64,000 bases of DNA from Paenibacillus durus ATCC 35681 (GTDB taxonomy: Bacteria; Bacillota; Bacilli; Paenibacillales; Paenibacillaceae), in NCBI RefSeq assembly GCF_000993825.1, contig NZ_CP011114.1, positions 5,394,001 to 5,458,000 on the forward strand, in the 5' to 3' direction. Every line of letters starts with the position of its first letter. Positions within the stretch are counted from its first letter, which is position 1. Shown piece by piece: positions 1 through 64,000 of this stretch. A model generated the notes under the pieces. It ran no database searches. It was not told where the DNA came from and saw only the letters and a program-made list of their open reading frames with translations. A program made the position numbers and the translations under genes.

Positions 1-1
1 T

Positions 2-1138
2 ATTTACAGCATCGAGGAGCGGGCCAAAACTCAGGGCATGCTGAGCTCCGTATGGGGAATTTCTTCGCTGGTCGGCCCGCTGCTGGGCGGTTATGTGGTC
101 GATTTTTTGAGCTGGCGCTGGATTTTTGTCTTCAATCTGCCGTTTGGTCTGCTGGCGATTGTCTTTATCGCCCGGTACTTGAAGGAGAACCGGATACGCC
201 GCAAGACGGAGATCGATATATTCGGCGCGCTGCTGTTCGCCGCAGGCATGGGCGCACTGCTGTTCGGCTTGTCCACCGGCGGACAGAATTTCCCGTGGAA
301 TTCGCCGCTGCTGATCGCCACGCTTGCGGCATCCGTACTGCTGCTGGCCGCTTTCTGGGCGGTGGAACGACGCGTCCCGGAGCCGATGCTGCCGCTCGGC
401 CTGTTCCGGGTCCGCAACATCGCCTTCTCGACGGGCTCCAATCTGTTAATCAGCACGCTGGTTATCGGGCTGGCTACATATGTGCCGCTCTGGGTGCAGG
501 GAGTGAACGGTGGCAGCGCAGCATTGTCCGGCCTGTTGATTGCTCCGCTGTCGGTCGGCTGGATATTCGGCTCCGTGGCCGGGGGACGCCTAATCCTGCG
601 CGCGGGCTCACGCCGAACGGCAATGCTGGGCCTTGCGCTGATCTTCGCCGGAGCCTTCGGCCTTACAATGCTGTCACAAGGCTCGCCCCCCTTGCCTTTG
701 CTTGCCCTGATGCTGCTGTGCGGCATAGGCTTTGGCTATTGCTCGACCGTCTTTACGATTATCGCCCAGTCTTCTGTGGGGCACAGCATGCGGGGCGCCT
801 CTACGGCGCTGAACACGTTCACCCGTTCGCTGGGGCAGACGGCCGGGGTAGCCGTGTTCGGTTCATGGCTGAACCTGCGGATCGACCAGCTGCTGAGGGG
901 CTCTTCTTTAAGCGGGATTACGGGAGAGGACATGAATAAGCTGCTCGATCCCCAGGCCGGAGCTGAGCTATCCGGTACGGCTGGCGGTGTGCTGCGGACC
1001 GCGCTCGAAGGCGGCCTGCATTCGCTCTTTATCGTTATGGCGGTTATCGCCGCGCTGTCCCTGCTGATTTCGGCGGGCCTCCGCAGCGGCGTCCCAGTGG
1101 CGGAACAGGAGAGCATCGCTTTAAAGAAAGCGCAATAA
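2..1138 (+). CDS. DHA2-type MFS multidrug exporter, 5' truncated
   Basis: This is a proton-driven drug exporter of the cytoplasmic membrane (EmrB/QacA, 14-helix DHA2 type). The frame is open from base 2, so the N-terminus lies outside the window. The visible 378 residues begin inside the third or fourth helix with an ERAKTQGM segment followed by a GPLLGGYVVDFLSWRWIF stretch, which is the family's conserved motif C region. About ten hydrophobic helices follow, with a charged linker (KENRIRRKTEID) near residue 60. Sequence evidence supports the family but not the substrate. An intrinsic terminator follows about 100 bases downstream, so it ends a transcript. A MarR regulator reads toward it from the other side and could control it, but a second exporter is also adjacent. 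Confidence 0.9.
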   Translation: MYSIEERAKTQGMLSSVWGISSLVGPLLGGYVVDFLSWRWIFVFNLPFGLLAIVFIARYLKENRIRRKTEIDIFGALLFAAGMGALLFGLSTGGQNFPWNSPLLIATLAASVLLLAAFWAVERRVPEPMLPLGLFRVRNIAFSTGSNLLISTLVIGLATYVPLWVQGVNGGSAALSGLLIAPLSVGWIFGSVAGGRLILRAGSRRTAMLGLALIFAGAFGLTMLSQGSPPLPLLALMLLCGIGFGYCSTVFTIIAQSSVGHSMRGASTALNTFTRSLGQTAGVAVFGSWLNLRIDQLLRGSSLSGITGEDMNKLLDPQAGAELSGTAGGVLRTALEGGLHSLFIVMAVIAALSLLISAGLRSGVPVAEQESIALKKAQ

Positions 1139-1235
1139 GGGGCTGTACGGGTTACGGCGGAGATGGAGTGAAGCCGGGTAGCGCTCGAGAAACTTTTGAA
1201 TGGAACTGAACTGTGAACGGAACTGAAACGAAAAA

Positions 1236-1277
1236 AACGGCTGCGCCGCCCTCTAATGGGCTGTGCAGCCGTTTTTG
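1236..1277 (+). terminator. Intrinsic terminator after the MFS exporter
   Basis: The arms AACGGCTGC and GCAGCCGTT pair perfectly around a short loop and are followed by TTTTTG on the plus strand. The minus strand also has a T-run after the stem, so it may act in both directions between the exporter and the MarR gene. Confidence 0.8.
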
Positions 1278-1341
1278 TTGAAATATAAGCGCCAATCCGG
1301 TTACCTCTAACAATCTCCTGTGGCCCGCAAACTACGGGGAG

Positions 1342-1809
1342 TTATTTCCGCGGAAGCGGAGACAGCTTCTCAGCCTGCAGCCCCATCTTTTTCAACAGAA
1401 CGATCATCTGTTCTTTCTCCTCGTCATTCAGTCCGCTGAACGCAAGGTGGATGCGCTCCGAATATTTCGGATACATATCGTTCATTAGGCGCTCGCCCTC
1501 CGGAGTCAGCTCCGCAAAAATCACGCGGCGGTCGGTAGGGCAAGGCTTGCGCTGCAAATAGCCGCGCTCTTCGAGCTTATCGATGACGTAAGTAACATTC
1601 CCGCTCTGCAGCAGCAGCTTGGCGCCGATCTGCTGGATTGGCTGAGGTCCTTTATAGTAAAGCACTTCCATGACGGCAAAGGCCGTCGGGTTGAACCCTT
1701 CGATTTTGCTTCCTATTACGGCATGTTCATTGATGCTCTTGAAAGACTTGGCGAACACCCGGTACAAATGCAGCGTCAGCTGGGTATCGCGTTCATAGGA
1801 TTGTATCAT
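1342..1809 (-). CDS. MarR family transcriptional regulator
   Basis: A 155-residue winged-helix dimer that binds palindromic operators. The central part reads QQIGAKLLLQSGNVTYVID (recognition helix), followed by the wing KLEERGYLQRKPCPTDRR, which is the classic MarR wing with its DxR pair. I start at the internal ATG preceded by AAAGGGTGAGAG about 7 bases upstream; a longer frame to 1872 has no ribosome site and begins with non-family residues. It is divergent from the EntS-like exporter at 2109. A TGTGA-N4-TCACA inverted repeat in the gap is a reasonable operator, so autoregulation and control of that exporter is the simplest reading. The ligand is unknown. Confidence 0.88.
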   Translation of the reverse strand: MIQSYERDTQLTLHLYRVFAKSFKSINEHAVIGSKIEGFNPTAFAVMEVLYYKGPQPIQQIGAKLLLQSGNVTYVIDKLEERGYLQRKPCPTDRRVIFAELTPEGERLMNDMYPKYSERIHLAFSGLNDEEKEQMIVLLKKMGLQAEKLSPLPRK

Positions 1810-1944
1810 GCATCTCTCACCCTTTATTATTAATTCTTCTTGCGGGCCGCCCGCAGGGTTGAACAATCTCATCCTGAATGCAAGGGACCTGTGCAGCGAA
1901 CCTGTATATATCCTTACAATACGTGAATAAATGGCAGAAAAACA

Positions 1945-1958
1945 TGTGATTTGTCACA
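1945..1958. promoter_or_regulatory. Candidate operator, TGTGA-N4-TCACA
   Basis: A perfect 5+5 inverted repeat lies between the divergent MarR and MFS genes. The N4 spacer differs from the CRP/Fnr N6 spacing, so a MarR-type operator is more likely. This is inference from position and symmetry only. Confidence 0.35.
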
Positions 1959-2108
1959 ATGAGTACACTTTTAATTATTAAAAATCAAAATGCTTTCAGA
2001 CCAAAATCAGCCTGGCCGGGTAGCGGCGATTACATCCCGGGACCGATGGATAAAGTTTCCTATTGCCTTAATATGGTTTTTATGAAGCAAAGGGACGACA
2101 GGAGTGGT

Positions 2109-3422
2109 ATGACAATGAGTAATCAGAACTCTGACAATGTACAAAAAAACAAGCTGACGCTGAGCCGCCCGCTGACGCTGCTGCTCTCGGCGCAGCTCAT
2201 ATCCAATATGGGCGATTGGCTCCATGTGCTCGCGCTGCTGACGATGGTCGGCTTGAAATGGCACGCGACGCCCTGGGAAATTACCGCCATCTCGCTCTGT
2301 ATGGCGGCTCCGATGCTGCTGGGCGGACCTTTCGCCGGCGTGGCAGCCGACAGGCTGAATCGCAAAGCGCTGATGATCGGCTCGGATATAGCCCGTGCGG
2401 TTATTGTGGCCTCGCTCGTATTCGCCGGATCGCTAACCCAAGTCTACGTGCTGCTGCTGCTCAAGGGAACGATGGATGTGATCTTCTCCCCGGCCAAGAG
2501 CGGCAAGCTCAAGGAACTGGTTCCCGCCTCCCAAATGGATGCCGCAGTTGGCTTAAGCTCTTCCATAGAGCAGATCACGAAGATTCTCGGCCCCGCTCTT
2601 GGCGGTCTGCTTGTGGCGCTGTTTGGCATCTCCGCCTGTTATCTGATTGACGCGGCAACGTTTCTGGCCTCGGCCGCGATTCTGGTCGCTCTGCCGCGGG
2701 GACGCAGAGCGGGGGCTTCGGTCCGGACGGAAGGACGCGCCGGAGATCGGCAATCTTTCCGCCGGGAAATGGCTGCGGGTCTGCGGATAATTGCCGGAAT
2801 GCCCGCCGTACTCAGCGGCATTCTCATGCTCGTATTAGTGCTGCTTGTGCTGAATATCGCCGATTCACAGCTCGTGACGCTGTTCCGGACTATTCCTGGT
2901 GTTAGCGGCGATCTGCTGGGCTGGTGCGTCGGGGCAAGCGGACTCGGCACGCTGATCGCTGCCCTGCTGGCCGGACGGATGGGCGGCTCGCGGCATCCGC
3001 TTCTATTCATGGGCATTGGCGCAGTATTGATGGGAGCGGTATTCGCCGGCGCGGCTGTGGCGACCGCTGCCGGCAGACCGGGGGCGGTCATGTATATCAT
3101 TTTGTTTTCGGCTTTTATGCTGGCGGGAGCCGGGGCCGGATTTGTCTTCATTCCGTTTCAGGCGATGCTGCAGAAACGGACGCCTGAAGCCTACACCGGC
3201 CGGGTCTTCGGAACGGTAAACAGTCTGACCAGCACGTCCGTCATTCTGGGCCCGGTGGCCGGCGGAGCGCTGGTAACGGCCTCAGGCCCGGTATTCGCCT
3301 ATATCGTCTCCGGCCTGCTTACCCTGCTGCTTGGCGCGGCAATGCTGGCGCTGCGGGGACTCATCGAACGCAGGGATCGCGGGGCCGGCGCGGAAAGCCT
3401 AGAAGAACCGGCTGCCGTGTAA
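2109..3422 (+). CDS. MFS transporter (EntS/MFS_3-like exporter)
   Basis: A 437-residue, 12-helix major facilitator protein. The N-terminal part reads LISNMGDWLHVLALL, typical of EntS-like exporters, followed by a GPFAGVAADRLNRKALMI loop that is motif A between helices 2 and 3. A second family signature, KELVPASQMDAAVGL, lies near residue 130. An AGGAG ribosome site sits 4 bases before the chosen ATG, and a second in-frame ATG two codons later is equally possible; the open frame to 1959 has no ribosome site. About 150 bases of untranslated leader separate it from the candidate operator at 1945. Substrate unknown; multidrug or siderophore export are the usual options. Confidence 0.88.
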   Translation: MTMSNQNSDNVQKNKLTLSRPLTLLLSAQLISNMGDWLHVLALLTMVGLKWHATPWEITAISLCMAAPMLLGGPFAGVAADRLNRKALMIGSDIARAVIVASLVFAGSLTQVYVLLLLKGTMDVIFSPAKSGKLKELVPASQMDAAVGLSSSIEQITKILGPALGGLLVALFGISACYLIDAATFLASAAILVALPRGRRAGASVRTEGRAGDRQSFRREMAAGLRIIAGMPAVLSGILMLVLVLLVLNIADSQLVTLFRTIPGVSGDLLGWCVGASGLGTLIAALLAGRMGGSRHPLLFMGIGAVLMGAVFAGAAVATAAGRPGAVMYIILFSAFMLAGAGAGFVFIPFQAMLQKRTPEAYTGRVFGTVNSLTSTSVILGPVAGGALVTASGPVFAYIVSGLLTLLLGAAMLALRGLIERRDRGAGAESLEEPAAV

Positions 3423-3533
3423 TCTTAAAGAATCGCTGCAAAAGCCGTGAGCAGATGGTAAGATGTGTATTAGCGTCTGGAGCGGGATTATACTCATAGA
3501 CCTTATCTATAACGTTTTTGGGAGATGGAGTAG

Positions 3534-4304
3534 ATGGAAGAGCGGGAAGCGGTCAGGGATTTCCCGGAACAGGAACTGGAAATGGAAATGCCGGAGCGGG
3601 ACGATATTGTACTGGATGTTTCCATAGCCGAGGCGGGTTATGAGGAAGGGGATGTCCGCATCGCCGATATTTCGTTTGAGGTCCGGCGCGGTCAGCTGCT
3701 TGGGCTAATCGGTCCGAACGGGGCCGGCAAAAGTACGACAATCAAGACGCTGCTCGGGCTGCTGAAGCATGCGAAGGCTAAGGTTGCGATCGGCGGTTCG
3801 GGGGGCGGTTCTTACGCCTATGTGCCGGAGCAGCCGGTCTTTTACGAGGAGCTGACGCTGTGGGAGCACCTGGACCTGTCGGCTGCCGCTTACGGGCTGG
3901 ACTATGGGAGCTTCAAGGAGGCGGCGGAGCGGCTGCTCCGCCAGTTCGGCATGGAGCATGTGCGCGATGATCTGCCGGCGGGCTTCTCCAAAGGGATGAA
4001 GCAGAAAATGATGCTGATGCTCGGATTTCTTGTACAGCCCGACGTCTACATCGTGGACGAGCCTTTTATCGGACTTGATCCGCGCGCGACCAAAGACTTC
4101 CTGCGTCTGCTGGAGACGGAGCGGCGGCGGGGGGCGGGAGTGCTGATGTCCACGCATGTGCTGGATACGGCGGAGAATATCTGCGATTCGTTTGTTCTTG
4201 TGTCCGCCGGCCGCGTGGCGGCTTCGGGCACGCTGGAAAATATCCGCGCGGCGGCAGGGCTGCCGGAAGCCTCGCTGTTCGACTGCTTCGATGCGCTGGC
4301 ATGA
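3534..4304 (+). CDS. ecsA: ABC transporter ATPase EcsA
   Basis: The ATP-hydrolysing subunit of the Ecs ABC exporter, which in Bacillus is linked to secretion, competence and regulated membrane proteolysis. It has 256 residues. Walker A GPNGAGKST is near residue 61, the Q-loop falls in YVPEQPVFYEE, the ABC signature degenerates to FSKGMKQKM, and Walker B is YIVDEPFIGLDP. The acidic 30-residue N-terminal extension (EQELEMEMPERDD) is longer than in B. subtilis EcsA. It overlaps or abuts ecsB: its TGA lies inside an ATGA and the ecsB ribosome site follows directly, indicating one operon with coupled translation. Confidence 0.9.
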   Translation: MEEREAVRDFPEQELEMEMPERDDIVLDVSIAEAGYEEGDVRIADISFEVRRGQLLGLIGPNGAGKSTTIKTLLGLLKHAKAKVAIGGSGGGSYAYVPEQPVFYEELTLWEHLDLSAAAYGLDYGSFKEAAERLLRQFGMEHVRDDLPAGFSKGMKQKMMLMLGFLVQPDVYIVDEPFIGLDPRATKDFLRLLETERRRGAGVLMSTHVLDTAENICDSFVLVSAGRVAASGTLENIRAAAGLPEASLFDCFDALA

Positions 4305-4324
4305 CAAGGAGGGAGACGTTAGCC

Positions 4325-5587
4325 ATGAGCAACTTAGAAGAAAGCCGCGACGGCTATGGTATCCGGACTCCTGGCAGCCTGCTGAGAAGGCGGCTTGGGC
4401 ACCACTGGAAAGAACAATGGGGCATCATCCGCACCGCTGCGGACTGGACAGTGTTTCTCTATTTCCTTATCCCGGGCGGGCTGCTTGGCGGAAGATTTTA
4501 TTACGGGTTCTGGAATGAGCCGCTTCCGGCATGGGTTACACTGCTGCCCTATGCTCTCTTGCCGGCGCTGTTGGCCCTTCTGATGCAGGGCGGTATTCTG
4601 CTGCTGCTGCATGAAGGCGACCTGCTGTTCTTACGGCAGCGCAAGAATTGGATACGCACGGTCGTGTCCGGCGGAATTTTGTACAGCCTGTCGGTAACGG
4701 CGCTGAAAATTACAGCAGGCTTTCTGCTTCTGCTGCCTTTTCTTGTTCGCGGCTACGGGCTAAGCGGGACGGACGCGGGAGCGCTGCTTGTTCTGAGTCT
4801 ATGCTGCGGGATATGCGTCAAGCTGCTTACGCATAACGTAAGGGTACAGAAGCAGGGCTGGCGCAGGTGGCTGTGGATGCTGCTCGCCGCATGGCTGCCC
4901 AGCGGGCTCTACATTCGCGCTGCCGTCGCCTGGAGCGCCCATCCGGCGCTGCTGCTGCTTGCCGCCGCCGTCTATGCGGCTGCTGCGGCTGCCGGGCTGC
5001 GGGCAAGGCTGACCTTGCGCGGCACGTTCCTCGGCGATGTGCGCGAGGATTTCAAGCAGCGGATGAAGATCGCCGGACTGCTACTAAGAGGCGTTATCGA
5101 CAAGCCGCGGCCGACCCGGCATAAGCCCTGGATCTTCCGTAAGTCCCGGCCGCTGCTGCGCCCCAGTTCCCCCGAAAGCCGGCTGGCCGGAGCGTCCATT
5201 AAGGCGTTTATACGTAATTCGGGACATTTAAAGCTGTATCTTCAGTTTTTTGGAGTAGGTGCCGTGGCGATTCTGATCGTACCGGGCGTCCTGAAATGGG
5301 CCGTCTGCATTGTGCTGGTCTTCTTGATGGCCTCGTGGCTGGTGTCTTACTGGAAAGTGTTCGCAGGCGATGAATTTATCGCGCTGCTCCCGTTCAGCAA
5401 AGACCGGAAAGCGGACGCGGGGAGTCTGGCGGTTCCGATTCTCCTGCTTCCCTTTTCCATATTGTGCGCGGCAGTCGCCTCAGTGCCGCTGTACGGCTGG
5501 TGGGGGCTTGCGGTATTCATCCCCACCGGCGCGGTGATCGGCATTATGGCTGCCAGAGTGTTTACAGCCTTTCGCCTGGCCGGGTAA
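4325..5587 (+). CDS. ecsB: ABC transporter permease EcsB
   Basis: Membrane subunit of the Ecs transporter, 420 residues, with hydrophobic helices in two clusters (residues about 35-190 and 305-420) separated by a basic cytosolic segment rich in Arg, Lys and Pro (around residues 225-285). I choose the ATG at 4325 because AAGGAGGG precedes it by 11 bases; the ATG at 4301 overlaps the ecsA stop and lacks its own site. The order ecsA-ecsB is that of Bacillus. The unit closes with a bidirectional terminator shared with the convergent flavoprotein gene. Confidence 0.85.
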   Translation: MSNLEESRDGYGIRTPGSLLRRRLGHHWKEQWGIIRTAADWTVFLYFLIPGGLLGGRFYYGFWNEPLPAWVTLLPYALLPALLALLMQGGILLLLHEGDLLFLRQRKNWIRTVVSGGILYSLSVTALKITAGFLLLLPFLVRGYGLSGTDAGALLVLSLCCGICVKLLTHNVRVQKQGWRRWLWMLLAAWLPSGLYIRAAVAWSAHPALLLLAAAVYAAAAAAGLRARLTLRGTFLGDVREDFKQRMKIAGLLLRGVIDKPRPTRHKPWIFRKSRPLLRPSSPESRLAGASIKAFIRNSGHLKLYLQFFGVGAVAILIVPGVLKWAVCIVLVFLMASWLVSYWKVFAGDEFIALLPFSKDRKADAGSLAVPILLLPFSILCAAVASVPLYGWWGLAVFIPTGAVIGIMAARVFTAFRLAG

Positions 5588-5603
5588 ATACGCATAGAAT
5601 CGA

Positions 5604-5647
5604 AAAACCAGCGTGAACGCCGAGGACTCTTCGTTCGCACTGGTTTT
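5604..5647. terminator. Bidirectional terminator, ecsB / flavoprotein
   Basis: AAAACCAG pairs with CTGGTTTT, extended inward by GAACG/CGTTC. T-runs flank the stem on both strands, consistent with its position between convergent genes. Confidence 0.75.
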
Positions 5648-5724
5648 GATTTACGGAAAATGCTGTTTCATTTTTCGTTTGACGGGGTAAGTGGAATTGC
5701 TCTCAGAAATTAGGGAAACCACCT

Positions 5725-6990
5725 TCAGGATTCCTGCTGTGCGGCATGTATTCCGGCCGTATACCCTGTTGAGAAAGCCGCGGTAATATTGTACCCGCCC
5801 GTATATCCGTGTATATCCAAAATTTCACCGCAGAAATACAGACCCGGCATCAGCTTGGATTGCATCGTTCCGGGATCAATTTCTTTTAAATGGACGCCGC
5901 CCCCGGTAACAAAGGCTTCCTCCAGCGGACGGGTGCCGTGGACAAGAATCGGCATGCGCTTTAACAGGGAAGCAAGCGCCGCCTGGGCGCTTTTGGAGAG
6001 ATTGGGGCCTGTAAGGTCGCCGTCGATTCCCGCCTTGGACAGCAAGAGCGGAATGAGCCGTTCCGGCAGCAGCCCTTTCAGCGCGTTGCGGATCGCCTTT
6101 TTCGGCTCTGCCTCCAGCTTGTCCCGAAGCTTCGCTTCCGTCTCATGGAGCCGCAAATCGGGGAAGAGATCAATCGACATCTCCACGGATTCCTTCCCTG
6201 TCTTGCGCTGCACCTGCCGCAGAAACTGGCTGCAGCGCAGCGCAATCGGACCGGACAGCCCGAAATGGGTGAAGATCATATCTCCTCTGTGGGAGATCAG
6301 CGGTTTGCCCCTTTCATTCCAGACGGAGAGCGTTACGTCGCGCAGGGAAAGCCCTTGCAGTTCTCCGGACTTGATCCAACTCTCGCGTGATACAATCGGT
6401 ACTTCCGTCGGGTACAGCTCCGTAATGGTATGCCCCGCAGCCTCCGCCCAGAAAAAACCGTCGCCGGTAGAGCCGGTATGCGGAACCGATTTTCCTCCGG
6501 TCGCGATGACGACCGCCCGGGCTGTCAGCTTCTTGCCGGAAGCCAGCAGAATGCCTTGAACGCGGTCTGGCCCATAGAGCACTTCGCGGACGGGACTGCC
6601 CGTCATGATTTGAACGCCAAGATCTTTGACTTTGCCAATCAGAGCCGAGACGACGCTGGAGGCTTTATCGGAAACAGGGAACATTCGGCCGTTATCTTCT
6701 TCCTTTAATTGTATTCCCAAATCTTCAAAAAAAGCGACAATGGAACGGTTATCGAAATGGCGAAGAGCGCTGTGCAAAAAACGTCCATTGCCCGGAATAT
6801 GAGCAATCAGCTCTGCTGTATCCTTCATATTGGTTACATTGCAGCGGCCACCGCCCGAGATGCCGAGCTTGCGGCCCAGCTTGGTTCCCTTGTCAATTAA
6901 CAGCACGGAGGCTCCGTGCTCGGCTGCGGCTACGCTCGCCATCAGACCGGAAGGTCCGCCGCCGATGACGATGATATCATATTCACTCAT
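5725..6990 (-). CDS. HI0933/YtfP-family FAD-dependent oxidoreductase
   Basis: A 421-residue flavoprotein of the HI0933/BaiN group. The dinucleotide fold GGGPSGLMASVAAAEHG lies at residues 9-25, then GRKLGISGGGRCNVTN, the diagnostic family motif. A mid-domain GGKSVPHTGSTGDGF and the C-terminal GEILDIHGYTGGYN complete the FAD site. The ATG has AAAGGAG 7 bases upstream. The physiological substrate of most members is not established; a role in NAD(P)H-dependent reduction is inferred from fold. It is monocistronic, and its upstream region carries copy A of the dispersed two-hairpin repeat. Confidence 0.88.
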   Translation of the reverse strand: MSEYDIIVIGGGPSGLMASVAAAEHGASVLLIDKGTKLGRKLGISGGGRCNVTNMKDTAELIAHIPGNGRFLHSALRHFDNRSIVAFFEDLGIQLKEEDNGRMFPVSDKASSVVSALIGKVKDLGVQIMTGSPVREVLYGPDRVQGILLASGKKLTARAVVIATGGKSVPHTGSTGDGFFWAEAAGHTITELYPTEVPIVSRESWIKSGELQGLSLRDVTLSVWNERGKPLISHRGDMIFTHFGLSGPIALRCSQFLRQVQRKTGKESVEMSIDLFPDLRLHETEAKLRDKLEAEPKKAIRNALKGLLPERLIPLLLSKAGIDGDLTGPNLSKSAQAALASLLKRMPILVHGTRPLEEAFVTGGGVHLKEIDPGTMQSKLMPGLYFCGEILDIHGYTGGYNITAAFSTGYTAGIHAAQQES

Positions 6991-7082
6991 GAAATGGCTC
7001 CTTTAGTAAATTGCGGTGCTGCGGGTAATCTAGGGTCATCATACCATCACCGCCCCGGACGGGGCCAGTCCCGCTCTTTTTT

Positions 7083-7186
7083 TGAAATATGAGACTTTAT
7101 AAGCTTCGCTCTTATCGTTTGGTCTTATATTTCTACGAGAAACGAATGCCCTCCTCCCGTGAGGATGGCAAAGCCGTTTCTTCTTA
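7083..7186 (+). repeat. Dispersed two-hairpin repeat, copy A
   Basis: About 104 bases matching copies at 13619 and 36394. First hairpin: AAATATGAGAC with GTCTTATATTT (one G-T pair). Conserved middle: TTATAAGCTTCG and TATCGTTTGGTC. Second hairpin: AGAAACG with CGTTTCT, enclosing CTCCTC/GAGGA(T). It lies between divergent genes. A minus-strand open frame here (7039-7239) is not considered coding. No named repeat family was recognised. Confidence 0.75.
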
Positions 7187-7255
7187 TCCTTCCTTATTAT
7201 CAGTAAACAGAGTATGCTTAATTCTAAGTTTGAGATCAATTAACCGAGTCGGACG

Positions 7256-8977
7256 GTGATCACAATTACAACCGCAGTGAAAGAGATTTTATTGCAAATG
7301 GCTGCTGCCTCCTCCTTTTTATTACTGTTTCAGTGGAGACTGAATCAAAGCCATATAACGCGCCGGCACCCCCGGTGCTCGGATGATTATGCTTTTCTCG
7401 TGATGGCCTGCGGGCTGAGTCTTGTCCTTTGCTCTCTGCTGTCCGGCAATCTGTTCGGGATGATCGATTTAAACTGGGGAATCCTGCCCGCATTTATCGG
7501 TATGTTATATGGAAGCCTCCGTTCCCGCGTCTTGCTTGCCCTAATGCTGCCGGTATGCACCTATGTATTCTCCTATCCGGCGACGCAAAGCCATGTGCTG
7601 CTTGATTCCGGCATATTCATGTATCCGCTTCTATTTGGTATGGCCAATAGATTCAAGTTTGGAAACGTTGTTGAAAAGATTGCCTTGCTCTGGATCGTCC
7701 TTGTGCCGTGCATGTTATTTATAGCGCTTACACCGTTGTTTGACGGGAATGATTTCTCCAGATTGCAGGATGGCCAAATGGCGCTTATCCTCTGCATGCT
7801 GTTCTTAAACCCTGTGCTCGGCGGCGTATTGATTTATATGCTTGAAGCAGCTTGGAACAAGCGCGAGATTGAGGAGCGCATCGCTTATATGTCGGAGAAA
7901 TTCAGACGGGAAATAGGCGATCTTCAGCAGATTACCGATATGGTGCCGCTAAGCATCATTTCCATTGATGATAACGGAAGGATTACCAGTATTAATGAAA
8001 CATCGATAAAAAAGTTGGAAATTGAGATCCCGCATATAACGAGGACCGATGTTCTAAACTGTACACTGTTCGATCTGGCGCATCGGCTGAAGCTGAACGA
8101 TAACCGGGAATTGGATCACTTGCTGGACAGCGTTACCCGTAAGCAGAGGTTTATGGGAAAAGTAGCTTGTCTCGGCAAAATTCTGTATGTTCTGGCCGCC
8201 CCTCTGATTCCGAGAGACCAGGGACAGCAAGCGGGAATGGTTCTAATCATCCAGGATATGACGGAGGAAGAGAATATCCGAAGCGAGCTGGATCATGTCG
8301 AGCGGTTGACGCTGGTAGGCCGGATGGCGGCGGGAATTACCCATGAGATCCGCAATCCGATGGCGGTGGTGCGCGGCTTCCTGCAGCTGATGAGAGAAAA
8401 GAGTCCCTCGGACATGGAGTCCTACTACCGGATTGTCATGGATGAACTGGACCGGGCGAACAGTATTATTAACGACTTTTTGTCGCTTGCGCAGAGCGGG
8501 CTCTCCGGCAAGGAGGACAGCAATCTCCATGATGTGATTGAAGATCTGGCTCCGCTGCTGTGGGCCGACGCGAATCTTCGCGGGCAAAGCGTCGAGCTCA
8601 GGCTGTGCGACAAGCTGCCGCTGCTGCGGCTCAATACTAAAGAAATCAAGCAGCTTGTTCTGAACCTCGGTCGCAATGCCATGGAAGCGATGGAGCCGAA
8701 GGGAGTGCTTACGCTGGAGACCCGTTGTGTCCCCGAAAAGGTTGAGCTGCTGGTGAAGGATACGGGAAGCGGCATGTCGGACATAGAGCTGGAAAAATTA
8801 TTTACCCCATTCTTTACCACAAAAGAACAGGGAACCGGGCTTGGCCTCCCGCTCTGTCTCAGTATCGCCGAACGGCATGGCGGCTCGATTGCCGTCCATT
8901 CCCGCCTGGGAGCGGGAACGGTGTTTACCGTCTCTTTTCCATATGAGAAGCAGGAGACAGCAACAGCCGTCTGTTAA
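7256..8977 (+). CDS. Membrane-bound PAS sensor histidine kinase (sporulation-kinase type)
   Basis: A 573-residue signal-transducing kinase. Residues about 10-200 form six or so membrane helices of the 5TM-LYT type (NWGILPAFIGMLYGS). A PAS domain follows at about 215-330 (DMVPLSIISIDDNGRITSIN), then a dimerisation helix with the phospho-acceptor His near residue 363 in AAGITHEIRNP. The HATPase domain has NLGRNAMEAM (N box), DTGSGM (G1) and GTGLGLPL (G2). The overall plan resembles Bacillus KinB/KinE sporulation kinases. There is no adjacent response regulator, as is usual for phosphorelay kinases. The GTG at 7256 has a weak ribosome site; an ATG at 7298 is an alternative. Confidence 0.85.
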   Translation: MITITTAVKEILLQMAAASSFLLLFQWRLNQSHITRRHPRCSDDYAFLVMACGLSLVLCSLLSGNLFGMIDLNWGILPAFIGMLYGSLRSRVLLALMLPVCTYVFSYPATQSHVLLDSGIFMYPLLFGMANRFKFGNVVEKIALLWIVLVPCMLFIALTPLFDGNDFSRLQDGQMALILCMLFLNPVLGGVLIYMLEAAWNKREIEERIAYMSEKFRREIGDLQQITDMVPLSIISIDDNGRITSINETSIKKLEIEIPHITRTDVLNCTLFDLAHRLKLNDNRELDHLLDSVTRKQRFMGKVACLGKILYVLAAPLIPRDQGQQAGMVLIIQDMTEEENIRSELDHVERLTLVGRMAAGITHEIRNPMAVVRGFLQLMREKSPSDMESYYRIVMDELDRANSIINDFLSLAQSGLSGKEDSNLHDVIEDLAPLLWADANLRGQSVELRLCDKLPLLRLNTKEIKQLVLNLGRNAMEAMEPKGVLTLETRCVPEKVELLVKDTGSGMSDIELEKLFTPFFTTKEQGTGLGLPLCLSIAERHGGSIAVHSRLGAGTVFTVSFPYEKQETATAVC

Positions 8978-8999
8978 AGATTTCAAAGCTGGCGGCGGC

Positions 9000-9027
9000 T
9001 TGCTTTCATCGAGTTGGAATGTATAAT
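9000..9027 (+). promoter_or_regulatory. Promoter of the bacilliredoxin gene
   Basis: TTGCTT and TATAAT separated by 16 bases, about 64 bases before the start codon: a plausible SigA promoter. Confidence 0.55.
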
Positions 9028-9090
9028 AAAGTTAGTAAGTTTCGCAATTAAGTTATCTAACAACCTAGGTGAAAAGGAGAGTGTTGAACC

Positions 9091-9525
9091 ATGTCCATGT
9101 CTTTTGAGCAATATATGAGGGATTCGATTCAACCGATGCGCGACGATCTGACCAGTATTGGCTTCACGGAGCTGAAAACTCCGGAGGAAGTAGAGGCCGC
9201 GCTGCCTAACGCCAAGGGAACCACGCTTGTCGTTGTCAACTCCGTATGCGGGTGCGCCGCCGGCCAGTGCCGTCCCGGTGTTGCCCAGGCCCTTAAGAAC
9301 GACGCGCTGCCGGATCATTTATTCACAGTCTTTGCCGGCCAGGAAAAGGAAGCGACCGCCAAAGCACGCGAGTATTTCGCTCCTTACCCGCCTTCTTCGC
9401 CTTCGATCGCCTTGATGAAGGATGGGGAGCTGGTGCATTTTATCGAGCGCCAAGGCGTGGAGAACCGTTCGGCTGGGGAAATCGCGGACGAGTTGAAGGA
9501 AATATTCGATCGTTACTGTAAATAA
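9091..9525 (+). CDS. BrxA/BrxB family bacilliredoxin
   Basis: A 144-residue thioredoxin-fold protein of the YphP/YqiW family that removes bacillithiol from oxidised protein cysteines. The active site reads NSVCGCAAGQCRPG (residues about 50-63), containing the diagnostic CGC motif. Length is typical. AAGGAGAG precedes the ATG. Its presence implies bacillithiol chemistry in this organism, in keeping with Bacillota. I cannot separate BrxA from BrxB by eye. It is monocistronic with its own promoter and terminator. Confidence 0.92.
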   Translation: MSMSFEQYMRDSIQPMRDDLTSIGFTELKTPEEVEAALPNAKGTTLVVVNSVCGCAAGQCRPGVAQALKNDALPDHLFTVFAGQEKEATAKAREYFAPYPPSSPSIALMKDGELVHFIERQGVENRSAGEIADELKEIFDRYCK

Positions 9526-9552
9526 GGCTCAAGAATCTAATATGCGATCACG

Positions 9553-9595
9553 TCCCGCCGTACCGTTTCTTTTGGGTGCTGCGGGATTGTTTTTG
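9553..9595 (+). terminator. Terminator after the bacilliredoxin gene
   Basis: TCCCGC pairs with GCGGGA, and an inner GTACC pairs with GGGTGC allowing one G-T. It is followed by TTGTTTTTG. Confidence 0.65.
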
Positions 9596-9634
9596 ATAAA
9601 AAGGTGTTGGAGCGATGAAAGTGAGTGAGCTGCA

Positions 9635-10444
9635 TTGAGCATACAAGAAGAGATTATTGCCGCCCTTGGCGTAAAACCGGCGGTTGATGCAGAAGCGGAA
9701 GTGCGGCAGAGAGCCGATTTTCTGAAAGCGTATATCTTGGAATCGGGAACCAGGGGATTGCTGATCGCTATAAGCGGGGGTATAGAGAGCGCGGTGGCTG
9801 CGGGCCTGTGCAAACGTGCGACAGATGAGCTGAGCGCTGAGCAAGGCAAGGAATATATTACGCTTGGCGTGTTCCAGCCTTACGGGGAGCAAGAGGATTC
9901 CGGGCACAGCTACGAGACGGCCAAAGCGCTCGGGCTTAAGTATACGGTGGAGACGAATATCGGGGATGCGGTTGACGAGATTACGCTGGAAACGGAGTAT
10001 GCTTTGAAGGCTATCGGGCAGCATCGCCATATGACGCATCGAGGCAAGGGAGAGCTCAAAGCGGGAGCGCGGATGGTGATCCAGCATGCGCTCTCCTTGG
10101 AGAACAACCTGCTGGTGGCCGGTACCGGCCATGCATCTGAAGCGATTTCCGGCCGCTGCGCCAAATGGGAAAGCGGAGCCGCTGATCTTGAGCCGCTCCG
10201 TTCCCTGAACCAGCGGCAGGTTCGCGAGCTGGCCTCTTATCTTGGCGTGCCGGCGGGAATCATCACGGCAGCGAAGGCCGCAGACCAGAGGGCGGGACAG
10301 ACAGATGAAGCCAAGCTAGGCAATACTGAAGAAGTAATCAGTGATTATCTGGAAGGGAAACGGGTAGAGCCCGCAGCAGCTGAACTGCTGGAGAGCTTCT
10401 ACCGCAAAGGGTCGTATAAGCGGAGCGCCATTCCCGGAATCTGA
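9635..10444 (+). CDS. NadE-like NAD synthetase with altered catalytic motifs
   Basis: Homologous along its 269 residues to ammonia-dependent NAD+ synthetase, the last step of NAD synthesis. The start MSIQEEIIAALGVKP mirrors the Bacillus NadE N-terminus and fixes the TTG at 9635, although its ribosome site is weak. The PP-loop reads ISGGIESAVA instead of the family SGGxDS: the metal-binding Asp is Glu. The second motif reads GTGHASEAISG instead of GTDHxAEA(V/I)TG, and KWESGAAD replaces K(Y)GDGGAD. The Glu in HASEA and the final Asp are kept. The fold should be intact but normal activity is doubtful. It could be a divergent paralogue of another NadE elsewhere. Confidence 0.75.
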   Translation: MSIQEEIIAALGVKPAVDAEAEVRQRADFLKAYILESGTRGLLIAISGGIESAVAAGLCKRATDELSAEQGKEYITLGVFQPYGEQEDSGHSYETAKALGLKYTVETNIGDAVDEITLETEYALKAIGQHRHMTHRGKGELKAGARMVIQHALSLENNLLVAGTGHASEAISGRCAKWESGAADLEPLRSLNQRQVRELASYLGVPAGIITAAKAADQRAGQTDEAKLGNTEEVISDYLEGKRVEPAAAELLESFYRKGSYKRSAIPGI

Positions 10445-10469
10445 ACCGGCCTCGCGCGATGTTAGCCGC

Positions 10470-10516
10470 ACCGCCGCGGCAGCCCTGCGCTAGATGCGCG
10501 GGCGGCCCGCGGCGGT
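10470..10516. terminator. GC-rich hairpin, possible terminator after nadE-like gene
   Basis: ACCGCCGCGG pairs perfectly with CCGCGGCGGT between convergent genes. Only ATTT follows on the plus strand, so termination efficiency is uncertain. Confidence 0.4.
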
Positions 10517-10541
10517 ATTTGCTCTTTCGGTCACAAGGCCG

Positions 10542-11366
10542 CTAAGAGCGCAGCACCTGGTCGATAAAGGCTTCGGTCGCGGCGATTGCCTGCTCCACTT
10601 GCGGAGTAGGCCCGGCAAACGGATGGACCGTTCCGAAGGTGTGGTCTCCCCCCGGAATCTGAACCCAGTCGATGTCCGGCCTGATGGCGGTCAGCTTCTC
10701 CGAGCCTTGCCGCAGGCGGGCGCCATCCTTGCTTCCCTGAATAAGCGTGACCGGGAATTTGGCCGTCCGCATCCGCTCGATAATATTGTAGCGCTCCTTC
10801 TGCCGCTCCAAATCCTCCAGAATGACGGCGTCCAGCGGCATTTGCTGTCCAGTCCGGCCGTTCAGAACATAGGCGCGGCCTGTTTCGCGCATGTCCTTTT
10901 TCTGCTCCTCCGTGAAGAGATCCAGATCAGTGACGCCGTTCCAGGAAATGACGCCGGCGACTTCGCCGGGTGTATCAAGGGCATGCAGCAGACAGACGCC
11001 TCCGCCCCGGCTGTGCCCGAGAAGGAAGAGCGGCAGTCCGCCGAGCTTGGGATGCTGGCTGAGATAGGAGAGCAGAACATTTAGGTCTTTGAGCTCACGG
11101 TGGTATGTATTGCGGGCGAACTTCTCAAGCTCAGTGAAATTCTGGAGATCCGCGCCGATTCCGCCATGGGAGAAATTGAATGTCACGACCTCATGCTTAC
11201 CGCTTAGCGATTCCGCGACATATGGAAACATTCCCCAATCTTTGAACCCTTTATAACCGTGCGCGATTACGATCAGGCTGTCTGCCTCTCCCCGGGAAGG
11301 GAAGCGGGTGCAGCGCAGAACGGAGTCATCCCCTGCGGGGATTTCAAAATTGATGCTTCGACTCAT
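10542..11366 (-). CDS. Alpha/beta hydrolase
   Basis: A 274-residue cytosolic hydrolase of the serine alpha/beta class. The nucleophile elbow is LLGHSRGGG near residue 110, an acid candidate is in IQGSKDGARL, and the His is in PGGDHTFG near residue 245. An early HGYKGFKDWG supplies the oxyanion-hole HG motif. I start at 11366, where AGAGGAGA lies 10 bases upstream; the frame runs on to 11516 but that extension crosses a hairpin and has no ribosome site. Substrate not predictable. It is divergent from acpS. Confidence 0.82.
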   Translation of the reverse strand: MSRSINFEIPAGDDSVLRCTRFPSRGEADSLIVIAHGYKGFKDWGMFPYVAESLSGKHEVVTFNFSHGGIGADLQNFTELEKFARNTYHRELKDLNVLLSYLSQHPKLGGLPLFLLGHSRGGGVCLLHALDTPGEVAGVISWNGVTDLDLFTEEQKKDMRETGRAYVLNGRTGQQMPLDAVILEDLERQKERYNIIERMRTAKFPVTLIQGSKDGARLRQGSEKLTAIRPDIDWVQIPGGDHTFGTVHPFAGPTPQVEQAIAATEAFIDQVLRS

Positions 11367-11400
11367 CAGAAAATGTCTCCTCTCTGTATGCCAAGGCGGC

Positions 11401-11448
11401 AAGTCCATGGCGGGTGCCGAAGCCGCTGCGGGAGCGGCGCATGGACTT
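11401..11448. promoter_or_regulatory. Stable hairpin between divergent hydrolase and acpS
   Basis: AAGTCCATG pairs with CATGGACTT (9 bp) and an inner GCCGCT pairs with AGCGGC. It lies 35-82 bases upstream of the hydrolase start. A T-rich tract follows on the plus strand, so it may be a terminator remnant or a leader structure; no function assigned. Confidence 0.4.
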
Positions 11449-11555
11449 CGGCGGTGTTTTCTTTTAAGATAGCAGAAAGCTTGCCTCAGCACTATACTAT
11501 CTATATCATTTCCCATATGAATTTACGGAAAAAGAAGAATTGAGGAGCGTGTACC

Positions 11556-11954
11556 TTGATATACGGAATCGGGAATGATGTGCTGGAGATTAACCGGATC
11601 GCCGTTCTGCTGGAAGGGCGGCTCGGCGGCAGGTTTGCGCGCCGCGTCCTGACCGAAGGCGAGCTTTCCGTGGCGCGAAGCCGGGGCGGTCTCACGGCGG
11701 AATATGCCGCCGGAAGGTTTGCGGCCAAGGAGGCCATCGTCAAGGCGTTCGGCTGCGGAATCGGGGCGGCGCTGGGATTTACGGATATAGAAATACTCCC
11801 AGGGAAGCTGGGCCGGCCGGAAGCGGTCATTTCAGGCGAAGCTTGGGCGAGGCTGAATCTGCCGGAAGGATACGATTACATCATTCACCTTACGATCACG
11901 CATACCCGGGATCTGGCATCGGCCTTTGCCGTTGTCGAGCAGCGGGCGCATTAG
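11556..11954 (+). CDS. acpS: Holo-[acyl-carrier-protein] synthase
   Basis: Transfers 4'-phosphopantetheine from CoA to the serine of acyl carrier protein, activating fatty-acid synthesis. 132 residues, slightly longer than the usual ~120. The metal-binding IGNDVLEINRI motif is at residues 4-14 and FAAKEAIVKAFG, with the second metal Glu, is at about 52-63. The TTG start is supported by GAGGAGCG 10 bases upstream. It is followed by the 216-bp foldback element and then mutY, an unusual neighbourhood because acpS often precedes alr in Bacillus. Confidence 0.93.
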   Translation: MIYGIGNDVLEINRIAVLLEGRLGGRFARRVLTEGELSVARSRGGLTAEYAAGRFAAKEAIVKAFGCGIGAALGFTDIEILPGKLGRPEAVISGEAWARLNLPEGYDYIIHLTITHTRDLASAFAVVEQRAH

Positions 11955-11975
11955 CCGGGCAGCGGGTTTTCAACA

Positions 11976-12191
11976 TATATAAGATGAACTTGAAAAATAA
12001 CATCCGGGTAAGGAGTAACGAAGGGGAAGTTTGGAACTGTAGGAGCGATAGCGATCGCCTTTGTCTCCGGATTTCATCCGCGAAGAGCGGTTTTAATTGA
12101 GAAATCTGGGGACAACAGCGGCCGGAAGTCCAAACATTCCTCGTAGTTACGACTGATATCTGATGGGAAAATCTTAAGTTCATTTTATATA
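11976..12191. repeat. Foldback (MITE-like) element with terminal inverted repeats
   Basis: The ends TATATAAGATGAACTT (11976) and AAGTTCATTTTATATA (to 12191) are inverted repeats, 15 of 16 matching. Inside, the strand folds on itself again: GTTTGGA opposite TCCAAAC, GTAAC opposite GTTAC, and TTGTCTCCGGATTTC opposite GAAATCTGGGGACAA. No open frame of note. It fills the gap between acpS and mutY. TA-rich ends would fit a TA-targeting transposase, but they do not match the nearby IS630 ends. Confidence 0.7.
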
Positions 12192-12223
12192 AACTTCGAA
12201 TTAAAACAGCAAGGAGCGTAAAC

Positions 12224-13474
12224 ATGGCACAGGATGAAGAACAGCGGGACATGGAGAGGCGGGAGGACATGGCGTTCTTCAGCCGCCATTTGCTGGAGTG
12301 GTACCACGGGCAGAAGCGCGATTTGCCGTGGCGGCGCTCCCGCGACCCTTATCATATATGGGTATCGGAAATTATGCTGCAGCAGACCCGGGTGGATACG
12401 GTCATCCCGTATTTCAACCGCTTTATCGGGCAGTTTCCCACAATTGAATCTTTGGCCGATGCGCCGGAGGAAGAGGTGCTGAAATGCTGGGAAGGGCTCG
12501 GCTACTACTCCAGAGCCCGGAACTTGCAGCATGCCGCAAGACAGGTGAAGGAATCCTACGGCGGGAAGGTTCCGGACGACCGCGAAGCGGTATTCGGGTT
12601 GAAGGGCGTAGGCCCTTATACGGCGGGGGCGATTCTCAGCATCGCTTTTAACCGGCCGGAGCCGGCGGTGGACGGGAATGTCATGCGGGTGCTGTCCCGC
12701 TTCTTTCTGATTGAGGACGATATCGCCAAGGCCAAGACCCGGGTCAAAATGGAAGTATTAGCAAAGGAGCTTATTCCTAGCGACGAAGCGTCCCATTTCA
12801 ATCAGGCGCTGATGGAACACGGGGCGCTGGTCTGCACCCCGAAATCGCCGCGCTGCCTGGTCTGCCCGGTGATGGAACGCTGCGCCGGGCGGCTCGCGGG
12901 CCGCGAGACCTCGCTGCCCGTCAAGACCAAGGCCAAGCCGCCGCGCCCGGAAACGCGGCTCGCGGCCCTGGTGGAGGGCCGCGGCGAGCACGCGGGCCGG
13001 GTGCTGATCCGGCAGCGGCCGTCCAGCGGGCTTCTGGCCCGCATGTGGGAGCTGCCGCACTGGCCGGCGCCGGAGGCTCCCGGCGCCGGCGCCGCGCGGC
13101 CGGGCGATGCGGCCGCGATGGACCGGCTGCGCCGGTCCCTGGCCGAGGCGGGGATCGCCGCCCGGCCGGAGGGGCATTTTATGGCTGCCGAGCACACGTT
13201 CAGCCATATCCATTGGACCCTGCAGGTGTACCGCTGCAGGGAGGAGGCGCTTCCGCTGCCTGTGGCGGCGGAAGCTCGGGCGCCGTACGCTACGGAGCGT
13301 ACGGCCGAAGCGGCGCCTGAGCTCTTCGCCGACGAGAGCGGGCAATCCGCGGAACGGGCGGAAATGCGCTGGATTGGGCGCGGGGACATGGCGCAATACG
13401 CTTTTCCGAACGTATTTCTTAAGCTGTTGAACGCCTACTTCGATGACAGGGATGCCGCAGCATCCGGCGGGTAG
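12224..13474 (+). CDS. mutY: A/G-specific adenine glycosylase
   Basis: Removes adenine mispaired with 8-oxoguanine. 416 residues. The HhH-GPD domain occupies about 20-220: EIMLQQTRVDTVIPYF, the helix-hairpin-helix at GLKGVGPYTAGAILS, and the catalytic Asp in AVDGNVMRVLSR. The iron-sulfur loop is CTPKSPRCLVCPVMERC (C-x6-C-x2-C-x5-C). A Nudix-like C-terminal domain recognises 8-oxoG; it carries extra Ala/Pro/Gly-rich insertions (around residues 285-300 and 345-365), making the protein longer than Bacillus MutY (~370). GC content rises sharply in these insertions. CAAGGAG precedes the ATG. Confidence 0.94.
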   Translation: MAQDEEQRDMERREDMAFFSRHLLEWYHGQKRDLPWRRSRDPYHIWVSEIMLQQTRVDTVIPYFNRFIGQFPTIESLADAPEEEVLKCWEGLGYYSRARNLQHAARQVKESYGGKVPDDREAVFGLKGVGPYTAGAILSIAFNRPEPAVDGNVMRVLSRFFLIEDDIAKAKTRVKMEVLAKELIPSDEASHFNQALMEHGALVCTPKSPRCLVCPVMERCAGRLAGRETSLPVKTKAKPPRPETRLAALVEGRGEHAGRVLIRQRPSSGLLARMWELPHWPAPEAPGAGAARPGDAAAMDRLRRSLAEAGIAARPEGHFMAAEHTFSHIHWTLQVYRCREEALPLPVAAEARAPYATERTAEAAPELFADESGQSAERAEMRWIGRGDMAQYAFPNVFLKLLNAYFDDRDAAASGG

Positions 13475-13582
13475 GATGCTTAGCCGGAATGTTCTGCCTC
13501 CACAGGGCGGCTTTAGCGAGATTGCCAAAGCCCGGTCCGCCGGTTCGTAAGCGCCATTTCGGCAGAATGAAGGAATAAACAT

Positions 13583-13615
13583 AAAAAGGGATTGCCCCGT
13601 GCGGGACAATCCCTT
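13583..13615 (-). terminator. Terminator of sodA
   Basis: AAGGGATTG pairs with CAATCCCTT, with an inner CCCG/CGGG, and a TTTTT run follows on the minus strand. It lies beyond repeat copy B, so that repeat would be in the sodA 3' untranslated region. Confidence 0.8.
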
Positions 13616-13618
13616 CTT

Positions 13619-13721
13619 CAAAATATAAGACTTTATAAGCTTCGCGCCTATCGTTTGGTCTTATACTTCTACGAGAAACGGATGCCCTCCTATTACGGGG
13701 ACGGCGCAGCCGTTTCTTCTT
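13619..13721 (+). repeat. Dispersed two-hairpin repeat, copy B
   Basis: Same organisation as copy A at 7083: AAATATAAGAC opposite GTCTTATACTT, then AGAAACG opposite CGTTTCT with an inner CTCC/GGGG stem that differs in sequence from copy A yet still pairs. It sits between convergent mutY and sodA, inside the probable sodA 3' UTR. Confidence 0.75.
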
Positions 13722-13759
13722 GCTATGGTTTGAACTTGCTGTACAAATCCGTCAGCGGT

Positions 13760-14368
13760 TTACTTCGCGCTGTCGTAGAGTTTGCCGACGGCTTCCCAGT
13801 TTACAACGTTCCAGAATGCTTTGATGTAGTCAGGGCGTTTGTTTTGATATTTCAGGTAGTAGGCATGCTCCCATACGTCAAGTCCGAGCAGCGGAGTCGC
13901 GCCTTCCATCAATGGGCTGTCTTGGTTAGGCGTGCTGGTCACGAACAGTTTGCCGTCCTTGAGCGCGAGCCAAGCCCAGCCGCTGCCGAAGCGGGTTGTT
14001 GCCGCCACAGCGAAGTCTTCCTTGAATTTCTCGAAGCCGCCCAGCTCGCTGTCAATAGCGCCGGCCAATGCTCCGGTTGGAGCTCCACCGGCATTCGGTC
14101 CAATCGTTTCCCAGAACAGGGAGTGGTTAGCGTGACCTCCGCCATTGTTGCGTACTGCGGTGCGGATCGCTTCCGGTACGGCATCCAGATTGGAAATCAG
14201 TTCTTCCAGACCTTTGCCTTGCAGTTCGGGTGCCTTTTCCAGTGCGGCGTTGAGATTGGTCACATAGGTGTTGTGGTGTCTGTCGTGATGAATCTCCATC
14301 GTTGTAGCATCGATGTGCGGTTCGAGAGCGTCATTTGGATAAGGAAGTGCCGGTAATTCAAATGCCAT
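13760..14368 (-). CDS. sodA: Manganese superoxide dismutase
   Basis: Cytosolic dismutation of superoxide. 202 residues, the standard length. Metal ligands are visible as the His in EIHHDRHH (residue 27), the His in NHSLFWE (near 82), and the Asp and His in [14 protein letters not shown] (near 164 and 168). The second-sphere Gln comes in the Mn-type position, [16 protein letters not shown] lies 7 bases before the ATG. It is monocistronic, with a long (about 500 bases) upstream gap that may hold its control region. The window carries a second, larger SOD at 17830. Confidence 0.96.
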
Positions 14369-14864
14369 GGAAAAATCCCTCCTGAATTGTAATTGGAATT
14401 TGTATAGATAAAAGACTCTGCCGCTTGCGGGGCGCCATAATCTTTTATGTCAATGTCAATTATAGGTCCTGCTTCCAAGCTCATATTCATATTAAACCGT
14501 ATCTGAAAGGAGAATGCAACACTAAACAAACTAAAACGTTTATAAAGTAAATCAACTGTAATTCCCGACAAAATTAGCCACAATGTATGTAAACCCGATG
14601 TTAACTACGTTAATATTTCCTGAAAAAAGCAACCTATACACTAAATTCTTCCTGAAAGATGAACAATTTGTATAAAGTGCCGTGAATCCGCTTACTTACA
14701 AGCGCTTACGCGATAAAAGTAATGATATCGCCCGAAATATATGTTTTAATAGAAATAAGAGCAGGCATTCCTCGCTAGTTGATGCTTTTTATGCCCTCCT
14801 GAATATAAAGGGAACTCCTTCTTTTTGTAAAATCCAAAGCTAAAGAAAAGGGAGACTGTAAAGA
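14369..14864. other. Intergenic region between sodA and the GNAT gene
   Basis: AT-rich divergent gap with no open frame that looks coding. Multiple TATAAT- and TTGACA-like words occur on the sodA strand near 14440-14460 but none forms a clear 17-base-spaced pair. One cre-like site is listed separately. Nothing else recognised. Confidence 0.5.
14697..14710 (+). promoter_or_regulatory. Weak cre-like site
   Basis: TACAAGCGCTTACG resembles the CcpA operator core (WTGNAANCGNWNNCW), with mismatches at the second and last positions. It lies about 155 bases before the GNAT gene. Speculative. Confidence 0.2.
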
Positions 14865-15284
14865 ATGCACGTTCGTTCCTTTCAATTAAGCGACGTAAGT
14901 CCAGTGACTGAACTGCTGCAAGCCGCCTTATCTGAAGAATGTTTCGAGAACACCATCGAACCCTTATCCAGACAGCTTTCATGGGATTCCAATCTCATTG
15001 TTGTTGCGGAAGAAGAAGGGGAAATTGTCGGAGCGCTGATTGGCACGATTGAGAGAAATTATGGTTGTTATTTCCGTATTGCCGTTCATCCCGATTATCG
15101 CCGCAGAGGAATCGGCAGAAGTCTTGTATCCGCTATGGAGAATAGATTTCAAGCGCGCAAGGTCAACGGAATTTACGTTGTCGGCGACGAGCATAACGAG
15201 GCTGCCCTCCCCCTGTACGAAGCGATGGGTTATGGCGAGAACCAGATCTTTAAATCGGTGCGAAAGCTGAGCATCGTCGGGTGA
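14865..15284 (+). CDS. GNAT family N-acetyltransferase
   Basis: A 139-residue acetyl-CoA-dependent acetyltransferase. The acetyl-CoA pyrophosphate loop is RRRGIGRSLVSAM (residues about 83-95), preceded by the beta-4 strand YFRIAVHPDYR and followed by the C-terminal GDEHNEAALPLYEAMGY, the usual motif B. Close in style to RimI/YkkB-type small acetylases; the acceptor is not predictable. AAAAGGGAGA precedes the ATG. Monocistronic with a terminator. Confidence 0.87.
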   Translation: MHVRSFQLSDVSPVTELLQAALSEECFENTIEPLSRQLSWDSNLIVVAEEEGEIVGALIGTIERNYGCYFRIAVHPDYRRRGIGRSLVSAMENRFQARKVNGIYVVGDEHNEAALPLYEAMGYGENQIFKSVRKLSIVG

Positions 15285-15377
15285 TTAAGGACAGGTTAGC
15301 CGGCATTGCGAAAGCGGAAACATTAACCATATAAGAGCAGCGCCACCGGAGCCGGGAGACGGTTCCTTTTCCACTTC

Positions 15378-15423
15378 AGCATATCATCCCTACGTTGCAA
15401 ACGGTAGGGAGATATGCTTTTCT
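15378..15423 (+). terminator. Terminator after the GNAT gene
   Basis: AGCATATC and CCCTAC arms pair with GTAGGG and GATATGCT, followed by TTTTCTATT. Confidence 0.75.
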
Positions 15424-15498
15424 ATTGTCAAGACGTTATCCGAATAGAATGTAGAATGAAATTGGCTGTACACGATGACCTGAGAGGAGGCGGAGGTA

Positions 15499-16683
15499 AT
15501 GAACACCCCGGAATACACATCTTATGCGCCCCCGCCCCCAAGGTGGGAGAGCCTGAAGAAAGAAATCAAGGAAGCGGCGCAGACGCTCGGTATTGACGAT
15601 ATCGGATTTACGACGGCGGAGCCGTTTCTTTTTTTGAAAAATCTGCTGCAGGAGCACCGGGACAAGGGCTATGATTCCGGCTTTGAGGAGCCGGATTTGG
15701 ACAAGCGAACGATTCCCGCGCTGCGGGAAGGAGAGGCGAAGTCAATCATCGCCATCGCGGTGGCCTATCCGTCCAAAATGGACAATCCTCCAAAGTCCGA
15801 GCCGGGTGAGCGCAGGGGCATTCTGGCGAGATCGGCCTGGGGCCGGGATTATCATCTCGTGCTGCGCGAGGCGCTGGAACGTCTGGAAGCGTTTATCCGT
15901 CAGCGGGTGCCTGATGCCGTGATGGAGAGCATGGTGGATACCGGCGTTCTGGTGGACCGGGCGGTGGCGGAGCGGGCGGGCATCGGCTTCAGCGGCAAAA
16001 ACTGCGCGGTCATTTCGCCGAAATGGGGCTCGTGGATTTATCTCGGCGAGATGATCACGAATATTCCCTTTCCGCCGGACACGCCCGTAACGGAAGGCTG
16101 CGGCACATGCACGAAATGCATTGACGCCTGTCCCACGGGGGCGCTTGTCGGGCCTGGAGAGCTTAACGCCCAGGCTTGTATCTCTTACCTGACGCAGACC
16201 AAAGGCTTTCTTGACGAGACGTACATGGCCAAAATCGGCAACCGTCTGTACGGCTGCGATACTTGCCAGATTGTCTGCCCCCACAACCGGGGAAAGAACT
16301 GGAATCACCATGAAGAGCTGCTGCCCGATCCCGAGCAGGCAAAGCCGCTGCTGCTGCCGATTCTTGACCTCAGCAACCGCGAGTTCAAGGAGAAATTCGG
16401 AAGCAGCGCCGCCGCCTGGAGAGGGAAAAAGCCCATCCAGCGCAACGCCGTTATCGCGCTCGGCAATTTCAAAGACGCGTCCGCCGTGCCGAAGCTGAGC
16501 GAAGTGCTGCTCCGTGACCCGCGTCCCGAATTGCGCGGCGCGGCGGCCTGGGCGCTTGGCGCCATCGGCGGCGAAGCGGCGCTTGCGGCTGTGGAGCTTG
16601 CGCTGGAGAGTGAGCAGGACGAGGAAGTCGCCGGACGTTTGGGCCGGGCGAAGTCCCGGCTGGCAGGCCCAATAGACCCTTAA
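15499..16683 (+). CDS. queG: Epoxyqueuosine reductase
   Basis: Last step of queuosine biosynthesis: cobalamin- and iron-sulfur-dependent reduction of epoxyqueuosine in tRNA. 394 residues. Two 4Fe-4S clusters are marked by CGTCTKCIDACPTGAL and YGCDTCQIVCPHN. The cobalamin-binding region precedes them (DTGVLVDRAVAERAGIGF with catalytic Asp). The C-terminal ~70 residues form a HEAT-like repeat (RNAVIALGNFKD, LRGAAAWALGAIGG). GAGGCGGAGG precedes the ATG. It stands alone rather than with other que genes. Confidence 0.94.
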   Translation: MNTPEYTSYAPPPPRWESLKKEIKEAAQTLGIDDIGFTTAEPFLFLKNLLQEHRDKGYDSGFEEPDLDKRTIPALREGEAKSIIAIAVAYPSKMDNPPKSEPGERRGILARSAWGRDYHLVLREALERLEAFIRQRVPDAVMESMVDTGVLVDRAVAERAGIGFSGKNCAVISPKWGSWIYLGEMITNIPFPPDTPVTEGCGTCTKCIDACPTGALVGPGELNAQACISYLTQTKGFLDETYMAKIGNRLYGCDTCQIVCPHNRGKNWNHHEELLPDPEQAKPLLLPILDLSNREFKEKFGSSAAAWRGKKPIQRNAVIALGNFKDASAVPKLSEVLLRDPRPELRGAAAWALGAIGGEAALAAVELALESEQDEEVAGRLGRAKSRLAGPIDP

Positions 16684-16717
16684 CAGCAGAAGCGGACGGA
16701 CAGTTTCGGATTCCCAA

Positions 16718-16746
16718 TTGCTGTCCAGTTCTTGAAATGCTATGAT
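16718..16746 (+). promoter_or_regulatory. Promoter of yneF-folE
   Basis: TTGCTG and TATGAT with a 17-base spacer, about 55 bases before the yneF start. Confidence 0.5.
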
Positions 16747-16801
16747 AGATTCGCGCGCGTTAAGCTGCGCGTCATATTACAGCTCAGAGGTGGGTTTTTA
16801 A

Positions 16802-17056
16802 ATGACTATTGCACTTCCTATTATTACGCTGGTTGTGGGGCTGCTCGGCGGCTTTTTTATCGGTGTATATTATCTGCGCAGGCAAATGACCAGCATGCAG
16901 AATGATCCGGAGATGCTGCAAAAGGTTGCCAAGCAGATGGGATATAATTTGAACAGTAAGCAAATGCAGCGCGCCCAGCAAATGATGAAGAACCAGAACG
17001 TGCCGGGACGTGGTCCGTCCGGCGGAAATAAAGGACCAAAAAGAAAGAGCAAGTAA
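16802..17056 (+). CDS. yneF: YneF family membrane protein (UPF0154)
   Basis: An 84-residue protein with one N-terminal membrane helix (IITLVVGLLGGFFIGVYYL) and a short cytosolic tail. The signature NDPEMLQKVAKQMGYNLNSK matches the conserved UPF0154 core, while the basic tail (GNKGPKRKSK) is variable. Function not established. Ribosome site AGAGGTGGG. It lies 50 bases upstream of folE and probably shares its transcript. Confidence 0.92.
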   Translation: MTIALPIITLVVGLLGGFFIGVYYLRRQMTSMQNDPEMLQKVAKQMGYNLNSKQMQRAQQMMKNQNVPGRGPSGGNKGPKRKSK

Positions 17057-17107
17057 CCGGACTGGGCTTCCGCTTGTCAGCGGGGACGGTCTGAAGGAGG
17101 AAGTTTC

Positions 17108-17701
17108 ATGGGCGGAGTCAAAGATTATGTGAATGGCAGCGTGTCGGCCAACCGTGAGAAGATAGAGTATCATGTTCAGAAAATATTGGAGCTGATCGGC
17201 GAGGATACCGGAAGGGAAGGGCTGCTGGAGACGCCTGCCCGGGTAACGCGGATGTACGAGGAGATTTTCGCCGGATATTCCGTCGACCCTAGAGAAGTTC
17301 TTGGTGTTACTTTTAATGAGTCCCATGAAGAGCTCGTTATTGTCAAGGACATCGTCTATTACAGCCAGTGCGAACACCATATGGCTCCTTTCTTCGGCAA
17401 GGTGCATATCGGGTACATTCCGAGCGGACGCATTGCCGGGCTAAGCAAGCTGGCGCGGCTGGTGGAAGCCGTGACGCGCCGCCTGCAGGTGCAGGAGCGC
17501 ATCACCACGCAAATCGCCGACATCATGACCGAAGTGCTGAATCCGAATGGTGTCATGGTGGTTGTCGAAGGAGAGCATCTGTGCATGTGCGCCCGGGGCG
17601 TCAAGAAGCCGGGCAGCAAGACGGTTACCTCGGCTGTTAGGGGAATCTTCCGTGAGAACCCGGCTACCCGGGCGGAATTTCTGTCATTAATCAAGGAATA
17701 A
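17108..17701 (+). CDS. folE: GTP cyclohydrolase I
   Basis: Converts GTP to dihydroneopterin triphosphate, the first step of folate synthesis. 197 residues, typical. The zinc and catalytic motif is [18 protein letters not shown] (residues about 88-105) and the distal zinc Cys is in [15 protein letters not shown]. The RETPARV-type helix ([14 protein letters not shown]) near residue 39 also fits. GAAGGAGGAAG precedes the ATG. Followed by a strong terminator shared with the convergent SOD gene. Confidence 0.96.
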
Positions 17702-17715
17702 CGGTATCGGCGGCA

Positions 17716-17753
17716 AACCGGCCCCCTGAAATTTTTCAGGGGGCCGGTTATTT
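17716..17753 (+). terminator. Terminator after folE
   Basis: AACCGGCCCCCTGAAA folds back on TTCAGGGGGCCGGTT with a very short loop, followed by ATTT. Very stable, probably used by both convergent genes. Confidence 0.85.
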
Positions 17754-17829
17754 AATGATGAAATATTCGGGGCCTAGAAAAGTATTTGGAATAAGCTTCG
17801 AAGCTAAGGCTTCTCTTTTTATGGCTGCT

Positions 17830-19005
17830 TTAGTAAGGTTTCCAGGCGAGCTTGATTGCTTGAGCATATCTCTCGGATACATAAGGCCAGTTGACGACCT
17901 TCCACCAGTCCTTGATATAATCACCGCGTCTGCTCTGGTGCTTCAAATAGTAGGCATGCTCCCATACATCCAGAGCGAGCAGCGGGACAACATCCCATTG
18001 GGACAGGTTCTGATGCTTCTCGGCTGTCAGGATTTCCAGCCTATGGCTGCGCGGGCTCCAGACGAGAATAGCCCAGCCGCCGCCCTCCACTTTCTCGGCG
18101 GCTTCACTGAACTGCTTCTTGAAGGCGTTGTAGCTACCGAAGTCCCGCTCTATGGCCATCAGGAGAGCTCCCGTAGGGCTTCCGCCGCCATGAGGGGACA
18201 TTTCATCCCAGAATATTGTGTGCAGATAATGGCCGGCCCCGTTAAAAGCAAGCTCCCGTTCCCAGTGCTTAACTAGCTCGAAATCACCGCTCTTTCGGGC
18301 GTCACTCAGCTTCTTCTCCGCTTTGTTCAAGCCGTCAACATAGCTCTTGTGATGTATGTCGTGATGAATCCGCATCGTCTTCTCATCAATATACGGCTCC
18401 AGGGCGTTGTAGGGATAAGGCAGCGGCGGAAGCTTATGCCCCCCAATCGGTACGGGAGCCAGCTCCCGTTGGGCGGGGGTAGGACCTAGTTCTTGATCGC
18501 CCGTACCGGAGGGGGAGAACCCGGCGGACGCTCCTTCAGAAAGTCTTGCCGAAGCATCCCCGGCAGTCCCGAAGGGCGCGCCGGAATACCCCGGTCTGTT
18601 AAGAACGCCGAGAAAATATTCCGTCTCACGGATAACATGGGGCAGGAAGGCCTCCTCCGCAGCTCCTCTGAGAGCAGGGGTCTGCTCATGAATGGCAGTA
18701 AGCTGGCGGATAAACTCCCGGGATTGCTCGCCAGCGGCTGCCGCCAGACGTTCAGCCTCGGTGGGATCGGCGCCGCTTGGCGCAGCTATAGATGGCGGTG
18801 TCTCAAGCAGGCTCCGGGCGGCGTTCCCGGTCGCAGCGAAGACGGCGGCCCAATCATCCATCAGCTTCACATAAGGCGCCTCCAGTTCAGGAAAGGCGAA
18901 TTTGATGAGCGCCGTGTTCTCCTTCTCCTGATTTTTCCAAAAACTGATTTCTTCCAATATTCGTACTGATGATGGTGGCCCATATGGATACAGCATGGCG
19001 TACAA
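17830..19005 (-). CDS. Superoxide dismutase with ~190-residue N-terminal extension
   Basis: 391 residues, about twice the size of SodA. The C-terminal half (from KLPPLPYPYNALEPYID, residue ~190) is a complete Fe/Mn SOD: ligand His in RIHHDIHH, His in YLHTIFWDEM, and Asp/His in [14 protein letters not shown]. Active-site surroundings differ from SodA: YLHTIFW replaces NHSLFW and KHQNLSQ replaces PNQDSPL. The N-terminal ~130 residues are helical, with FWKNQEKENTALIKFAFPELE and HVIRETEYFLGVL, resembling DUF2935. A Gly/Ser/Pro-rich linker joins the parts. This arrangement recalls Bacillus SodF, which also has an N-terminal extension. Activity cannot be judged from sequence. Confidence 0.85.
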   Translation of the reverse strand: MYAMLYPYGPPSSVRILEEISFWKNQEKENTALIKFAFPELEAPYVKLMDDWAAVFAATGNAARSLLETPPSIAAPSGADPTEAERLAAAAGEQSREFIRQLTAIHEQTPALRGAAEEAFLPHVIRETEYFLGVLNRPGYSGAPFGTAGDASARLSEGASAGFSPSGTGDQELGPTPAQRELAPVPIGGHKLPPLPYPYNALEPYIDEKTMRIHHDIHHKSYVDGLNKAEKKLSDARKSGDFELVKHWERELAFNGAGHYLHTIFWDEMSPHGGGSPTGALLMAIERDFGSYNAFKKQFSEAAEKVEGGGWAILVWSPRSHRLEILTAEKHQNLSQWDVVPLLALDVWEHAYYLKHQSRRGDYIKDWWKVVNWPYVSERYAQAIKLAWKPY

Positions 19006-19067
19006 CCCTCCCGTAATATGTCTTTCTCTATAGGGTATGAGCGGAGAGGGTTGTACTATGTGAGGTG

Positions 19068-20099
19068 TTAGTTGATCTGCCGTTTCTTCTCTGCGGCTTT
19101 CGCCAGCGGAACATTGCTTAGAAAGGCGGAAACCCGGCGCAGGTATTCACGGGGGTGCTCGCGGAACAGCAGCTCATGATGGGCGCCTTCCACAATCCAG
19201 GAGTCGGAATACGGATTGGTCTGATTGGCGGCCAGCTTCTCGGCGATCGGATAAGGCGCTTTGTCATCCTGCGTTCCATGCATAAACAGAATCGGAAACG
19301 GATAATCTTCGGTCTTCACTTGGGTATAAGGAATCTGATTCAGACCTGTGCCGTTCAGCACGGGGAAGAGCAGCTCCATGATTTCAAGCGAAGGATGGCG
19401 CGGAAGATCAATATTTTGCCTAATGTTGTGGTACAGCGTGTCCGGCTCCAGCAGGAAGGTGCTGTCAAGAATCATCGCATCCACATCCTTGGTAACCAGC
19501 CCTGTCTGCAGAGCGGTGCCCGCGCCCATGGAGAAGCCCCACACGACGATCTCCTTCGCTCCGCGCTGCTTGGCAAGCTGGATGGCTCCGAGCAGCTCGC
19601 GGGACTCTTTTTTGCCGCCTGTCGCCACGTCTTTGTTGCTGGGGGAAGCGAAGCCGTAATCGAACATGATGACATTAAAATTCAGACGGTGCGCAAAATG
19701 GGCGAGATCGTACATCGGAACCCAGGATTCCTCGCGGTTGGCGCCATAGCCGTGGCTGAACACGATCGTCTTGGTCGAGTTCTTGGAGGGAATGTACCAG
19801 CCCTGGATATTGCGGCTGCCGTCGCTTGCCGGAAAGGTTACATCCTCGTATTTCAGACCTTTGGACAATGCCGGATTGGAGAACAGCGGGGCGACCGTCG
19901 GATTGGACAGCACCCAGGTAATATAAGCGTGCAGCGAGATAAAGCAGAACACGAGAAAAAAGAAAACGGACAGCAGCAGCGCCACAATAACATGCTTTAT
20001 GCGAATCCATCGCAGCGACAGCTGCGGCGTCGTATCGCGCTGACGGCTTTGCGGCCTTGGGGAGACCGTCGTACCGGTGCGCGGATGTGTAAGATCCAT
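19068..20099 (-). CDS. Membrane-anchored alpha/beta hydrolase
   Basis: 343 residues. A single hydrophobic helix near residues 35-60 (HVIVALLLSVFFFLVFCF) follows a basic N-terminus, so the catalytic domain is probably extracytoplasmic and tethered. The nucleophile elbow is WGFSMGAGTALQ (about residue 185), the acid is in MHGTQDDKAP and the His in EGAHHELLF. Oxyanion motif SHGYGANREE. The closest style is YqkD-like hydrolases of the BAAT/S9 superfamily; substrate unknown. GAGGAGGGGA precedes the ATG. Upstream lie repeated AGTTTTGC words that may be operators. Confidence 0.84.
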   Translation of the reverse strand: MDLTHPRTGTTVSPRPQSRQRDTTPQLSLRWIRIKHVIVALLLSVFFFLVFCFISLHAYITWVLSNPTVAPLFSNPALSKGLKYEDVTFPASDGSRNIQGWYIPSKNSTKTIVFSHGYGANREESWVPMYDLAHFAHRLNFNVIMFDYGFASPSNKDVATGGKKESRELLGAIQLAKQRGAKEIVVWGFSMGAGTALQTGLVTKDVDAMILDSTFLLEPDTLYHNIRQNIDLPRHPSLEIMELLFPVLNGTGLNQIPYTQVKTEDYPFPILFMHGTQDDKAPYPIAEKLAANQTNPYSDSWIVEGAHHELLFREHPREYLRRVSAFLSNVPLAKAAEKKRQIN

Positions 20100-20380
20100 A
20101 AGGTCCCCTCCTCAAAGTTTTGCGAGTAATAGCAGCATTGATTATTCTTCGTGCAAAACTGGCATCGAAAGCATACGCTAAGTTTTGCGAGTATTTTTGG
20201 ATAAGTGGATTCGTTTGCACTTGTAATCTATCGTATGGTCATGTTACTGCAAAGTCAACGAATCGGCTCCTTTTGTAATGTAACTGTAAAGTACCGCCCA
20301 GCTCTGCCTGATGGGGTGAATCTGCTGGACTTTTCACAGACTTTTGCTAAGATATAAATGACTGAAAATATTGTAACCGT
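20100..20380. promoter_or_regulatory. Divergent control region with AAGTTTTGCGAGTA repeats
   Basis: AAGTTTTGCGAGTA occurs at 20115 and again at 20180 as exact 14-base direct repeats, with an inverted GCAAAACT at 20153 between them. The first copy is within 20 bases of the hydrolase start. No regulator is recognised for this motif. No gene fits in the remainder of the gap. Confidence 0.45.
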
Positions 20381-20397
20381 GTTTCATTTGGTGAAAC
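20381..20397. promoter_or_regulatory. Candidate IclR operator
   Basis: GTTTCA-N5-TGAAAC, a perfect inverted repeat 18 bases before the GTG start of the IclR gene. Position and symmetry suggest autoregulation. Confidence 0.45.
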
Positions 20398-20414
20398 ATG
20401 AAAGGAAGAGACCC

Positions 20415-21161
20415 GTGGATGACGACCGTAAACTGACGGTGCGCGCCGTGGAGCGTGCGCTCGATATTCTGTTGTGTTTTACAAGAGACAGCGATCTTAG
20501 CCTGACCGAGATTGCCGCTGGCATCGGCCTGCACAAGAGCACGGTGCATCGGCTGCTGACTACGCTTGAGGATAGAAGATTCATCACCCGCAACCCGGCT
20601 ACGGAAAAATACAGGCTCGGCATCCGGATCTGGGAGCTGTCGACCCATCTGCCGGTCTCGGAGAACCCGGGTACGCTGCTGCTCCCGGCGATGGAGCGGC
20701 TGCGCGACCGACTCGGGGAGACGGTCAGCCTGTACCTCCGGGATGGACTGGAGCGGGTGCGCATCCAGGCGGTGCAGAGCAATCAGGCCATCCGGCGCGT
20801 GGCGCAGATCGGCGCCAGGCTGCCGCTGTCGGTCGGAGCTTCCAGCAAGGTGCTGGCGGCCTACGCCCCTCCAGAGGTCCAAAAGGAGCTGCTGGAAGGG
20901 GAGGACTGGCCGCAGGCGATTGACCGCCAAGGGTATGCGGATCAATTGCAAGCAGTGATAAGGTCGGGCTACGCGACCAGCTTTGAGGAACGCGAGCCGG
21001 GCGCAGCCGCTGTCGCCGTGCCCGTCATCGGGCGCAGCGGCGAGGTAGCCGCAGCCCTGTCGCTGTCCGGGCCGGTCAGCAGGCTGTCCCGTGAGACGCT
21101 CGTCGAATACGCGGATGTGCTGAAAGAAGCAGCAGAGGAAATGGGACTTATGGTGAATTGA
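20415..21161 (+). CDS. IclR family transcriptional regulator
   Basis: 248 residues: an N-terminal winged helix (LTEIAAGIGLHKSTVHRLL, about residues 28-46) and an effector domain from about 80 on (LRDRLGETVSLYLRDG; GYATSFEEREPGAAAVAVPV). These are the two IclR hallmarks. I use the GTG at 20415, with AAAGGAAGAG upstream, because the ATG at 20358 overlaps a TATAAA -10-like sequence and the extra residues would be encoded by the operator palindrome. Neighbouring genes give no clue to the ligand. An IS630 copy sits immediately after its terminator, so the original partner genes may have been separated. Confidence 0.85.
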   Translation: MDDDRKLTVRAVERALDILLCFTRDSDLSLTEIAAGIGLHKSTVHRLLTTLEDRRFITRNPATEKYRLGIRIWELSTHLPVSENPGTLLLPAMERLRDRLGETVSLYLRDGLERVRIQAVQSNQAIRRVAQIGARLPLSVGASSKVLAAYAPPEVQKELLEGEDWPQAIDRQGYADQLQAVIRSGYATSFEEREPGAAAVAVPVIGRSGEVAAALSLSGPVSRLSRETLVEYADVLKEAAEEMGLMVN

Positions 21162-21178
21162 TTCATTTAACCTAAAAG

Positions 21179-21233
21179 CCGGCGGCAGTAATGGACGTGA
21201 ACGCGGAGTCCTGAACTGCCGCCGGTTTTTTTT
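21179..21233 (+). terminator. Terminator after the IclR gene
   Basis: CCGGCGGCAGT pairs with ACTGCCGCCGG and is followed by eight Ts. The IS630 element begins seven bases later. Confidence 0.85.
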
Positions 21234-21247
21234 AATCTAGTACTTCA

Positions 21248-21943
21248 TCAGTCTTTAAATTGTGGATATAAGCGTTTCAGTTTGATTCGGGCGTCTTCCG
21301 TGGTGAATTGCCAGTCTACTCCCTTTTGAGACGCATTGCGTCCCGCTTCCCATGCGGTAAGTTCATGGGCCAAATCTTCTAAAGAAGGAATCCGGCGTCC
21401 CAGACACTGGCGGGTCATGACACTGAGTTCGATTTCGGCCACATTAAGCCAACTACCGTGTTTTGGTGTGTAATGGATTTCCAGGCGTTTCGCCAGACGC
21501 AAAGCCACTTCCGGTTCGAATGCCTGGTACAGGGAGGCGATAGAATGCGTGTTCAGGTTATCCATCACGAGGCGCACTTTCGGAGCCTCCGGGTAATGAA
21601 CATCCAACAGATCGCGGACTTGTTCCGCCCATTCCACCCGCGTGCGCTGTGGACGAACACTCACATGTCGCCAGCCCGCAAGTGGTTCCGTAAAAATGAA
21701 AATGCTGCACGTTCCATTGCGCACGTACTCCGCATCTTCTCGCAGCGGTTTAGCGGGTTTCATCGGAATGGGCACCCGGGTTTCATCCAGAAGCTGGTAC
21801 GGTTTTTCGTCCATGCAGATGACGGGACAAGCCGGATCGTAAGGCAGTCGATACACTTCCAATACATCTTCCATGGTGGCAACGAACGCGGCATTTTGCT
21901 TTGGCGGAATGCACCAGCATTTACGAAGATGAGGCTTGAGCTC
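21248..21943 (-). CDS. IS630 transposase, catalytic (DDE) part, orfB
   Basis: About 231 residues of the DDE_3 catalytic domain, readable from 21943 by frame change from orfA (first ATG at 21874). The acidic triad is visible: D in [13 protein letters not shown] in [11 protein letters not shown], and E in [12 protein letters not shown] run of seven adenines (complement of 21945-21951) lies at the overlap and is the likely site of a programmed shift; decay by an indel would look the same. Confidence 0.85.
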
Positions 21944-22388
21944 GTTTTTTTAAAATTTTATCTACCGTGTCATAGGAAAGACTTTCGATGTAGTTCAGTT
22001 CAACGGCTTTGTCGGCCAGCATCCGCAAGGACCAGCGGCTCTTTCCTTCGGGCGGTGGACTGCAACTGAGTGCAATGATTTGGGCTTCCAGTTCGCCTGT
22101 AACTTTGGGAGGATTCGGTGGGGTTAACCGCTTTTTTCGCTCAAGCGTGGCCTGAAGGCCTTGCTCGGCAAACCGTTTTCGAACGAGATGGACCGTGTTG
22201 GTATGCACGTTTGAGCGTTCGGCGATTTCCACATCCGAAAGTTTACCGCCTGGCCGATTTTCATCGGCCCACAGCAGAATTTGGGCTCGCCGCAACGCGC
22301 GCGCCGTCGACTTTCCTTGGCTACACATACGTTTCAGTTCCTCTTGTTGTTCAGCGTTTAGACTTACGATATAGTCTCGTTTTTTCAT
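21921..22388 (-). CDS. IS630 transposase, DNA-binding part, orfA
   Basis: 155 residues with a helix-turn-helix ([21 protein letters not shown] split over residues about 50-70) and a second HTH-like segment before the overlap with orfB. The ORF runs from the right end of the element inward. With the +1 shift at the A-run it would join the DDE domain to give the usual ~380-residue product. Confidence 0.85.
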
Positions 22389-22543
22389 CGGCTCGACCTC
22401 TTTTACTTTGACTATATCATAGATTCCATGATTTAACTGCTTTTAGACTGATGAAGTACTAGTCATGCTCTCAGCAGTTATATTTTCAGGGTATTCGGAT
22501 TTTGCAAACTGAGGTTAGATGTCGGTTTGCAGCATTTTTTTGC

Positions 22544-22575
22544 TTGACTTTCCACTTGTATGGAAGGTTTATAAT
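22544..22575 (+). promoter_or_regulatory. MerR-type promoter with 20-bp spacer
   Basis: TTGACT and TATAAT are separated by 20 bases, longer than optimal, and the spacer holds CTTTCCA-N6-TGGAAGG. This is the geometry MerR activators correct by twisting DNA. It directly precedes the MerR gene, implying autoactivation of the operon. Confidence 0.75.
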
Positions 22576-22600
22576 TCGGGTACAGAAAGGAGTGAAGCCC

Positions 22601-23425
22601 ATGTTTAAAATCAGCGAATTCTCAAAGTTAAGTCAAGTTCCCGCCAAAACATTACGGTTTTATGACCAACTTGAACTTCTCAAACCTTCCTACACGGATC
22701 AACAAAGCGGTTACCGTTACTACAAGAGCGAACAGTTGCTTGATCTGCATCGAATTCTGGCGTTTAAGGATCTTGGTTTTACACTAGAACAAATCAAACA
22801 GCTTCTGAATGATAACGTATCTACGGCGGAAATTCGCGGAATGCTTCGGCTTAAGCAGGCGGAGCTGCACTCGCTGATTCAGTCGGAAATGGAGCGTTTA
22901 AGGCGTATAGAGGTCAGACTGGAACAAATTGAACGGCAAAGTGACGGTCTTTCTCATTATGAGGTTGTGGTTAAGAAGGTCGAGCCCTTAATGGTAGCAA
23001 CGCTTAAAGAGACCACAAGCAGAGCAAGTATTCCCGGGTTATTCGAAGAAATCGACGAATATTTAAAATGGAATGGTATACCGCTGCCTGTAACCCATAT
23101 AGTGATGTGGCATGGTTGTCCGGAGTGTGAAAGCAGCATCGATCTGGAAATAGCTTGCCCAATCCCGCGCAAGCTTCAGGACACGGCTCGCTTTCAGACG
23201 ATGGAGTTGCCGGAAATGACCGTTGCGGCGGTGACCCATATTAGCCGTCCAGATGTGGATACGCCAGTGAGCATTGATCTAGGGTCCTGGATTGAGGAGA
23301 ACGGCTACCGGATCAGCCCGGAAATGCCGGGCAGGGAAGTTTATTTATCACCTCAAGAAAGTAACAAATTGCGGTATGTGACCGTGAGTCAGATGCCCAT
23401 TTTGGGAGTAGGATCCATGCAATGA
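22601..23425 (+). CDS. MerR family multidrug-responsive regulator
   Basis: 274 residues. The winged helix is at residues 1-70 (FKISEFSKLSQVPAKTLRFY; the DLGFTLEQIKQLL helix), followed by a long coiled dimerisation helix and a GyrI-like effector domain from about residue 120, as in BmrR. AAAGGAGTG precedes the ATG; the longer frame to 22502 covers the promoter. It overlaps the next gene by four bases (ATGA), so regulator and exporter are one operon. Codon use and base composition are AT-richer than the flanks. Confidence 0.88.
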   Translation: MFKISEFSKLSQVPAKTLRFYDQLELLKPSYTDQQSGYRYYKSEQLLDLHRILAFKDLGFTLEQIKQLLNDNVSTAEIRGMLRLKQAELHSLIQSEMERLRRIEVRLEQIERQSDGLSHYEVVVKKVEPLMVATLKETTSRASIPGLFEEIDEYLKWNGIPLPVTHIVMWHGCPECESSIDLEIACPIPRKLQDTARFQTMELPEMTVAAVTHISRPDVDTPVSIDLGSWIEENGYRISPEMPGREVYLSPQESNKLRYVTVSQMPILGVGSMQ

Positions 23426-24570
23426 ACCGTATGCCAATTGCGCTCTGGGCGTTAACTCTTGCCTCATTTGGAATCGGCACGACAGAATTAGTACCAATGG
23501 GGCTTTTGCCTACGATTGCCGAAGACTTGAAAGTATCACTTTTTGCAGCGGGTCTGTTAATCACAGGATATGCATTAGGTGTTGTCATAGGTGTTCCATT
23601 CGTATCGGTTATCTTCTCGAGAATCTCTCGAAAAAACTTGCTTTTATTGCTTGTTGGGGGATTTGCAATCGGAAATCTTCTTTGCGCATGGGCGCCGAAT
23701 TATACCTTTTTGATGATCGCCAGGGTTATTTGTGCATTTATGCATGGAACTTTTTTTGGAGAAAGCTATGTCGTTGCAGCCAAACTAGCTCCTTCAGGTA
23801 AACAAACAAGTGCACTTGCTTTAGTGTCTTTGGGTTTGACTTTGTCTACAGTGTTGGGGGCGCCTTTAGGCACCTATCTCGGTCTTGCTTACAACTGGCG
23901 AATGCCATTTTACGTGATTGCAGGGATTGGGGTTATTGCTTTCATGGCGATCGCGTTACTGCTTCCCGGGGTGAAACAAGAACAAGTGGCATCTCTGCGG
24001 AAACAATTCGGTGTGCTGCGTCGCCCCCAAGTATTATTGGCGCTTATGATGACCGTTTTTGGTATTGGCGGGGTTTTTACTGTTCTAACTTATATTACTC
24101 CTATGCTGGAGCAAATCACGGGTGTCTCTTCACATGGTGTTTCTGCAATCTTGCTGATCTACGGGATCGGCACTTTAGTTGGTAACATTGTGGGAGCAAA
24201 GCTGGCTGATCGCTGGTTGTTGCCCACCTTACTCGGAGCCTTAATTGTACTGGCAGTGGTTTTGACCAGTTTAACCTTTACCATCCACAATCCGATAGCG
24301 GCAATCATCACAATCTTTATCTGGGGGGGTTCTGCGTTTGCTTCTATTCCTCCATTGCAAATGCACATTTTAGAAAAAGCTTCCGATGCGCCTCAATTTG
24401 CCTCTGGGTTGAATGTGGCTGCTTTTAACATGGGGAATGCGCTTGGGGCATTTTTAGGCGGGATCGTAATAGAGAACCCTTCACTCCATTTAAGTGCATT
24501 GCCTTGGGTAGCTGCCCTGGTAACTTTTGTAGGCGTATTTTTAACGTTAGTCAGTCTAAGAATCGATTAA
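23422..24570 (+). CDS. MFS drug exporter (AraJ/YdhP DHA1 type)
   Basis: 382 residues, 12 helices. The N-terminus ALWALTLASFGIGTTELVPM and the loop SRISRKNLLLLL are typical of the AraJ/YdhP subgroup that exports drugs, sugars or purine analogues. The start overlaps the MerR stop by four bases and has no separate ribosome site, indicating coupled translation. With a BmrR-like regulator upstream, a role in drug efflux is likely. Base composition is noticeably AT-richer than the surrounding chromosome. Confidence 0.87.
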   Translation: MNRMPIALWALTLASFGIGTTELVPMGLLPTIAEDLKVSLFAAGLLITGYALGVVIGVPFVSVIFSRISRKNLLLLLVGGFAIGNLLCAWAPNYTFLMIARVICAFMHGTFFGESYVVAAKLAPSGKQTSALALVSLGLTLSTVLGAPLGTYLGLAYNWRMPFYVIAGIGVIAFMAIALLLPGVKQEQVASLRKQFGVLRRPQVLLALMMTVFGIGGVFTVLTYITPMLEQITGVSSHGVSAILLIYGIGTLVGNIVGAKLADRWLLPTLLGALIVLAVVLTSLTFTIHNPIAAIITIFIWGGSAFASIPPLQMHILEKASDAPQFASGLNVAAFNMGNALGAFLGGIVIENPSLHLSALPWVAALVTFVGVFLTLVSLRID

Positions 24571-24607
24571 AAAACTTTAACTATCGTAGAAAAAAGGAGC
24601 GTTTGAT

Positions 24608-26377
24608 ATGACAAATCCTTTGGAAAAGCAGATGATTGCAGAATTTAATGTTCCCGTTGAAATAAGAGATGGAATCGTGTTGCGTGCTAATATTTATCGG
24701 CCCAATCAGGAAGGAAAGTGGCCCGTACTACTCCATCGCCATCCATATAATAAAGATGTCCCCCCCATTTCCTTTGGATTATACGATATTTCTCGTGCAG
24801 TTCGGCAGGGATATGTGGTCATCGTTCAAGATACAAGGGGAAGATGGGCTTCTGAAGGAGAATGGGAGCTTATCTTGACCACTAAACAAGAAGCTTCTGA
24901 TACCTTTGAGACCATCCACTGGGCAAGCACACTACCCTTTAGCAATGGTGAAGTCGGTATGTTTGGCGAGTCCTATTCCGCATTCGTGCAGTGGGCAGGC
25001 ATGCTGCAGAATCCACGGGAACTCAAAGCAGCTACTCCTTCATTTTCTTGGAGTGATCCCTTCGATGGATTAATGTACCGGGGTGGAGCGCTTGAACTCG
25101 GTTTATTGTCCTATTGGCAATTAGGAATGCAACTGGACACGATCTCAAGACTTTATTCGAATGAGCAAGAACGAGCTATTGCCTCGAAGCAGTTAATTTC
25201 AGATATTGATCAACTAAAAACGGAGATTAAAGCACTGCCACTGAAAAATTTTGCGCCTTTTGCCCGAAATAAAGTGGCTCCCTCCACACTTGAACATTTT
25301 GAGCGCGGCATGGATCAAGATTATGTGGATGCGTTATCGTTAAAGGGGAAGTATAACAAGTTCACACTGCCTACACTTAACATTGCCGGGTGGTACGATA
25401 TATTCTTGCAAGGAACCATTGAAAACTTTTTGCAAATGCGTAACAAAGGCGGTAGTTCGGAAGCTCGACAGAGCAAATTAGTCATCGGGCCTTGGCAGCA
25501 TTTGGACCACAGTCATCAAGCTGGCGAAATAAATTTTGGCTTGGCTGCTCATTCCGCTGTTGTGGATTTGGTCGGACTTCAGTTGCGATGGTTTGATCAT
25601 TTCTTAAAAGGAAACGACACCGGTATCTTCAGTGAAGCACCAATTAAGCTATTTGTGATGGGCGAGAATGTTTGGCGCGATGAATATGAATGGCCGCTTG
25701 CTCGGACGAATTTTACTCCGTACTACTTGCATGGCCAAGGACATGCGAATACGCTTCAAGGTGATGGAGTACTTAGCACAATCTCACCAGATCAAGAGGA
25801 ACCCGATCATTATACATATGATCCCTTGAATCCGGTCATCACTAAAGGCGGAGCGATCATGATGCCATCCGATTTTAACAGTGGTGTATTCGATCAGAGA
25901 GAGATTGAGTCACGCGATGACGTATTAGTTTATACAACTCCTGTATTAGAAGAAGACGTAGAAGTGACAGGACCGGTTAAAGTGAAACTGTGGGCAAGTT
26001 CAAGTGCGTTAGATACGGACTTTGTCGCGCGATTGGTAGATGTTCATCCGGGTGGGTATGCACAAAATCTAACCGATGGAATTATACGTGCCCGTTATCG
26101 GAATGCTGCTGAAGGAGTGGCTCCGAGCTTAATCGAGCCTGGAATAGCTTATTTATATGAAATCGATTTATGGTCAACAAGCAATTTATTCAAAAAAGGG
26201 CATCGAATCCGCTTGGATATAACGAGCAGTAATTTCCCGCGTTGGGATCGAAATCCCAACACTGGCAGAAATTTCGGCGAGGATCAGGCTAAGGATGTTG
26301 TGATCGCTCGGCAAACCATTTTTCATGATGCAGAACATCCTTCTTCAATTATTCTGCCAATCATACCAAGAAGCTAA
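24608..26377 (+). CDS. CocE/NonD family (X-Pro dipeptidyl-peptidase-like) hydrolase
   Basis: A 589-residue serine hydrolase. The first domain carries the nucleophile in MFGESYSAFVQW (about residue 122), the acid and base regions in NIAGWYDIF and IGPWQHLDHS, and the jelly-roll C-terminal X-Pro domain begins near residue 420 (DVLVYTTPVLEEDVEVTGPVK divided). Relatives hydrolyse acyl bonds in cocaine, glutaryl-7-ACA, cephalosporins or peptides. Its placement behind a drug-type exporter suggests detoxification of an ester or amide compound; that is inference. AAAAAAGGAGCG precedes the ATG. It closes the AT-rich block with its own terminator. Confidence 0.85.
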   Translation: MTNPLEKQMIAEFNVPVEIRDGIVLRANIYRPNQEGKWPVLLHRHPYNKDVPPISFGLYDISRAVRQGYVVIVQDTRGRWASEGEWELILTTKQEASDTFETIHWASTLPFSNGEVGMFGESYSAFVQWAGMLQNPRELKAATPSFSWSDPFDGLMYRGGALELGLLSYWQLGMQLDTISRLYSNEQERAIASKQLISDIDQLKTEIKALPLKNFAPFARNKVAPSTLEHFERGMDQDYVDALSLKGKYNKFTLPTLNIAGWYDIFLQGTIENFLQMRNKGGSSEARQSKLVIGPWQHLDHSHQAGEINFGLAAHSAVVDLVGLQLRWFDHFLKGNDTGIFSEAPIKLFVMGENVWRDEYEWPLARTNFTPYYLHGQGHANTLQGDGVLSTISPDQEEPDHYTYDPLNPVITKGGAIMMPSDFNSGVFDQREIESRDDVLVYTTPVLEEDVEVTGPVKVKLWASSSALDTDFVARLVDVHPGGYAQNLTDGIIRARYRNAAEGVAPSLIEPGIAYLYEIDLWSTSNLFKKGHRIRLDITSSNFPRWDRNPNTGRNFGEDQAKDVVIARQTIFHDAEHPSSIILPIIPRS

Positions 26378-26379
26378 AG

Positions 26380-26419
26380 AAAGGCGTGGGTCCGAACATC
26401 GGAATCCTGCGCCTTTTTT
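26380..26419 (+). terminator. Terminator after the CocE hydrolase
   Basis: AAAGGCG pairs with CGCCTTT, with inner TCCG/CGGA, followed by TTTTTT. Confidence 0.8.
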
Positions 26420-26550
26420 GTATGCGACGTATTATCTTGGCCCTTGAAACCTGAGTAGCGGAGGATACCGGCCACGACAGTACGATTCAACAGGAGGGGC
26501 TTGCAGCTTGTCTATTCGAAGGGGAAAATGTCTTTTTTCAAAGAAGCGGC

Positions 26551-26579
26551 TAGACAGAAAAAAGTCGAACTGCTATAAT
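26551..26579 (+). promoter_or_regulatory. Promoter of the sulfur/encapsulin locus
   Basis: TAGACA and TATAAT with an exact 17-base spacer. The expected transcription start is near 26586, which rules out the ATG at 26578 as start of the cysteine synthase gene. This is the best promoter match ahead of the locus. Confidence 0.75.
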
Positions 26580-26589
26580 GAAATCAACT

Positions 26590-26614
26590 TATTCCTACAA
26601 TATTGCTCGGAATA
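26590..26614. promoter_or_regulatory. Inverted repeat TATTCC-N13-GGAATA, candidate repressor site
   Basis: A perfect 6+6 inverted repeat immediately downstream of the predicted transcription start, where a bound repressor would block elongation. The GGAAT half-sites recall the cysteine regulator CymR of Bacillota, which would fit the genes, but I cannot confirm the motif. Confidence 0.45.
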
Positions 26615-26676
26615 GTTGGACATGGTGTAGTTGCGGAGAAACTGGCCAAATAGCCAGCAGGTTAGGGGACTTCACA

Positions 26677-27606
26677 TTGGCAAATAACCAATATGGAATT
26701 ATTGAATCTATCGGCAATACACCGCTTATACGTCTTGTGAATGTGACGAAGGATCTGGGGCGAACGGACGTAAGCGTGTATGTGAAGGCCGAGCAGCTTA
26801 ATCCGAGCGGTTCGGTCAAGGACCGCGCCGCAAAGGCCATGATTTTGCAGGGAATCCAGTCGGGGCAATTGACCAAGGAGAAATCCATCATCGACGGGAC
26901 GAGCGGCAATACCGGCATTGCCTACGCAATGATCGGCGCGGCTCTCGGGTACAAAGTGACCCTGTGCCTTCCGGGTAACGCGAATGTCGAACGCAAGCGG
27001 ATTCTGCGGGCTTATCGCGCGGAAATTATCGAGACGGACCCGCTGCAAAGCTCGGATGGCGCGCAGCTTGAAGCCAAGCGGATAGCAGAGCTTGAGGCGG
27101 ACCGGTATTTTTATCCCGATCAATACAATAATGATGCGAACTGGAAAGCGCACTACGAGACGACTGCGCCGGAAATCTGGGAACAGACGGATCATAAGGT
27201 TACTCATTTTATCGCCGGCATGGGCACGTCGGGAACTTTTATCGGAACCTCCAGAAGATTGAAGGAATTGAATCCCGTAATCCAAACCGTAGCGATGCAG
27301 CCGGATTCGCCTCTGCACGGACTAGAGGGAATGAAGCATCTGGCAACGACGCTTAAGCCGGGAATTTACGACCAGACGGTAGCCGACGGGCTGATTGAGG
27401 TTGAAACCGAGGAAGCGTACGCCATGACGCGCAGGCTGGCGCGGGAAGAAGGGCTGCTGGTCGGAATCAGCTCCGGGGCCAATGTGCATGCCGCGCTGAA
27501 GCTGGCTGCGACCGTTCCTCCCGGATCAGTTGTCGTTACCATTTTATGCGACAGCGGGCTTCGATATTTAAGCGACGAGCTGTGGACAAGGGGAGATGCC
27601 ACATGA
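26677..27606 (+). CDS. cysM: CysM/CysK-type cysteine synthase
   Basis: A PLP enzyme of 309 residues that replaces the acetyl or phospho group of an activated serine with sulfide or a thiocarboxylate sulfur. The PLP lysine is in NPSGSVKDRAA (near residue 45), the substrate loop is DGTSGNTGIAYAM, the phosphate-binding loop is AGMGTSGTFIG, and GISSGAN is near the C-terminus. The TTG at 26677 has AGGGGAC 7 bases ahead. Its stop overlaps the start of the JAMM protease, and the pairing of CysM, JAMM protease and a CysO-like carrier mirrors mycobacterial mec-cysO-cysM. So sulfur from a protein thiocarboxylate is the likely co-substrate; O-acetylserine or O-phosphoserine as acceptor is undecided. Confidence 0.87.
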   Translation: MANNQYGIIESIGNTPLIRLVNVTKDLGRTDVSVYVKAEQLNPSGSVKDRAAKAMILQGIQSGQLTKEKSIIDGTSGNTGIAYAMIGAALGYKVTLCLPGNANVERKRILRAYRAEIIETDPLQSSDGAQLEAKRIAELEADRYFYPDQYNNDANWKAHYETTAPEIWEQTDHKVTHFIAGMGTSGTFIGTSRRLKELNPVIQTVAMQPDSPLHGLEGMKHLATTLKPGIYDQTVADGLIEVETEEAYAMTRRLAREEGLLVGISSGANVHAALKLAATVPPGSVVVTILCDSGLRYLSDELWTRGDAT

Positions 27607-28031
27607 TCCATCTGAAGCAGGAGCATATCGGCCAAATCAATAAACACGCCGAGGAGGATTACCCGCACGAGTGCTGCGGTATTGTGTTCGGGAGATTGGG
27701 CGAGGATCAGTCGAAGGTAGTAAGCGAACTGCTTCCGATTTCCAATTCGCGGGAAGAGCAGGCCAGGCATAACCGCTTCCTTATCACCTCGGAGGATATC
27801 ATGAGAAGCGAGTTGTACGCCCGAAAGCATAAGCTGGACGTTCTCGGCTTCTATCACTCGCATCCTGATCATCCCGCTCGTCCCTCCGCGTTCGACTTGG
27901 AGCATGCCTGGCCGACCTACTCCTACCTGATTGTCGCGGTTGCGGGGGGGCGGGCGGGAGAATTGACTTCCTGGGAGCTGAACAGTGACCGTTCCGCGTT
28001 CCATTCTGAAACTATTAATAGGGAGGATTAG
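27603..28031 (+). CDS. JAMM/Mov34 (Mec-like) metalloprotease
   Basis: A 142-residue zinc isopeptidase-fold protease. All JAMM residues are present: Glu in YPHECCGIVFG (near 23) and H-S-H-P with S-x2-D in FYHSHPDHPARPSAFD (near 83-96). Mycobacterial Mec removes cysteine from the C-terminus of the sulfur carrier CysO after CysM has built it there. Here the carrier is the N-terminal domain of the next gene and its Gly-Gly is internal, so this protease may also have to cut the fusion to free the Gly-Gly end. It overlaps cysM (ATGA) and ends five bases before the next start: a tight operon. Confidence 0.88.
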   Translation: MIHLKQEHIGQINKHAEEDYPHECCGIVFGRLGEDQSKVVSELLPISNSREEQARHNRFLITSEDIMRSELYARKHKLDVLGFYHSHPDHPARPSAFDLEHAWPTYSYLIVAVAGGRAGELTSWELNSDRSAFHSETINRED

Positions 28032-28035
28032 CCGT

Positions 28036-29496
28036 ATGACAGTAAGTTTGCTTATTCCTACCGCCCTGCGCTCTTTTACGGACGGTTTGTCGGAAATTGG
28101 CGTGGAGGCGGCCACGGTTGAAGAGGCGCTGGCTGCTCTAACCGAACAATTTGTCGATCTTCGGCGGCATTTGTTTAATGATCAAGGCCAGCTTCGCAGC
28201 TATGTGAATATCTATGTGAATGAAGAGGATATCCGGCAAAAGAACGGTCTGCAGACAGCCTTGTCGGATGGAGACGACGTAATGCTTGTGCCTTCCATTG
28301 CCGGCGGCTCGCCGGCTGAAACGGAAGGAGCCCAGAGCCCGGACCTTGACGGGCTTCCCGAACTGACCAAAGACGAAATTACCCGGTACAGCCGGCATCT
28401 TATTTTGCCGGAGGTTGGCGTGGAAGGGCAGCGCATCCTCAAAAAGAGCCGGGTTCTGCTGATCGGCACCGGAGGGCTGGGCGCGCCGATCGCCATGTAT
28501 TTGGCCGCCGCTGGCGTCGGCACGCTCGGCATTGTCGATTTCGACTTCGTGGATGAGACGAATTTGCAGCGGCAGATTATTCACGGCACGCGCGATATCG
28601 GCAGACCGAAGATCGCGTCCGCAAAGGACCGGATCAAGAGCATTAACCCGAAAGTAAACGTCATTGCCATCGAGCAGAGACTGTCCAGTCAGAACGCCCT
28701 CGACATTATCAAGGATTACGATGTGGTCGTGGATGGAACGGATAATTTCCCGACACGATATTTGGTCAATGACGCCTGCGTTTTATTGGGCAAGCCGAAT
28801 GTGTACGGCTCCGTATTCCGGTTCGAAGGGCAGGTCAGCGTGTTCTATGCGCAGGAAGGAGCCTGTTACCGCTGTCTGTATCCGGAGCCGCCTCCAGCCG
28901 GACTTGTTCCCACTTGCTCGGAAGGCGGGATACTCGGCGTTCTTCCCGGTATCATCGGCTGCATCCAGGCGAATGAAACGATCAAGCTGCTCCTTGGCAA
29001 AGGTGAACCTCTAATCAATCGGCTGCTGCTGTTCGACGCGCTGAAGATGAAGTTTCGGGAGCTTAAGCTCAGCAAGGACACGAACTGCCCCATTTGCGGA
29101 ACGCATCCTACCATTACATCCCCTATTGATTATGAAGAATTTTGCGGTTTGAAGAAGCCTGATGAAGAAGAGCCAATCGAGGAAATTACGGCTGCCGAGC
29201 TGAAAAGACGCTTTGATAACGGGGAAGGGGTGCAAATCCTGGACATCCGGGAGCCTCATGAGCTTGCGATTGGGAAGCTGCCAGGAACGAAAGCCATTCC
29301 TTTCGGCCAGATCGTTCGCCGGAAAGCGGAGCTTGATCCCGAGCGGGATACGATTGTCATATGTAAAATCGGCCAGCGCAGCGTGATGGCGATTCGTACT
29401 TTACGGGATTCCGGCTATACCGGCAAACTGCTGAATTTGAAAGACGGCATGAACGCATGGGCTCAGGAAATAGATCCCCGGATTGCGCAGTACTGA
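28036..29496 (+). CDS. MoaD/CysO-like carrier fused to MoeB-type E1 and rhodanese
   Basis: 486 residues in three parts. Residues 1-91 are a ubiquitin-like MoaD/ThiS/CysO domain ending SIAGG at 90-91. After a ~15-residue acidic linker, residues ~110-350 are an adenylating E1 with GTGGLGAP (144-151), the zinc pairs CYRC and CPIC, and a Cys in VPTCSEGG. Residues ~385-486 are a rhodanese with active-site loop CKIGQRS. Together they can adenylate a Gly-Gly terminus and deliver persulfide sulfur to it as thiocarboxylate, as MoeZ does for CysO. The odd point is that the Gly-Gly is not C-terminal, so the carrier must be released by proteolysis or work differently. AGGGAGG lies 10 bases before the ATG. 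Confidence 0.9.
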   Translation: MTVSLLIPTALRSFTDGLSEIGVEAATVEEALAALTEQFVDLRRHLFNDQGQLRSYVNIYVNEEDIRQKNGLQTALSDGDDVMLVPSIAGGSPAETEGAQSPDLDGLPELTKDEITRYSRHLILPEVGVEGQRILKKSRVLLIGTGGLGAPIAMYLAAAGVGTLGIVDFDFVDETNLQRQIIHGTRDIGRPKIASAKDRIKSINPKVNVIAIEQRLSSQNALDIIKDYDVVVDGTDNFPTRYLVNDACVLLGKPNVYGSVFRFEGQVSVFYAQEGACYRCLYPEPPPAGLVPTCSEGGILGVLPGIIGCIQANETIKLLLGKGEPLINRLLLFDALKMKFRELKLSKDTNCPICGTHPTITSPIDYEEFCGLKKPDEEEPIEEITAAELKRRFDNGEGVQILDIREPHELAIGKLPGTKAIPFGQIVRRKAELDPERDTIVICKIGQRSVMAIRTLRDSGYTGKLLNLKDGMNAWAQEIDPRIAQY

Positions 29497-29528
29497 TGAA
29501 TATCTGACTTATAAAACTCATTATAGTA

Positions 29529-29651
29529 GGCCCATTGCCGAAACAATGCGCTTATGCACGCGAGCATGGAAGGTCGCCGGACCGGTTGGTTAGGCGCGGA
29601 CTTTACCGTATCGCTCTTGAAAGTAAGTACATATCGTTCCGGCGATGGGCC
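29529..29651. repeat. Large foldback upstream of the encapsulin gene
   Basis: Ends GGCCCATTGCCG and CGGCGATGGGCC are inverted (11 of 12 match) 123 bases apart, and pairing continues imperfectly inward (GAGC, AAGTC/GACTT, GCC/GGC). It occupies most of the 200-base gap between the carrier-E1 gene and the encapsulin gene and is followed by a T-rich stretch. It could be a MITE, an attenuator setting shell expression, or an mRNA-stabilising hairpin. Confidence 0.55.
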
Positions 29652-29696
29652 TTATTATATATTTTTCATCATTATATGACTTAAGGGGGATTTACT

Positions 29697-30650
29697 ATGG
29701 CCGAACAAGACAATGGCAATCTGGCCGTACCGGCGCTCGGTTCGTCGGCAGCTTATCAACTGGCAAATGTTACTAAATCTGCACCGCAATTCGATGCCCT
29801 TACACCGCGCTGGATCACAAGGCTGTTCGAATGGAAGGGACTTGAAACCGGGATTTACCGGCTTAACAAAGTGCAGGAAGGCGATACGCCGCTTGATATT
29901 TTGTGCAGCACCGGCGATACGTCGAATATTACCGAAGGCTTTGTCGATTATAGTACAAGCCCGCGCGAATACGTGCTGAATTCCATTTCGACGATTATAA
30001 ACGTCAATACCCGCGTATCGGACATATACAGCAGCCCCTTCAACCAGATTCAGGAACAATTACGACTTGCCATTGAGAGCATCAAGGAAAGGCAGGAAAG
30101 CCAGCTCATCAACAGCGATGATTACGGTCTTTTGAAAAATGCGGCGCCTTCCCAGCGCATCCAGACACGCAACGGTGCGCCGACGCCGGATGATCTGGAC
30201 GAATTGATCTCCAAGGTATGGAAAGAGCCTTCCTATTTCCTGGCTCACCCTCGGGCTATCGCGGCCATCGGCCGGGAATGCACAAGACGCGGCGTTCCGC
30301 CGCAAACGGTGCAGATCTTTGGTTCGCATTTTTTAACCTGGAGAGGCATCCCTATTATTCCTACGGACAAGCTGTTCGTCGACGGTCATAAGAACCCGAA
30401 AGGCCAGGCGGGCAAAACGAATATTCTGCTGGTTCGCACCGGAGAAAATAAGCAGGGCGTTCTCGGCTTATACCAAACCGGTCTTCCGGGCGAGCAGTCA
30501 CGCGGGCTTTCGGTCCGGTTTACGGGCATCGACAAGCAGGGCATCGGCTCGTATCTCCTCTCCTTGTACTGCTCCGTTGCGATTCTTGCGGATGACGCGG
30601 TAGGGGTACTGGAAGATGTGGATGTAGGTAACTACTATGACTACGAATAG
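29697..30650 (+). CDS. srpI: Family 2A encapsulin shell protein (SrpI-like)
   Basis: A 317-residue HK97-fold protein that self-assembles into an icosahedral compartment. Family-specific stretches are clear: LANVTKSAPQFDALTPRW at the N-terminus, FVDYSTSPREYVLNSIST, TRVSDIYSSPFNQIQEQLR, ESIKERQESQLIN, GAPTPDDLDELISKVWKEP, FLAHPRAIAAIGRECTRRG and the C-terminal VLEDVDVG. These are the hallmarks of SrpI, the family 2A shell known from cyanobacteria. There is no cyclic-nucleotide-binding insert, which separates it from family 2B. Ribosome site AAGGGGG. The cargo gene starts inside its last codons. Known 2A shells enclose a cysteine desulfurase, and that gene is next. Confidence 0.95.
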   Translation: MAEQDNGNLAVPALGSSAAYQLANVTKSAPQFDALTPRWITRLFEWKGLETGIYRLNKVQEGDTPLDILCSTGDTSNITEGFVDYSTSPREYVLNSISTIINVNTRVSDIYSSPFNQIQEQLRLAIESIKERQESQLINSDDYGLLKNAAPSQRIQTRNGAPTPDDLDELISKVWKEPSYFLAHPRAIAAIGRECTRRGVPPQTVQIFGSHFLTWRGIPIIPTDKLFVDGHKNPKGQAGKTNILLVRTGENKQGVLGLYQTGLPGEQSRGLSVRFTGIDKQGIGSYLLSLYCSVAILADDAVGVLEDVDVGNYYDYE

Positions 30651-32223
30651 CAACCATCCATCCCTTCCGGACCCATCCGTCCTGGCGGCGCTGGCGAGTG
30701 CATACTTTCCGGAATTTTCATCCGGGGAAGCGGCTGAAGCCGCTTCCGCCGCTCCGGAATTTGCACCGTCTGTCCAGAATACGGTTCCTTCGTCTCCAGC
30801 CTTTGCTCCGTCCGTACAGGAGATTTCTCCTGCGGCGCAATCGTACAATGGATTATGGACCGAAGCGGACTTTCTGCGGGCGATTCCCGGTGCGTTTGAG
30901 TCGGACAGTGAAAGGACAAGCTCTTTGCCGGGCAGCTATGCTCCGTCGGTTGAGTTCTTGCCCAGCAGCCATGCTCCGTCCGCCGTTTCAGCTCCTTCGC
31001 TATCCTTCGGGTCGTTTGATGTAAACGCGGTTAGGAATGATTTTCCGATTCTGGCGGAGAAGGTGAATGGCAAAAATCTGGTGTGGCTGGACAATGCCGC
31101 GACGACCCACAAGCCCCGGCAGGTTATCGAGCGGATCAAGTACTATTATGAGCATGAAAATTCCAATATTCACCGGGCCGCTCACGAGTTGGCGGCGCGC
31201 TCTACGGACGCTTACGAGGCCGCCCGCGAGAAGGCGGCCCGGTTTCTGAACGCTCCTTCGGCGCAGGAAATCGTGTTCGTCCGGGGAGCGACGGAGGGAA
31301 TCAATCTGGTCGCAAGCAGCTACGTCAGACATCATTTGCAGAAAGACGATGAGATTCTCATTACGTGGCTTGAGCATCACGCCAACATCGTACCCTGGCA
31401 ATTGGTCTGCGAGGAGACCGGGGCGAAGCTCCGTGTCGCTCCTGTCGATGAGAGCGGACAAATTCTGCTGGACGAATATGCAAAGCTGCTGAGTTCCCGG
31501 ACGAAGTTCGTCTCTCTGACCCATGTATCCAACGCGCTTGGTACGGTTACTCCGGTAGCGGAGATGGTCAGTCTGGCCCACCGCTATGGCGCCAAAGTGC
31601 TGGTTGACGGTGCGCAAGCCGTCTCCCACTTGAAAGTGGACGTTCAGGCGCTCGATGCCGATTTTTACGTGTTCTCGGGTCATAAAGTATTTGGTCCCAC
31701 GGGAATCGGCGTACTTTACGGCAAACCCGAAGCGCTCGAAGCCATGCGTCCCTACCAGGGCGGAGGCAATATGATCGTGGATGTAACGTTCGAGAAGACT
31801 ATTGTTCACCCGGCCCCGGCCCGTTTTGAAGCGGGAACCGGAAATATTGCGGATGCGGTCGGGCTTGGCGCGGCGCTGGATTACGTCTCCTCGATCGGTC
31901 TGGATGTTATTAACCGCTATGAGCATTTCCTGCTGGAGTACGGCATAGAATCGCTTTCCCGCGTCCCTGGGCTTCGGCTCATCGGCACGGCAAAGGAAAA
32001 AGCGGGCGTCCTGTCCTTCGTTCTCTCAGGGTTTACGACAGAAGAGGTCGGCAAGGCCCTTAGCAATGAAGGGATCGCCGTTCGTTCGGGTCATCACTGC
32101 GCCCAGCCGATTCTCCGCAGATTCGGGCTTGAGAGCGCGGTAAGACCATCGCTGGCACTCTATAACACCTGCGGGGAAATTGATGCCTTGACTTCTGTGC
32201 TGTTGAAGTTGAAGCATAGCTGA
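30637..32223 (+). CDS. Cysteine desulfurase with disordered cargo-loading N-terminus
   Basis: A 528-residue PLP enzyme releasing sulfur from cysteine as a protein persulfide. Residues ~127-528 are a SufS-type (group II) desulfurase: PLP Lys350 in VFSGHKVFG and persulfide Cys488 in VRSGHHCAQP. Residues 1-125 are Ala/Ser/Pro-rich and predicted disordered, with a repeated short motif: FAPSVQ at 42 and 56, YAPSVE at 101 and HAPSAV at 112. In characterised 2A systems such an extension loads the enzyme into the shell, so this is the cargo. The ATG overlaps the encapsulin gene by 14 bases in another frame, tying shell and cargo synthesis together. Confidence 0.94.
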   Translation: MTTNSNHPSLPDPSVLAALASAYFPEFSSGEAAEAASAAPEFAPSVQNTVPSSPAFAPSVQEISPAAQSYNGLWTEADFLRAIPGAFESDSERTSSLPGSYAPSVEFLPSSHAPSAVSAPSLSFGSFDVNAVRNDFPILAEKVNGKNLVWLDNAATTHKPRQVIERIKYYYEHENSNIHRAAHELAARSTDAYEAAREKAARFLNAPSAQEIVFVRGATEGINLVASSYVRHHLQKDDEILITWLEHHANIVPWQLVCEETGAKLRVAPVDESGQILLDEYAKLLSSRTKFVSLTHVSNALGTVTPVAEMVSLAHRYGAKVLVDGAQAVSHLKVDVQALDADFYVFSGHKVFGPTGIGVLYGKPEALEAMRPYQGGGNMIVDVTFEKTIVHPAPARFEAGTGNIADAVGLGAALDYVSSIGLDVINRYEHFLLEYGIESLSRVPGLRLIGTAKEKAGVLSFVLSGFTTEEVGKALSNEGIAVRSGHHCAQPILRRFGLESAVRPSLALYNTCGEIDALTSVLLKLKHS

Positions 32224-32317
32224 AGTGTACCGGGAACGGCGGACAGGCCGCAGTCCATTCCTTATCATTTCCGGCGCCGGACGATGTCGTTGAAGCAGGG
32301 GTAAAGGAGGGTGAGTC

Positions 32318-33262
32318 TTGAGCAGTATTAATGACAACCGAATGAACCGTCTCGTTGCGGAGATTGCGGCCAGCTACCGGGAACAGCCGATTAATCCTTT
32401 GCTGGATTATTCGCTTCTTCCAAGCCGCAAGCTGGTTATTGAGAGCATACATTTGGTTTGGGAATTGCTGTTCCCCGGTTATTTCGGCAAGCAGGACTTG
32501 AATGACGAGACATTGGAGTATCATATTGGCTCTGTTCTCATACAGATTCAGGAGAAGCTGACAGACCAGATTGGACGCTCTCTGCTGTACCGCAGGGGCC
32601 AGGATTCCCATTCCTCCCAAGAGGTAAGACCGGAGGCGGAGGAAATCATTCATCAATTTTTGGCGGAAATTCCCCGGATACGAAGTGTGCTCGCCACCGA
32701 TGCCCAGATCGCTTTCGACGGAGATCCGGCGGCCAATGATTTGAGCGAGATCATTTTCTCCTATCCCGGCTTATTCGCGGTAGGGATCTACCGTATGGCC
32801 CATGAACTGGAAGTGCTGTCTGTCCCGCTTATTCCGCGAATTATGACCGAATATGCGCACAGCGTCACAGGTATTGATATCCATCCGGGGGCGAAGATCG
32901 GCAGTTCCTTCTTTATCGACCATGGTACCGGGGTGGTAATCGGGGAAACGACGGTGATCGGTAATCGGGTGAAGATTTACCACGGGGTGACGCTGGGAGC
33001 CTTATCGCTCCGGGAGGGTCATTCGATGTATGGGAAAAAGCGCCATCCGACGCTTGAGGATGATGTGACGGTATATTCCGGCGCATCCATTCTGGGCGGG
33101 GATACCGTCATCGGCAAAGGAGTCGTGATCGGCAGCAATGTTTCCATCTTCAAGTCCGTGCCCGCCGGGGCGAAAGTGACCGTAAAGAACCCGGAACTGA
33201 TTATCAAAGGCCAGGCGCCGCAAGAGTTCCCGCAGGAATTCATCTGGGATTGGGTAATTTGA
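32318..33262 (+). CDS. epsC: Serine O-acetyltransferase, EpsC type
   Basis: Makes O-acetylserine, the carbon acceptor for cysteine synthase. 314 residues. An N-terminal helical region (1-180) precedes a left-handed beta-helix of hexapeptide repeats (GIDIHPGAKIG, HGTGVVIGETTVIGN, YHGVTLGALS, GASILGGDTVIG), with catalytic His in the GTGVVIGET neighbourhood. The long N-terminus and SREGHSMYG-like segment (LREGHSMYGKKRHPTLED) mark the EpsC branch. The TTG is preceded by AAAGGAGGGTGAG. It closes the locus, linking serine activation to the encapsulated desulfurase and CysM. Confidence 0.93.
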   Translation: MSSINDNRMNRLVAEIAASYREQPINPLLDYSLLPSRKLVIESIHLVWELLFPGYFGKQDLNDETLEYHIGSVLIQIQEKLTDQIGRSLLYRRGQDSHSSQEVRPEAEEIIHQFLAEIPRIRSVLATDAQIAFDGDPAANDLSEIIFSYPGLFAVGIYRMAHELEVLSVPLIPRIMTEYAHSVTGIDIHPGAKIGSSFFIDHGTGVVIGETTVIGNRVKIYHGVTLGALSLREGHSMYGKKRHPTLEDDVTVYSGASILGGDTVIGKGVVIGSNVSIFKSVPAGAKVTVKNPELIIKGQAPQEFPQEFIWDWVI

Positions 33263-33276
33263 AGCCCTGCATTAAA

Positions 33277-33320
33277 AAACGAACCCAACGCCACTAATAC
33301 AGTGGGGTATGGGTTCGTTT
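33277..33320. terminator. Bidirectional terminator, epsC / acnA
   Basis: AAACGAACCCA pairs perfectly with TGGGTTCGTTT. T-runs follow on both strands (stronger on minus, TTTTTT), matching the convergent arrangement. Confidence 0.85.
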
Positions 33321-33358
33321 ATATTTCTCACGGGATATACCCCGCGCCGTTCCTTACA

Positions 33359-36097
<2,739 letters not shown>

Positions 36098-36156
36098 GAA
36101 TGTGCCTCCTTGTTTCATCTGTTGAAACTCCATTTCATATTCGACTCTGTCTATTA

Positions 36157-36185
36157 AGTATAACGGTTACAGGGGGGCGAGTAAA
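36157..36185 (-). promoter_or_regulatory. Promoter of acnA
   Basis: On the minus strand TTTACT and TATACT are separated by exactly 17 bases, 60 bases before the start codon. Confidence 0.7.
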
Positions 36186-36393
36186 GATTTTTCCCTCATT
36201 TTATTCGAAAAATCCGCTCCTTTTCCGGCGCTGCTTCCCCGTAAAATACATGAGTTAAGTTTCATGGCCATCACAGCACTTTACGGGGTTATTGTCCGTA
36301 TAGCCGCCCGCCCTGCCTCATATATATAGTACAGCAGCATATTGTCCTGGCGAAGCGCAGCCTTTTGCCCGGGAATTTGCTTTAGGCGATTTT
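36186..36393. other. Intergenic region upstream of acnA with a hairpin
   Basis: Part of a 459-base divergent gap. CCCCGTAAA (36237) pairs with TTTACGGGG (to 36288), a 9-bp stem with a 34-base loop and no T-run. No coding potential seen. The rest of the gap is repeat copy C (36394-36496). Confidence 0.45.
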
Positions 36394-36496
36394 CTTGAAA
36401 TAAGACTTTATAAGCTTCACGCCTATCGTTTGGTCTTCTATTTTTACGAGAAACGTACCCGCGTCTTGAAAAGACGCCGTCAGGTGTTTCTTCTTA
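36394..36496 (+). repeat. Dispersed two-hairpin repeat, copy C
   Basis: Shares TAAGACTTTATAAGCTTC, CCTATCGTTTGGTCTT and ACGAGAAACG with copies A and B. Here the inner stem of hairpin 2 is CGTCTT/AAGACG, unrelated in sequence to the other copies but again fully paired, which argues for selection on structure or for a structure-dependent mobile element. It ends about 60 bases before the amidase gene. Confidence 0.75.
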
Positions 36497-36556
36497 TGGG
36501 TAACTCGTAAGTTCGGCAGACTCATGTATCTGTGCGGGAAGGGGCGAAAATGGGCA

Positions 36557-37567
36557 ATGGATCAGAAATGGAAGCAAAGCCTGTATGTATATGTCGATCA
36601 ATGCAACAAAAGCCGGGTGGTTCCCGAAGAGGAAGTCTTCACCGGCGCTTTAAGCGAACCGGGTATCCGGCTCGGGCAGCAGCAGCGGGGCCGGAGGATT
36701 GCGAAATGGTACAGCGATAGAGCGATCACGCCCCGGCGCTGCGAGACGGGGGTCAAGGTGCTGCGGACGGCGCAGCGGGATTCGGGGGACGTTATAGCGG
36801 AAGTTGCCCTGCACAGCGCATTTTATTATGAAAAAGGCGGTATCACGCACCGCGAAGACAAAGTGGAGCGGGAACGCCTGACCTTTGCGAATGCCAATGG
36901 AAGTACCGGGTGGACTATCGCCGGTGTGGAGCGGGATATTCCGGAGAAGGTTCCACGGAAAGGCGCTATAGCGTCTCCGGCGGAGCTCTCCGGCCTTGAA
37001 GCGCCGACTTTTCCCGGGCCGCTGCTAAGCCGCAGGGTGCTGGGCCCTTCCGTCCGCGATGTCCGGTACCGCCGGGAAGACGCAGCGGCGTATGCGGACC
37101 GGTGGTGGAACGAGAACAATCCGGAATTTGAAACATTCGCCGTGGATTGTACGAATTATGTCTCCCAATGTCTCTTTGCAGGGGGGGCACCGATCAACTA
37201 TACTGGTAAAAGAGAAACGGGCTGGTGGTATAAAGGCTATGTCGGCAATCAGGAAGGGTGGAGCTTCAGTTGGGCTGTCTCTGACAGTCTGCGCCGCTAT
37301 TTGGACGGGGAACGCCGCAATGGCCTTCGCGCGGAAACCGTAGAGCGGCCCGAACAGCTGATGCTTGGAGACGTCATCCAGTACGACTGGGACGGAGACG
37401 GACGCTTTCAGCACAGCACGATCGTTACGGCCTTTGACGCGGGCGGCATGCCGCTCGTCAATGCGCATACGGTGCCGAGCCGCCATCGCTTCTGGGACTA
37501 TCGCGATTCCTATGCCTGGACCGAGAGAACGGCGTACCGTTTTTTTCACATTAACGATTATCTATAA
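36557..37567 (+). CDS. Putative amidase-domain protein (Amidase_6)
   Basis: 336 residues. The C-terminal ~170 form a papain-like amidase fold: catalytic Cys in AVDCTNYVSQCLFAGG (about residue 205) and His in FQHSTIVTAFD (about 295). No signal peptide is visible, and the N-terminal half is a poorly conserved beta-rich region. Members are thought to act on peptidoglycan or small peptides. I prefer the ATG at 36557 (GAAGGGGCG upstream) to 36524. It lies 19 bases before ddl, a cell-wall enzyme, and probably shares its transcript. Confidence 0.8.
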   Translation: MDQKWKQSLYVYVDQCNKSRVVPEEEVFTGALSEPGIRLGQQQRGRRIAKWYSDRAITPRRCETGVKVLRTAQRDSGDVIAEVALHSAFYYEKGGITHREDKVERERLTFANANGSTGWTIAGVERDIPEKVPRKGAIASPAELSGLEAPTFPGPLLSRRVLGPSVRDVRYRREDAAAYADRWWNENNPEFETFAVDCTNYVSQCLFAGGAPINYTGKRETGWWYKGYVGNQEGWSFSWAVSDSLRRYLDGERRNGLRAETVERPEQLMLGDVIQYDWDGDGRFQHSTIVTAFDAGGMPLVNAHTVPSRHRFWDYRDSYAWTERTAYRFFHINDYL

Positions 37568-37586
37568 TCCGGAAAGAGGTTAAGGA

Positions 37587-38678
37587 ATGGACAATGCAAA
37601 ACTGACAGTGGGTCTGGTGTACGGCGGCAAATCGGGAGAACATGAAATATCGCTGCAGACCGCTTTTGCCGTGATGAACGCTTTCGACTACGTTAAATAT
37701 GATATTCTCCCTTTTTATATTACGAAGCAGGGGTTGTGGAAGTTCGGTGAGAAGCTTGCAGCTCCGTTCAGCCATCTGGAGCAGCTTAAGCTGGAAGGAG
37801 TGCCCGGAGACACGGGCGCGGCGCTGAACGCCGTATTCAGCGGACTCGGCGGTGAAAGTGTGGTCGACGTGATGTTCCCGCTGCTTCACGGCACAAATGG
37901 AGAAGACGGAACGATTCAAGGCTTGTTCGAGATGGCTAATATTCCTTATATCGGCGCGGGAGTGCTGGCCTCGGCGGCGGGCATGGACAAAGTCGTCATG
38001 AAGAAGCTGTTCGCGGAAGCGAGGCTTGAGCAGTGCCGGTACGGTTATTTTAATGCCGCCATCTGGAAGAGCAAGAGCCACGATCTGATCGTCGGAATCG
38101 AGGATAAACTCGGCTATCCGATATTTGTGAAGCCGGCCAACCTGGGCTCCAGCGTCGGCATCTCCAAAGCCGTAGATAAGGAGAGCCTGATCAAAGCGGT
38201 TGAGACCGCCTTCCGTTACGATACCAAGGTTCTTGTCGAGGAATTCATTGAAGGGAGCGAACTGGAGGTCGGCGTGCTGGGCAATGACGAGCCCGAGGCG
38301 TCTGTTCCCGGGGAAATCGTGTCCTCCGGCGAATATTACGATTACGCGGCGAAATACATTGACGGCAAATCGCAAATACTGATTCCGGCCTCCGTCGATC
38401 CCGAAATCGCCGAACGTCTGCGGGAGATGGCGCTGGTTGCTTTCCGGGCCATTCAGGTCAGCGGCATTGCGCGGGTCGATTTCTTCCTTCGCAAATCCGA
38501 CGGCAGAATTTTGATTAACGAGATCAACACGATGCCCGGCTTCACGCCGTTCAGCATGTATCCGCTCTTGTGGCGCGAGACGGGCCTATCCTACCAGGCG
38601 CTGCTGGACCGCATGATCGCGCTCGCGTTCGAGCGGTATCAGCTTAAGCAGGGCTTGAAATATGATAACGAGCAATAA
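37587..38678 (+). CDS. ddl: D-alanine--D-alanine ligase
   Basis: Joins two D-Ala for peptidoglycan precursors. 363 residues. Motifs of the ATP-grasp fold: GGKSGEHEISLQTA at residues 11-24, FVKPANLGSSVGISK near 183, the ATP lid EEFIEGSELEVGVLG, and NEINTMPGFTPFSMYP near 312. The conserved Glu-Ser-Tyr network (EHE..S) is present. The FTPFSMYP ending fits D-Ala-D-Ala rather than D-Ala-D-Lac specificity, with moderate certainty. Ribosome site AAAGAGG. Confidence 0.95.
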   Translation: MDNAKLTVGLVYGGKSGEHEISLQTAFAVMNAFDYVKYDILPFYITKQGLWKFGEKLAAPFSHLEQLKLEGVPGDTGAALNAVFSGLGGESVVDVMFPLLHGTNGEDGTIQGLFEMANIPYIGAGVLASAAGMDKVVMKKLFAEARLEQCRYGYFNAAIWKSKSHDLIVGIEDKLGYPIFVKPANLGSSVGISKAVDKESLIKAVETAFRYDTKVLVEEFIEGSELEVGVLGNDEPEASVPGEIVSSGEYYDYAAKYIDGKSQILIPASVDPEIAERLREMALVAFRAIQVSGIARVDFFLRKSDGRILINEINTMPGFTPFSMYPLLWRETGLSYQALLDRMIALAFERYQLKQGLKYDNEQ

Positions 38679-38720
38679 TAAACAATAGGCGGATCATCCG
38701 GCCGGAAAGGAGAAGGGATT

Positions 38721-39038
38721 ATGGGATTTCAAACGGAGTTTAATTCGGTATGCAAATTCAAGAATGAGCAGGAGCTGTACGAACTGCTGGAATACGGACG
38801 CTGTAAAATGCTGAAGCAGGGGTTCCGCATCTTTCCGACCGGACAGAAGGTTATTGCCTATACGCCGGACAACATTGCCGTGGCTATCGTTAAAATCTCC
38901 GCGTCTATCGCGGAAATCAACTTCCAGGGCCATGAAGTCACTGCGGTCGAGATGGAGCTTGTCCGCAAGTTGAACGACGAAGAATCGAGAGTACAGACGG
39001 CGCTGGCCGATGAGATGTTCTTCGGGGAGCGGGAATGA
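38721..39038 (+). CDS. Conserved small protein of unknown function
   Basis: 105 residues, no recognised domain and no membrane helix or signal peptide. Predicted mixed alpha/beta; the start MGFQTEFNSVCKFKNEQEL and the segment GFRIFPTGQKVIAYTPDN are the most conserved-looking parts. AAAGGAGAAGG precedes the ATG, and its stop overlaps the start of the decayed uvsE (ATGA), so the two were one operon. I do not assign a function. Confidence 0.75.
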   Translation: MGFQTEFNSVCKFKNEQELYELLEYGRCKMLKQGFRIFPTGQKVIAYTPDNIAVAIVKISASIAEINFQGHEVTAVEMELVRKLNDEESRVQTALADEMFFGERE

Positions 39039-39685
39039 TCGTCCGCTTCGGCTATGTCGCGATGTCCACCGTCATTAAAGATTGTTCACCATCCAAGACG
39101 ATGACGCTGGCTTCATTCAGCAAGCTGCGAGACCGCGAGGCGGCGATTCGCCGCCTGGAGTCGATTGCCAGAGGCAATTTGCATAATACGCTCAGACTGC
39201 TGAGGCATAACCGGGCGCCCGGACATAAAGGTATACCGGATGACCTCGAAGCTGGTTCCGCTGGCTACCCACCCGGAGCTGCGGGATTGGAATCCGTTTG
39301 CCGCGCTGGCCGATGATTTTGCCGAAGTTGGCCGTTATATCAAGAAGAACGGGATAAGGGCGTCTTTCCATCCCGATCATTTTACTGTCCTGAGTACTCC
39401 CCGTCCCGAGGTGCTGGCCAGTTCCATACGCGATCTCCGGCATCATACGGACATGCTGCTGGCCATGGATCTTCCGGCAACGGCCAAGAACAACATTCAT
39501 ATCGGCGGAGCCTACGGGGATAAGTCTTCGGCGGCGGAGCGGTTCGTTCAGCACTTCCGGGGGCTCTCGAAGCCAAGGCGAAGGATGGGGCGCTGTTTGG
39601 GCTAATGAAGACGCTTAAAGGACTGGAAGGTATAGAAAGCGGAATCACCGTCCTTGACGGAGCAAGCATCATTATCGAGGCATAG
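39035..39685 (+). pseudogene. uvsE: Decayed UV-damage endonuclease uvsE
   Basis: The N-terminus (VRFGYVAMSTVIKDCSPSKT) and middle (SFHPDHFTVLSTPRPEVL, NIHIGGAYGDKSSAAERF) are UvsE, the UV damage endonuclease of dual-incision repair. The gene is broken twice. Near 39221 one extra C shifts the frame: dropping it joins HNRAPD to IKVYRMTSKLVPL. Near 39560-39575 the frame changes again and roughly a third of the protein is missing: the sequence jumps from the RFVQHFR segment to EAKAKDGALFGLMK and the normal C-terminus DGASIIIEA. The deleted stretch would carry metal ligands, so the gene should be inactive. Sequencing error cannot explain the deletion. Confidence 0.88.
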
Positions 39686-39784
39686 ATTTATGTCTTGTCT
39701 GACTTGATAAGTGGCCGCAAATGAGGTACTTTGAAGGAAACTTTGATTTATCCGCAAAATTTAACAATTAAAGGAGCAGATAAA

Positions 39785-40555
39785 ATGGGAGAACTGCTGA
39801 CCGGAAAAAATATTGTTGTGATGGGCGTGGCGAACGATCGCAGCATCGCCTGGGCGATTGCCAAAAGCCTGTCGGAACAAGGAGCGCGCCTTGCCTTTAC
39901 ATATGAAAGCGAACGTGTGGAAGGACGGGTGCGCAAGCTGGCCGAGACTATTCCCGGTTCAGTGATTCTGCCGTGCAACGTTACGGTTGATGAGGAGATC
40001 GACAAGCTGGCGGAGGATCTGAAAGAGAGCTTTGGCGTGCTGCACGGCATTGTGCACAGCATCGCCTTCGCCAAAGGAGAGGACCTCGAAGGCCGCTTTG
40101 CCGACACTTCGCGCTCGGGCTTTGCGCTGGCGCATGATATCAGCGCCTACTCGCTGGTTGCGGTCGCCCAGCGGCTGCATCCTCTCATGACCGAGGGCGG
40201 CTCCATTATCACCATGACGTATATGGGCGCGGAGCGCGTCATGCGCAATTATAACGTAATGGGTGTGGCGAAAGCGGCGCTTGAGGCTTCGGTGCGCTAT
40301 CTGGCGAGCGACCTCGGTCCGGACAACATCCGGGTGAACGCCGTATCGGCCGGACCGATCCGCACCTTGGCTGCCAAAGGCATCAGCGATTTCAACTCGA
40401 TTCTGCGTATCGTGGAGGAGAAGGCGCCGCTTCGGCGCACTACGGATACCGCTGAGGTCGGCGATACGGCGATGTTCCTGATGAGCCATCTGTCACGCGG
40501 GATTACCGGAGAAGTAATTTATGTAGACGGTGGATATCACATCATCGGAGGTTAG
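39785..40555 (+). CDS. fabI: Enoyl-[acyl-carrier-protein] reductase (NADH), FabI
   Basis: Final reduction of fatty-acid elongation and the triclosan target. 256 residues. The nucleotide fold reads VVMGVANDRSIAWAIA; the SDR-type active site is TYMGAERVMRNYNVMGVAKAAL split as Y-x6-K (YNVMGVAK, near residue 158); substrate loop SAGPIRTLAAKGI. The ATG at 39785 follows AAAGGAG by 8 bases; the frame to 39731 is unused leader. An AGGTACT half-site upstream is too incomplete to call a FapR box. Monocistronic. Confidence 0.95.
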   Translation: MGELLTGKNIVVMGVANDRSIAWAIAKSLSEQGARLAFTYESERVEGRVRKLAETIPGSVILPCNVTVDEEIDKLAEDLKESFGVLHGIVHSIAFAKGEDLEGRFADTSRSGFALAHDISAYSLVAVAQRLHPLMTEGGSIITMTYMGAERVMRNYNVMGVAKAALEASVRYLASDLGPDNIRVNAVSAGPIRTLAAKGISDFNSILRIVEEKAPLRRTTDTAEVGDTAMFLMSHLSRGITGEVIYVDGGYHIIGG

Positions 40556-40638
40556 CAAGCGGGCCGGACGGCAGGTCCCCGCGAGCTGCGAAGGATCGCT
40601 GGACCCGGCTATCAAGTTGAAGAAAGCGGAGTGAAGAG

Positions 40639-41517
40639 ATGAGTTCTTTAAATCCTAATAGCAGTAACGAGCGGGAACCGTATGTCGTATCCAGCAAAGG
40701 TTATACGGCGGTAGCCATCAATGCGGCGGCCAAAGCCGGAGAATATATCAAGAGCAGACAAGGAACAGTAAAGGAACTGGGAACGAAGTCATCGGCGCGT
40801 GATCTGGTGACGGAAGTGGATAAAGGCGCAGAGCAGATGATCCGCAGACTTGTGATGACGCACTATCCCGATCATGCTTTTCTGGGTGAGGAAGGAGTCG
40901 AGCCGGGAGCCAATGCCGTAACCGCCGCGCTGGAGGAGCTTAAAGACAACGAGTACCTCTGGATCGTCGACCCGGTGGACGGAACAACTAACTTCGTGCA
41001 CGGTTTTCCCTTCTACGCGGTATCCATCGCGCTTGCCGTACGCGGCGAATTGACGGTTGGCGTCATTTATGATCCGGTGCGCGATGAAATGTTTGTGGCT
41101 GAAAAAGGAAAAGGCGCTTACGTGCATGGCGTCAAGACTGCCGTCTCTTCGGAAGCCACGCTTGACGACAGTCTAATTGCCATTGGCTTTCCGCCGGACC
41201 GGCAGTTTGCCCAGCCGACCAATCTGGCCGCCTTCCAGAACATCCTGCCAAAAGTCCGCGGCGTCCGCGCCGGGGGGTCCGCAGCTCTACATCTGGCTTA
41301 TGTGGCCGCAGGAAGGGTCAGCGCTTACTATGAAGCGGGTCTAAGTCCTTGGGACTGCGCCGCCGGTGTGCTGCTGGTCAAAGAATCGGGCGGAGTGGTT
41401 ACTGATATGCGGGGTGAGCCGTACCATATCGGCACACGCCACATCGTGGCTTCCAACGGGCATATTCACGAAGACGTTCTAGCTTCCCTGAAAGAAGCGG
41501 GAGCGACCGGATTCTAG
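40639..41517 (+). CDS. Inositol monophosphatase family phosphatase
   Basis: 292 residues, Mg-dependent sugar-phosphate phosphatase (SuhB/YktC type). Metal motifs: FLGEEGVE near residue 75, DPVDGTTNFVHGFPFYAVS near 112-130, and SPWDCAAGVLLVKESGG near 232. The ~30-residue Ser/Asn-rich N-terminal extension is longer than usual. Substrate could be inositol-phosphate, or NADP or fructose bisphosphate in related members. Ribosome site CGGAGTGAAGAG. A small unknown gene follows after 27 bases. Confidence 0.9.
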   Translation: MSSLNPNSSNEREPYVVSSKGYTAVAINAAAKAGEYIKSRQGTVKELGTKSSARDLVTEVDKGAEQMIRRLVMTHYPDHAFLGEEGVEPGANAVTAALEELKDNEYLWIVDPVDGTTNFVHGFPFYAVSIALAVRGELTVGVIYDPVRDEMFVAEKGKGAYVHGVKTAVSSEATLDDSLIAIGFPPDRQFAQPTNLAAFQNILPKVRGVRAGGSAALHLAYVAAGRVSAYYEAGLSPWDCAAGVLLVKESGGVVTDMRGEPYHIGTRHIVASNGHIHEDVLASLKEAGATGF

Positions 41518-41544
41518 CATATACAGAAGGAGGCATGGCTTAGG

Positions 41545-41862
41545 GTGAACGGGAAGGAAGATCTGGAACGTCGCTTGAGCGAGATGCTGACCGAAGGCGA
41601 ACTTGCGCAAAGCAGCCGCGAAGCGGGACAGCGCCATTCCATATCGCCGAAATACGAAATACGCATTCAGACCGCGCTTGATCCGATTGTGGAAGAGATT
41701 TACCGGTATCGGGAAATGGCGCAGGAGCTGGACGACAGATATGACAAATATCTGGAACGGACGCAGACAAAAGAACGGAAAGATGCCTCATCAGATCCGA
41801 TTTCCAGCACGGCTTCCGATACGCCTGCGGACGGGAAGGAGCTTTCCAAAGGCGGCGAATAG
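41545..41862 (+). CDS. Small charged protein of unknown function
   Basis: 105 residues, strongly charged and mostly predicted helical (DLERRLSEML; IYRYREMAQELDDRYDKYLE), probably coiled-coil. The C-terminal 30 residues are low-complexity Ser/Lys/Asp. No domain recognised. The GTG start is supported by AGAAGGAGG 11 bases upstream. It follows the IMPase gene closely and ends before a terminator, so it is likely co-transcribed. Confidence 0.65.
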   Translation: MNGKEDLERRLSEMLTEGELAQSSREAGQRHSISPKYEIRIQTALDPIVEEIYRYREMAQELDDRYDKYLERTQTKERKDASSDPISSTASDTPADGKELSKGGE

Positions 41863-41926
41863 AATAACCGGAGCCACGGCTGTGAACGGGTATGCGGGAC
41901 CTTAGCCGGTGCATTTATAACATAAC

Positions 41927-41966
41927 AGAGTCCAGGGACGTGTCGCAGCGGAACTGGGCTCTTTTT
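41927..41966 (+). terminator. Terminator after the IMPase operon
   Basis: AGAGTCCAG pairs with CTGGGCTCT (one G-T) followed by TTTTTAT. Confidence 0.75.
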
Positions 41967-42118
41967 ATCATACTAAAGCTCCAAGAGAAGCGTCCTGTGA
42001 TGCCGCAGCCCGCCTGCGGCATATTTGGAGTGGCGGCGCCAAGTCTACCTTTATAGGAATCCGACCGAATGATAGAATGAAATAAATGGAAGTGCCAGTA
42101 CAGACTTGGAGGGATATA

Positions 42119-43399
42119 ATGATCGATTTGCGGAACAAATGGACAGCCGCCGCAATCTGCTTGCTGCTCGTAACCATGCTGCTGGGCCCGGGAGTCCAGG
42201 GCGCTTCGGCAGCCGCTGCGGAAGCGGCGCAGCCTGATGTTGTCAGTATCGTGACGCTGGGGGACTCCATTACAGCCGGCTATGAACCGGGCATGAATCT
42301 AAGCTCCCAGCCTTACGGTTACGCGGAACGCCTGCTTGAGCAGGCATGGTTTGACGGGAAGCGCGCGACGCTGGGCAACTATGGGATTCTGGGACTGACA
42401 ACGGCCGGGTTTCGAAACTATACAGCGGCGATTAAGGATAGTACGGCCATTACCGCTGATAGCATCCAGCCCGGTATTGCCGATCCGCGTCTGGACTCGT
42501 TTGCGGCGAAGGCTGCGCAGACCAAAGCCGATATTGCGGGGGCAAAGCTGATTACAATCACGATCGGCGGCAATGATGTGAGAAGTCTGCTGCAGCAAGC
42601 CAAGGATATGTCAGATGCCGATCTAAAGGCTCGTGTGCAAGAGCTGCTGACCGCTTACAAGACCAACGTCACCGCCGCGCTGGAGAACTTGAGAGCGGTC
42701 AACCCGAATGCGACGATCATCATTGCGGACCAGTACCAGCCCGTTCCGCAGCTGTATGCCGGTCAGAGCTACGCGAAGTTGATGGGCGCTGCTGAAAGTT
42801 TTACGCAAGCGGCCGATAGTCTGACGGCAGGCCTGACCCGAAGCGACGCACCGGTGCTTGTCGCTCATGTTGCATCCCGTTTTGCAGGCCAGGAGGGATC
42901 GCTGTCGCATATTATCGCGGACTCCGATTTTCATCCGACCCAGCTTGGTTATGAGACCATCGCCAAGGTGTTCGCCGAATTGATATGGGGTTACTACCGT
43001 GTACCTACCAATTCTCTGACTCCCTCCGCTTCGCAGCGGCCGATGACGATTGTCGTTAACAGGGCCGAGCTGATGAATACGCCCAACAAGCCGATTGTTC
43101 GGGGCGGACAGAATTTCCTGGCGCTGGCGGATGTGCTGAAGGCGATGGGAGCAAGCGGAAAATGGGACAACAAGACCGCAAGCGCGACGATAACGTATGG
43201 AGGCCGGACGGTGGTCATTACGATCGGCTCCAAGACGATACAGGTTAACGGACAAAAGATCGCGATAGACAGCCCGGCCTTTTTACAAAAGACTGGAAAG
43301 GAAGTCAAAACGTACTTGCCTCTGGCCGCTCTGGCCACGGGTCTGGGCTTCGATGTGGAGTACAGCGCGCAGCTGCGTACCGCTTTTATCAATCCTTAA
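42119..43399 (+). CDS. Secreted SGNH/GDSL esterase with copper-amine-oxidase-like tail
   Basis: 426 residues. A signal peptide is plain (basic start, hydrophobic AAAICLLLVTMLLGPG, cleavage near ASA-AAA at ~34). The SGNH hydrolase domain has block I VTLGDSITAGYEPG, block III GGNDVR and block V DFHPTQLGYE. From residue ~300 a copper amine oxidase N-domain-like beta module (LADVLKAMGASGKWDN; LAALATGLGFDVEY) follows, common in Paenibacillus surface proteins as a wall-associating module. Likely an extracellular deacylase of cell-wall polymer or lipid. GGAGGG precedes the ATG at 42119. Confidence 0.88.
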   Translation: MIDLRNKWTAAAICLLLVTMLLGPGVQGASAAAAEAAQPDVVSIVTLGDSITAGYEPGMNLSSQPYGYAERLLEQAWFDGKRATLGNYGILGLTTAGFRNYTAAIKDSTAITADSIQPGIADPRLDSFAAKAAQTKADIAGAKLITITIGGNDVRSLLQQAKDMSDADLKARVQELLTAYKTNVTAALENLRAVNPNATIIIADQYQPVPQLYAGQSYAKLMGAAESFTQAADSLTAGLTRSDAPVLVAHVASRFAGQEGSLSHIIADSDFHPTQLGYETIAKVFAELIWGYYRVPTNSLTPSASQRPMTIVVNRAELMNTPNKPIVRGGQNFLALADVLKAMGASGKWDNKTASATITYGGRTVVITIGSKTIQVNGQKIAIDSPAFLQKTGKEVKTYLPLAALATGLGFDVEYSAQLRTAFINP

Positions 43400-43464
43400 A
43401 TATATTAATGATTAAGCAAGCGCGCATTAAAAGTTCATCAAGTGAAGCAAAGGTGGAGAGAACG

Positions 43465-44070
43465 GTGTCTGAAGCAAAGTTTACTCAGGATTATGTGATT
43501 ACGATGGATGATATTGTAAGAGAGGGGCATCCGGCGCTTCGGACCGTTACGGAGCCGGTTAAGCTGCCTTTGACAGAGGAAGACCGCGAAACGCTGCTGT
43601 GCATGCTGCAGTTTCTGAAGAACAGCCAGGATGAGGAGGTGGCGGCCAAGTATAAGCTGCGCTCCGGAGTAGGGCTCTCGGCCAATCAGATTGGGCTGAA
43701 TAAGCGGATGTTCGTCATGTTTACCCAGGATGAGTACGGCACAGTGATCGAGCACGCCCTGGTCAATCCCAAAATCGTCAGCCATTCTTTAGCGATGGTC
43801 TATTTGCCGGATTGCGAAGGCTGCCTGTCGGTCGACCGTCCGGTTCAGGGCTTTGTTCCGAGATATGAATCGGTCAAGGTAAAAGCCTATGATTTTGCGG
43901 CGGGCAAAGAGGTCCAGCTTCGGTTCAAGGGCTATACGGCGATTGTCATTCAGCATGAGATGGACCATCTTGACGGGATCATGTTCTACGACCGGATCGA
44001 GAAAGAGAATCCGTTCAAGCTGCCGCAGGGCGTTTCAATTCGCAGTCTGTATGACCGGAACGGAGAATAA
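43465..44070 (+). CDS. def: Peptide deformylase
   Basis: Removes the formyl group from nascent proteins. 201 residues. Motif 1 GVGLSANQIGLN, motif 2 EGCLSVDRPV, motif 3 QHEMDHLDGIMF supply the metal Cys and two His; the insertion between motifs marks the type 2 (Gram-positive) enzyme. I favour the GTG at 43465, with GGTGGAGAG just upstream, over an ATG at 43408 with no ribosome site. A weak hairpin terminator follows. Confidence 0.93.
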   Translation: MSEAKFTQDYVITMDDIVREGHPALRTVTEPVKLPLTEEDRETLLCMLQFLKNSQDEEVAAKYKLRSGVGLSANQIGLNKRMFVMFTQDEYGTVIEHALVNPKIVSHSLAMVYLPDCEGCLSVDRPVQGFVPRYESVKVKAYDFAAGKEVQLRFKGYTAIVIQHEMDHLDGIMFYDRIEKENPFKLPQGVSIRSLYDRNGE

Positions 44071-44325
44071 CACTGAAATAAATGATCTAGAAATGAATGA
44101 TTTTCTGTAAAAAAGTGCACATTATGAGTCAAGGCGGCTGAAGCTTGCGTAACCGAAAGCGGCGGCCGCTTTTCTTATGCGTTCATTCGGTGGGAAAAAA
44201 GGGCTGCGGCAAGGTATAAGTATCGCAAGCGGAAGTGAATCCAACCGCTCTGGCGGACTGTTCCCGGCCTTGTGAGCCGTTAGCGGCGCCGCTGGCTTGG
44301 GACTGCCCACTGCCCCGCCGCACAT
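44071..44325. other. Intergenic region after def
   Basis: AAAGCGG pairs with CCGCTTT at 44157-44173 before TTCTT, a probable weak terminator for def. The remainder has no convincing coding frame or repeat. Confidence 0.45.
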
Positions 44326-44367
44326 CAAAAAGCCGTTCAAAGACAACAGTATCTGTCTTTGAACGGC
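44326..44367 (-). terminator. Terminator of hemL
   Basis: GCCGTTCAAAGACA pairs perfectly with TGTCTTTGAACGGC (14 bp) and is followed by TTTTTG on the minus strand. Confidence 0.9.
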
Positions 44368-44369
44368 GT

Positions 44370-44406
44370 ATATCTTGAAATAGAAAACTGTATAAGCTTC
44401 GCGTTA
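44370..44406 (+). repeat. Dispersed repeat, partial copy D
   Basis: TATCTTGAAATAGAAAACTGTATAAGCTTCG matches only the first third of copies A-C (CTTGAAATAAGAC..TATAAGCTTC), then diverges. It abuts the hemL stop codon. Either a truncated copy or chance resemblance of a short segment; listed in pieces because only about 30 bases match. Confidence 0.45.
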
Positions 44407-44408
44407 GC

Positions 44409-45725
44409 TTATCTTTCTTCCTTCATCGCGCGGAAGGAGGCTTCCGCCGCTTCCAGGGTGGCATCGATGTCTTCGTCGGTGTGGGCCGTGGTCAGGAACC
44501 ACGCTTCGAACTTCGAAGGCGCCAGATTGATGCCGCGGTTCAGCATATGGCGGAAGAAGCTGCCGAATGCTTCGCCGTCGGTATCCTGAGCCTCGTCGTA
44601 ATCGGTGACAGGATGGTCGCAGAAATGGGTGGAGAAGGCGCCGCGGATGCGGTTGATCGTCAGCGGAATGCCGTGACGGTCCGCCGATTCTTTCAGTCCG
44701 TCCGTCAAGCGGATAGCCAACCGCTCCATTTCCTCGTATATGCCTGCACCCTGGAGCACTTCCAGGCAGGCGATGCCCGCCGAGATGGATGCGGGATTTC
44801 CCGCCATCGTGCCGGCCTGATAAGCCGGTCCGAGCGGCGCGACCTGATCCATTATCTCCTTGCGGCCGCCATAGGCTCCTATTGGCAGGCCGCCGCCGAA
44901 GATTTTGCCCATCGCCGTCAGATCGGGGATGATCTGATCATGGTTGTCCAGTCCGGCGTAGGTCTGGGCGCCGCCGTAGTGGAAACGGAAATTGGTAATC
45001 ACCTCGTCGTAGATGACGAGCGAGCCATTGTCATGTGCCAGTTTGCACATGCCTTCAAGAAACCCGGGCTTCGGCATAACCATGCCGAAGTTGCCGACGA
45101 TCGGCTCGACCATGACGGCGGCGACATCGTCGCCCCATTTGTTCAGCGCTTCGCGCAGCCCGTCCAGATTGTTGAACGGCACGGTAATGACTTCGTGCGC
45201 GATGCTTACCGGAATGCCGGCGCTATCGGGAATGCCCAGCGTGGACGGGCCGGAGCCCGCAGCGACCAGCACCAGATCGGAGTGGCCGTGGTAGCAGCCG
45301 GCGAACTTGATGATCTTGGTCCGGCCGGTGAACGCCCGGGCGACCCGGATCGTCGACATGACGGCTTCGGTACCGGAATTGACGAACCGGACTTTGTCGA
45401 GTGAAGGTATGGCTTCCTTGATCATTTTGGCGAGGGTAATCTCGAGCGCCGTCGGGGTTCCGTACAGCACACCGTTCTCCGCCGCCTTTGTAATGGCAGC
45501 GGTAATATGCGGATGGGCGAACCCGGTAATAACGGGACCGAAGGCCGCGAGATAATCGATGTAGCGATTGCCGTCCTCGTCCCAGAAATGGGCGCCGGAG
45601 GCGCGCTTCATGAAGACGGGCGCTCCGCCGCCAACCGCCTTGAAGGATCTGGAGGGGCTGTTTACGCCTCCGACGATGTGCTGGAGCGCTTCCTGGTACA
45701 GCTGTTCTGAATTGGAACGATTCAT
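44409..45725 (-). CDS. hemL: Glutamate-1-semialdehyde 2,1-aminomutase
   Basis: Forms 5-aminolevulinate in tetrapyrrole synthesis by the C5 pathway. 438 residues. The N-terminal [18 protein letters not shown] is the substrate loop, the PLP lysine is in [18 protein letters not shown] (near 270), and QAGTMAGNP follows. AAAGGATG lies 9 bases before the ATG at 45725; the frame upstream to 46007 is not coding. It stands apart from other hem genes, as do the second copies (GsaB) in Bacillus, so a paralogue elsewhere is possible. Confidence 0.94.
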
Positions 45726-45787
45726 TAATGGGTCATCCTTTCGGCTTAGTGTTCTTGCTGAGCTCATATTTGGGTGAAAGCGCGTCA

Positions 45788-45820
45788 ACGGGCGGAAGGC
45801 GCGATCCGCCGTCCGCCCGT
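45788..45820. terminator. Hairpin between the LCP gene and hemL
   Basis: ACGGGCGGA pairs with TCCGCCCGT. No T-run follows on the minus strand, so termination of the LCP transcript here is uncertain; mRNA stabilisation is another option. Confidence 0.35.
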
Positions 45821-45918
45821 GAGGGGCAATGCCTATTATGCTGTCTGCCGTATGACGGCTTATATCGTCCTTTCCGAAGCTGAGCCGCCATAGGGAGGCG
45901 CACAGCTCCGAAAGAAAT

Positions 45919-46965
45919 TTACTGTCCGGCTGCGGCAGCGGCAGCGGACGATGCGGATGGAGAAGCCGCCGGCACTGGCTCGGTTTTGTTAAGCGTCTCC
46001 TGCACAAACTCTTTCAGTCTGTCCGGGTCGCGGATGTCGAGCACGGAGCCGAGCTTGCCCGCATTTCTTTCTTCCAGCAGATTGGACGGCGGGATCTGTT
46101 CACTTCCAGCTACGCTGCTGTCATACCCTACGCTCGCCAGCTTCCACATATCGTTCACCGACAGGTTCGTGTCGATATAGGGGCTGACCTGTGACAGAAT
46201 ACCTGGAAGCTTAACAAGCGAAGTGGTGCTCTTGAGCTTGTCCGCTACGGCGCTAAGGAAAGCGCGCTGACGCTGCGTACGCGTATAATCCGAGGTGGCG
46301 TCATGGCGGAAACGGACATACTGGAGCGCCTTGTTGCCGTCAAGGTGCTGATAGCCTTTTTTCAGATCGATATCGTACACTGGGCCATCAGCTATGGTCT
46401 TCCAGACCATGTCCTTTTCGACCGTGTAGTCGATGCCGCCGACCGCATCAATAAGCTTGATAAAGCCCTGAAAGTCGGTGTAGACGTAATATTGAATCGG
46501 AATCCCGAGCAGATCGCCGACGGTCTGCATCGCCGTATTGGGACCGTAGATAATGGCGGTATTCACACGATTTTTGTCATGACCTTCGATCGATACGTAA
46601 GTATCCCGAAGGATGGAGAAGACGTGAGCCTTCTTCTTTACCGGATCGAGAGAGACCACCAGCATCGTGTCCGAGCGGGGGATTTCACCCTTTTTTACGC
46701 CGCGCGCATCGACACCCATCAGCAGGATATTAACGGGTTCCGTTCCCTCCCATTTCGGAGGATCGGGCGTATCAGCGTCTACCGTTTCCACATTTGCGAA
46801 TGGAGAATCATTGCCCTGCTTCTGCATGCTGTTAAGACCTTGGTAGATGGATGTGAAAAAATATACGGCTCCTCCGGCCAGAAGCAGAAGGAGGATCATC
46901 AGGATCCGAACCAGAGTTTTCTTCGATTTTCCCTTCTTGGCGTGTCTTTTCGACCTTGGCGGCAT
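45919..46965 (-). CDS. LytR-CpsA-Psr family ligase
   Basis: 348 residues. Cytosolic basic tail, one membrane helix ([20 protein letters not shown], near 20-40), then the extracellular LCP domain: [33 protein letters not shown] and the arginine-containing LQYVRFRHD. These enzymes attach teichoic acids or other anionic polymers to peptidoglycan. The C-terminal ~20 residues are Ala/Ser-rich. AAAGGAAGAG precedes the ATG at 46965; the longer frame overlaps the bcp start region and is rejected. Divergent from bcp. Confidence 0.9.
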
Positions 46966-47094
46966 TCTCGCTCTTCCTTTCACATTTGCATTCCCTACAT
47001 TATAATTTCTTTTATGGATACAATCAATTGTACACCCCGTGGGCCATATAACGCCCAGAACAGCCATAAACCTAATTAGAGGAGTGCATGAATT

Positions 47095-47562
47095 ATGGAA
47101 GAGCTGTCTATTGGACAAGAGGCGCCGAACTTTACGCTGCCCGCCTCGGACGGAAGCGAAATCACCCTAAGCCAGTATAGAGGACGGAAGGTGCTGCTGT
47201 ATTTTTATCCGAAAAATATGACGCCGGGCTGCACCCAGGAAGCCTGTGAATTTCGAGACGTCAATGACCGGATCACGGCCAAAGGAGCCGTTATTCTGGG
47301 CGTCAGCCCCGATAGTCTCCAGTCGCACGCCAAGTTTATCGCGAAGAATGAATTGCCCTTTCTGCTGCTCTCCGACGAGGACCACAAGGTAAGCGAGCAG
47401 TACGGCGTATGGCAGCTCAAGAAACTGTACGGCAAGGAATTTATGGGCATCGTGCGTTCCACCTTCCTGATCGATGAACAGGGCATCGTGTCCGATATCT
47501 GGAAAAAAGTGCGGGTAAAGGGCCATGCGGAGGCGGTCGCGGCGGCCCTAGACGGGGAATAG
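47095..47562 (+). CDS. bcp: Thioredoxin-dependent thiol peroxidase (Bcp/PrxQ)
   Basis: 155-residue peroxiredoxin of the Bcp/PrxQ class, reducing peroxides in the cytosol. The active site FYPKNMTPGCTQEACEFRD holds the peroxidatic Cys and, five residues on, the resolving Cys typical of alpha-helical two-Cys Bcp. The FLIDEQGIV strand near 125 is also conserved. GAGGAG precedes the ATG by about 11 bases. It is divergent from the LCP gene. Confidence 0.95.
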   Translation: MEELSIGQEAPNFTLPASDGSEITLSQYRGRKVLLYFYPKNMTPGCTQEACEFRDVNDRITAKGAVILGVSPDSLQSHAKFIAKNELPFLLLSDEDHKVSEQYGVWQLKKLYGKEFMGIVRSTFLIDEQGIVSDIWKKVRVKGHAEAVAAALDGE

Positions 47563-47692
47563 AGCGGGTATTTTCAAGCTCCAGGCGTTCCGTTAAATTT
47601 TTTACTGTTACATTTTTAACAGCTTTTAGCAGTCTGTTTATGTGATATTTTTCCTATAGTTAAAATTTTCAATAAGGCGTGGTGATAGCAGG

Positions 47693-50600
47693 ATGCAGCT
47701 GAAGATCGGACTGGATGTGGGATCGACTACGGCTAAATTGGTTGTCATGGAGCGGAATCTGGTCGTTCATGAGGATTATGTAAGACACTATAGCGATATA
47801 AAAAAAGCGGTTCTCTCTTTGCTTGATCAAGTGATATCCCTGTTTCCGGATAGGGAGGCGGCGCTTGCGGTAAGCGGTTCTTCCGGCTTGTCTCTGTCCA
47901 AGCTAGGGAATGTGCCCTTTGTTCAGGAGGTTATCGCTTGTACAAAAGCGATCAGCGAACTGCTTCCCTCCTGCGATACCGCAATTGAGCTTGGGGGAGA
48001 GGACGCCAAAATCATTTACCTCACCGGCGGCATTGAGCAGCGGATGAACAACGCCTGCGCAGGCGGGACAGGCGCTTTCATCGACCAGATGGCGGCGCTG
48101 CTCCAGACCGATCCCACCGGACTTGACAGACTCGCGGCGGACCATCAGCGGATTTATCCAATCGCCTCCCGCTGCGGCGTATTCGCCAAGAGCGACATTC
48201 AGCCGCTGCTTAATGAAGGGGCGCGCCGGGAGGATGTTGCGGCCTCGATCTTCCAAAGCATCGTGAATCAGACGATCGCGGGTCTCGCCTGCGGGCGTAA
48301 GATTCGCGGACGGGTGGCTTTTTTGGGCGGCCCACTGACTTATTTATCCCAGCTTCGGGCCCGGTTCGCAGAAACGCTGGAGCTTGCGGAGGAAGACATT
48401 CTGTTTCCGGAGAGATCGCAGTATTTCGTGGCGATCGGCTCGGCGTTATCCGATGGCGGCAGTTCCGCCGCGCCGCTTGCCGAATGGCGGGACCGGATCG
48501 CCGCCATCGATTTCGCGTCCGAGCGTTCCGAGGACGGCGAGCTGCCGCCGCTCTTTGAGTCGGAGGCCGACCTTGTGGAATTTAGACGGCGCCATTCGGA
48601 AGCGGCGGCGGTTCGGGCCGATCTGTCCTCGTACCGCGGCCCTTGCTACCTGGGCATTGATGCGGGATCAACGACAACGAAGCTTGTGCTGACCGGCGCA
48701 AGCGACGAAATTCTGTATACATATTACGGAAGCAACAAAGGGAATCCGCTGCAATCAGTAAGCGACGCGTTGAAGGAAATATACCGGCTGCTGCCGGAGG
48801 GCTGCTATATCGCCGGCTCCTACGCGACCGGCTACGGCGAGGGGCTGATCAAGGCGGCGCTGAAGACCGACGGCGGCGAAGTGGAGACGGTCGCTCATTA
48901 CAGGGCCGCCGCCAAATTTATGCCGAATGTCGACTTCATCCTCGATATCGGCGGCCAGGATATGAAATGCATCAAAATCCGGGGCGGCGTCATCGACAGC
49001 CTTATGCTGAACGAAGCCTGCTCGGCGGGCTGCGGTTCTTTTCTGGAGAGCTTCGCCTCGGCGCTCGGCCTGGGCGTCGCCGAGTTCGCCGAGGCCGCGC
49101 TGCAGGCGCAGGACCCGGTCAATCTCGGCTCGCGTTGCACCGTATTCATGAACTCCAAGGTTAAGCAGGCGCAGAAGGAAGGGGCGTCCCTGTCCGGCCT
49201 TTCCGCCGGTTTAGCCTACTCCGTCATCAAGAACGCCTTGCAGAAGGTAATCAAAATCCGCAGGTTTGATGAACTGGGCGAGCATATCATTGTGCAGGGA
49301 GGCACGTTCTACAATGAAGCGGTGCTGCGCGCATTTGAGCAGCTGACGGGAAGAACAGTCATCCGCCCGGATATCGCCGGTGTAATGGGAGCCTACGGCT
49401 GCGCTCTGCTCGCCAGGGAGAACGCGGCGGAGAGCGGCGTCAGCACGCTGCTTGGCCCGCAGGAGCTGGAGAACTTTACTTACGAGGTGACCCAGGGCCG
49501 GTGCGGACGGTGCGGCAATAATTGCCCGCTGACCATCAGCCGGTTCCCGGACCGCAGCTTCCATGTGACCGGCAACCGCTGCGAGCGCGGCGCCGGAGGG
49601 AAGAAGGAAAAGAACACGCTGCCGAACCTGATGCAGTACAAATATGACCGGTTCTTCGATTACGAGCCTTTGCCCGATGCGGAGGCGGCACGGGGCGTAG
49701 TCGGGCTGCCGCGCGCCATGAACTTGTTTGAGAACTACCCGTTCTGGCACGCGTTCTTTACCGCGCTTCGCTACAAGGTGGTGCTGTCCCCGAAATCGGA
49801 CAAAAAGCTGTACGAAAGCGGAATGGACACCATTCCGTCCGAAGCGGTCTGCTATCCGGCCAAGATGGCCCACGGCCATGTGCAGAGCCTGCTTGGCCAG
49901 GGTGTCGATTTTATCTTCTACCCTGCCATCGTGTACGAGAAGAAAGAGGATAAGAGCGCCGACAACCATTTTAACTGTCCGGTCGTCGCCTCTTATCCGG
50001 AGGTCATCCGCAACAATATGGACGGCCTTAAGGAGAAGGGAATCCCGCTCGTCAGCCCGTTCCTGACCTTTGACGACACTCAAGCGCTGGTCAAAGGGCT
50101 GGCGCGGACCTTCCCGGACATTCCGAAGGATGAAATCTCTGCCGCTGTACAGGCCGGTCAGTTGGAAGCCGAACGGGCCAAGAGCGATTTGCGGCGAAAA
50201 GGCGAGGAGACGCTGGCGTTCCTTGAGGAAACCGGGACCAAAGGCATCCTGCTCTGCGGGCATCCTTACCATGCCGACCCGGAAATCAACCACGGAATCG
50301 CGGAGCTCATCACGGGCATGGGGCTTGCGGTTCTTACCGAGGATGCGATCTTCCACCTGGGGAGCGAAGAGAGCGATATCAGCATTGTCAACCAATGGAC
50401 CTATCACGCTCGCATATACAGAGCGGCGCGGCTCGCGGCGGCCCGCAGCGATCTTGAACTGGTGCAGCTCACCTCGTTCGGCTGCGGCATCGACGCCATC
50501 ACCTGCGACGCCGTGCAGGAGATTATGGAGCGGAAGGGCAAGGTGTACACGCTGATCAAGATCGACGAGATCAGCAATCTGGGCGCGGCCCGCATCCGGC

Positions 50601-51970
50601 TGCGCTCGCTGCTCGCGGCGATGCGCGAGCGCGAGCAGGGAGAAGCCGCGCCTCGCACGGCCCGGGAAGACGAGCAGAGAGTGACTTTTACGAAGGACAT
50701 GAAGTCAGCGTATACGATTCTGGCGCCGCAAATGTCGCCGATTCACTTCGAGCTGATCGAGCGGGTGTTCCAGGATTTCGGCTACCGGCTCAAGGTGCTT
50801 GAGAAGTCCGGTCCCGAGGAGACGGAGGAAGGACTGAAGTATGTCAACAACGATGCCTGCTACCCGGCGATTGTGACGATCGGCCAGATTCTGTCGGCGC
50901 TGCAGAGCGGCGATTACGATCCCGACCGGACCGCAGTCATCATGTCGCAGACAGGGGGAGGCTGCCGGGCAACGAATTATATTTCCCTGCTGCGCAAGGC
51001 GCTGAAGGATGCTGGGCTCGGAAAGATTCCGGTTCTGTCGATGAACGCCTCGGGTCTTGAGAGCCAGCCCGGCTTCCGGATCGGCTTCAAGATGATCAAC
51101 CGGATGTTCGCGGCCGCCTGCTACGGCGATCTGCTCATGCGGCTGCTATACCGCTTCAGACCTTACGAGAAGGTTCCGGGAAGCGCTGAAGCCCTGTTCC
51201 GTGAGGGGATGGAGCGCTGCAAGGACAGCCTGTCCTCCTTCTCGTTCCGTGAATATAAGCGGCTGTCCCGCGAGATTGCGTCAGGCTTCAGCCGTCTGCC
51301 GGTGACGGAGGAGGTTAAGCCGCGGGTAGGCGTGGTCGGCGAGATTTTGATCAAGTTCCATCCCGACGCTAACAACCGGCTTGTCGATCTGATCGAGGCC
51401 GAGGGCGGGGAAGTTGTAATGCCCGATTTTCTCGATTTCTTCTTCTACTGTGTGTACAATCCGATTTACGGGGCGGAGCAGTTCGGGAAGAGCAAGACGC
51501 TCGGGCTGATTAACCCGCTGCTCATTACGTATATACAGATGTACCGCAAGCCAATCACGGCGGCGCTTGAAGGTCTGGGACTCGCCCATAAAGACAAGAA
51601 TATCTACCGTCTCGCCGAAAAAGCCGAAAGACTTGTGTCGATAGGCAACCAGATGGGCGAGGGCTGGTTCCTGACCGCCGAGATGATGGACCTGCTTGAT
51701 CATGGAGTGAACAATATCGTCTGCATCCAGCCGTTCGCCTGCCTTCCGAACCACATTACCGGACGCGGGACGATGAAAGGGCTGAAAGAGCTGTATCCAA
51801 GCGCTAATATTGCCGCCATCGACTATGATGCGGGCGTCAGTGTGGTGAACCAGACGAACCGGATCAAGCTGATGATGTCGATCGCAAAGGAACTGGAAAG
51901 CGGCGGAGCGCTCTTCCAGGAGTCTGCCGGGTCCACGGCGGGGACAAAGCTGGAGGCGGCTCAGGCGTAA
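47693..51970 (+). CDS. Giant acyl-CoA dehydratase activator-like protein
   Basis: 1,425 residues, built from two BadF/BadG/BcrA/BcrD ASKHA ATPase domains (GLDVGSTTAK at residue 5; GIDAGSTTTK near 322), each with its cluster-cysteine stretch (NACAGGTGAF; EACSAGCGSF), a cysteine-rich link GRCGRCGNNCP near 604, a DUF2229-like region (~660-880) and a C-terminal HgdB-like dehydratase region (~1000-1400). Small activators use ATP to fire an electron from a bridging 4Fe-4S into a radical dehydratase; here activator and acceptor-like domains are one chain. The reaction is unknown. It is present in many anaerobic and facultative Bacillota. No neighbouring CoA enzyme gives a clue. Ribosome site weak (AGCAGG). 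Confidence 0.87.
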   Translation: MQLKIGLDVGSTTAKLVVMERNLVVHEDYVRHYSDIKKAVLSLLDQVISLFPDREAALAVSGSSGLSLSKLGNVPFVQEVIACTKAISELLPSCDTAIELGGEDAKIIYLTGGIEQRMNNACAGGTGAFIDQMAALLQTDPTGLDRLAADHQRIYPIASRCGVFAKSDIQPLLNEGARREDVAASIFQSIVNQTIAGLACGRKIRGRVAFLGGPLTYLSQLRARFAETLELAEEDILFPERSQYFVAIGSALSDGGSSAAPLAEWRDRIAAIDFASERSEDGELPPLFESEADLVEFRRRHSEAAAVRADLSSYRGPCYLGIDAGSTTTKLVLTGASDEILYTYYGSNKGNPLQSVSDALKEIYRLLPEGCYIAGSYATGYGEGLIKAALKTDGGEVETVAHYRAAAKFMPNVDFILDIGGQDMKCIKIRGGVIDSLMLNEACSAGCGSFLESFASALGLGVAEFAEAALQAQDPVNLGSRCTVFMNSKVKQAQKEGASLSGLSAGLAYSVIKNALQKVIKIRRFDELGEHIIVQGGTFYNEAVLRAFEQLTGRTVIRPDIAGVMGAYGCALLARENAAESGVSTLLGPQELENFTYEVTQGRCGRCGNNCPLTISRFPDRSFHVTGNRCERGAGGKKEKNTLPNLMQYKYDRFFDYEPLPDAEAARGVVGLPRAMNLFENYPFWHAFFTALRYKVVLSPKSDKKLYESGMDTIPSEAVCYPAKMAHGHVQSLLGQGVDFIFYPAIVYEKKEDKSADNHFNCPVVASYPEVIRNNMDGLKEKGIPLVSPFLTFDDTQALVKGLARTFPDIPKDEISAAVQAGQLEAERAKSDLRRKGEETLAFLEETGTKGILLCGHPYHADPEINHGIAELITGMGLAVLTEDAIFHLGSEESDISIVNQWTYHARIYRAARLAAARSDLELVQLTSFGCGIDAITCDAVQEIMERKGKVYTLIKIDEISNLGAARIRLRSLLAAMREREQGEAAPRTAREDEQRVTFTKDMKSAYTILAPQMSPIHFELIERVFQDFGYRLKVLEKSGPEETEEGLKYVNNDACYPAIVTIGQILSALQSGDYDPDRTAVIMSQTGGGCRATNYISLLRKALKDAGLGKIPVLSMNASGLESQPGFRIGFKMINRMFAAACYGDLLMRLLYRFRPYEKVPGSAEALFREGMERCKDSLSSFSFREYKRLSREIASGFSRLPVTEEVKPRVGVVGEILIKFHPDANNRLVDLIEAEGGEVVMPDFLDFFFYCVYNPIYGAEQFGKSKTLGLINPLLITYIQMYRKPITAALEGLGLAHKDKNIYRLAEKAERLVSIGNQMGEGWFLTAEMMDLLDHGVNNIVCIQPFACLPNHITGRGTMKGLKELYPSANIAAIDYDAGVSVVNQTNRIKLMMSIAKELESGGALFQESAGSTAGTKLEAAQA

Positions 51971-51993
51971 ACGAATGGCAGCATAGCCGATAT

Positions 51994-52044
51994 GAAAAAA
52001 AGGGACACATTCCAAGGTTGGTTTCAACCGGGTTGTGTCCCTTT
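51994..52044 (-). terminator. Terminator of the zinc-ribbon gene
   Basis: AAAGGGACACA pairs with TGTGTCCCTTT; the minus strand continues with a run of seven Ts. Convergent with the giant activator gene and may serve both. Confidence 0.85.
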
Positions 52045-52049
52045 GGCTT

Positions 52050-52352
52050 CTATGAGGAGACGCCCTCTTGTTTCCAGCGCTTAAGCAGTGGCAGCGACTG
52101 GGTGAGCATTCCCTTGGCGCCCATCTCATCCATTCCCTGCTCCACAAGATAACCGGTACAGAGGTCAATCATTCCCTGAAGGGTAATGTCCGGCTGCTTA
52201 AACTCGCCGTCTTCATAACAGTACTTGCAGTATTCCTCTGTCTGAACGCCTTCCCGTTCCGTCCCCAGCAAATCTTTCTCCGGCATCGGCATTCCGCAGC
52301 TTTGGCAGAACCGTCCGCTGTGTTCCACAGTGAGTTCCATGGTGTGTTCCAT
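52050..52352 (-). CDS. Putative zinc-ribbon domain protein
   Basis: 100 residues. The N-terminal zinc ribbon FCQSCGMPM and EYCKYCYEDG give two CxxC pairs, as in the Zn_ribbon_2 family; the rest is helical (MIDLCTGYLVEQG). Function unknown; family members often accompany regulators of the AraC or WYL type. Start ambiguous between ATG at 52352 and TTG at 52358, both behind GGGAGAG. A WYL regulator lies just upstream on the same strand. Confidence 0.8.
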   Translation of the reverse strand: MEHTMELTVEHSGRFCQSCGMPMPEKDLLGTEREGVQTEEYCKYCYEDGEFKQPDITLQGMIDLCTGYLVEQGMDEMGAKGMLTQSLPLLKRWKQEGVSS

Positions 52353-52377
52353 TTTCAACCACTCTCCCGCTAATATT

Positions 52378-53358
52378 TTATACAGTTACAGTATAAACCG
52401 GGGAACTGGACAGCTTACTGTCAGGTTGCCGGGCTGTATTTGCAGCAATGTCCACCGCGAGCTCGCCAAGCCGCTGTCTGACATGCTGCGGCTCCAGCAC
52501 CTCGGCCGCAGACCCGAAGCTGAGCAGAAAGCCGTACAGCCATTCGTCGACGGGATAGCGCAGGGAGACGGTATAGCCGCCGCTGCCGTCCGCCTGAAGC
52601 TCGGAGCATTCGAAACGCTCCTCCGCGATACGCTTGTTTTTGGCTGAGAAATGAAGGATGACTTCGGTCAGGGCTTCACGCTCTCCAGGATAGTCATTCC
52701 ATGGCAAATCCCTGAATGAAAGCTCGAGCCTGGTGAAGACCGCAGTTCCCTTAACCAGATCCTTCATTCTGTGCACCTTGAACAGCCGGAAATCCTCCCG
52801 CAGTTTGCAGTAGCCGTACAAGTACCAGGATTGGCCCTTCATGACAAGAGTATATGGCTCCACACACCGGACCGTTGCCGTTCCTTCGGCGCTGACATAG
52901 GCAAAAGAGACCGTTATGCTCTCCTCCAGCGCCTCCTTGAGCAGAGCAAGCTTCTGTTCGGATGCACCCGGAAGCCCCCACGGGGTGAGGTCGATAACTT
53001 GCCGCGCCGCTATGCTGCGGAACTGCTGCGAACGCGAAGGAGGTACGATGCTGCTGATCTTCTCCATCAATCGCCCGTGATCGCCCGTATAGGGGGAGAG
53101 GCTTCGCAGAGCGGAAAAGATTTGCGCCAGCTCATGGTCGGTAAGCACATTCCGGTCGAGCCGGTAGCCTTCGATTAACCCGATGCCTCCGCCTCCGCCC
53201 TGATAGGTAACCACCGGAATTCCGGCCAGGCTTAGCGTTTCGATATCGCGGTAAATGGTTCGCACCGACACCCCGAACATGTCGGCAAGCTCCTTCGCCT
53301 GAACGAGCCGGCGGCCCAGAAGCACGATGACGATGGACAGCAGACGATCTATTTTCAT
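52378..53358 (-). CDS. YafY-type HTH/WYL transcriptional regulator
   Basis: 326 residues. An N-terminal HTH_11 winged helix (VQAKELADMFGVSVRTIYRDIE, in two parts around residues 18-40) is followed by a WYL sensor domain (TLVMKGQSWYLYGYCKLREDFR..FKVHRM around 175-200) and the WCX C-terminal extension. These proteins sense small molecules or oligonucleotides through WYL. AAAAGGAG precedes the ATG. Divergent from an MFS exporter with a palindromic site between; the zinc-ribbon gene follows 25 bases downstream. Confidence 0.88.
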   Translation of the reverse strand: MKIDRLLSIVIVLLGRRLVQAKELADMFGVSVRTIYRDIETLSLAGIPVVTYQGGGGGIGLIEGYRLDRNVLTDHELAQIFSALRSLSPYTGDHGRLMEKISSIVPPSRSQQFRSIAARQVIDLTPWGLPGASEQKLALLKEALEESITVSFAYVSAEGTATVRCVEPYTLVMKGQSWYLYGYCKLREDFRLFKVHRMKDLVKGTAVFTRLELSFRDLPWNDYPGEREALTEVILHFSAKNKRIAEERFECSELQADGSGGYTVSLRYPVDEWLYGFLLSFGSAAEVLEPQHVRQRLGELAVDIAANTARQPDSKLSSSPVYTVTV

Positions 53359-53482
53359 CGGTACGGATCTCCTTTTGGCGTGTCTGAAACATGAATTTTC
53401 GTGAAAAGCCAGTTAGTCATATCTTATTCCTTTTTCCGAATCCCGGAAAGGATGGGGATTGCCATCCACTATATATTCGATT

Positions 53483-53500
53483 AATATCTAATTAGATATT
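53483..53500. promoter_or_regulatory. Perfect 18-bp palindrome, candidate operator
   Basis: AATATCTAATTAGATATT reads the same on both strands. It lies 33 bases before the MFS start and about 125 before the WYL regulator start, in a very AT-rich stretch. The size and symmetry fit a MarR- or ArsR-type dimer site. Confidence 0.6.
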
Positions 53501-53532
53501 TATTTAATTTTGTGATAGTGAGGATGAAAGTT

Positions 53533-54816
53533 ATGACACACCAAAGCACCGCCAATAGCGGCATAAGCGCCGGTTATTACCGATTGTTTGCCGCCGGCAT
53601 CATCAACGGGATCGGTGATCGTTTCAGCCAGGTTGCGATGCTGTCGCTGATTCTCCAGCTTACCGGATCGGGCATGGCCGTCGGCCTGTCGCTCGGGGTC
53701 AAGCTCATTCCTTATTTGGCGCTCGCGCCGCTGGGCGGCTATCTAGGCGGGAAGCTGCCGCGCAAGACGATTATGATGGCGACCGATATTGCCCGGATTC
53801 CGTTCGCCTTGTCCTTTTTGTGGGTTACGGGGGAGGACCGGCTGTGGCTGCTGTACATCGGCAGCTTTATGCTGGCGGCGGGAGAGGCAATTTACGCCCC
53901 AGTGCGGAAATCGTCCATACCGCTGCTTGCGCGGCGAGACGCTCTGCTGAGGACTAACGCCATGGAGCAGATGCTGACCGGCTGCGTGCTCATTCTGGGC
54001 GCTTTGACGGGCGGCTTCGTCTCCCACTGGTTCGGTCCGCAGACGGCGTTCGTGCTGAATGCCGTCTCCTTCCTGGGCGCGGCGCTCATCATCTCGGGGA
54101 TTTCATTCCCCCGTACTCTACCGGAAGAGCAGGAAGATGAAAGCAAAGAGGGGCACGGGACGGACACGTTGGCGGAAGATGGGGCGGACGGGCGCCAATC
54201 ACGCTTCAAGAGCCTGCCAGCTGTGATTGCCGGAAGCGTATGCTTGCAAATTGTGCTTGGCTATGAGCTGCTCGTCTCTATTGTGAGTGGCCTCGACAAT
54301 GTGCTGATCAGTGTGTATGCCATCCGCGTATTTCACGCGGGAGATATTGGTGTGGGGGCTTTTTACGCATCGCTCGGCGTCGGGCTTACACTGAGCTTTT
54401 GGGCCGGGCAACTGGTTAAGCGGAACCTGCTGGCGGCGGCGCTCGGAGGGCTGCTGCTGGAAGGGCTGCTGCACATCGGCATCAGCGTGACCGGAAGCTT
54501 TGCGGCAGTCTGCGGATTGTATGTTCTGACATCTCTTGTGTCGGGAATCGGGTATGCCTCGCTCGATACGCTGCTGATGCCGGAGACGCCCGCTAGGCGG
54601 CAGCCGCTTCTGTTCGGGCTGATGACGGCGGCGGGCAATACGCTGCTCGGCTTGTCCATGCTGCTGGCCGGTTATCTGCTAACCAGAGTGGAGCCCCGTT
54701 TGATGGGGCTTGCGGGAGGCGTCTGTTTTGCCGCAATTGCCGTTGTGCTGGGGGTGTACGCATGGATAAAAGGCAGAAAGGGCAGGAAGGTCAGCGTTCT
54801 TCCGAGGACTCCTTAA
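53533..54816 (+). CDS. MFS transporter (EntS/MFS_3-like exporter)
   Basis: 427 residues, 12 helices. The opening YYRLFAAGIINGIGDRFSQVAM and the motif-A loop GYLGGKLPRKTIMMATD place it with EntS-like exporters, as at 2109 but clearly a different paralogue. A 30-residue acidic central loop (EEQEDESKEGHG) separates the halves. I choose the ATG at 53533, with GTGAGG upstream, over the GTG at 53512. Its stop overlaps the convergent DedA gene by 26 bases. Expression is probably controlled at the palindrome upstream. Substrate unknown. Confidence 0.86.
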   Translation: MTHQSTANSGISAGYYRLFAAGIINGIGDRFSQVAMLSLILQLTGSGMAVGLSLGVKLIPYLALAPLGGYLGGKLPRKTIMMATDIARIPFALSFLWVTGEDRLWLLYIGSFMLAAGEAIYAPVRKSSIPLLARRDALLRTNAMEQMLTGCVLILGALTGGFVSHWFGPQTAFVLNAVSFLGAALIISGISFPRTLPEEQEDESKEGHGTDTLAEDGADGRQSRFKSLPAVIAGSVCLQIVLGYELLVSIVSGLDNVLISVYAIRVFHAGDIGVGAFYASLGVGLTLSFWAGQLVKRNLLAAALGGLLLEGLLHIGISVTGSFAAVCGLYVLTSLVSGIGYASLDTLLMPETPARRQPLLFGLMTAAGNTLLGLSMLLAGYLLTRVEPRLMGLAGGVCFAAIAVVLGVYAWIKGRKGRKVSVLPRTP

Positions 54817-55441
54817 CCGTGCCCACTATGCTGAGCGTTTTAACTCTGCGGCTGAAACGGAAGCGGTAGACGAGAATCATCGCGGCCAGCAGGACGGCGG
54901 CCAGCACGATCCATGGGGCGTAAGCCTCAAACAGATGGAATACAGCCGTCCATTGGGGTCCGAACAGCCGGCCGATCCCCAGAAACAGAATGACCCAGAA
55001 CAAGGCGCCGCCATAGGCGTACAGGGCGAACTTGCGGAAAGGAAGAGCGATAATGCCGGAGAAATAACCGGTAAAATGGCGCACACCGGGGATGAAATAA
55101 CCGATCGTAATCAGCCCGCTGCCGTACCGCTCGAACCAGCGCTGCGTTTTTTCAAGCTTGGCGGGAGAGAACAAAAACCACCGGCCGTACCGCTGAATAA
55201 ACGGCATTCCGGCTTTGAGGCCGATGAAATACGTGATGGTCATTCCGATTGTCGTTCCGAAGAACGCGACGATAATCAATATCATAAAGTCGAGCCGCCC
55301 CGTATAGGACAGGTATCCGGCGAAAGCCATCGTCGTCTCTCCGGGAAAGGGCAACGCGATAAATTCCAGCAGCAGCCCGAAGAACAGCACGTTATATCCA
55401 TACTTCCCGAATAATTCCTGTATCCAATTCAGCATTTCCAT
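54791..55441 (-). CDS. DedA family membrane protein
   Basis: 216 residues with about five membrane helices. The family core is present: LEFIALPFPGETTMAFAGYLS near residues 28-48, FFGTTIGMTITYFIGL, and the arginine-bearing IGYFIPGVRHFTGYFSGI near 115-132. DedA proteins flip undecaprenyl-phosphate or phospholipids and maintain the proton motive force. The GTG at 55453 is very close to the GGAGA site, so the ATG at 55441 is a compromise. Tail-to-tail overlap with the MFS gene means the two transcripts are antisense at their ends. Confidence 0.9.
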   Translation of the reverse strand: MEMLNWIQELFGKYGYNVLFFGLLLEFIALPFPGETTMAFAGYLSYTGRLDFMILIIVAFFGTTIGMTITYFIGLKAGMPFIQRYGRWFLFSPAKLEKTQRWFERYGSGLITIGYFIPGVRHFTGYFSGIIALPFRKFALYAYGGALFWVILFLGIGRLFGPQWTAVFHLFEAYAPWIVLAAVLLAAMILVYRFRFSRRVKTLSIVGTVKESSEER

Positions 55442-55607
55442 AGTTGATGTCACTCTCCAAAAAGATGGGCATTCGCCGCTTTAAGTTTTTTTCATACTTC
55501 CGGCACCGGCTGTTTCATTAGCAGGAAGGCATGTCTAATTTGTGGCTTGTCCTCATATAATCCAACAGAAGGCTGTAGCAGCCAATAGAATGCTGGAGGT
55601 TGAGAAT

Positions 55608-57038
55608 ATGGTTCGGAAAAAGCGCGGAATCAGCCGCCGTACGGCTGTCCGGCTTGTGCTTGCCGCTGTGATCCTCGCAGCTGCTCTGATTTACCGTGAA
55701 GCAGGAAATTCCCCTTTCGGGAAATCATCCGGTACGCTTCATGCCGCGGACAGCGGCGGAGCCGCCAAAGGAAGGGACGGCGCATCGTCCGATTCGGTAA
55801 TCTCCGCGACTCTGAACGGACAAGCAAACCCTGGCTTGTCAGTGCGCGGCAGCCAACCGATGCCGTTCGTCGGCCTGCCGCCTGCTTTTCCAGAAAGCCG
55901 GACGCCGGTATCCCGCATCTCTAGGGCCCCCGTAAGCAAGGCTAAAGCTATGCCGGCGGCCGCCCAGAAAAGTGTCGAGCCAAAGACGGTCTACCTCACT
56001 TTCGACGACGGGCCCAGCACCGTTACCCCCAAAGTGCTTGAGATTCTGCGGCGGGAGCGGGTAAAGGCGACGTTTTTTGTGCTCGGAGACCAGGCCGAAA
56101 CCCGCCCTGAGCTGATTAACGCGATCTGGGAACAGGGGAATGCCATCGGCAATCATACCTATAATCATAGTTATAAAGATTTATACAGCGGCTTTACACA
56201 TTTCTGGAGCCAAATCAAAAAAACAGAGGAAATCATCCGCCAGATTACCGGCGTGCGGCCGCAGCTTGTCCGCGCCCCCGGCGGAACATACGGACATTTT
56301 GATGATACCTACTTCCATCTGATGAAGCAAGCGGGCTACCTGGCGACGGACTGGACGGTGGACAGCGGCGATTCGGCACGGAGGGGAGTCCCGGCTGCTG
56401 AAATACTGAAGAACTCGGTTCAGGGTACCCAGTCTTCCAGAGTTGTTCTGCTGCTTCATGATGGAGCAGGACATCAGGCAAGCGCCAAGGCGCTGCCGGA
56501 AATCATTAAGAAGTATAAAGCGGCGGGTTATGTGTTCAAGACGCTGGACGCCGGCAGCGAACCTATTCAGTTCAAGACTCATCCGGGCAAGGGGGCCGCG
56601 AAACGAACAAAGCCTGACGAAGCATGGATCGCCGCCAATATAACCCCGAATGCCGCCTTGTTTGCGCCAGGAAAACCGTTGGCGGTGGCAGCGGGAATGC
56701 TGCAAGCCTCGCTGCAGCCGGGGGAATACCGGATTGAGAACGGCCAATATATCGTCCCGCTGCGGGCCGTAGTCGAGCGGCTTGGCGGACAGGTGAGCTG
56801 GGATACCAGAACTCACAGCGGCCTGGCGGTGCTGAATGGGCGGACAATAACAGCGGATACGGATGGCGGCGGACTCGCCTTTACCGCTGGGGCCGGGGAC
56901 CGGGGAGCAATCGCCTCGGAAGTTACTCTTCAAGGCGGCGCCATCTGGCTGCCGCTGAGGGATTTGCTGGAGTCCGCTGGACATCGCCTGCTCGGAGCGA
57001 CATCGGTTCCGGAAGAACGGAGGGTAAAAGCGTCCTAA
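55608..57038 (+). CDS. Membrane-anchored polysaccharide deacetylase
   Basis: 476 residues. A basic start and one helix (TAVRLVLAAVILAAALIY, 12-29) anchor or export it. The NodB domain (about 128-320) has the metal Asp in YLTFDDGPS, His pair in NHTYNHS, RAPGGTYG and the late LLLHDG. A C-terminal copper-amine-oxidase-like module (QYIVPLRAVVERLGGQVSWD) follows from about 370. Likely deacetylates peptidoglycan GlcNAc or another wall polysaccharide outside the cell. GGAGG precedes the ATG at 55608. The gap to DUF58 is about 100 bases. Confidence 0.9.
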   Translation: MVRKKRGISRRTAVRLVLAAVILAAALIYREAGNSPFGKSSGTLHAADSGGAAKGRDGASSDSVISATLNGQANPGLSVRGSQPMPFVGLPPAFPESRTPVSRISRAPVSKAKAMPAAAQKSVEPKTVYLTFDDGPSTVTPKVLEILRRERVKATFFVLGDQAETRPELINAIWEQGNAIGNHTYNHSYKDLYSGFTHFWSQIKKTEEIIRQITGVRPQLVRAPGGTYGHFDDTYFHLMKQAGYLATDWTVDSGDSARRGVPAAEILKNSVQGTQSSRVVLLLHDGAGHQASAKALPEIIKKYKAAGYVFKTLDAGSEPIQFKTHPGKGAAKRTKPDEAWIAANITPNAALFAPGKPLAVAAGMLQASLQPGEYRIENGQYIVPLRAVVERLGGQVSWDTRTHSGLAVLNGRTITADTDGGGLAFTAGAGDRGAIASEVTLQGGAIWLPLRDLLESAGHRLLGATSVPEERRVKAS

Positions 57039-57135
57039 AGCCGCACACACGAACACCGGGAATAATGCGAGGTCTGTCTTTTCCTTTTCATGGGAATAAT
57101 AATGACAAATCCCCAAGGAAAAGGAAGGATGTCCA

Positions 57136-58545
57136 TTGACGAAACCAATCCGCAGGCCCGATAGCCCTGCCGTTTCTCCGAATCCGAATCTGCCCGGTCA
57201 ATGGGCGCGGGCGCTGGCCGCAATGGGCATCATCGCAGGGCTGTACGGCTGGCTTGGCGGCTCTGCCCTGCTGTTTATCCTAATATTTATCGGGCTGGTG
57301 ATGCTTGGCGGACTCTTGCTGCAGGTGCTGGGCCCTAGTAAATTTGAGCTGGCCCGGACGCTCTCTCCGGTTCAGCCGACGGCGGGGAATAACGTGATGG
57401 TAACGGTTGATCTCCGTTTTCGCTGCCGGCTGCCGGTTCCCTGGATGATGATTGAAGAGCATTGGAGCTGCGGAGATCATCGTCTGCTGCTGTTCCCCGG
57501 ATTCCGGCGTACATTTCAATACACCTACAATCTGGAACGGCTGCCGAGGGGCCGCCAGCAGCTCCGTTCCTGCCGCGTTACCTGGGGGGATTTGCCGGGT
57601 TGGTTCACCGGCACAAACGCTCTCAAGGGGGAGCGGGAGTTTAAAGTATTGCCGGCTCCGCTGTATTACGGAGAGGTCTGCGCTGACTCCGGCGCCGGAC
57701 CAGGGGGAGTCTCAGCCATGAGCCGGAGATGGAAGGGAGCGGAGGAAGAGTCGGATATTCGAAATTATCAGCCGGGAGATCCGATGAACCGGGTGCACTG
57801 GAAAAATACGGCGCGGCGCGGCTTTCTGCAAAGCCGCGTTCCCGAGAGGGAGAAAGGGCGCATGTTCTGCGTCGTGCTGGACAACTGCCCGGCTTCCTAT
57901 GAAACGCCGTGGGAAGCGCTCCCTCCCCGGGGAAGTGGTTTGCCGGGAACTCCGGCCTTCGAGCTGGCCGTCTCAGCCGCCTTGGGTCTGCTGCTTACTG
58001 CGGAACGCGCAGGCTCCTACGCTCAATTGTTCACCGGCGGCTGGCCGGAAGGAATGGCGAGATACGAGGGAATGGGCATCATCCCGGCCAGAGTGCTGGA
58101 TACGCTTGCCGATGTGGCGCCGGATGGAACGCGTACGCTGGCAAGGCTGCTGGAGGATGCCTCCCGGCAGTGCATTCCGGGCATGAGTATTGCGGCGATC
58201 ACCGGCCGCCCGGACCGGGAAGCCGCGTTGACAATCTCCCGGCTGCTCGCTCAGGGGATCAAGGTGGATCTCTATTATGTATGGGACAGGGCGGCATCCG
58301 TTCAAAGCGCTAAGCAAGCCGCTTTGTACGAAGAGGCGGGCGGCCGATTCTCCGCTGTCCCTGAACGCATGCGGCAATGGAATGGGCAGCATACGGCTGT
58401 CTCTGCACGTTCCGCGCCCGCCGCGACCATCTGCGGCAGTCTGGGCAGACTGGGTGCGGGACTGTACTGCCTGGAGCATGCACTGCCTTACGGAGGCGGG
58501 GAGGGGACAGCGGATGAATTATCCCGCAAGCCGTCGGCGCGTTAA
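57136..58545 (+). CDS. DUF58 domain protein
   Basis: 469 residues. Two membrane helices near residues 25-60, then the DUF58 (VWA-like) region with [20 protein letters not shown] near 205-224. DUF58 proteins usually work with a MoxR ATPase and a membrane transglutaminase; here the transglutaminase follows with a 32-base overlap but no MoxR gene is adjacent. The TTG is preceded by AAGGAAGG. That site can partly pair with TCCTTTTC at 57082, so the leader may reduce translation. Confidence 0.86.
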
Positions 58546-61381
58546 GCCTGTTGCTTCCTCCTCCGCAGCCTCATCTGGGATGATGTCCGGAACGGATGAA
58601 GCAGGGCAGAATAACCCGGATAGGCAGGACAGAACCGACAAGCGGGAGAGATTGGACAAGCGGAATCTACCGGACGGCGGACGAGAGAATGGTGGTGGGG
58701 GGCCGCGCAGCAGCCACGGCTCTGCGTCCATGTCCCGGTTTTGGAAGCGGCGGTCCGATGGCAGTGAGGGACCGCGCAGCGGCCGCGGCTCTGCGTCCAT
58801 ATCCCGGTTTTGGAAGTGGCGGTCCGATGGCAGTGAGGGACCGCGCAGCGGACGCGGCTCTGCGTCCATATCCCGGTTTTGGAAGCGGCGGTCCGGCAAA
58901 TCGGGAACTATGCATCAAGGGTCTGCATTGCCGCATATTGCCGGGTCCGGGCGTATAAACGGGACGGCTCGGATGGGTCGGAACGCTACACTAACGGACC
59001 ACGGAGACGGAGCTGCTCCCGAACCGTTGTCTTTAAGCTACCGGGCTCTGTTCTCCCTGTCCCTGTTCGGACTGTTCGCGGACTGGCTGCGTCCGCTGTA
59101 CCGGATGGATTTGGGGGCGGAGACGGAGAGGCTGCTGGGAGTTCTGGCGTTAATGGCCGCAGCGCTGCTTATCACCGGGTTGTTCCGGGCATCTCCTTGG
59201 CATACGCTTCCGGTCCAAGCGGCCATTTTTGCGCTGTCGTGGTTCTATTTATGCTCGTCGTCTGCGGGAGCGGCTTGGCCTGACGGTCTTCTCCAGGCTA
59301 TGGGGCATGACGGCCTCCTTCTCCTTTCCGGCAAAATCACTGAGATGACCGCCGCAAGCCGCCTTCTTATGCTGCTGGGAGGCTGGAGCCTGCTCGTCTT
59401 ATCGGTGCAGCATCTTGCGCTGTTCAGGGGAAGCACATTGCTGTTCACATCCGTGACGCTGATTTATCTGCTGATTCTGGATAAGGGTCTCGGAAGCGAT
59501 ACAGCCCCCGACATCATACTGGCCGGAGCGCTCATTGCGTGGATGCAAGGAATGAGCGGCCTGCCGCGCCTGCTGGAAAGTGCCCGGGCCGCGGCCCGAG
59601 TCCCGTTCCTCCGCTGGACCGGCGCCGCTTGCCTGCTGGCGGGGAGCCTGACGGCGGCGGCCTGGACCGGAGCAGAGCTGCCCGGCGGACAGCCGGACCG
59701 GGTTCAGCCGCTGAAGTCGGCTGCCCAGCAGCTGCGGGACTGGGCATTCGATGGACTGCGCAGCCGCGCAGCCGAGATTGCGGGGACTACAGGGACCACG
59801 GGATACAGCTCGGGTGGCGAACTGGGAGGGCCGCTCACGCGAAGCGGCGACCCAGTCTTCACGGTGGAAAGCCCACGTTCCACCTACTTGCGCGGAGAAA
59901 GCATGGACCGGTATGACGGACGCCGCTGGACGAAGGCGGCTGCTCCAGCCTCGCCGCTAAGTTTGACAGCCCTTTCTTCCGGGGATGCCAAGGCTGCGGG
60001 CGGGCGTATTCTTCGCCAGCGGTTCCGTTTCGCGTCTCCATCCGCAGGCGGTATTCCTGTATTTAGCGCGGGCAAGGTGTTATCTATCTCGGATGTCAGA
60101 CAACTGGACGGGAGCCGGCTCGGTTACATTCTGGCAGGCGGAGAGAAGGGAAGCTTCGCTCTGCCCGACCTGACAGGCTCCTCCAAAGTGACCGAATATA
60201 CAGTGGATTCGCTGCTGGCCGAGAGCGATCCCGCCGTACTGCGGAAGCTGGCGGGCAGCGACCCTCCTGAAATTGCCGCAGCCGGCCTAGAGCTTCCGTC
60301 CTCCCTGCCGCAGCGGGTCCGGAAGCTGGCCGCCCGCCTTACGGACTCCGCAGGCAGCCGGTACGACGCGGCCTTGGCCGTCCGCGATTATTTGCAAGTA
60401 ACGTACCCTTATACGCTGGATACGCGGGTGCCGCCGGAAGGGGCCGACTTTGTCGACGATTTTCTGTTCACGGAGAAGAAAGGGTACTGCGTCCATTTTG
60501 CCTCCGCGATGACCGTCCTGCTGCGCAGCTCCGGCATTCCGGCCCGGTATGTCCAGGGCTATGCCCCGGGCCGGAAGGCAGCGGGCCCCGGGCCGCAGCG
60601 GTATATGGTGACCCAGGGCGACGCCCATGCCTGGGTCGAGGTGTATTTTCCCGGCGCGGGCTGGGTCCCCTTCGACCCGACGCCGGCCTCGGCAGCGGGC
60701 CCCGCGCTGCCGGACCGCCCCTCGGCGGCTGCGCCCGCGCCGCCGGGAGGCCCCGCGCCCGCCACAGCCGGCGCGGGAATGCCGTCCGCCCCGGTTCCCG
60801 GGGGCGGACCGGGGCTGGCGCCGCCCGCAGCTGCGGCGGCGCTGCTTGCCGCCGCCGCGTGGCGCTGGCGGCGGAGCCTGGCGCTGCTGCGCCTCGGGCG
60901 CAGCGCCCTGCGCAGGGAGCGGCTGCTGCTGGCCGCGTCCCTGGTCTGGCGGGTGCTGGCCGCGCGCTACGGCCCGCCCCCGCCGGGGATGACGGGCAGG
61001 GAGTATGCCGCGTCCCTGCCCATTAACGATGCCGGACTGCGCGCAGCCGTCCGGCGGTTCGTCCGCCGCTGGGAGGCGCTGGCGTACGGCGGTGCGGGCG
61101 GCCCTGATCTGCGCCGGGCCGGTCCCGGTCCGCTTGGGCGGCATCTGCCCGGCGTTCCCGGGCAGGACTCCGCTCCGGCTGGCGACCGCTTGCCGGACTC
61201 CGGCCCTGCGCACAGCCTTCCGCAGCGCATACGCCGCTTAGCCAGCGGCTCTGCCATTCCGGCGGTATTCCCGGAACCCGCCCCGCCTTCAGAGGCTTGC
61301 GGATTCCCGGAGACGCCGGCTCTCTGGAGCGCAAGAGCATTTCTGCGCGATTGCCTGCGGATCGCTTTCTATTTGAGCTAA
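58514..61381 (+). CDS. TgpA-like membrane transglutaminase with tandem-repeat N-terminus
   Basis: 955 residues. The N-terminal ~140 are low-complexity and contain three near-identical 23-residue units (see repeat). Six or so helices (~185-385) follow, then the extracellular transglutaminase core with Cys in [16 protein letters not shown], His in [12 protein letters not shown] and Asp in PFDPTPAS. A Pro/Ala/Gly-rich linker leads to a last helix and a DUF4129 tail. The ATG is inside the DUF58 gene, with GGGAGGGG upstream; the frame to 58277 is not used. Function by family: peptidase or crosslinking at the outer membrane face. GC content is very high in the linker. Confidence 0.88.
58701..58895 (+). 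repeat. 69-bp coding tandem repeat, nearly three units
   Basis: Units begin at 58701, 58770 and 58839, each encoding [16 protein letters not shown] with small changes, an Arg/Ser/Trp-rich basic segment. The near identity of the DNA suggests recent slippage or unequal exchange. In-frame, so unit number can vary without breaking the protein. Confidence 0.85.
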
Positions 61382-61417
61382 AGAGGCAGCCGTTCGCACG
61401 GCCGCCTCTCGCTTTTT
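61382..61417 (+). terminator. Terminator after the transglutaminase gene
   Basis: AGAGGC and GCCG arms pair with CGGC and GCCTCT, followed by TTTTTG. Confidence 0.8.
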
Positions 61418-61604
61418 GCAGATAACCTGCGATTGTACATCTTTTGCCGTCTTGAAGCCGCCACTGCACAATATGCCTGGTAATATGCAGTTTTTTACCC
61501 GTTCAACCTCATATGCAGCCGGTACAGCCTCAAAATTCCTGCACAATCGTAGGAATTTCCCTGCTGACATACGCATTCGCTGGAAAAACCTGCACTTTAG
61601 TAGT
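61418..61604. other. Intergenic, with a second terminator-like hairpin
   Basis: ACTGCA..TAT and ATATGCAGT (61463-61491) form a stem followed by six Ts, although no gene lies between it and the previous terminator. Remainder is AT-rich with no coding frame seen. Confidence 0.4.
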
Positions 61605-61736
61605 TTTTTTGAGACTTCCACCCCTAAAGGGGCAAGCTGACACCTTCGGCATCAGTGGGATTCTTGGGTGGTAGTCGGATGTACATTTCTGCTACCCGTA
61701 GTTCCCCCAAGTTCAGGGCGATCTCATTCGCCTATC
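61605..61736 (-). ncRNA. Possible IS605-type right end / omega-RNA-like relic
   Basis: Read on the minus strand, TTGGGG and GGTAG arms (61664-61710), then CTGATGCC/GGTGTCAG (61637-61655), then CCCCTTTAGGGG (61621-61632) give three successive hairpins. They stand directly after a frame resembling the end of TnpB. That order (tnpB end, hairpins, CCCCTTTAGGGG-type end) recalls IS200/IS605 right ends, where the guide RNA scaffold is made. Interpretation is tentative. Confidence 0.4.
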
Positions 61737-61865
61737 CTAAAAAATCACAATCAACTTTACTTTGATCCCCTTGGTGTTACCGGCGCTACGGAGGCTACGG
61801 CCTACGCCTGCAATAATAAAGTTCAACGTTAGCTGTCCCAAACGGCGATTTCGAGTCCATCTCGA
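61737..61865 (-). pseudogene. Possible 3' remnant of tnpB (IS200/IS605)
   Basis: A minus-strand open stretch ending at 61737 reads LNFIIAGVGRSLRSAGN near its end, resembling the C-terminal NAAxNIxxAG segment of TnpB. There is no catalytic domain or upstream frame in the window, so at most it is a short relic. Chance resemblance is possible. Confidence 0.35.
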
Positions 61866-62042
61866 ATTCATATGCCCCGAGGGGTAGTGCTCGCAAAATA
61901 ATTGGCTTCAATTATTTATTAACTTCCTTATACGGGTCAGCCGAAGCTGTATTTTTCGGATGCGAAAGCACACTATGCATCTGTGAAAACTTTCCGCTAA
62001 AAGAATCCGTAAGCGATTACTTCGCAGCCTGTCCGCCTTTCC
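61866..62042. other. Intergenic upstream of guaA
   Basis: A short hairpin AAATAATTG/CAATTATTT lies at 61896-61917. No gene and no riboswitch seen. Confidence 0.5.
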
Positions 62043-62072
62043 TTGACGGTGCGAATTACGTTCTCGTATAAT
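62043..62072 (+). promoter_or_regulatory. Promoter of guaA
   Basis: TTGACG and TATAAT with an 18-base spacer. The transcription start would fall near 62079, only about 20 bases before the start codon. Confidence 0.75.
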
Positions 62073-62099
62073 GAATCCAACAATCAAGGGAGGCAAGCA

Positions 62100-63638
62100 A
62101 TGAACAAGCCAAATGAAATTATCGTTGTTCTCGATTTCGGTGGACAATATAACCAATTAATCGCGCGCAGAATTCGGGATTTAGGAGTATACAGCGAGCT
62201 TCTGCCGTACAATACGCCGATCGAACGGATCAAGGAACTTTCGCCTAAAGGTATCGTATTCTCCGGCGGCCCGATGAGCGTTTACGCCGAGGATGCTCCG
62301 CATGTTGATCCGGCGATTTATGATCTTGGACTGCCGATTTTCGGCATTTGCTACGGCATGCAGCTGATGGCCCATCAGCTCAGCGGCAAGGTCGAACGCG
62401 CCTCCAAGCGGGAATACGGCAAGGCGGATCTGAATTTTGAACCCGGCGCCATCCTAGTTAAAGGGCTGGAAGGCAGCCAGACCGTATGGATGAGCCACGG
62501 CGACCATGTATCTCTGCTTCCGGAAGGCTTCAAGCTTGATGCCGGTACCGAAAGCGCGCCGATTGCGGCGATGAGCCATGAAGGACGGAAGCTGTACGCG
62601 GTGCAGTTCCATCCCGAAGTGCGTCATTCCGTACATGGCAACGAGATGATCAAGAATTTCCTGTATGAAGTTTGCGGCTGTGAGGGCAACTGGACGATGG
62701 AATCCTTTATCGAGGATGCCATTCAGGATATCCGCGCCAAAGTCGGCGGCAAGAAGGTGCTGTGCGCCCTGAGCGGCGGCGTCGATTCTTCCGTTGTCGC
62801 CATGCTGATTCACCGCGCCATCGGCGACCAGTTGACCTGTATGTTCATCGACCACGGTCTGCTGCGCAAAGGCGAAGCTGAGAGCGTTATGGAGACGTTC
62901 GTCGGCAAATTCGATATTCACGTCGTCAAAATCGACGCCCGCGAGCGTTTCCTCGGCAAACTGGCCGGCGTAGACGATCCCGAGCAGAAGCGCAAGATTA
63001 TCGGCAACGAGTTTATCTACTGCTTCGATGAGGAATCTGCTAAGCTCGGCGATTTTGGTTTCCTTGCGCAGGGAACGCTGTATACGGATATCGTGGAGAG
63101 CGGAACCGCCACGGCGCAGACGATCAAATCGCATCATAACGTCGGCGGGCTGCCGGAGGACATGAAGTTCAGCCTGATCGAGCCGCTGAATACGCTGTTT
63201 AAGGATGAGGTGCGCAAGGTAGGCGAGGAGCTCGGCCTGCCGCATGCCATTGTATGGCGCCAGCCGTTCCCGGGTCCGGGTCTTGCCATCCGCGTGCTGG
63301 GCGAAGTTACGGAGGACAAGCTGACGATTGTCCGGGATTCGGATTACATTTTGCGCGAGGAAATCGCCAAGGCTGGGCTGGAGAGCGAAATCTGGCAGTA
63401 TTTCACCGCGCTGCCTAACATGAAGAGCGTGGGTGTCATGGGCGATGCCCGGACATACTCCTACACGGTAGGCATTCGCGCCGTAACGTCCATCGACGGC
63501 ATGACCGCAGACTGGGCACGTATCCCTTGGGATGTGCTGGAGAAAATTTCCGTCCGTATCGTTAACGAAGTCGAGAACGTCAACCGCGTCGTTTACGACA
63601 TCACCTCCAAGCCGCCAGCAACCATCGAGTGGGAATAA
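62100..63638 (+). CDS. guaA: GMP synthase (glutamine-hydrolysing)
   Basis: Aminates XMP to GMP. 512 residues. The class I amidotransferase domain has the catalytic Cys in [10 protein letters not shown] (near 85) and His/Glu in [10 protein letters not shown]. The ATP pyrophosphatase domain has the SGGVDSSV P-loop near 229, and the dimerisation tail ends KPPATIEWE as in all GuaA. AAGGGAGG precedes the ATG at 62100; the frame to 62043 overlaps the promoter. A terminator follows. The short leader leaves no room for a purine riboswitch. Confidence 0.97.
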
Positions 63639-63667
63639 CCTAGTAAAAAATGAAGTGGTCCCCCACC

Positions 63668-63712
63668 AAAATCCCCACCAAGAAATTTTTCTTGATGGGG
63701 ATTTTCTTTTTT
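63668..63712. terminator. Terminator after guaA
   Basis: AAAATCCCC with CAAGAAA pairs with TTCTTG and GGGGATTTT, followed by CTTTTTT. It also lies at the 3' side of the convergent AraC gene. Confidence 0.85.
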
Positions 63713-63772
63713 AGAAATCTTAAGATGAAAACGAGAGAGTATTTAGTAAAAAATCAAATTCTGTTTGTTTTT

Positions 63773-64000
63773 CTAAAAGTTTGTCGGTGAAACGCCAAAC
63801 TTATTTTTAAATGCTCTCGAAAAGGAGTCCACATTTGCATATCCTACTTCCTCAGCAACTTCATAAACGGTTTTTTCACTGGTTTTCAGTAAAATTCTTG
63901 CTTGTTGCAGGCGATGAGCTTTTAAATATTGAACAGGAGGAACACCTATTTCTTTTTTAATAACCTGACTGAGATAAGCTGGAGTAAGGTTTATTGACTC
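63773..64000 (-). CDS. AraC family regulator, 3' end only
   Basis: The minus strand is open from the window edge to a TAG at 63773 and gives 75 residues of an AraC double helix-turn-helix: INLTPAYLSQVIKKEIG (first HTH) and VYEVAEEVGYANVDSFSRAFK followed by KNKFGVSPTNF (second HTH and the family's terminal signature). The sensor domain lies outside the window. The region is much more AT-rich than guaA, which may indicate transfer or simply a different gene class. The last window codon gives no start information. Confidence 0.9.
   Translation of the reverse strand, partial: ESINLTPAYLSQVIKKEIGVPPVQYLKAHRLQQARILLKTSEKTVYEVAEEVGYANVDSFSRAFKNKFGVSPTNF

Follow-up and report, generated by a model that had tools for sequence, protein, structure and literature searches.

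How does sulfur leave a family 2A encapsulin, and from where do CysO-type sulfur carriers receive theirs? The exit of sulfur from the family 2A compartment is left unexplained in the available parts of PMC8346489 and PMC8049743, and the sulfur source of the mycobacterial carrier pathway was unknown in 2011 according to the available part of PMC3227635. Both questions are raised by a row of six genes in Paenibacillus durus ATCC 35681, found in a stretch of 64,000 nucleotides that is called here the window. A sequence-only reading had assigned these genes to a CysM-like enzyme, a JAMM protease, a MoaD-E1-rhodanese fusion, a SrpI-type shell, a desulfurase and EpsC, all on one strand. Its six identities were borne out by profile matches, and an ORF check and profile searches of the window place all six products on the plus strand at the same coordinates.

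The row begins with a cysM-like cysteine synthase gene (26677..27606), which has a TTG start, matches PF00291 and carries a GSVKDR motif, and among solved structures its product is closest to O-acetylserine sulfhydrylase B and to cysteine synthases. The TTG at 26677 is more likely to be the start than the ATG at 26578, because the stretch between them carries a one-base gap in the relative L056, which makes an N-terminal extension from that ATG unlikely. Four further cysteine-synthase-like genes are present in the host genome. The next gene (27603..28031), which shares a 4-base overlap with cysM, encodes a Mec-like JAMM metalloprotease (PF14464; HSHPDHPARPSAFD motif) whose nearest solved chain is 2kcq. 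It is followed by a MoaD/CysO-like carrier fused to a MoeB/MoeZ-type E1 and a rhodanese (28036..29496; PF02597, PF00899 and PF00581), by a SrpI-like family 2A shell gene (29697..30650), and by a SufS-type cargo cysteine desulfurase gene (30637..32223), which shares a 14-base overlap with the shell gene and has RSGHHCA and SGHK motifs. The last gene (32318..33262), with a TTG start, encodes a serine O-acetyltransferase of the CysE/EpsC type, which matches TIGR01172 and NF041874 with scores under the curated cut-offs of both.

The shell protein has 317 residues and PF19307 is the sole domain found in it; a cyclic-nucleotide-binding domain, which is the mark of family 2B, was not found. Both the shell (510 bits against NF041162, curated cut-off 380) and the desulfurase (834 bits against NF041166, cut-off 800) pass the family 2A thresholds, which rules out a phage capsid. 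Against the 2B model NF041163 the shell scores 392 bits, slightly below the cut-off of 400, and among solved structures it matches 8t6r with 410 bits and SrpI (6x8m) with 409 bits. The desulfurase has an N-terminal extension of about 126 residues (30637..31014, plus strand), of low complexity by eye, that holds LASAYFPEF and FAPSV-like repeats, with YFPEF at 30703-30717; the best solved match of the enzyme begins no earlier than residue 126. This extension is likely the loading region of the cargo.

In the fusion protein, the carrier domain (28036..28308) matches the CysO-type chain 3dwg_C and contains an internal IAGG at 28297-28308, while the rhodanese domain (29188..29466) has a CKIGQRS loop. 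The E1 fusion scores 512 bits with a MoeB model (equivalog cut-off 633) and 478 bits with a MoeZ model (cut-off 647), and it is above a MoeB subfamily cut-off (312.5 versus 266). The carrier-E1-rhodanese arrangement occurs in 117 of the best 120 homologues listed, most of them without genomic context, and as it is so widespread among these the fusion probably also functions without a shell. In no copy read is the carrier Gly-Gly the chain end: all 19 loci have residues past IAGG, and so do all 117 fusions among the best 120 homologues listed. The linker measured from this motif has a median length of 21 residues and ranges from 12 to 50 (59 of 59). Since the Gly-Gly is internal in all 19 loci, the JAMM protease probably must cut the carrier free behind it. 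One protein, P0020, holds JAMM, MoaD, E1 and rhodanese in one chain.

A sigma-70-type promoter, TAGACA-17-TATAAT with TG ahead of the -10 (26551..26579, plus strand), precedes cysM, agrees with the consensus at 11 of 12 positions and is kept in all six shell-bearing genomes of the genus, so the claim of one good promoter before the row stands. Just 3' of the -10 is a putative, perhaps CymR-like operator, the imperfect inverted repeat ATTCC...GGAAT (26591..26613, plus strand). A pattern search of the genome gave 11 matches against 9 in the reversed control, and no regulon is claimed for the repeat. The available parts of PMC2869319, PMC3828012 and PMC3519770 contain no consensus letters with which it could be compared.

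The 200-base gap ahead of the shell gene, which was absent from the sequence-only reading, folds as a long hairpin (29522..29659, plus strand; z -5.7 against 100 shuffles), whose base stem is common to six genomes of the genus. It has a single copy in this genome, which rules out a dispersed repeat, and no known RNA family matched the leader or this hairpin at the gathering score. Separate regulation of shell and cargo, which the sequence-only reading named as a refuting result, is borne out in part: no promoter match was found in the gap before the shell in the window, but a second promoter is predicted there in four loci from Clostridia MAGs, followed by a similar repeat, and these predicted promoters, together with the conserved hairpin of the window, argue against a single transcription unit. 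Past the last gene, a hairpin (33277..33320) is as strong as had been claimed (z -5.8; minus strand z -4.4). The run of six T beside it, however, is on the minus strand, and for this reason the hairpin looks like a probable bidirectional terminator, shared with the convergent gene 33359-36133.

Of the 30 family 2A loci read, 18 have the E1-rhodanese gene immediately upstream of the shell gene, and these linked loci span Paenibacillaceae, Clostridia MAGs, one Acidobacteriota MAG and one Aliarcobacter plasmid. JAMM is present in all 18, with the active-site motif HxHx7SxxD in each, and cysM in 17; active-site motifs are retained in linked loci wherever they are readable. Left out of the 30 loci were L007, L019 and L009-L012, which cover the same ground as L056, L055 and L083-L086, further short loci at shells already counted, L058 with its weak match of 23 bits, and two loci, L073 and L074, that were assigned to family 2B solely on the length of their frames (475-485 residues). 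The gene order recurs across several families and three phyla, one of them represented by a single, possibly misbinned MAG contig, so the neighbourhood is kept outside this strain, a point that the sequence-only reading had left to such a survey.

A shell over the cut-off occurs in six of 392 genomes of the order, and the same six have a close E1, which scores at least 738 bits in them; the next best E1 reaches 351 bits. In the one Paenibacillus shell locus that was found to lack E1, pieces of cysM and of the E1 end still stand before the shell, a deletion scar. Distance matrices of E1 and shell from 10 loci are correlated (Mantel r 0.595, with 2 of 5000 permutations as high). In the Clostridia-class genome G738, the JAMM, E1, shell, cargo and carrier genes lie within a sulfate-assimilation row, next to cysW, cysA, AprA-like, cysD, cysN and sulfite-reductase-like genes, and on the Aliarcobacter plasmid a sulfate transporter gene is located just upstream. 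The six genes (26677-33262) are held together in distant bacteria and likely form one unit. Carrier genes do not adjoin the shell at 12 of the 30 loci, therefore the shell does not require a carrier withdrawal route; these 12 include four of the five plasmid loci opened, from 32 plasmid records.

Gene identities and order, co-occurrence, the deletion scar, the G738 row, the E1/shell distances, the internal IAGG, P0020 and the motifs together are the reasons for reading the six-gene unit as a deposit-and-withdraw sulfur bank, a reading that we hold to be evenly poised between right and wrong. For the deposit, as its family suggests, the cargo desulfurase, predicted to be inside the shell, would convert cysteine to alanine, and the sulfane sulfur would stay in the shell. 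For the withdrawal, the rhodanese domain would pick up this sulfur in persulfide form, the E1 domain would adenylate the terminal glycine of the carrier to give a thiocarboxylate, CysM would join the latter with O-acetylserine from the EpsC-type enzyme, and JAMM would release cysteine. JAMM likely also trims the carrier behind its internal Gly-Gly, because none of the carrier copies read ends there, so making the carrier from its precursor is a plausible second job of this protease. Against the bank stand the loci with a shell alone, the wide spread of the fusion, the second promoters and the four additional cysteine-synthase-like genes of the host, and also the cost of making cysteine anew from its own sulfur, which is high unless the two arms run at different times. 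A fuller picture is more tentative and somewhat more likely wrong than right: here a shell of viral origin and a ubiquitin-like carrier would make up a single reversible bank, in which the encapsulated desulfurase deposits cysteine sulfur as a protected solid and the carrier, released by JAMM from the E1 to which it is fused, withdraws it atom by atom as cysteine.

The same genes could serve assimilation with overflow, in which the carrier arm uses newly assimilated sulfur (sulfate, sulfite or thiosulfate), the shell and desulfurase store only the surplus, and the rhodanese never taps the shell. The sulfate genes around the G738 row and the transporter gene on the Aliarcobacter plasmid favour it, as does the thiosulfate sulfurtransferase activity of MoeZ-type enzymes in vitro, although the same paper, in its available part, deems thiosulfate most likely not physiological (PMC3227635). 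The ORFs flanking the row in the window are not sulfate genes, as judged by eye, which counts slightly against this explanation since most flanks of linked loci are unannotated, and the strict co-occurrence of shell and close E1 would be left without a reason; it is unlikely, if a serious contender. A direct relay without storage, where the shell only shields a desulfurase persulfide that passes straight to rhodanese-E1 and the carrier thiocarboxylate serves other thiolation, would agree with the proposal in PMC8346489, seen in part, that the family 2A desulfurase is limited to one rhodanese partner. It appears improbable, as the CysM and serine acetyltransferase genes point to cysteine as the product, and a paper on an Acinetobacter family 2A shell, cited in PMC10960027 and PMC11946847, deals by its title with elemental sulfur storage.

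That two unrelated sulfur modules are adjacent by chance is very doubtful: each has been described or seen without the other, but shared order in distant groups, co-occurrence, the deletion scar and matching trees all go against it. E1 and JAMM also have weak matches to anti-phage models (best 66 and 40 bits), from which a ubiquitin-like conjugation or anti-phage system might be proposed. An E2 domain was not found in the six proteins, E1 reaches its far higher score with the MoeB model and bears a rhodanese, and the remaining genes of the row encode a shell and cysteine or sulfur enzymes; scores and the E2 search rule this system out as a candidate and leave it barely credible.

The fuller sulfur bank, if true, would explain both how sulfur leaves a family 2A store and where CysO-type carriers obtain theirs, and one piece of DNA, small enough for cloning in a laboratory strain, carries a candidate answer to both gaps. 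The plasmid pANL of Synechococcus elongatus (SrpI and CyD) is alike in having shell, N-terminally extended desulfurase, EpsC, cysteine synthase and rhodanese in one row, and its shell and cargo rise under sulfate starvation (PMC8049743, available part). Its rhodanese is a separate small protein, whereas that of the window is fused to E1, and its cysteine synthase is annotated as CysK, whereas the enzyme of the window is CysM-like; carrier, E1 and JAMM were not found within 7 kb of its shell by annotation and tblastn.

The mycobacterial CysO-CysM-Mec-MoeZ pathway shares a CysO-related carrier, an E1-rhodanese, a JAMM protease and a cysteine synthase with the window. Its carrier is a separate protein with the thiocarboxylate on the last glycine, and its CysM uses O-phosphoserine (PMC3227635, available part). 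Unlike CysO, the carrier of the window has an internal Gly-Gly and could act in a CysO-like manner only if cut, and unlike the mycobacterial pathway the row encodes serine acetyltransferase, desulfurase and shell. Row 4c of Iyer, Burroughs and Aravind 2006 (PMC1779556, seen in part) places the same four parts side by side, namely ThiS/MoaD, E1-rhodanese, JAB and cysteine synthase; desulfurase and shell do not appear in the part available, and a count of the term "cysteine desulfurase" in its main text gives 0. Row 4e operons of the same source, in the part available, resemble G738 in combining MoaD/JAB/E1 with sulfate genes, and with O-acetylhomoserine sulfhydrylase, but their E1 is reported always without rhodanese, whereas the E1 of G738 has one and is accompanied by shell and cargo. 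Each half has been described before, the family 2A shell next to acetyltransferase and rhodanese on one side and the cysteine synthase-JAB-MoaD-E1-rhodanese operon on the other; literature searches found no published description that joins the two.

The six genes of the row are oriented head to tail on the plus strand of the window: a cysM-like gene with a TTG start (26677-27606), a JAMM protease (27603-28031), a MoaD-E1-rhodanese fusion (28036-29496), a family 2A encapsulin shell (29697-30650), its cargo desulfurase (30637-32223) and a serine acetyltransferase, also with a TTG start (32318-33262). Pfam and NCBIfam profile searches concur with the identity that the sequence-only reading had given to each product. 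The shell passes the family 2A model with 510 bits (380 required), and the desulfurase passes the corresponding cargo model with 834 bits (800 required). The nearest solved structures of the shell are 8t6r (410 bits) and SrpI 6x8m (409 bits), and the shell of P. rhizophilus is 99% identical to it. Residues 1-91 of the fusion match 3dwg_C, the CysO chain of the complex with CysM. The cysM and JAMM genes overlap, 4 bases separate JAMM from E1, and the shell and desulfurase genes overlap by 14 bases, followed by 94 bases before the acetyltransferase. Immediately 5' of the row, a hairpin carrying a U run (fold of 26378-26430, z -4.5) separates it from the preceding gene. The host genome contains four more cysteine-synthase-like genes (41-44% identity), in one of which a TGA interrupts the matched stretch. 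Elsewhere, the window has an Rfam rli38 match barely over its gathering score (63624-63707; 50.3 against 49) and a minus-strand transposase-like ORF, by eye a putative IS630 type (21921-22388).

The six genes form a genuine unit that has either spread or been retained across phyla, and each of its parts is sulfur-related. A survey of gene order in related genomes, for which the sequence-only reading had called, finds the E1-rhodanese gene directly before the shell gene, on the same strand, in 18 of the 30 family 2A loci read and not in that place in 12, a biased rate because 15 loci were retrieved with the shell of the window as query. The linked loci are the window, five of its genus (L052-L056), P. 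plantiphilus (L008), P. beijingensis (L068), four Clostridia MAG loci (L013, L014, L020, L021; three labelled Oscillospiraceae), three Family XIII MAG loci (L016-L018), an Acidobacteriota MAG (L015), genome G738 (L069) and an Aliarcobacter cibarius plasmid (L077). L015 is possibly misbinned, since L016 and L017 come from the same sample series and have the shells and E1s with which those of L015 cluster. The L077 row (2517-6979) holds IS110 and IS5 family transposase genes, the latter interrupting the E1 gene. JAMM is present in all 18 linked loci and cysM in 17, the exception being L069. The serine acetyltransferase gene lies downstream on the same strand in 12, is near on the opposite strand in L014 and L021, is cut off at L013 and L055 where the contig stops, and was not found at L018 and L020. 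Right after the desulfurase, L018 has a gene for a large FAD flavoprotein (10400-12148), fumarate/APS-reductase-like and far below cut-offs.

Within the genus, the shell is found in 6 of 100 genomes and E1 at 97% identity or more in the same six, the next best E1 reaching 295 bits (42%). Across the 392 genomes of the order, six have a shell over the cut-off (one additional weak match has 23 bits), and E1, scored on the best four candidates per genome, reaches at least 738 bits in those six and 351 bits in the next best. Five of these six belong to one genus, so they represent few independent events. The linked share is 6/6 shells in this order, 2/5 in the class of G112 (391 genomes; two extra matches, in frames of 475-485 residues, were taken for family 2B) and 1/2 in the order of G110 (198 genomes). 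On a tree of the shells, the linked label requires three changes, compared with a shuffled mean of 9.7 (0/500 as low), and E1 and shell distances correlate among 10 non-redundant linked loci (Mantel r 0.595; 2/5000 permutations as high), both figures being flattered by related rows, so that independent data would look less good.

Shells also occur apart from carrier genes. Four genomes (G765, G660, G956, G651) have shell and desulfurase without adjacent E1, and at E 1e-40 only G651 has an E1 elsewhere, a more distant one (241 bits). Of three Planctomycetaceae genomes, two carry a close E1 (71-72%) on a separate contig with no shell after it, and none was found in the third; two of the three shell contigs end less than 1 kb upstream of the shell. 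In four of five plasmid loci opened from 32 records (Azospirillum, Synechococcus, Methylosinus, Variovorax), carrier, E1 and JAMM were not found nearby. Paenibacillus sinopodophylli (L083) has shell, desulfurase and acetyltransferase and no close E1 (best match 154 bits). About 500 bases before its shell lie fragments matching the P. beijingensis cysM (E 3e-12) and E1 end with spacer (E 4e-11), and more weakly the window (E 1e-4). We read this locus as having lost its carrier genes by deletion, with promoter and shell remaining, so that the shell half can outlast the carrier half.

Active sites were compared with the motif patterns of JAMM, desulfurase, CysM and rhodanese. The JAMM motif is intact in 18/18 linked loci, the desulfurase cysteine and lysine motifs in 17/17 (L055 ends within the gene), the CysM lysine motif in 17/17, and CKxGxRS of the rhodanese, by eye from the C-termini, in 17/18, being unreadable in the broken L077 gene. 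The carrier IAGG is invariant in 59/59 aligned fusions and present in 117/117 fusions within the best 120 homologues of 7999 scored, and is followed by a poorly conserved linker of 12 to 50 residues. Separate carrier genes, found in five linked loci (L015-L018, L077) and Planctomycetaceae contig L100, encode chains that pass the Gly-Gly by at least one residue, and the chain extends past it in all 19 carriers read. The CysO thiocarboxylate sits on the last glycine, according to PMC3227635, so the carrier of this row likely has to be cut. The obvious candidate for this is JAMM, and PMC1779556 already suggests JAMM/JAB cutting for ThiS/MoaD fusions. A metagenomic protein of 626 residues (P0020) joins JAMM, MoaD, E1 and rhodanese in a single chain. 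The N-terminal extension of the window's desulfurase has a LASAYFPEF stretch and, by eye, FAPSV-like repeats; YFPEF-type stretches occur in 14 of the 17 desulfurases read from linked loci and are absent from L069, L016 and L017, the last two having short extensions. Going by PMC8346489, the extension likely loads the desulfurase into the shell.

Between 25500 and 34500, the sole promoter match above 9/12 is the cysM promoter (7 matches in all, 6.6 expected), and a search for a regulon of the repeat that follows it gave none. The E1-shell gap folds into a hairpin in 6/6 genomes of the genus (z -2.0 to -5.7), which in the window is long (29522-29659), its base stem being kept and its inner part length-variable in relatives; it is possibly an attenuator or mRNA stabiliser. 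Four Clostridia loci (L013, L014, L020, L021) have a second promoter, TTGCAT-17-TATAAT, upstream of the shell, a form seen in 11 to 25 of 5000 shuffled gaps; CATAYTA follows both promoters there, a motif that by itself is not unusual (179 to 616 of 5000 shuffled gaps). As the genus has the gap hairpin instead of this promoter, the six genes of the window are likely co-transcribed and the shell level is probably tuned apart. The earlier proposal of one unit is qualified by this probable separate tuning and by the second promoter in Clostridia.

The best reading of the unit is a sulfur store having its own withdrawal route; the main rival is overflow storage alongside ordinary assimilation. In the G738 row, all on one strand, cysW, cysA, AprA-like, ferredoxin, cysD and cysN genes precede JAMM, MoaD-E1-rhodanese, shell, desulfurase and serine acetyltransferase; after these come O-acetylhomoserine/O-acetylserine sulfhydrylase, a sulfite-reductase-like gene, an ORF that by eye resembles thioredoxin, another ThiF and another JAB. 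By position this row ties shell and carrier to sulfate assimilation, and it also supports the rival.

A 2024 paper by Benisch and others names elemental sulfur storage in its title. In the literature text searched, no paper has 'encapsulin' together with 'MoaD' or with 'thiocarboxylate', and the encapsulin-carrier join appears new to searchable text, though possibly published. PMC8346489 describes family 2A with desulfurase, serine O-acetyltransferases and rhodaneses being the most enriched accessories, and PMC1779556 already describes the operon of cysteine synthase, JAB, MoaD and E1-rhodanese.
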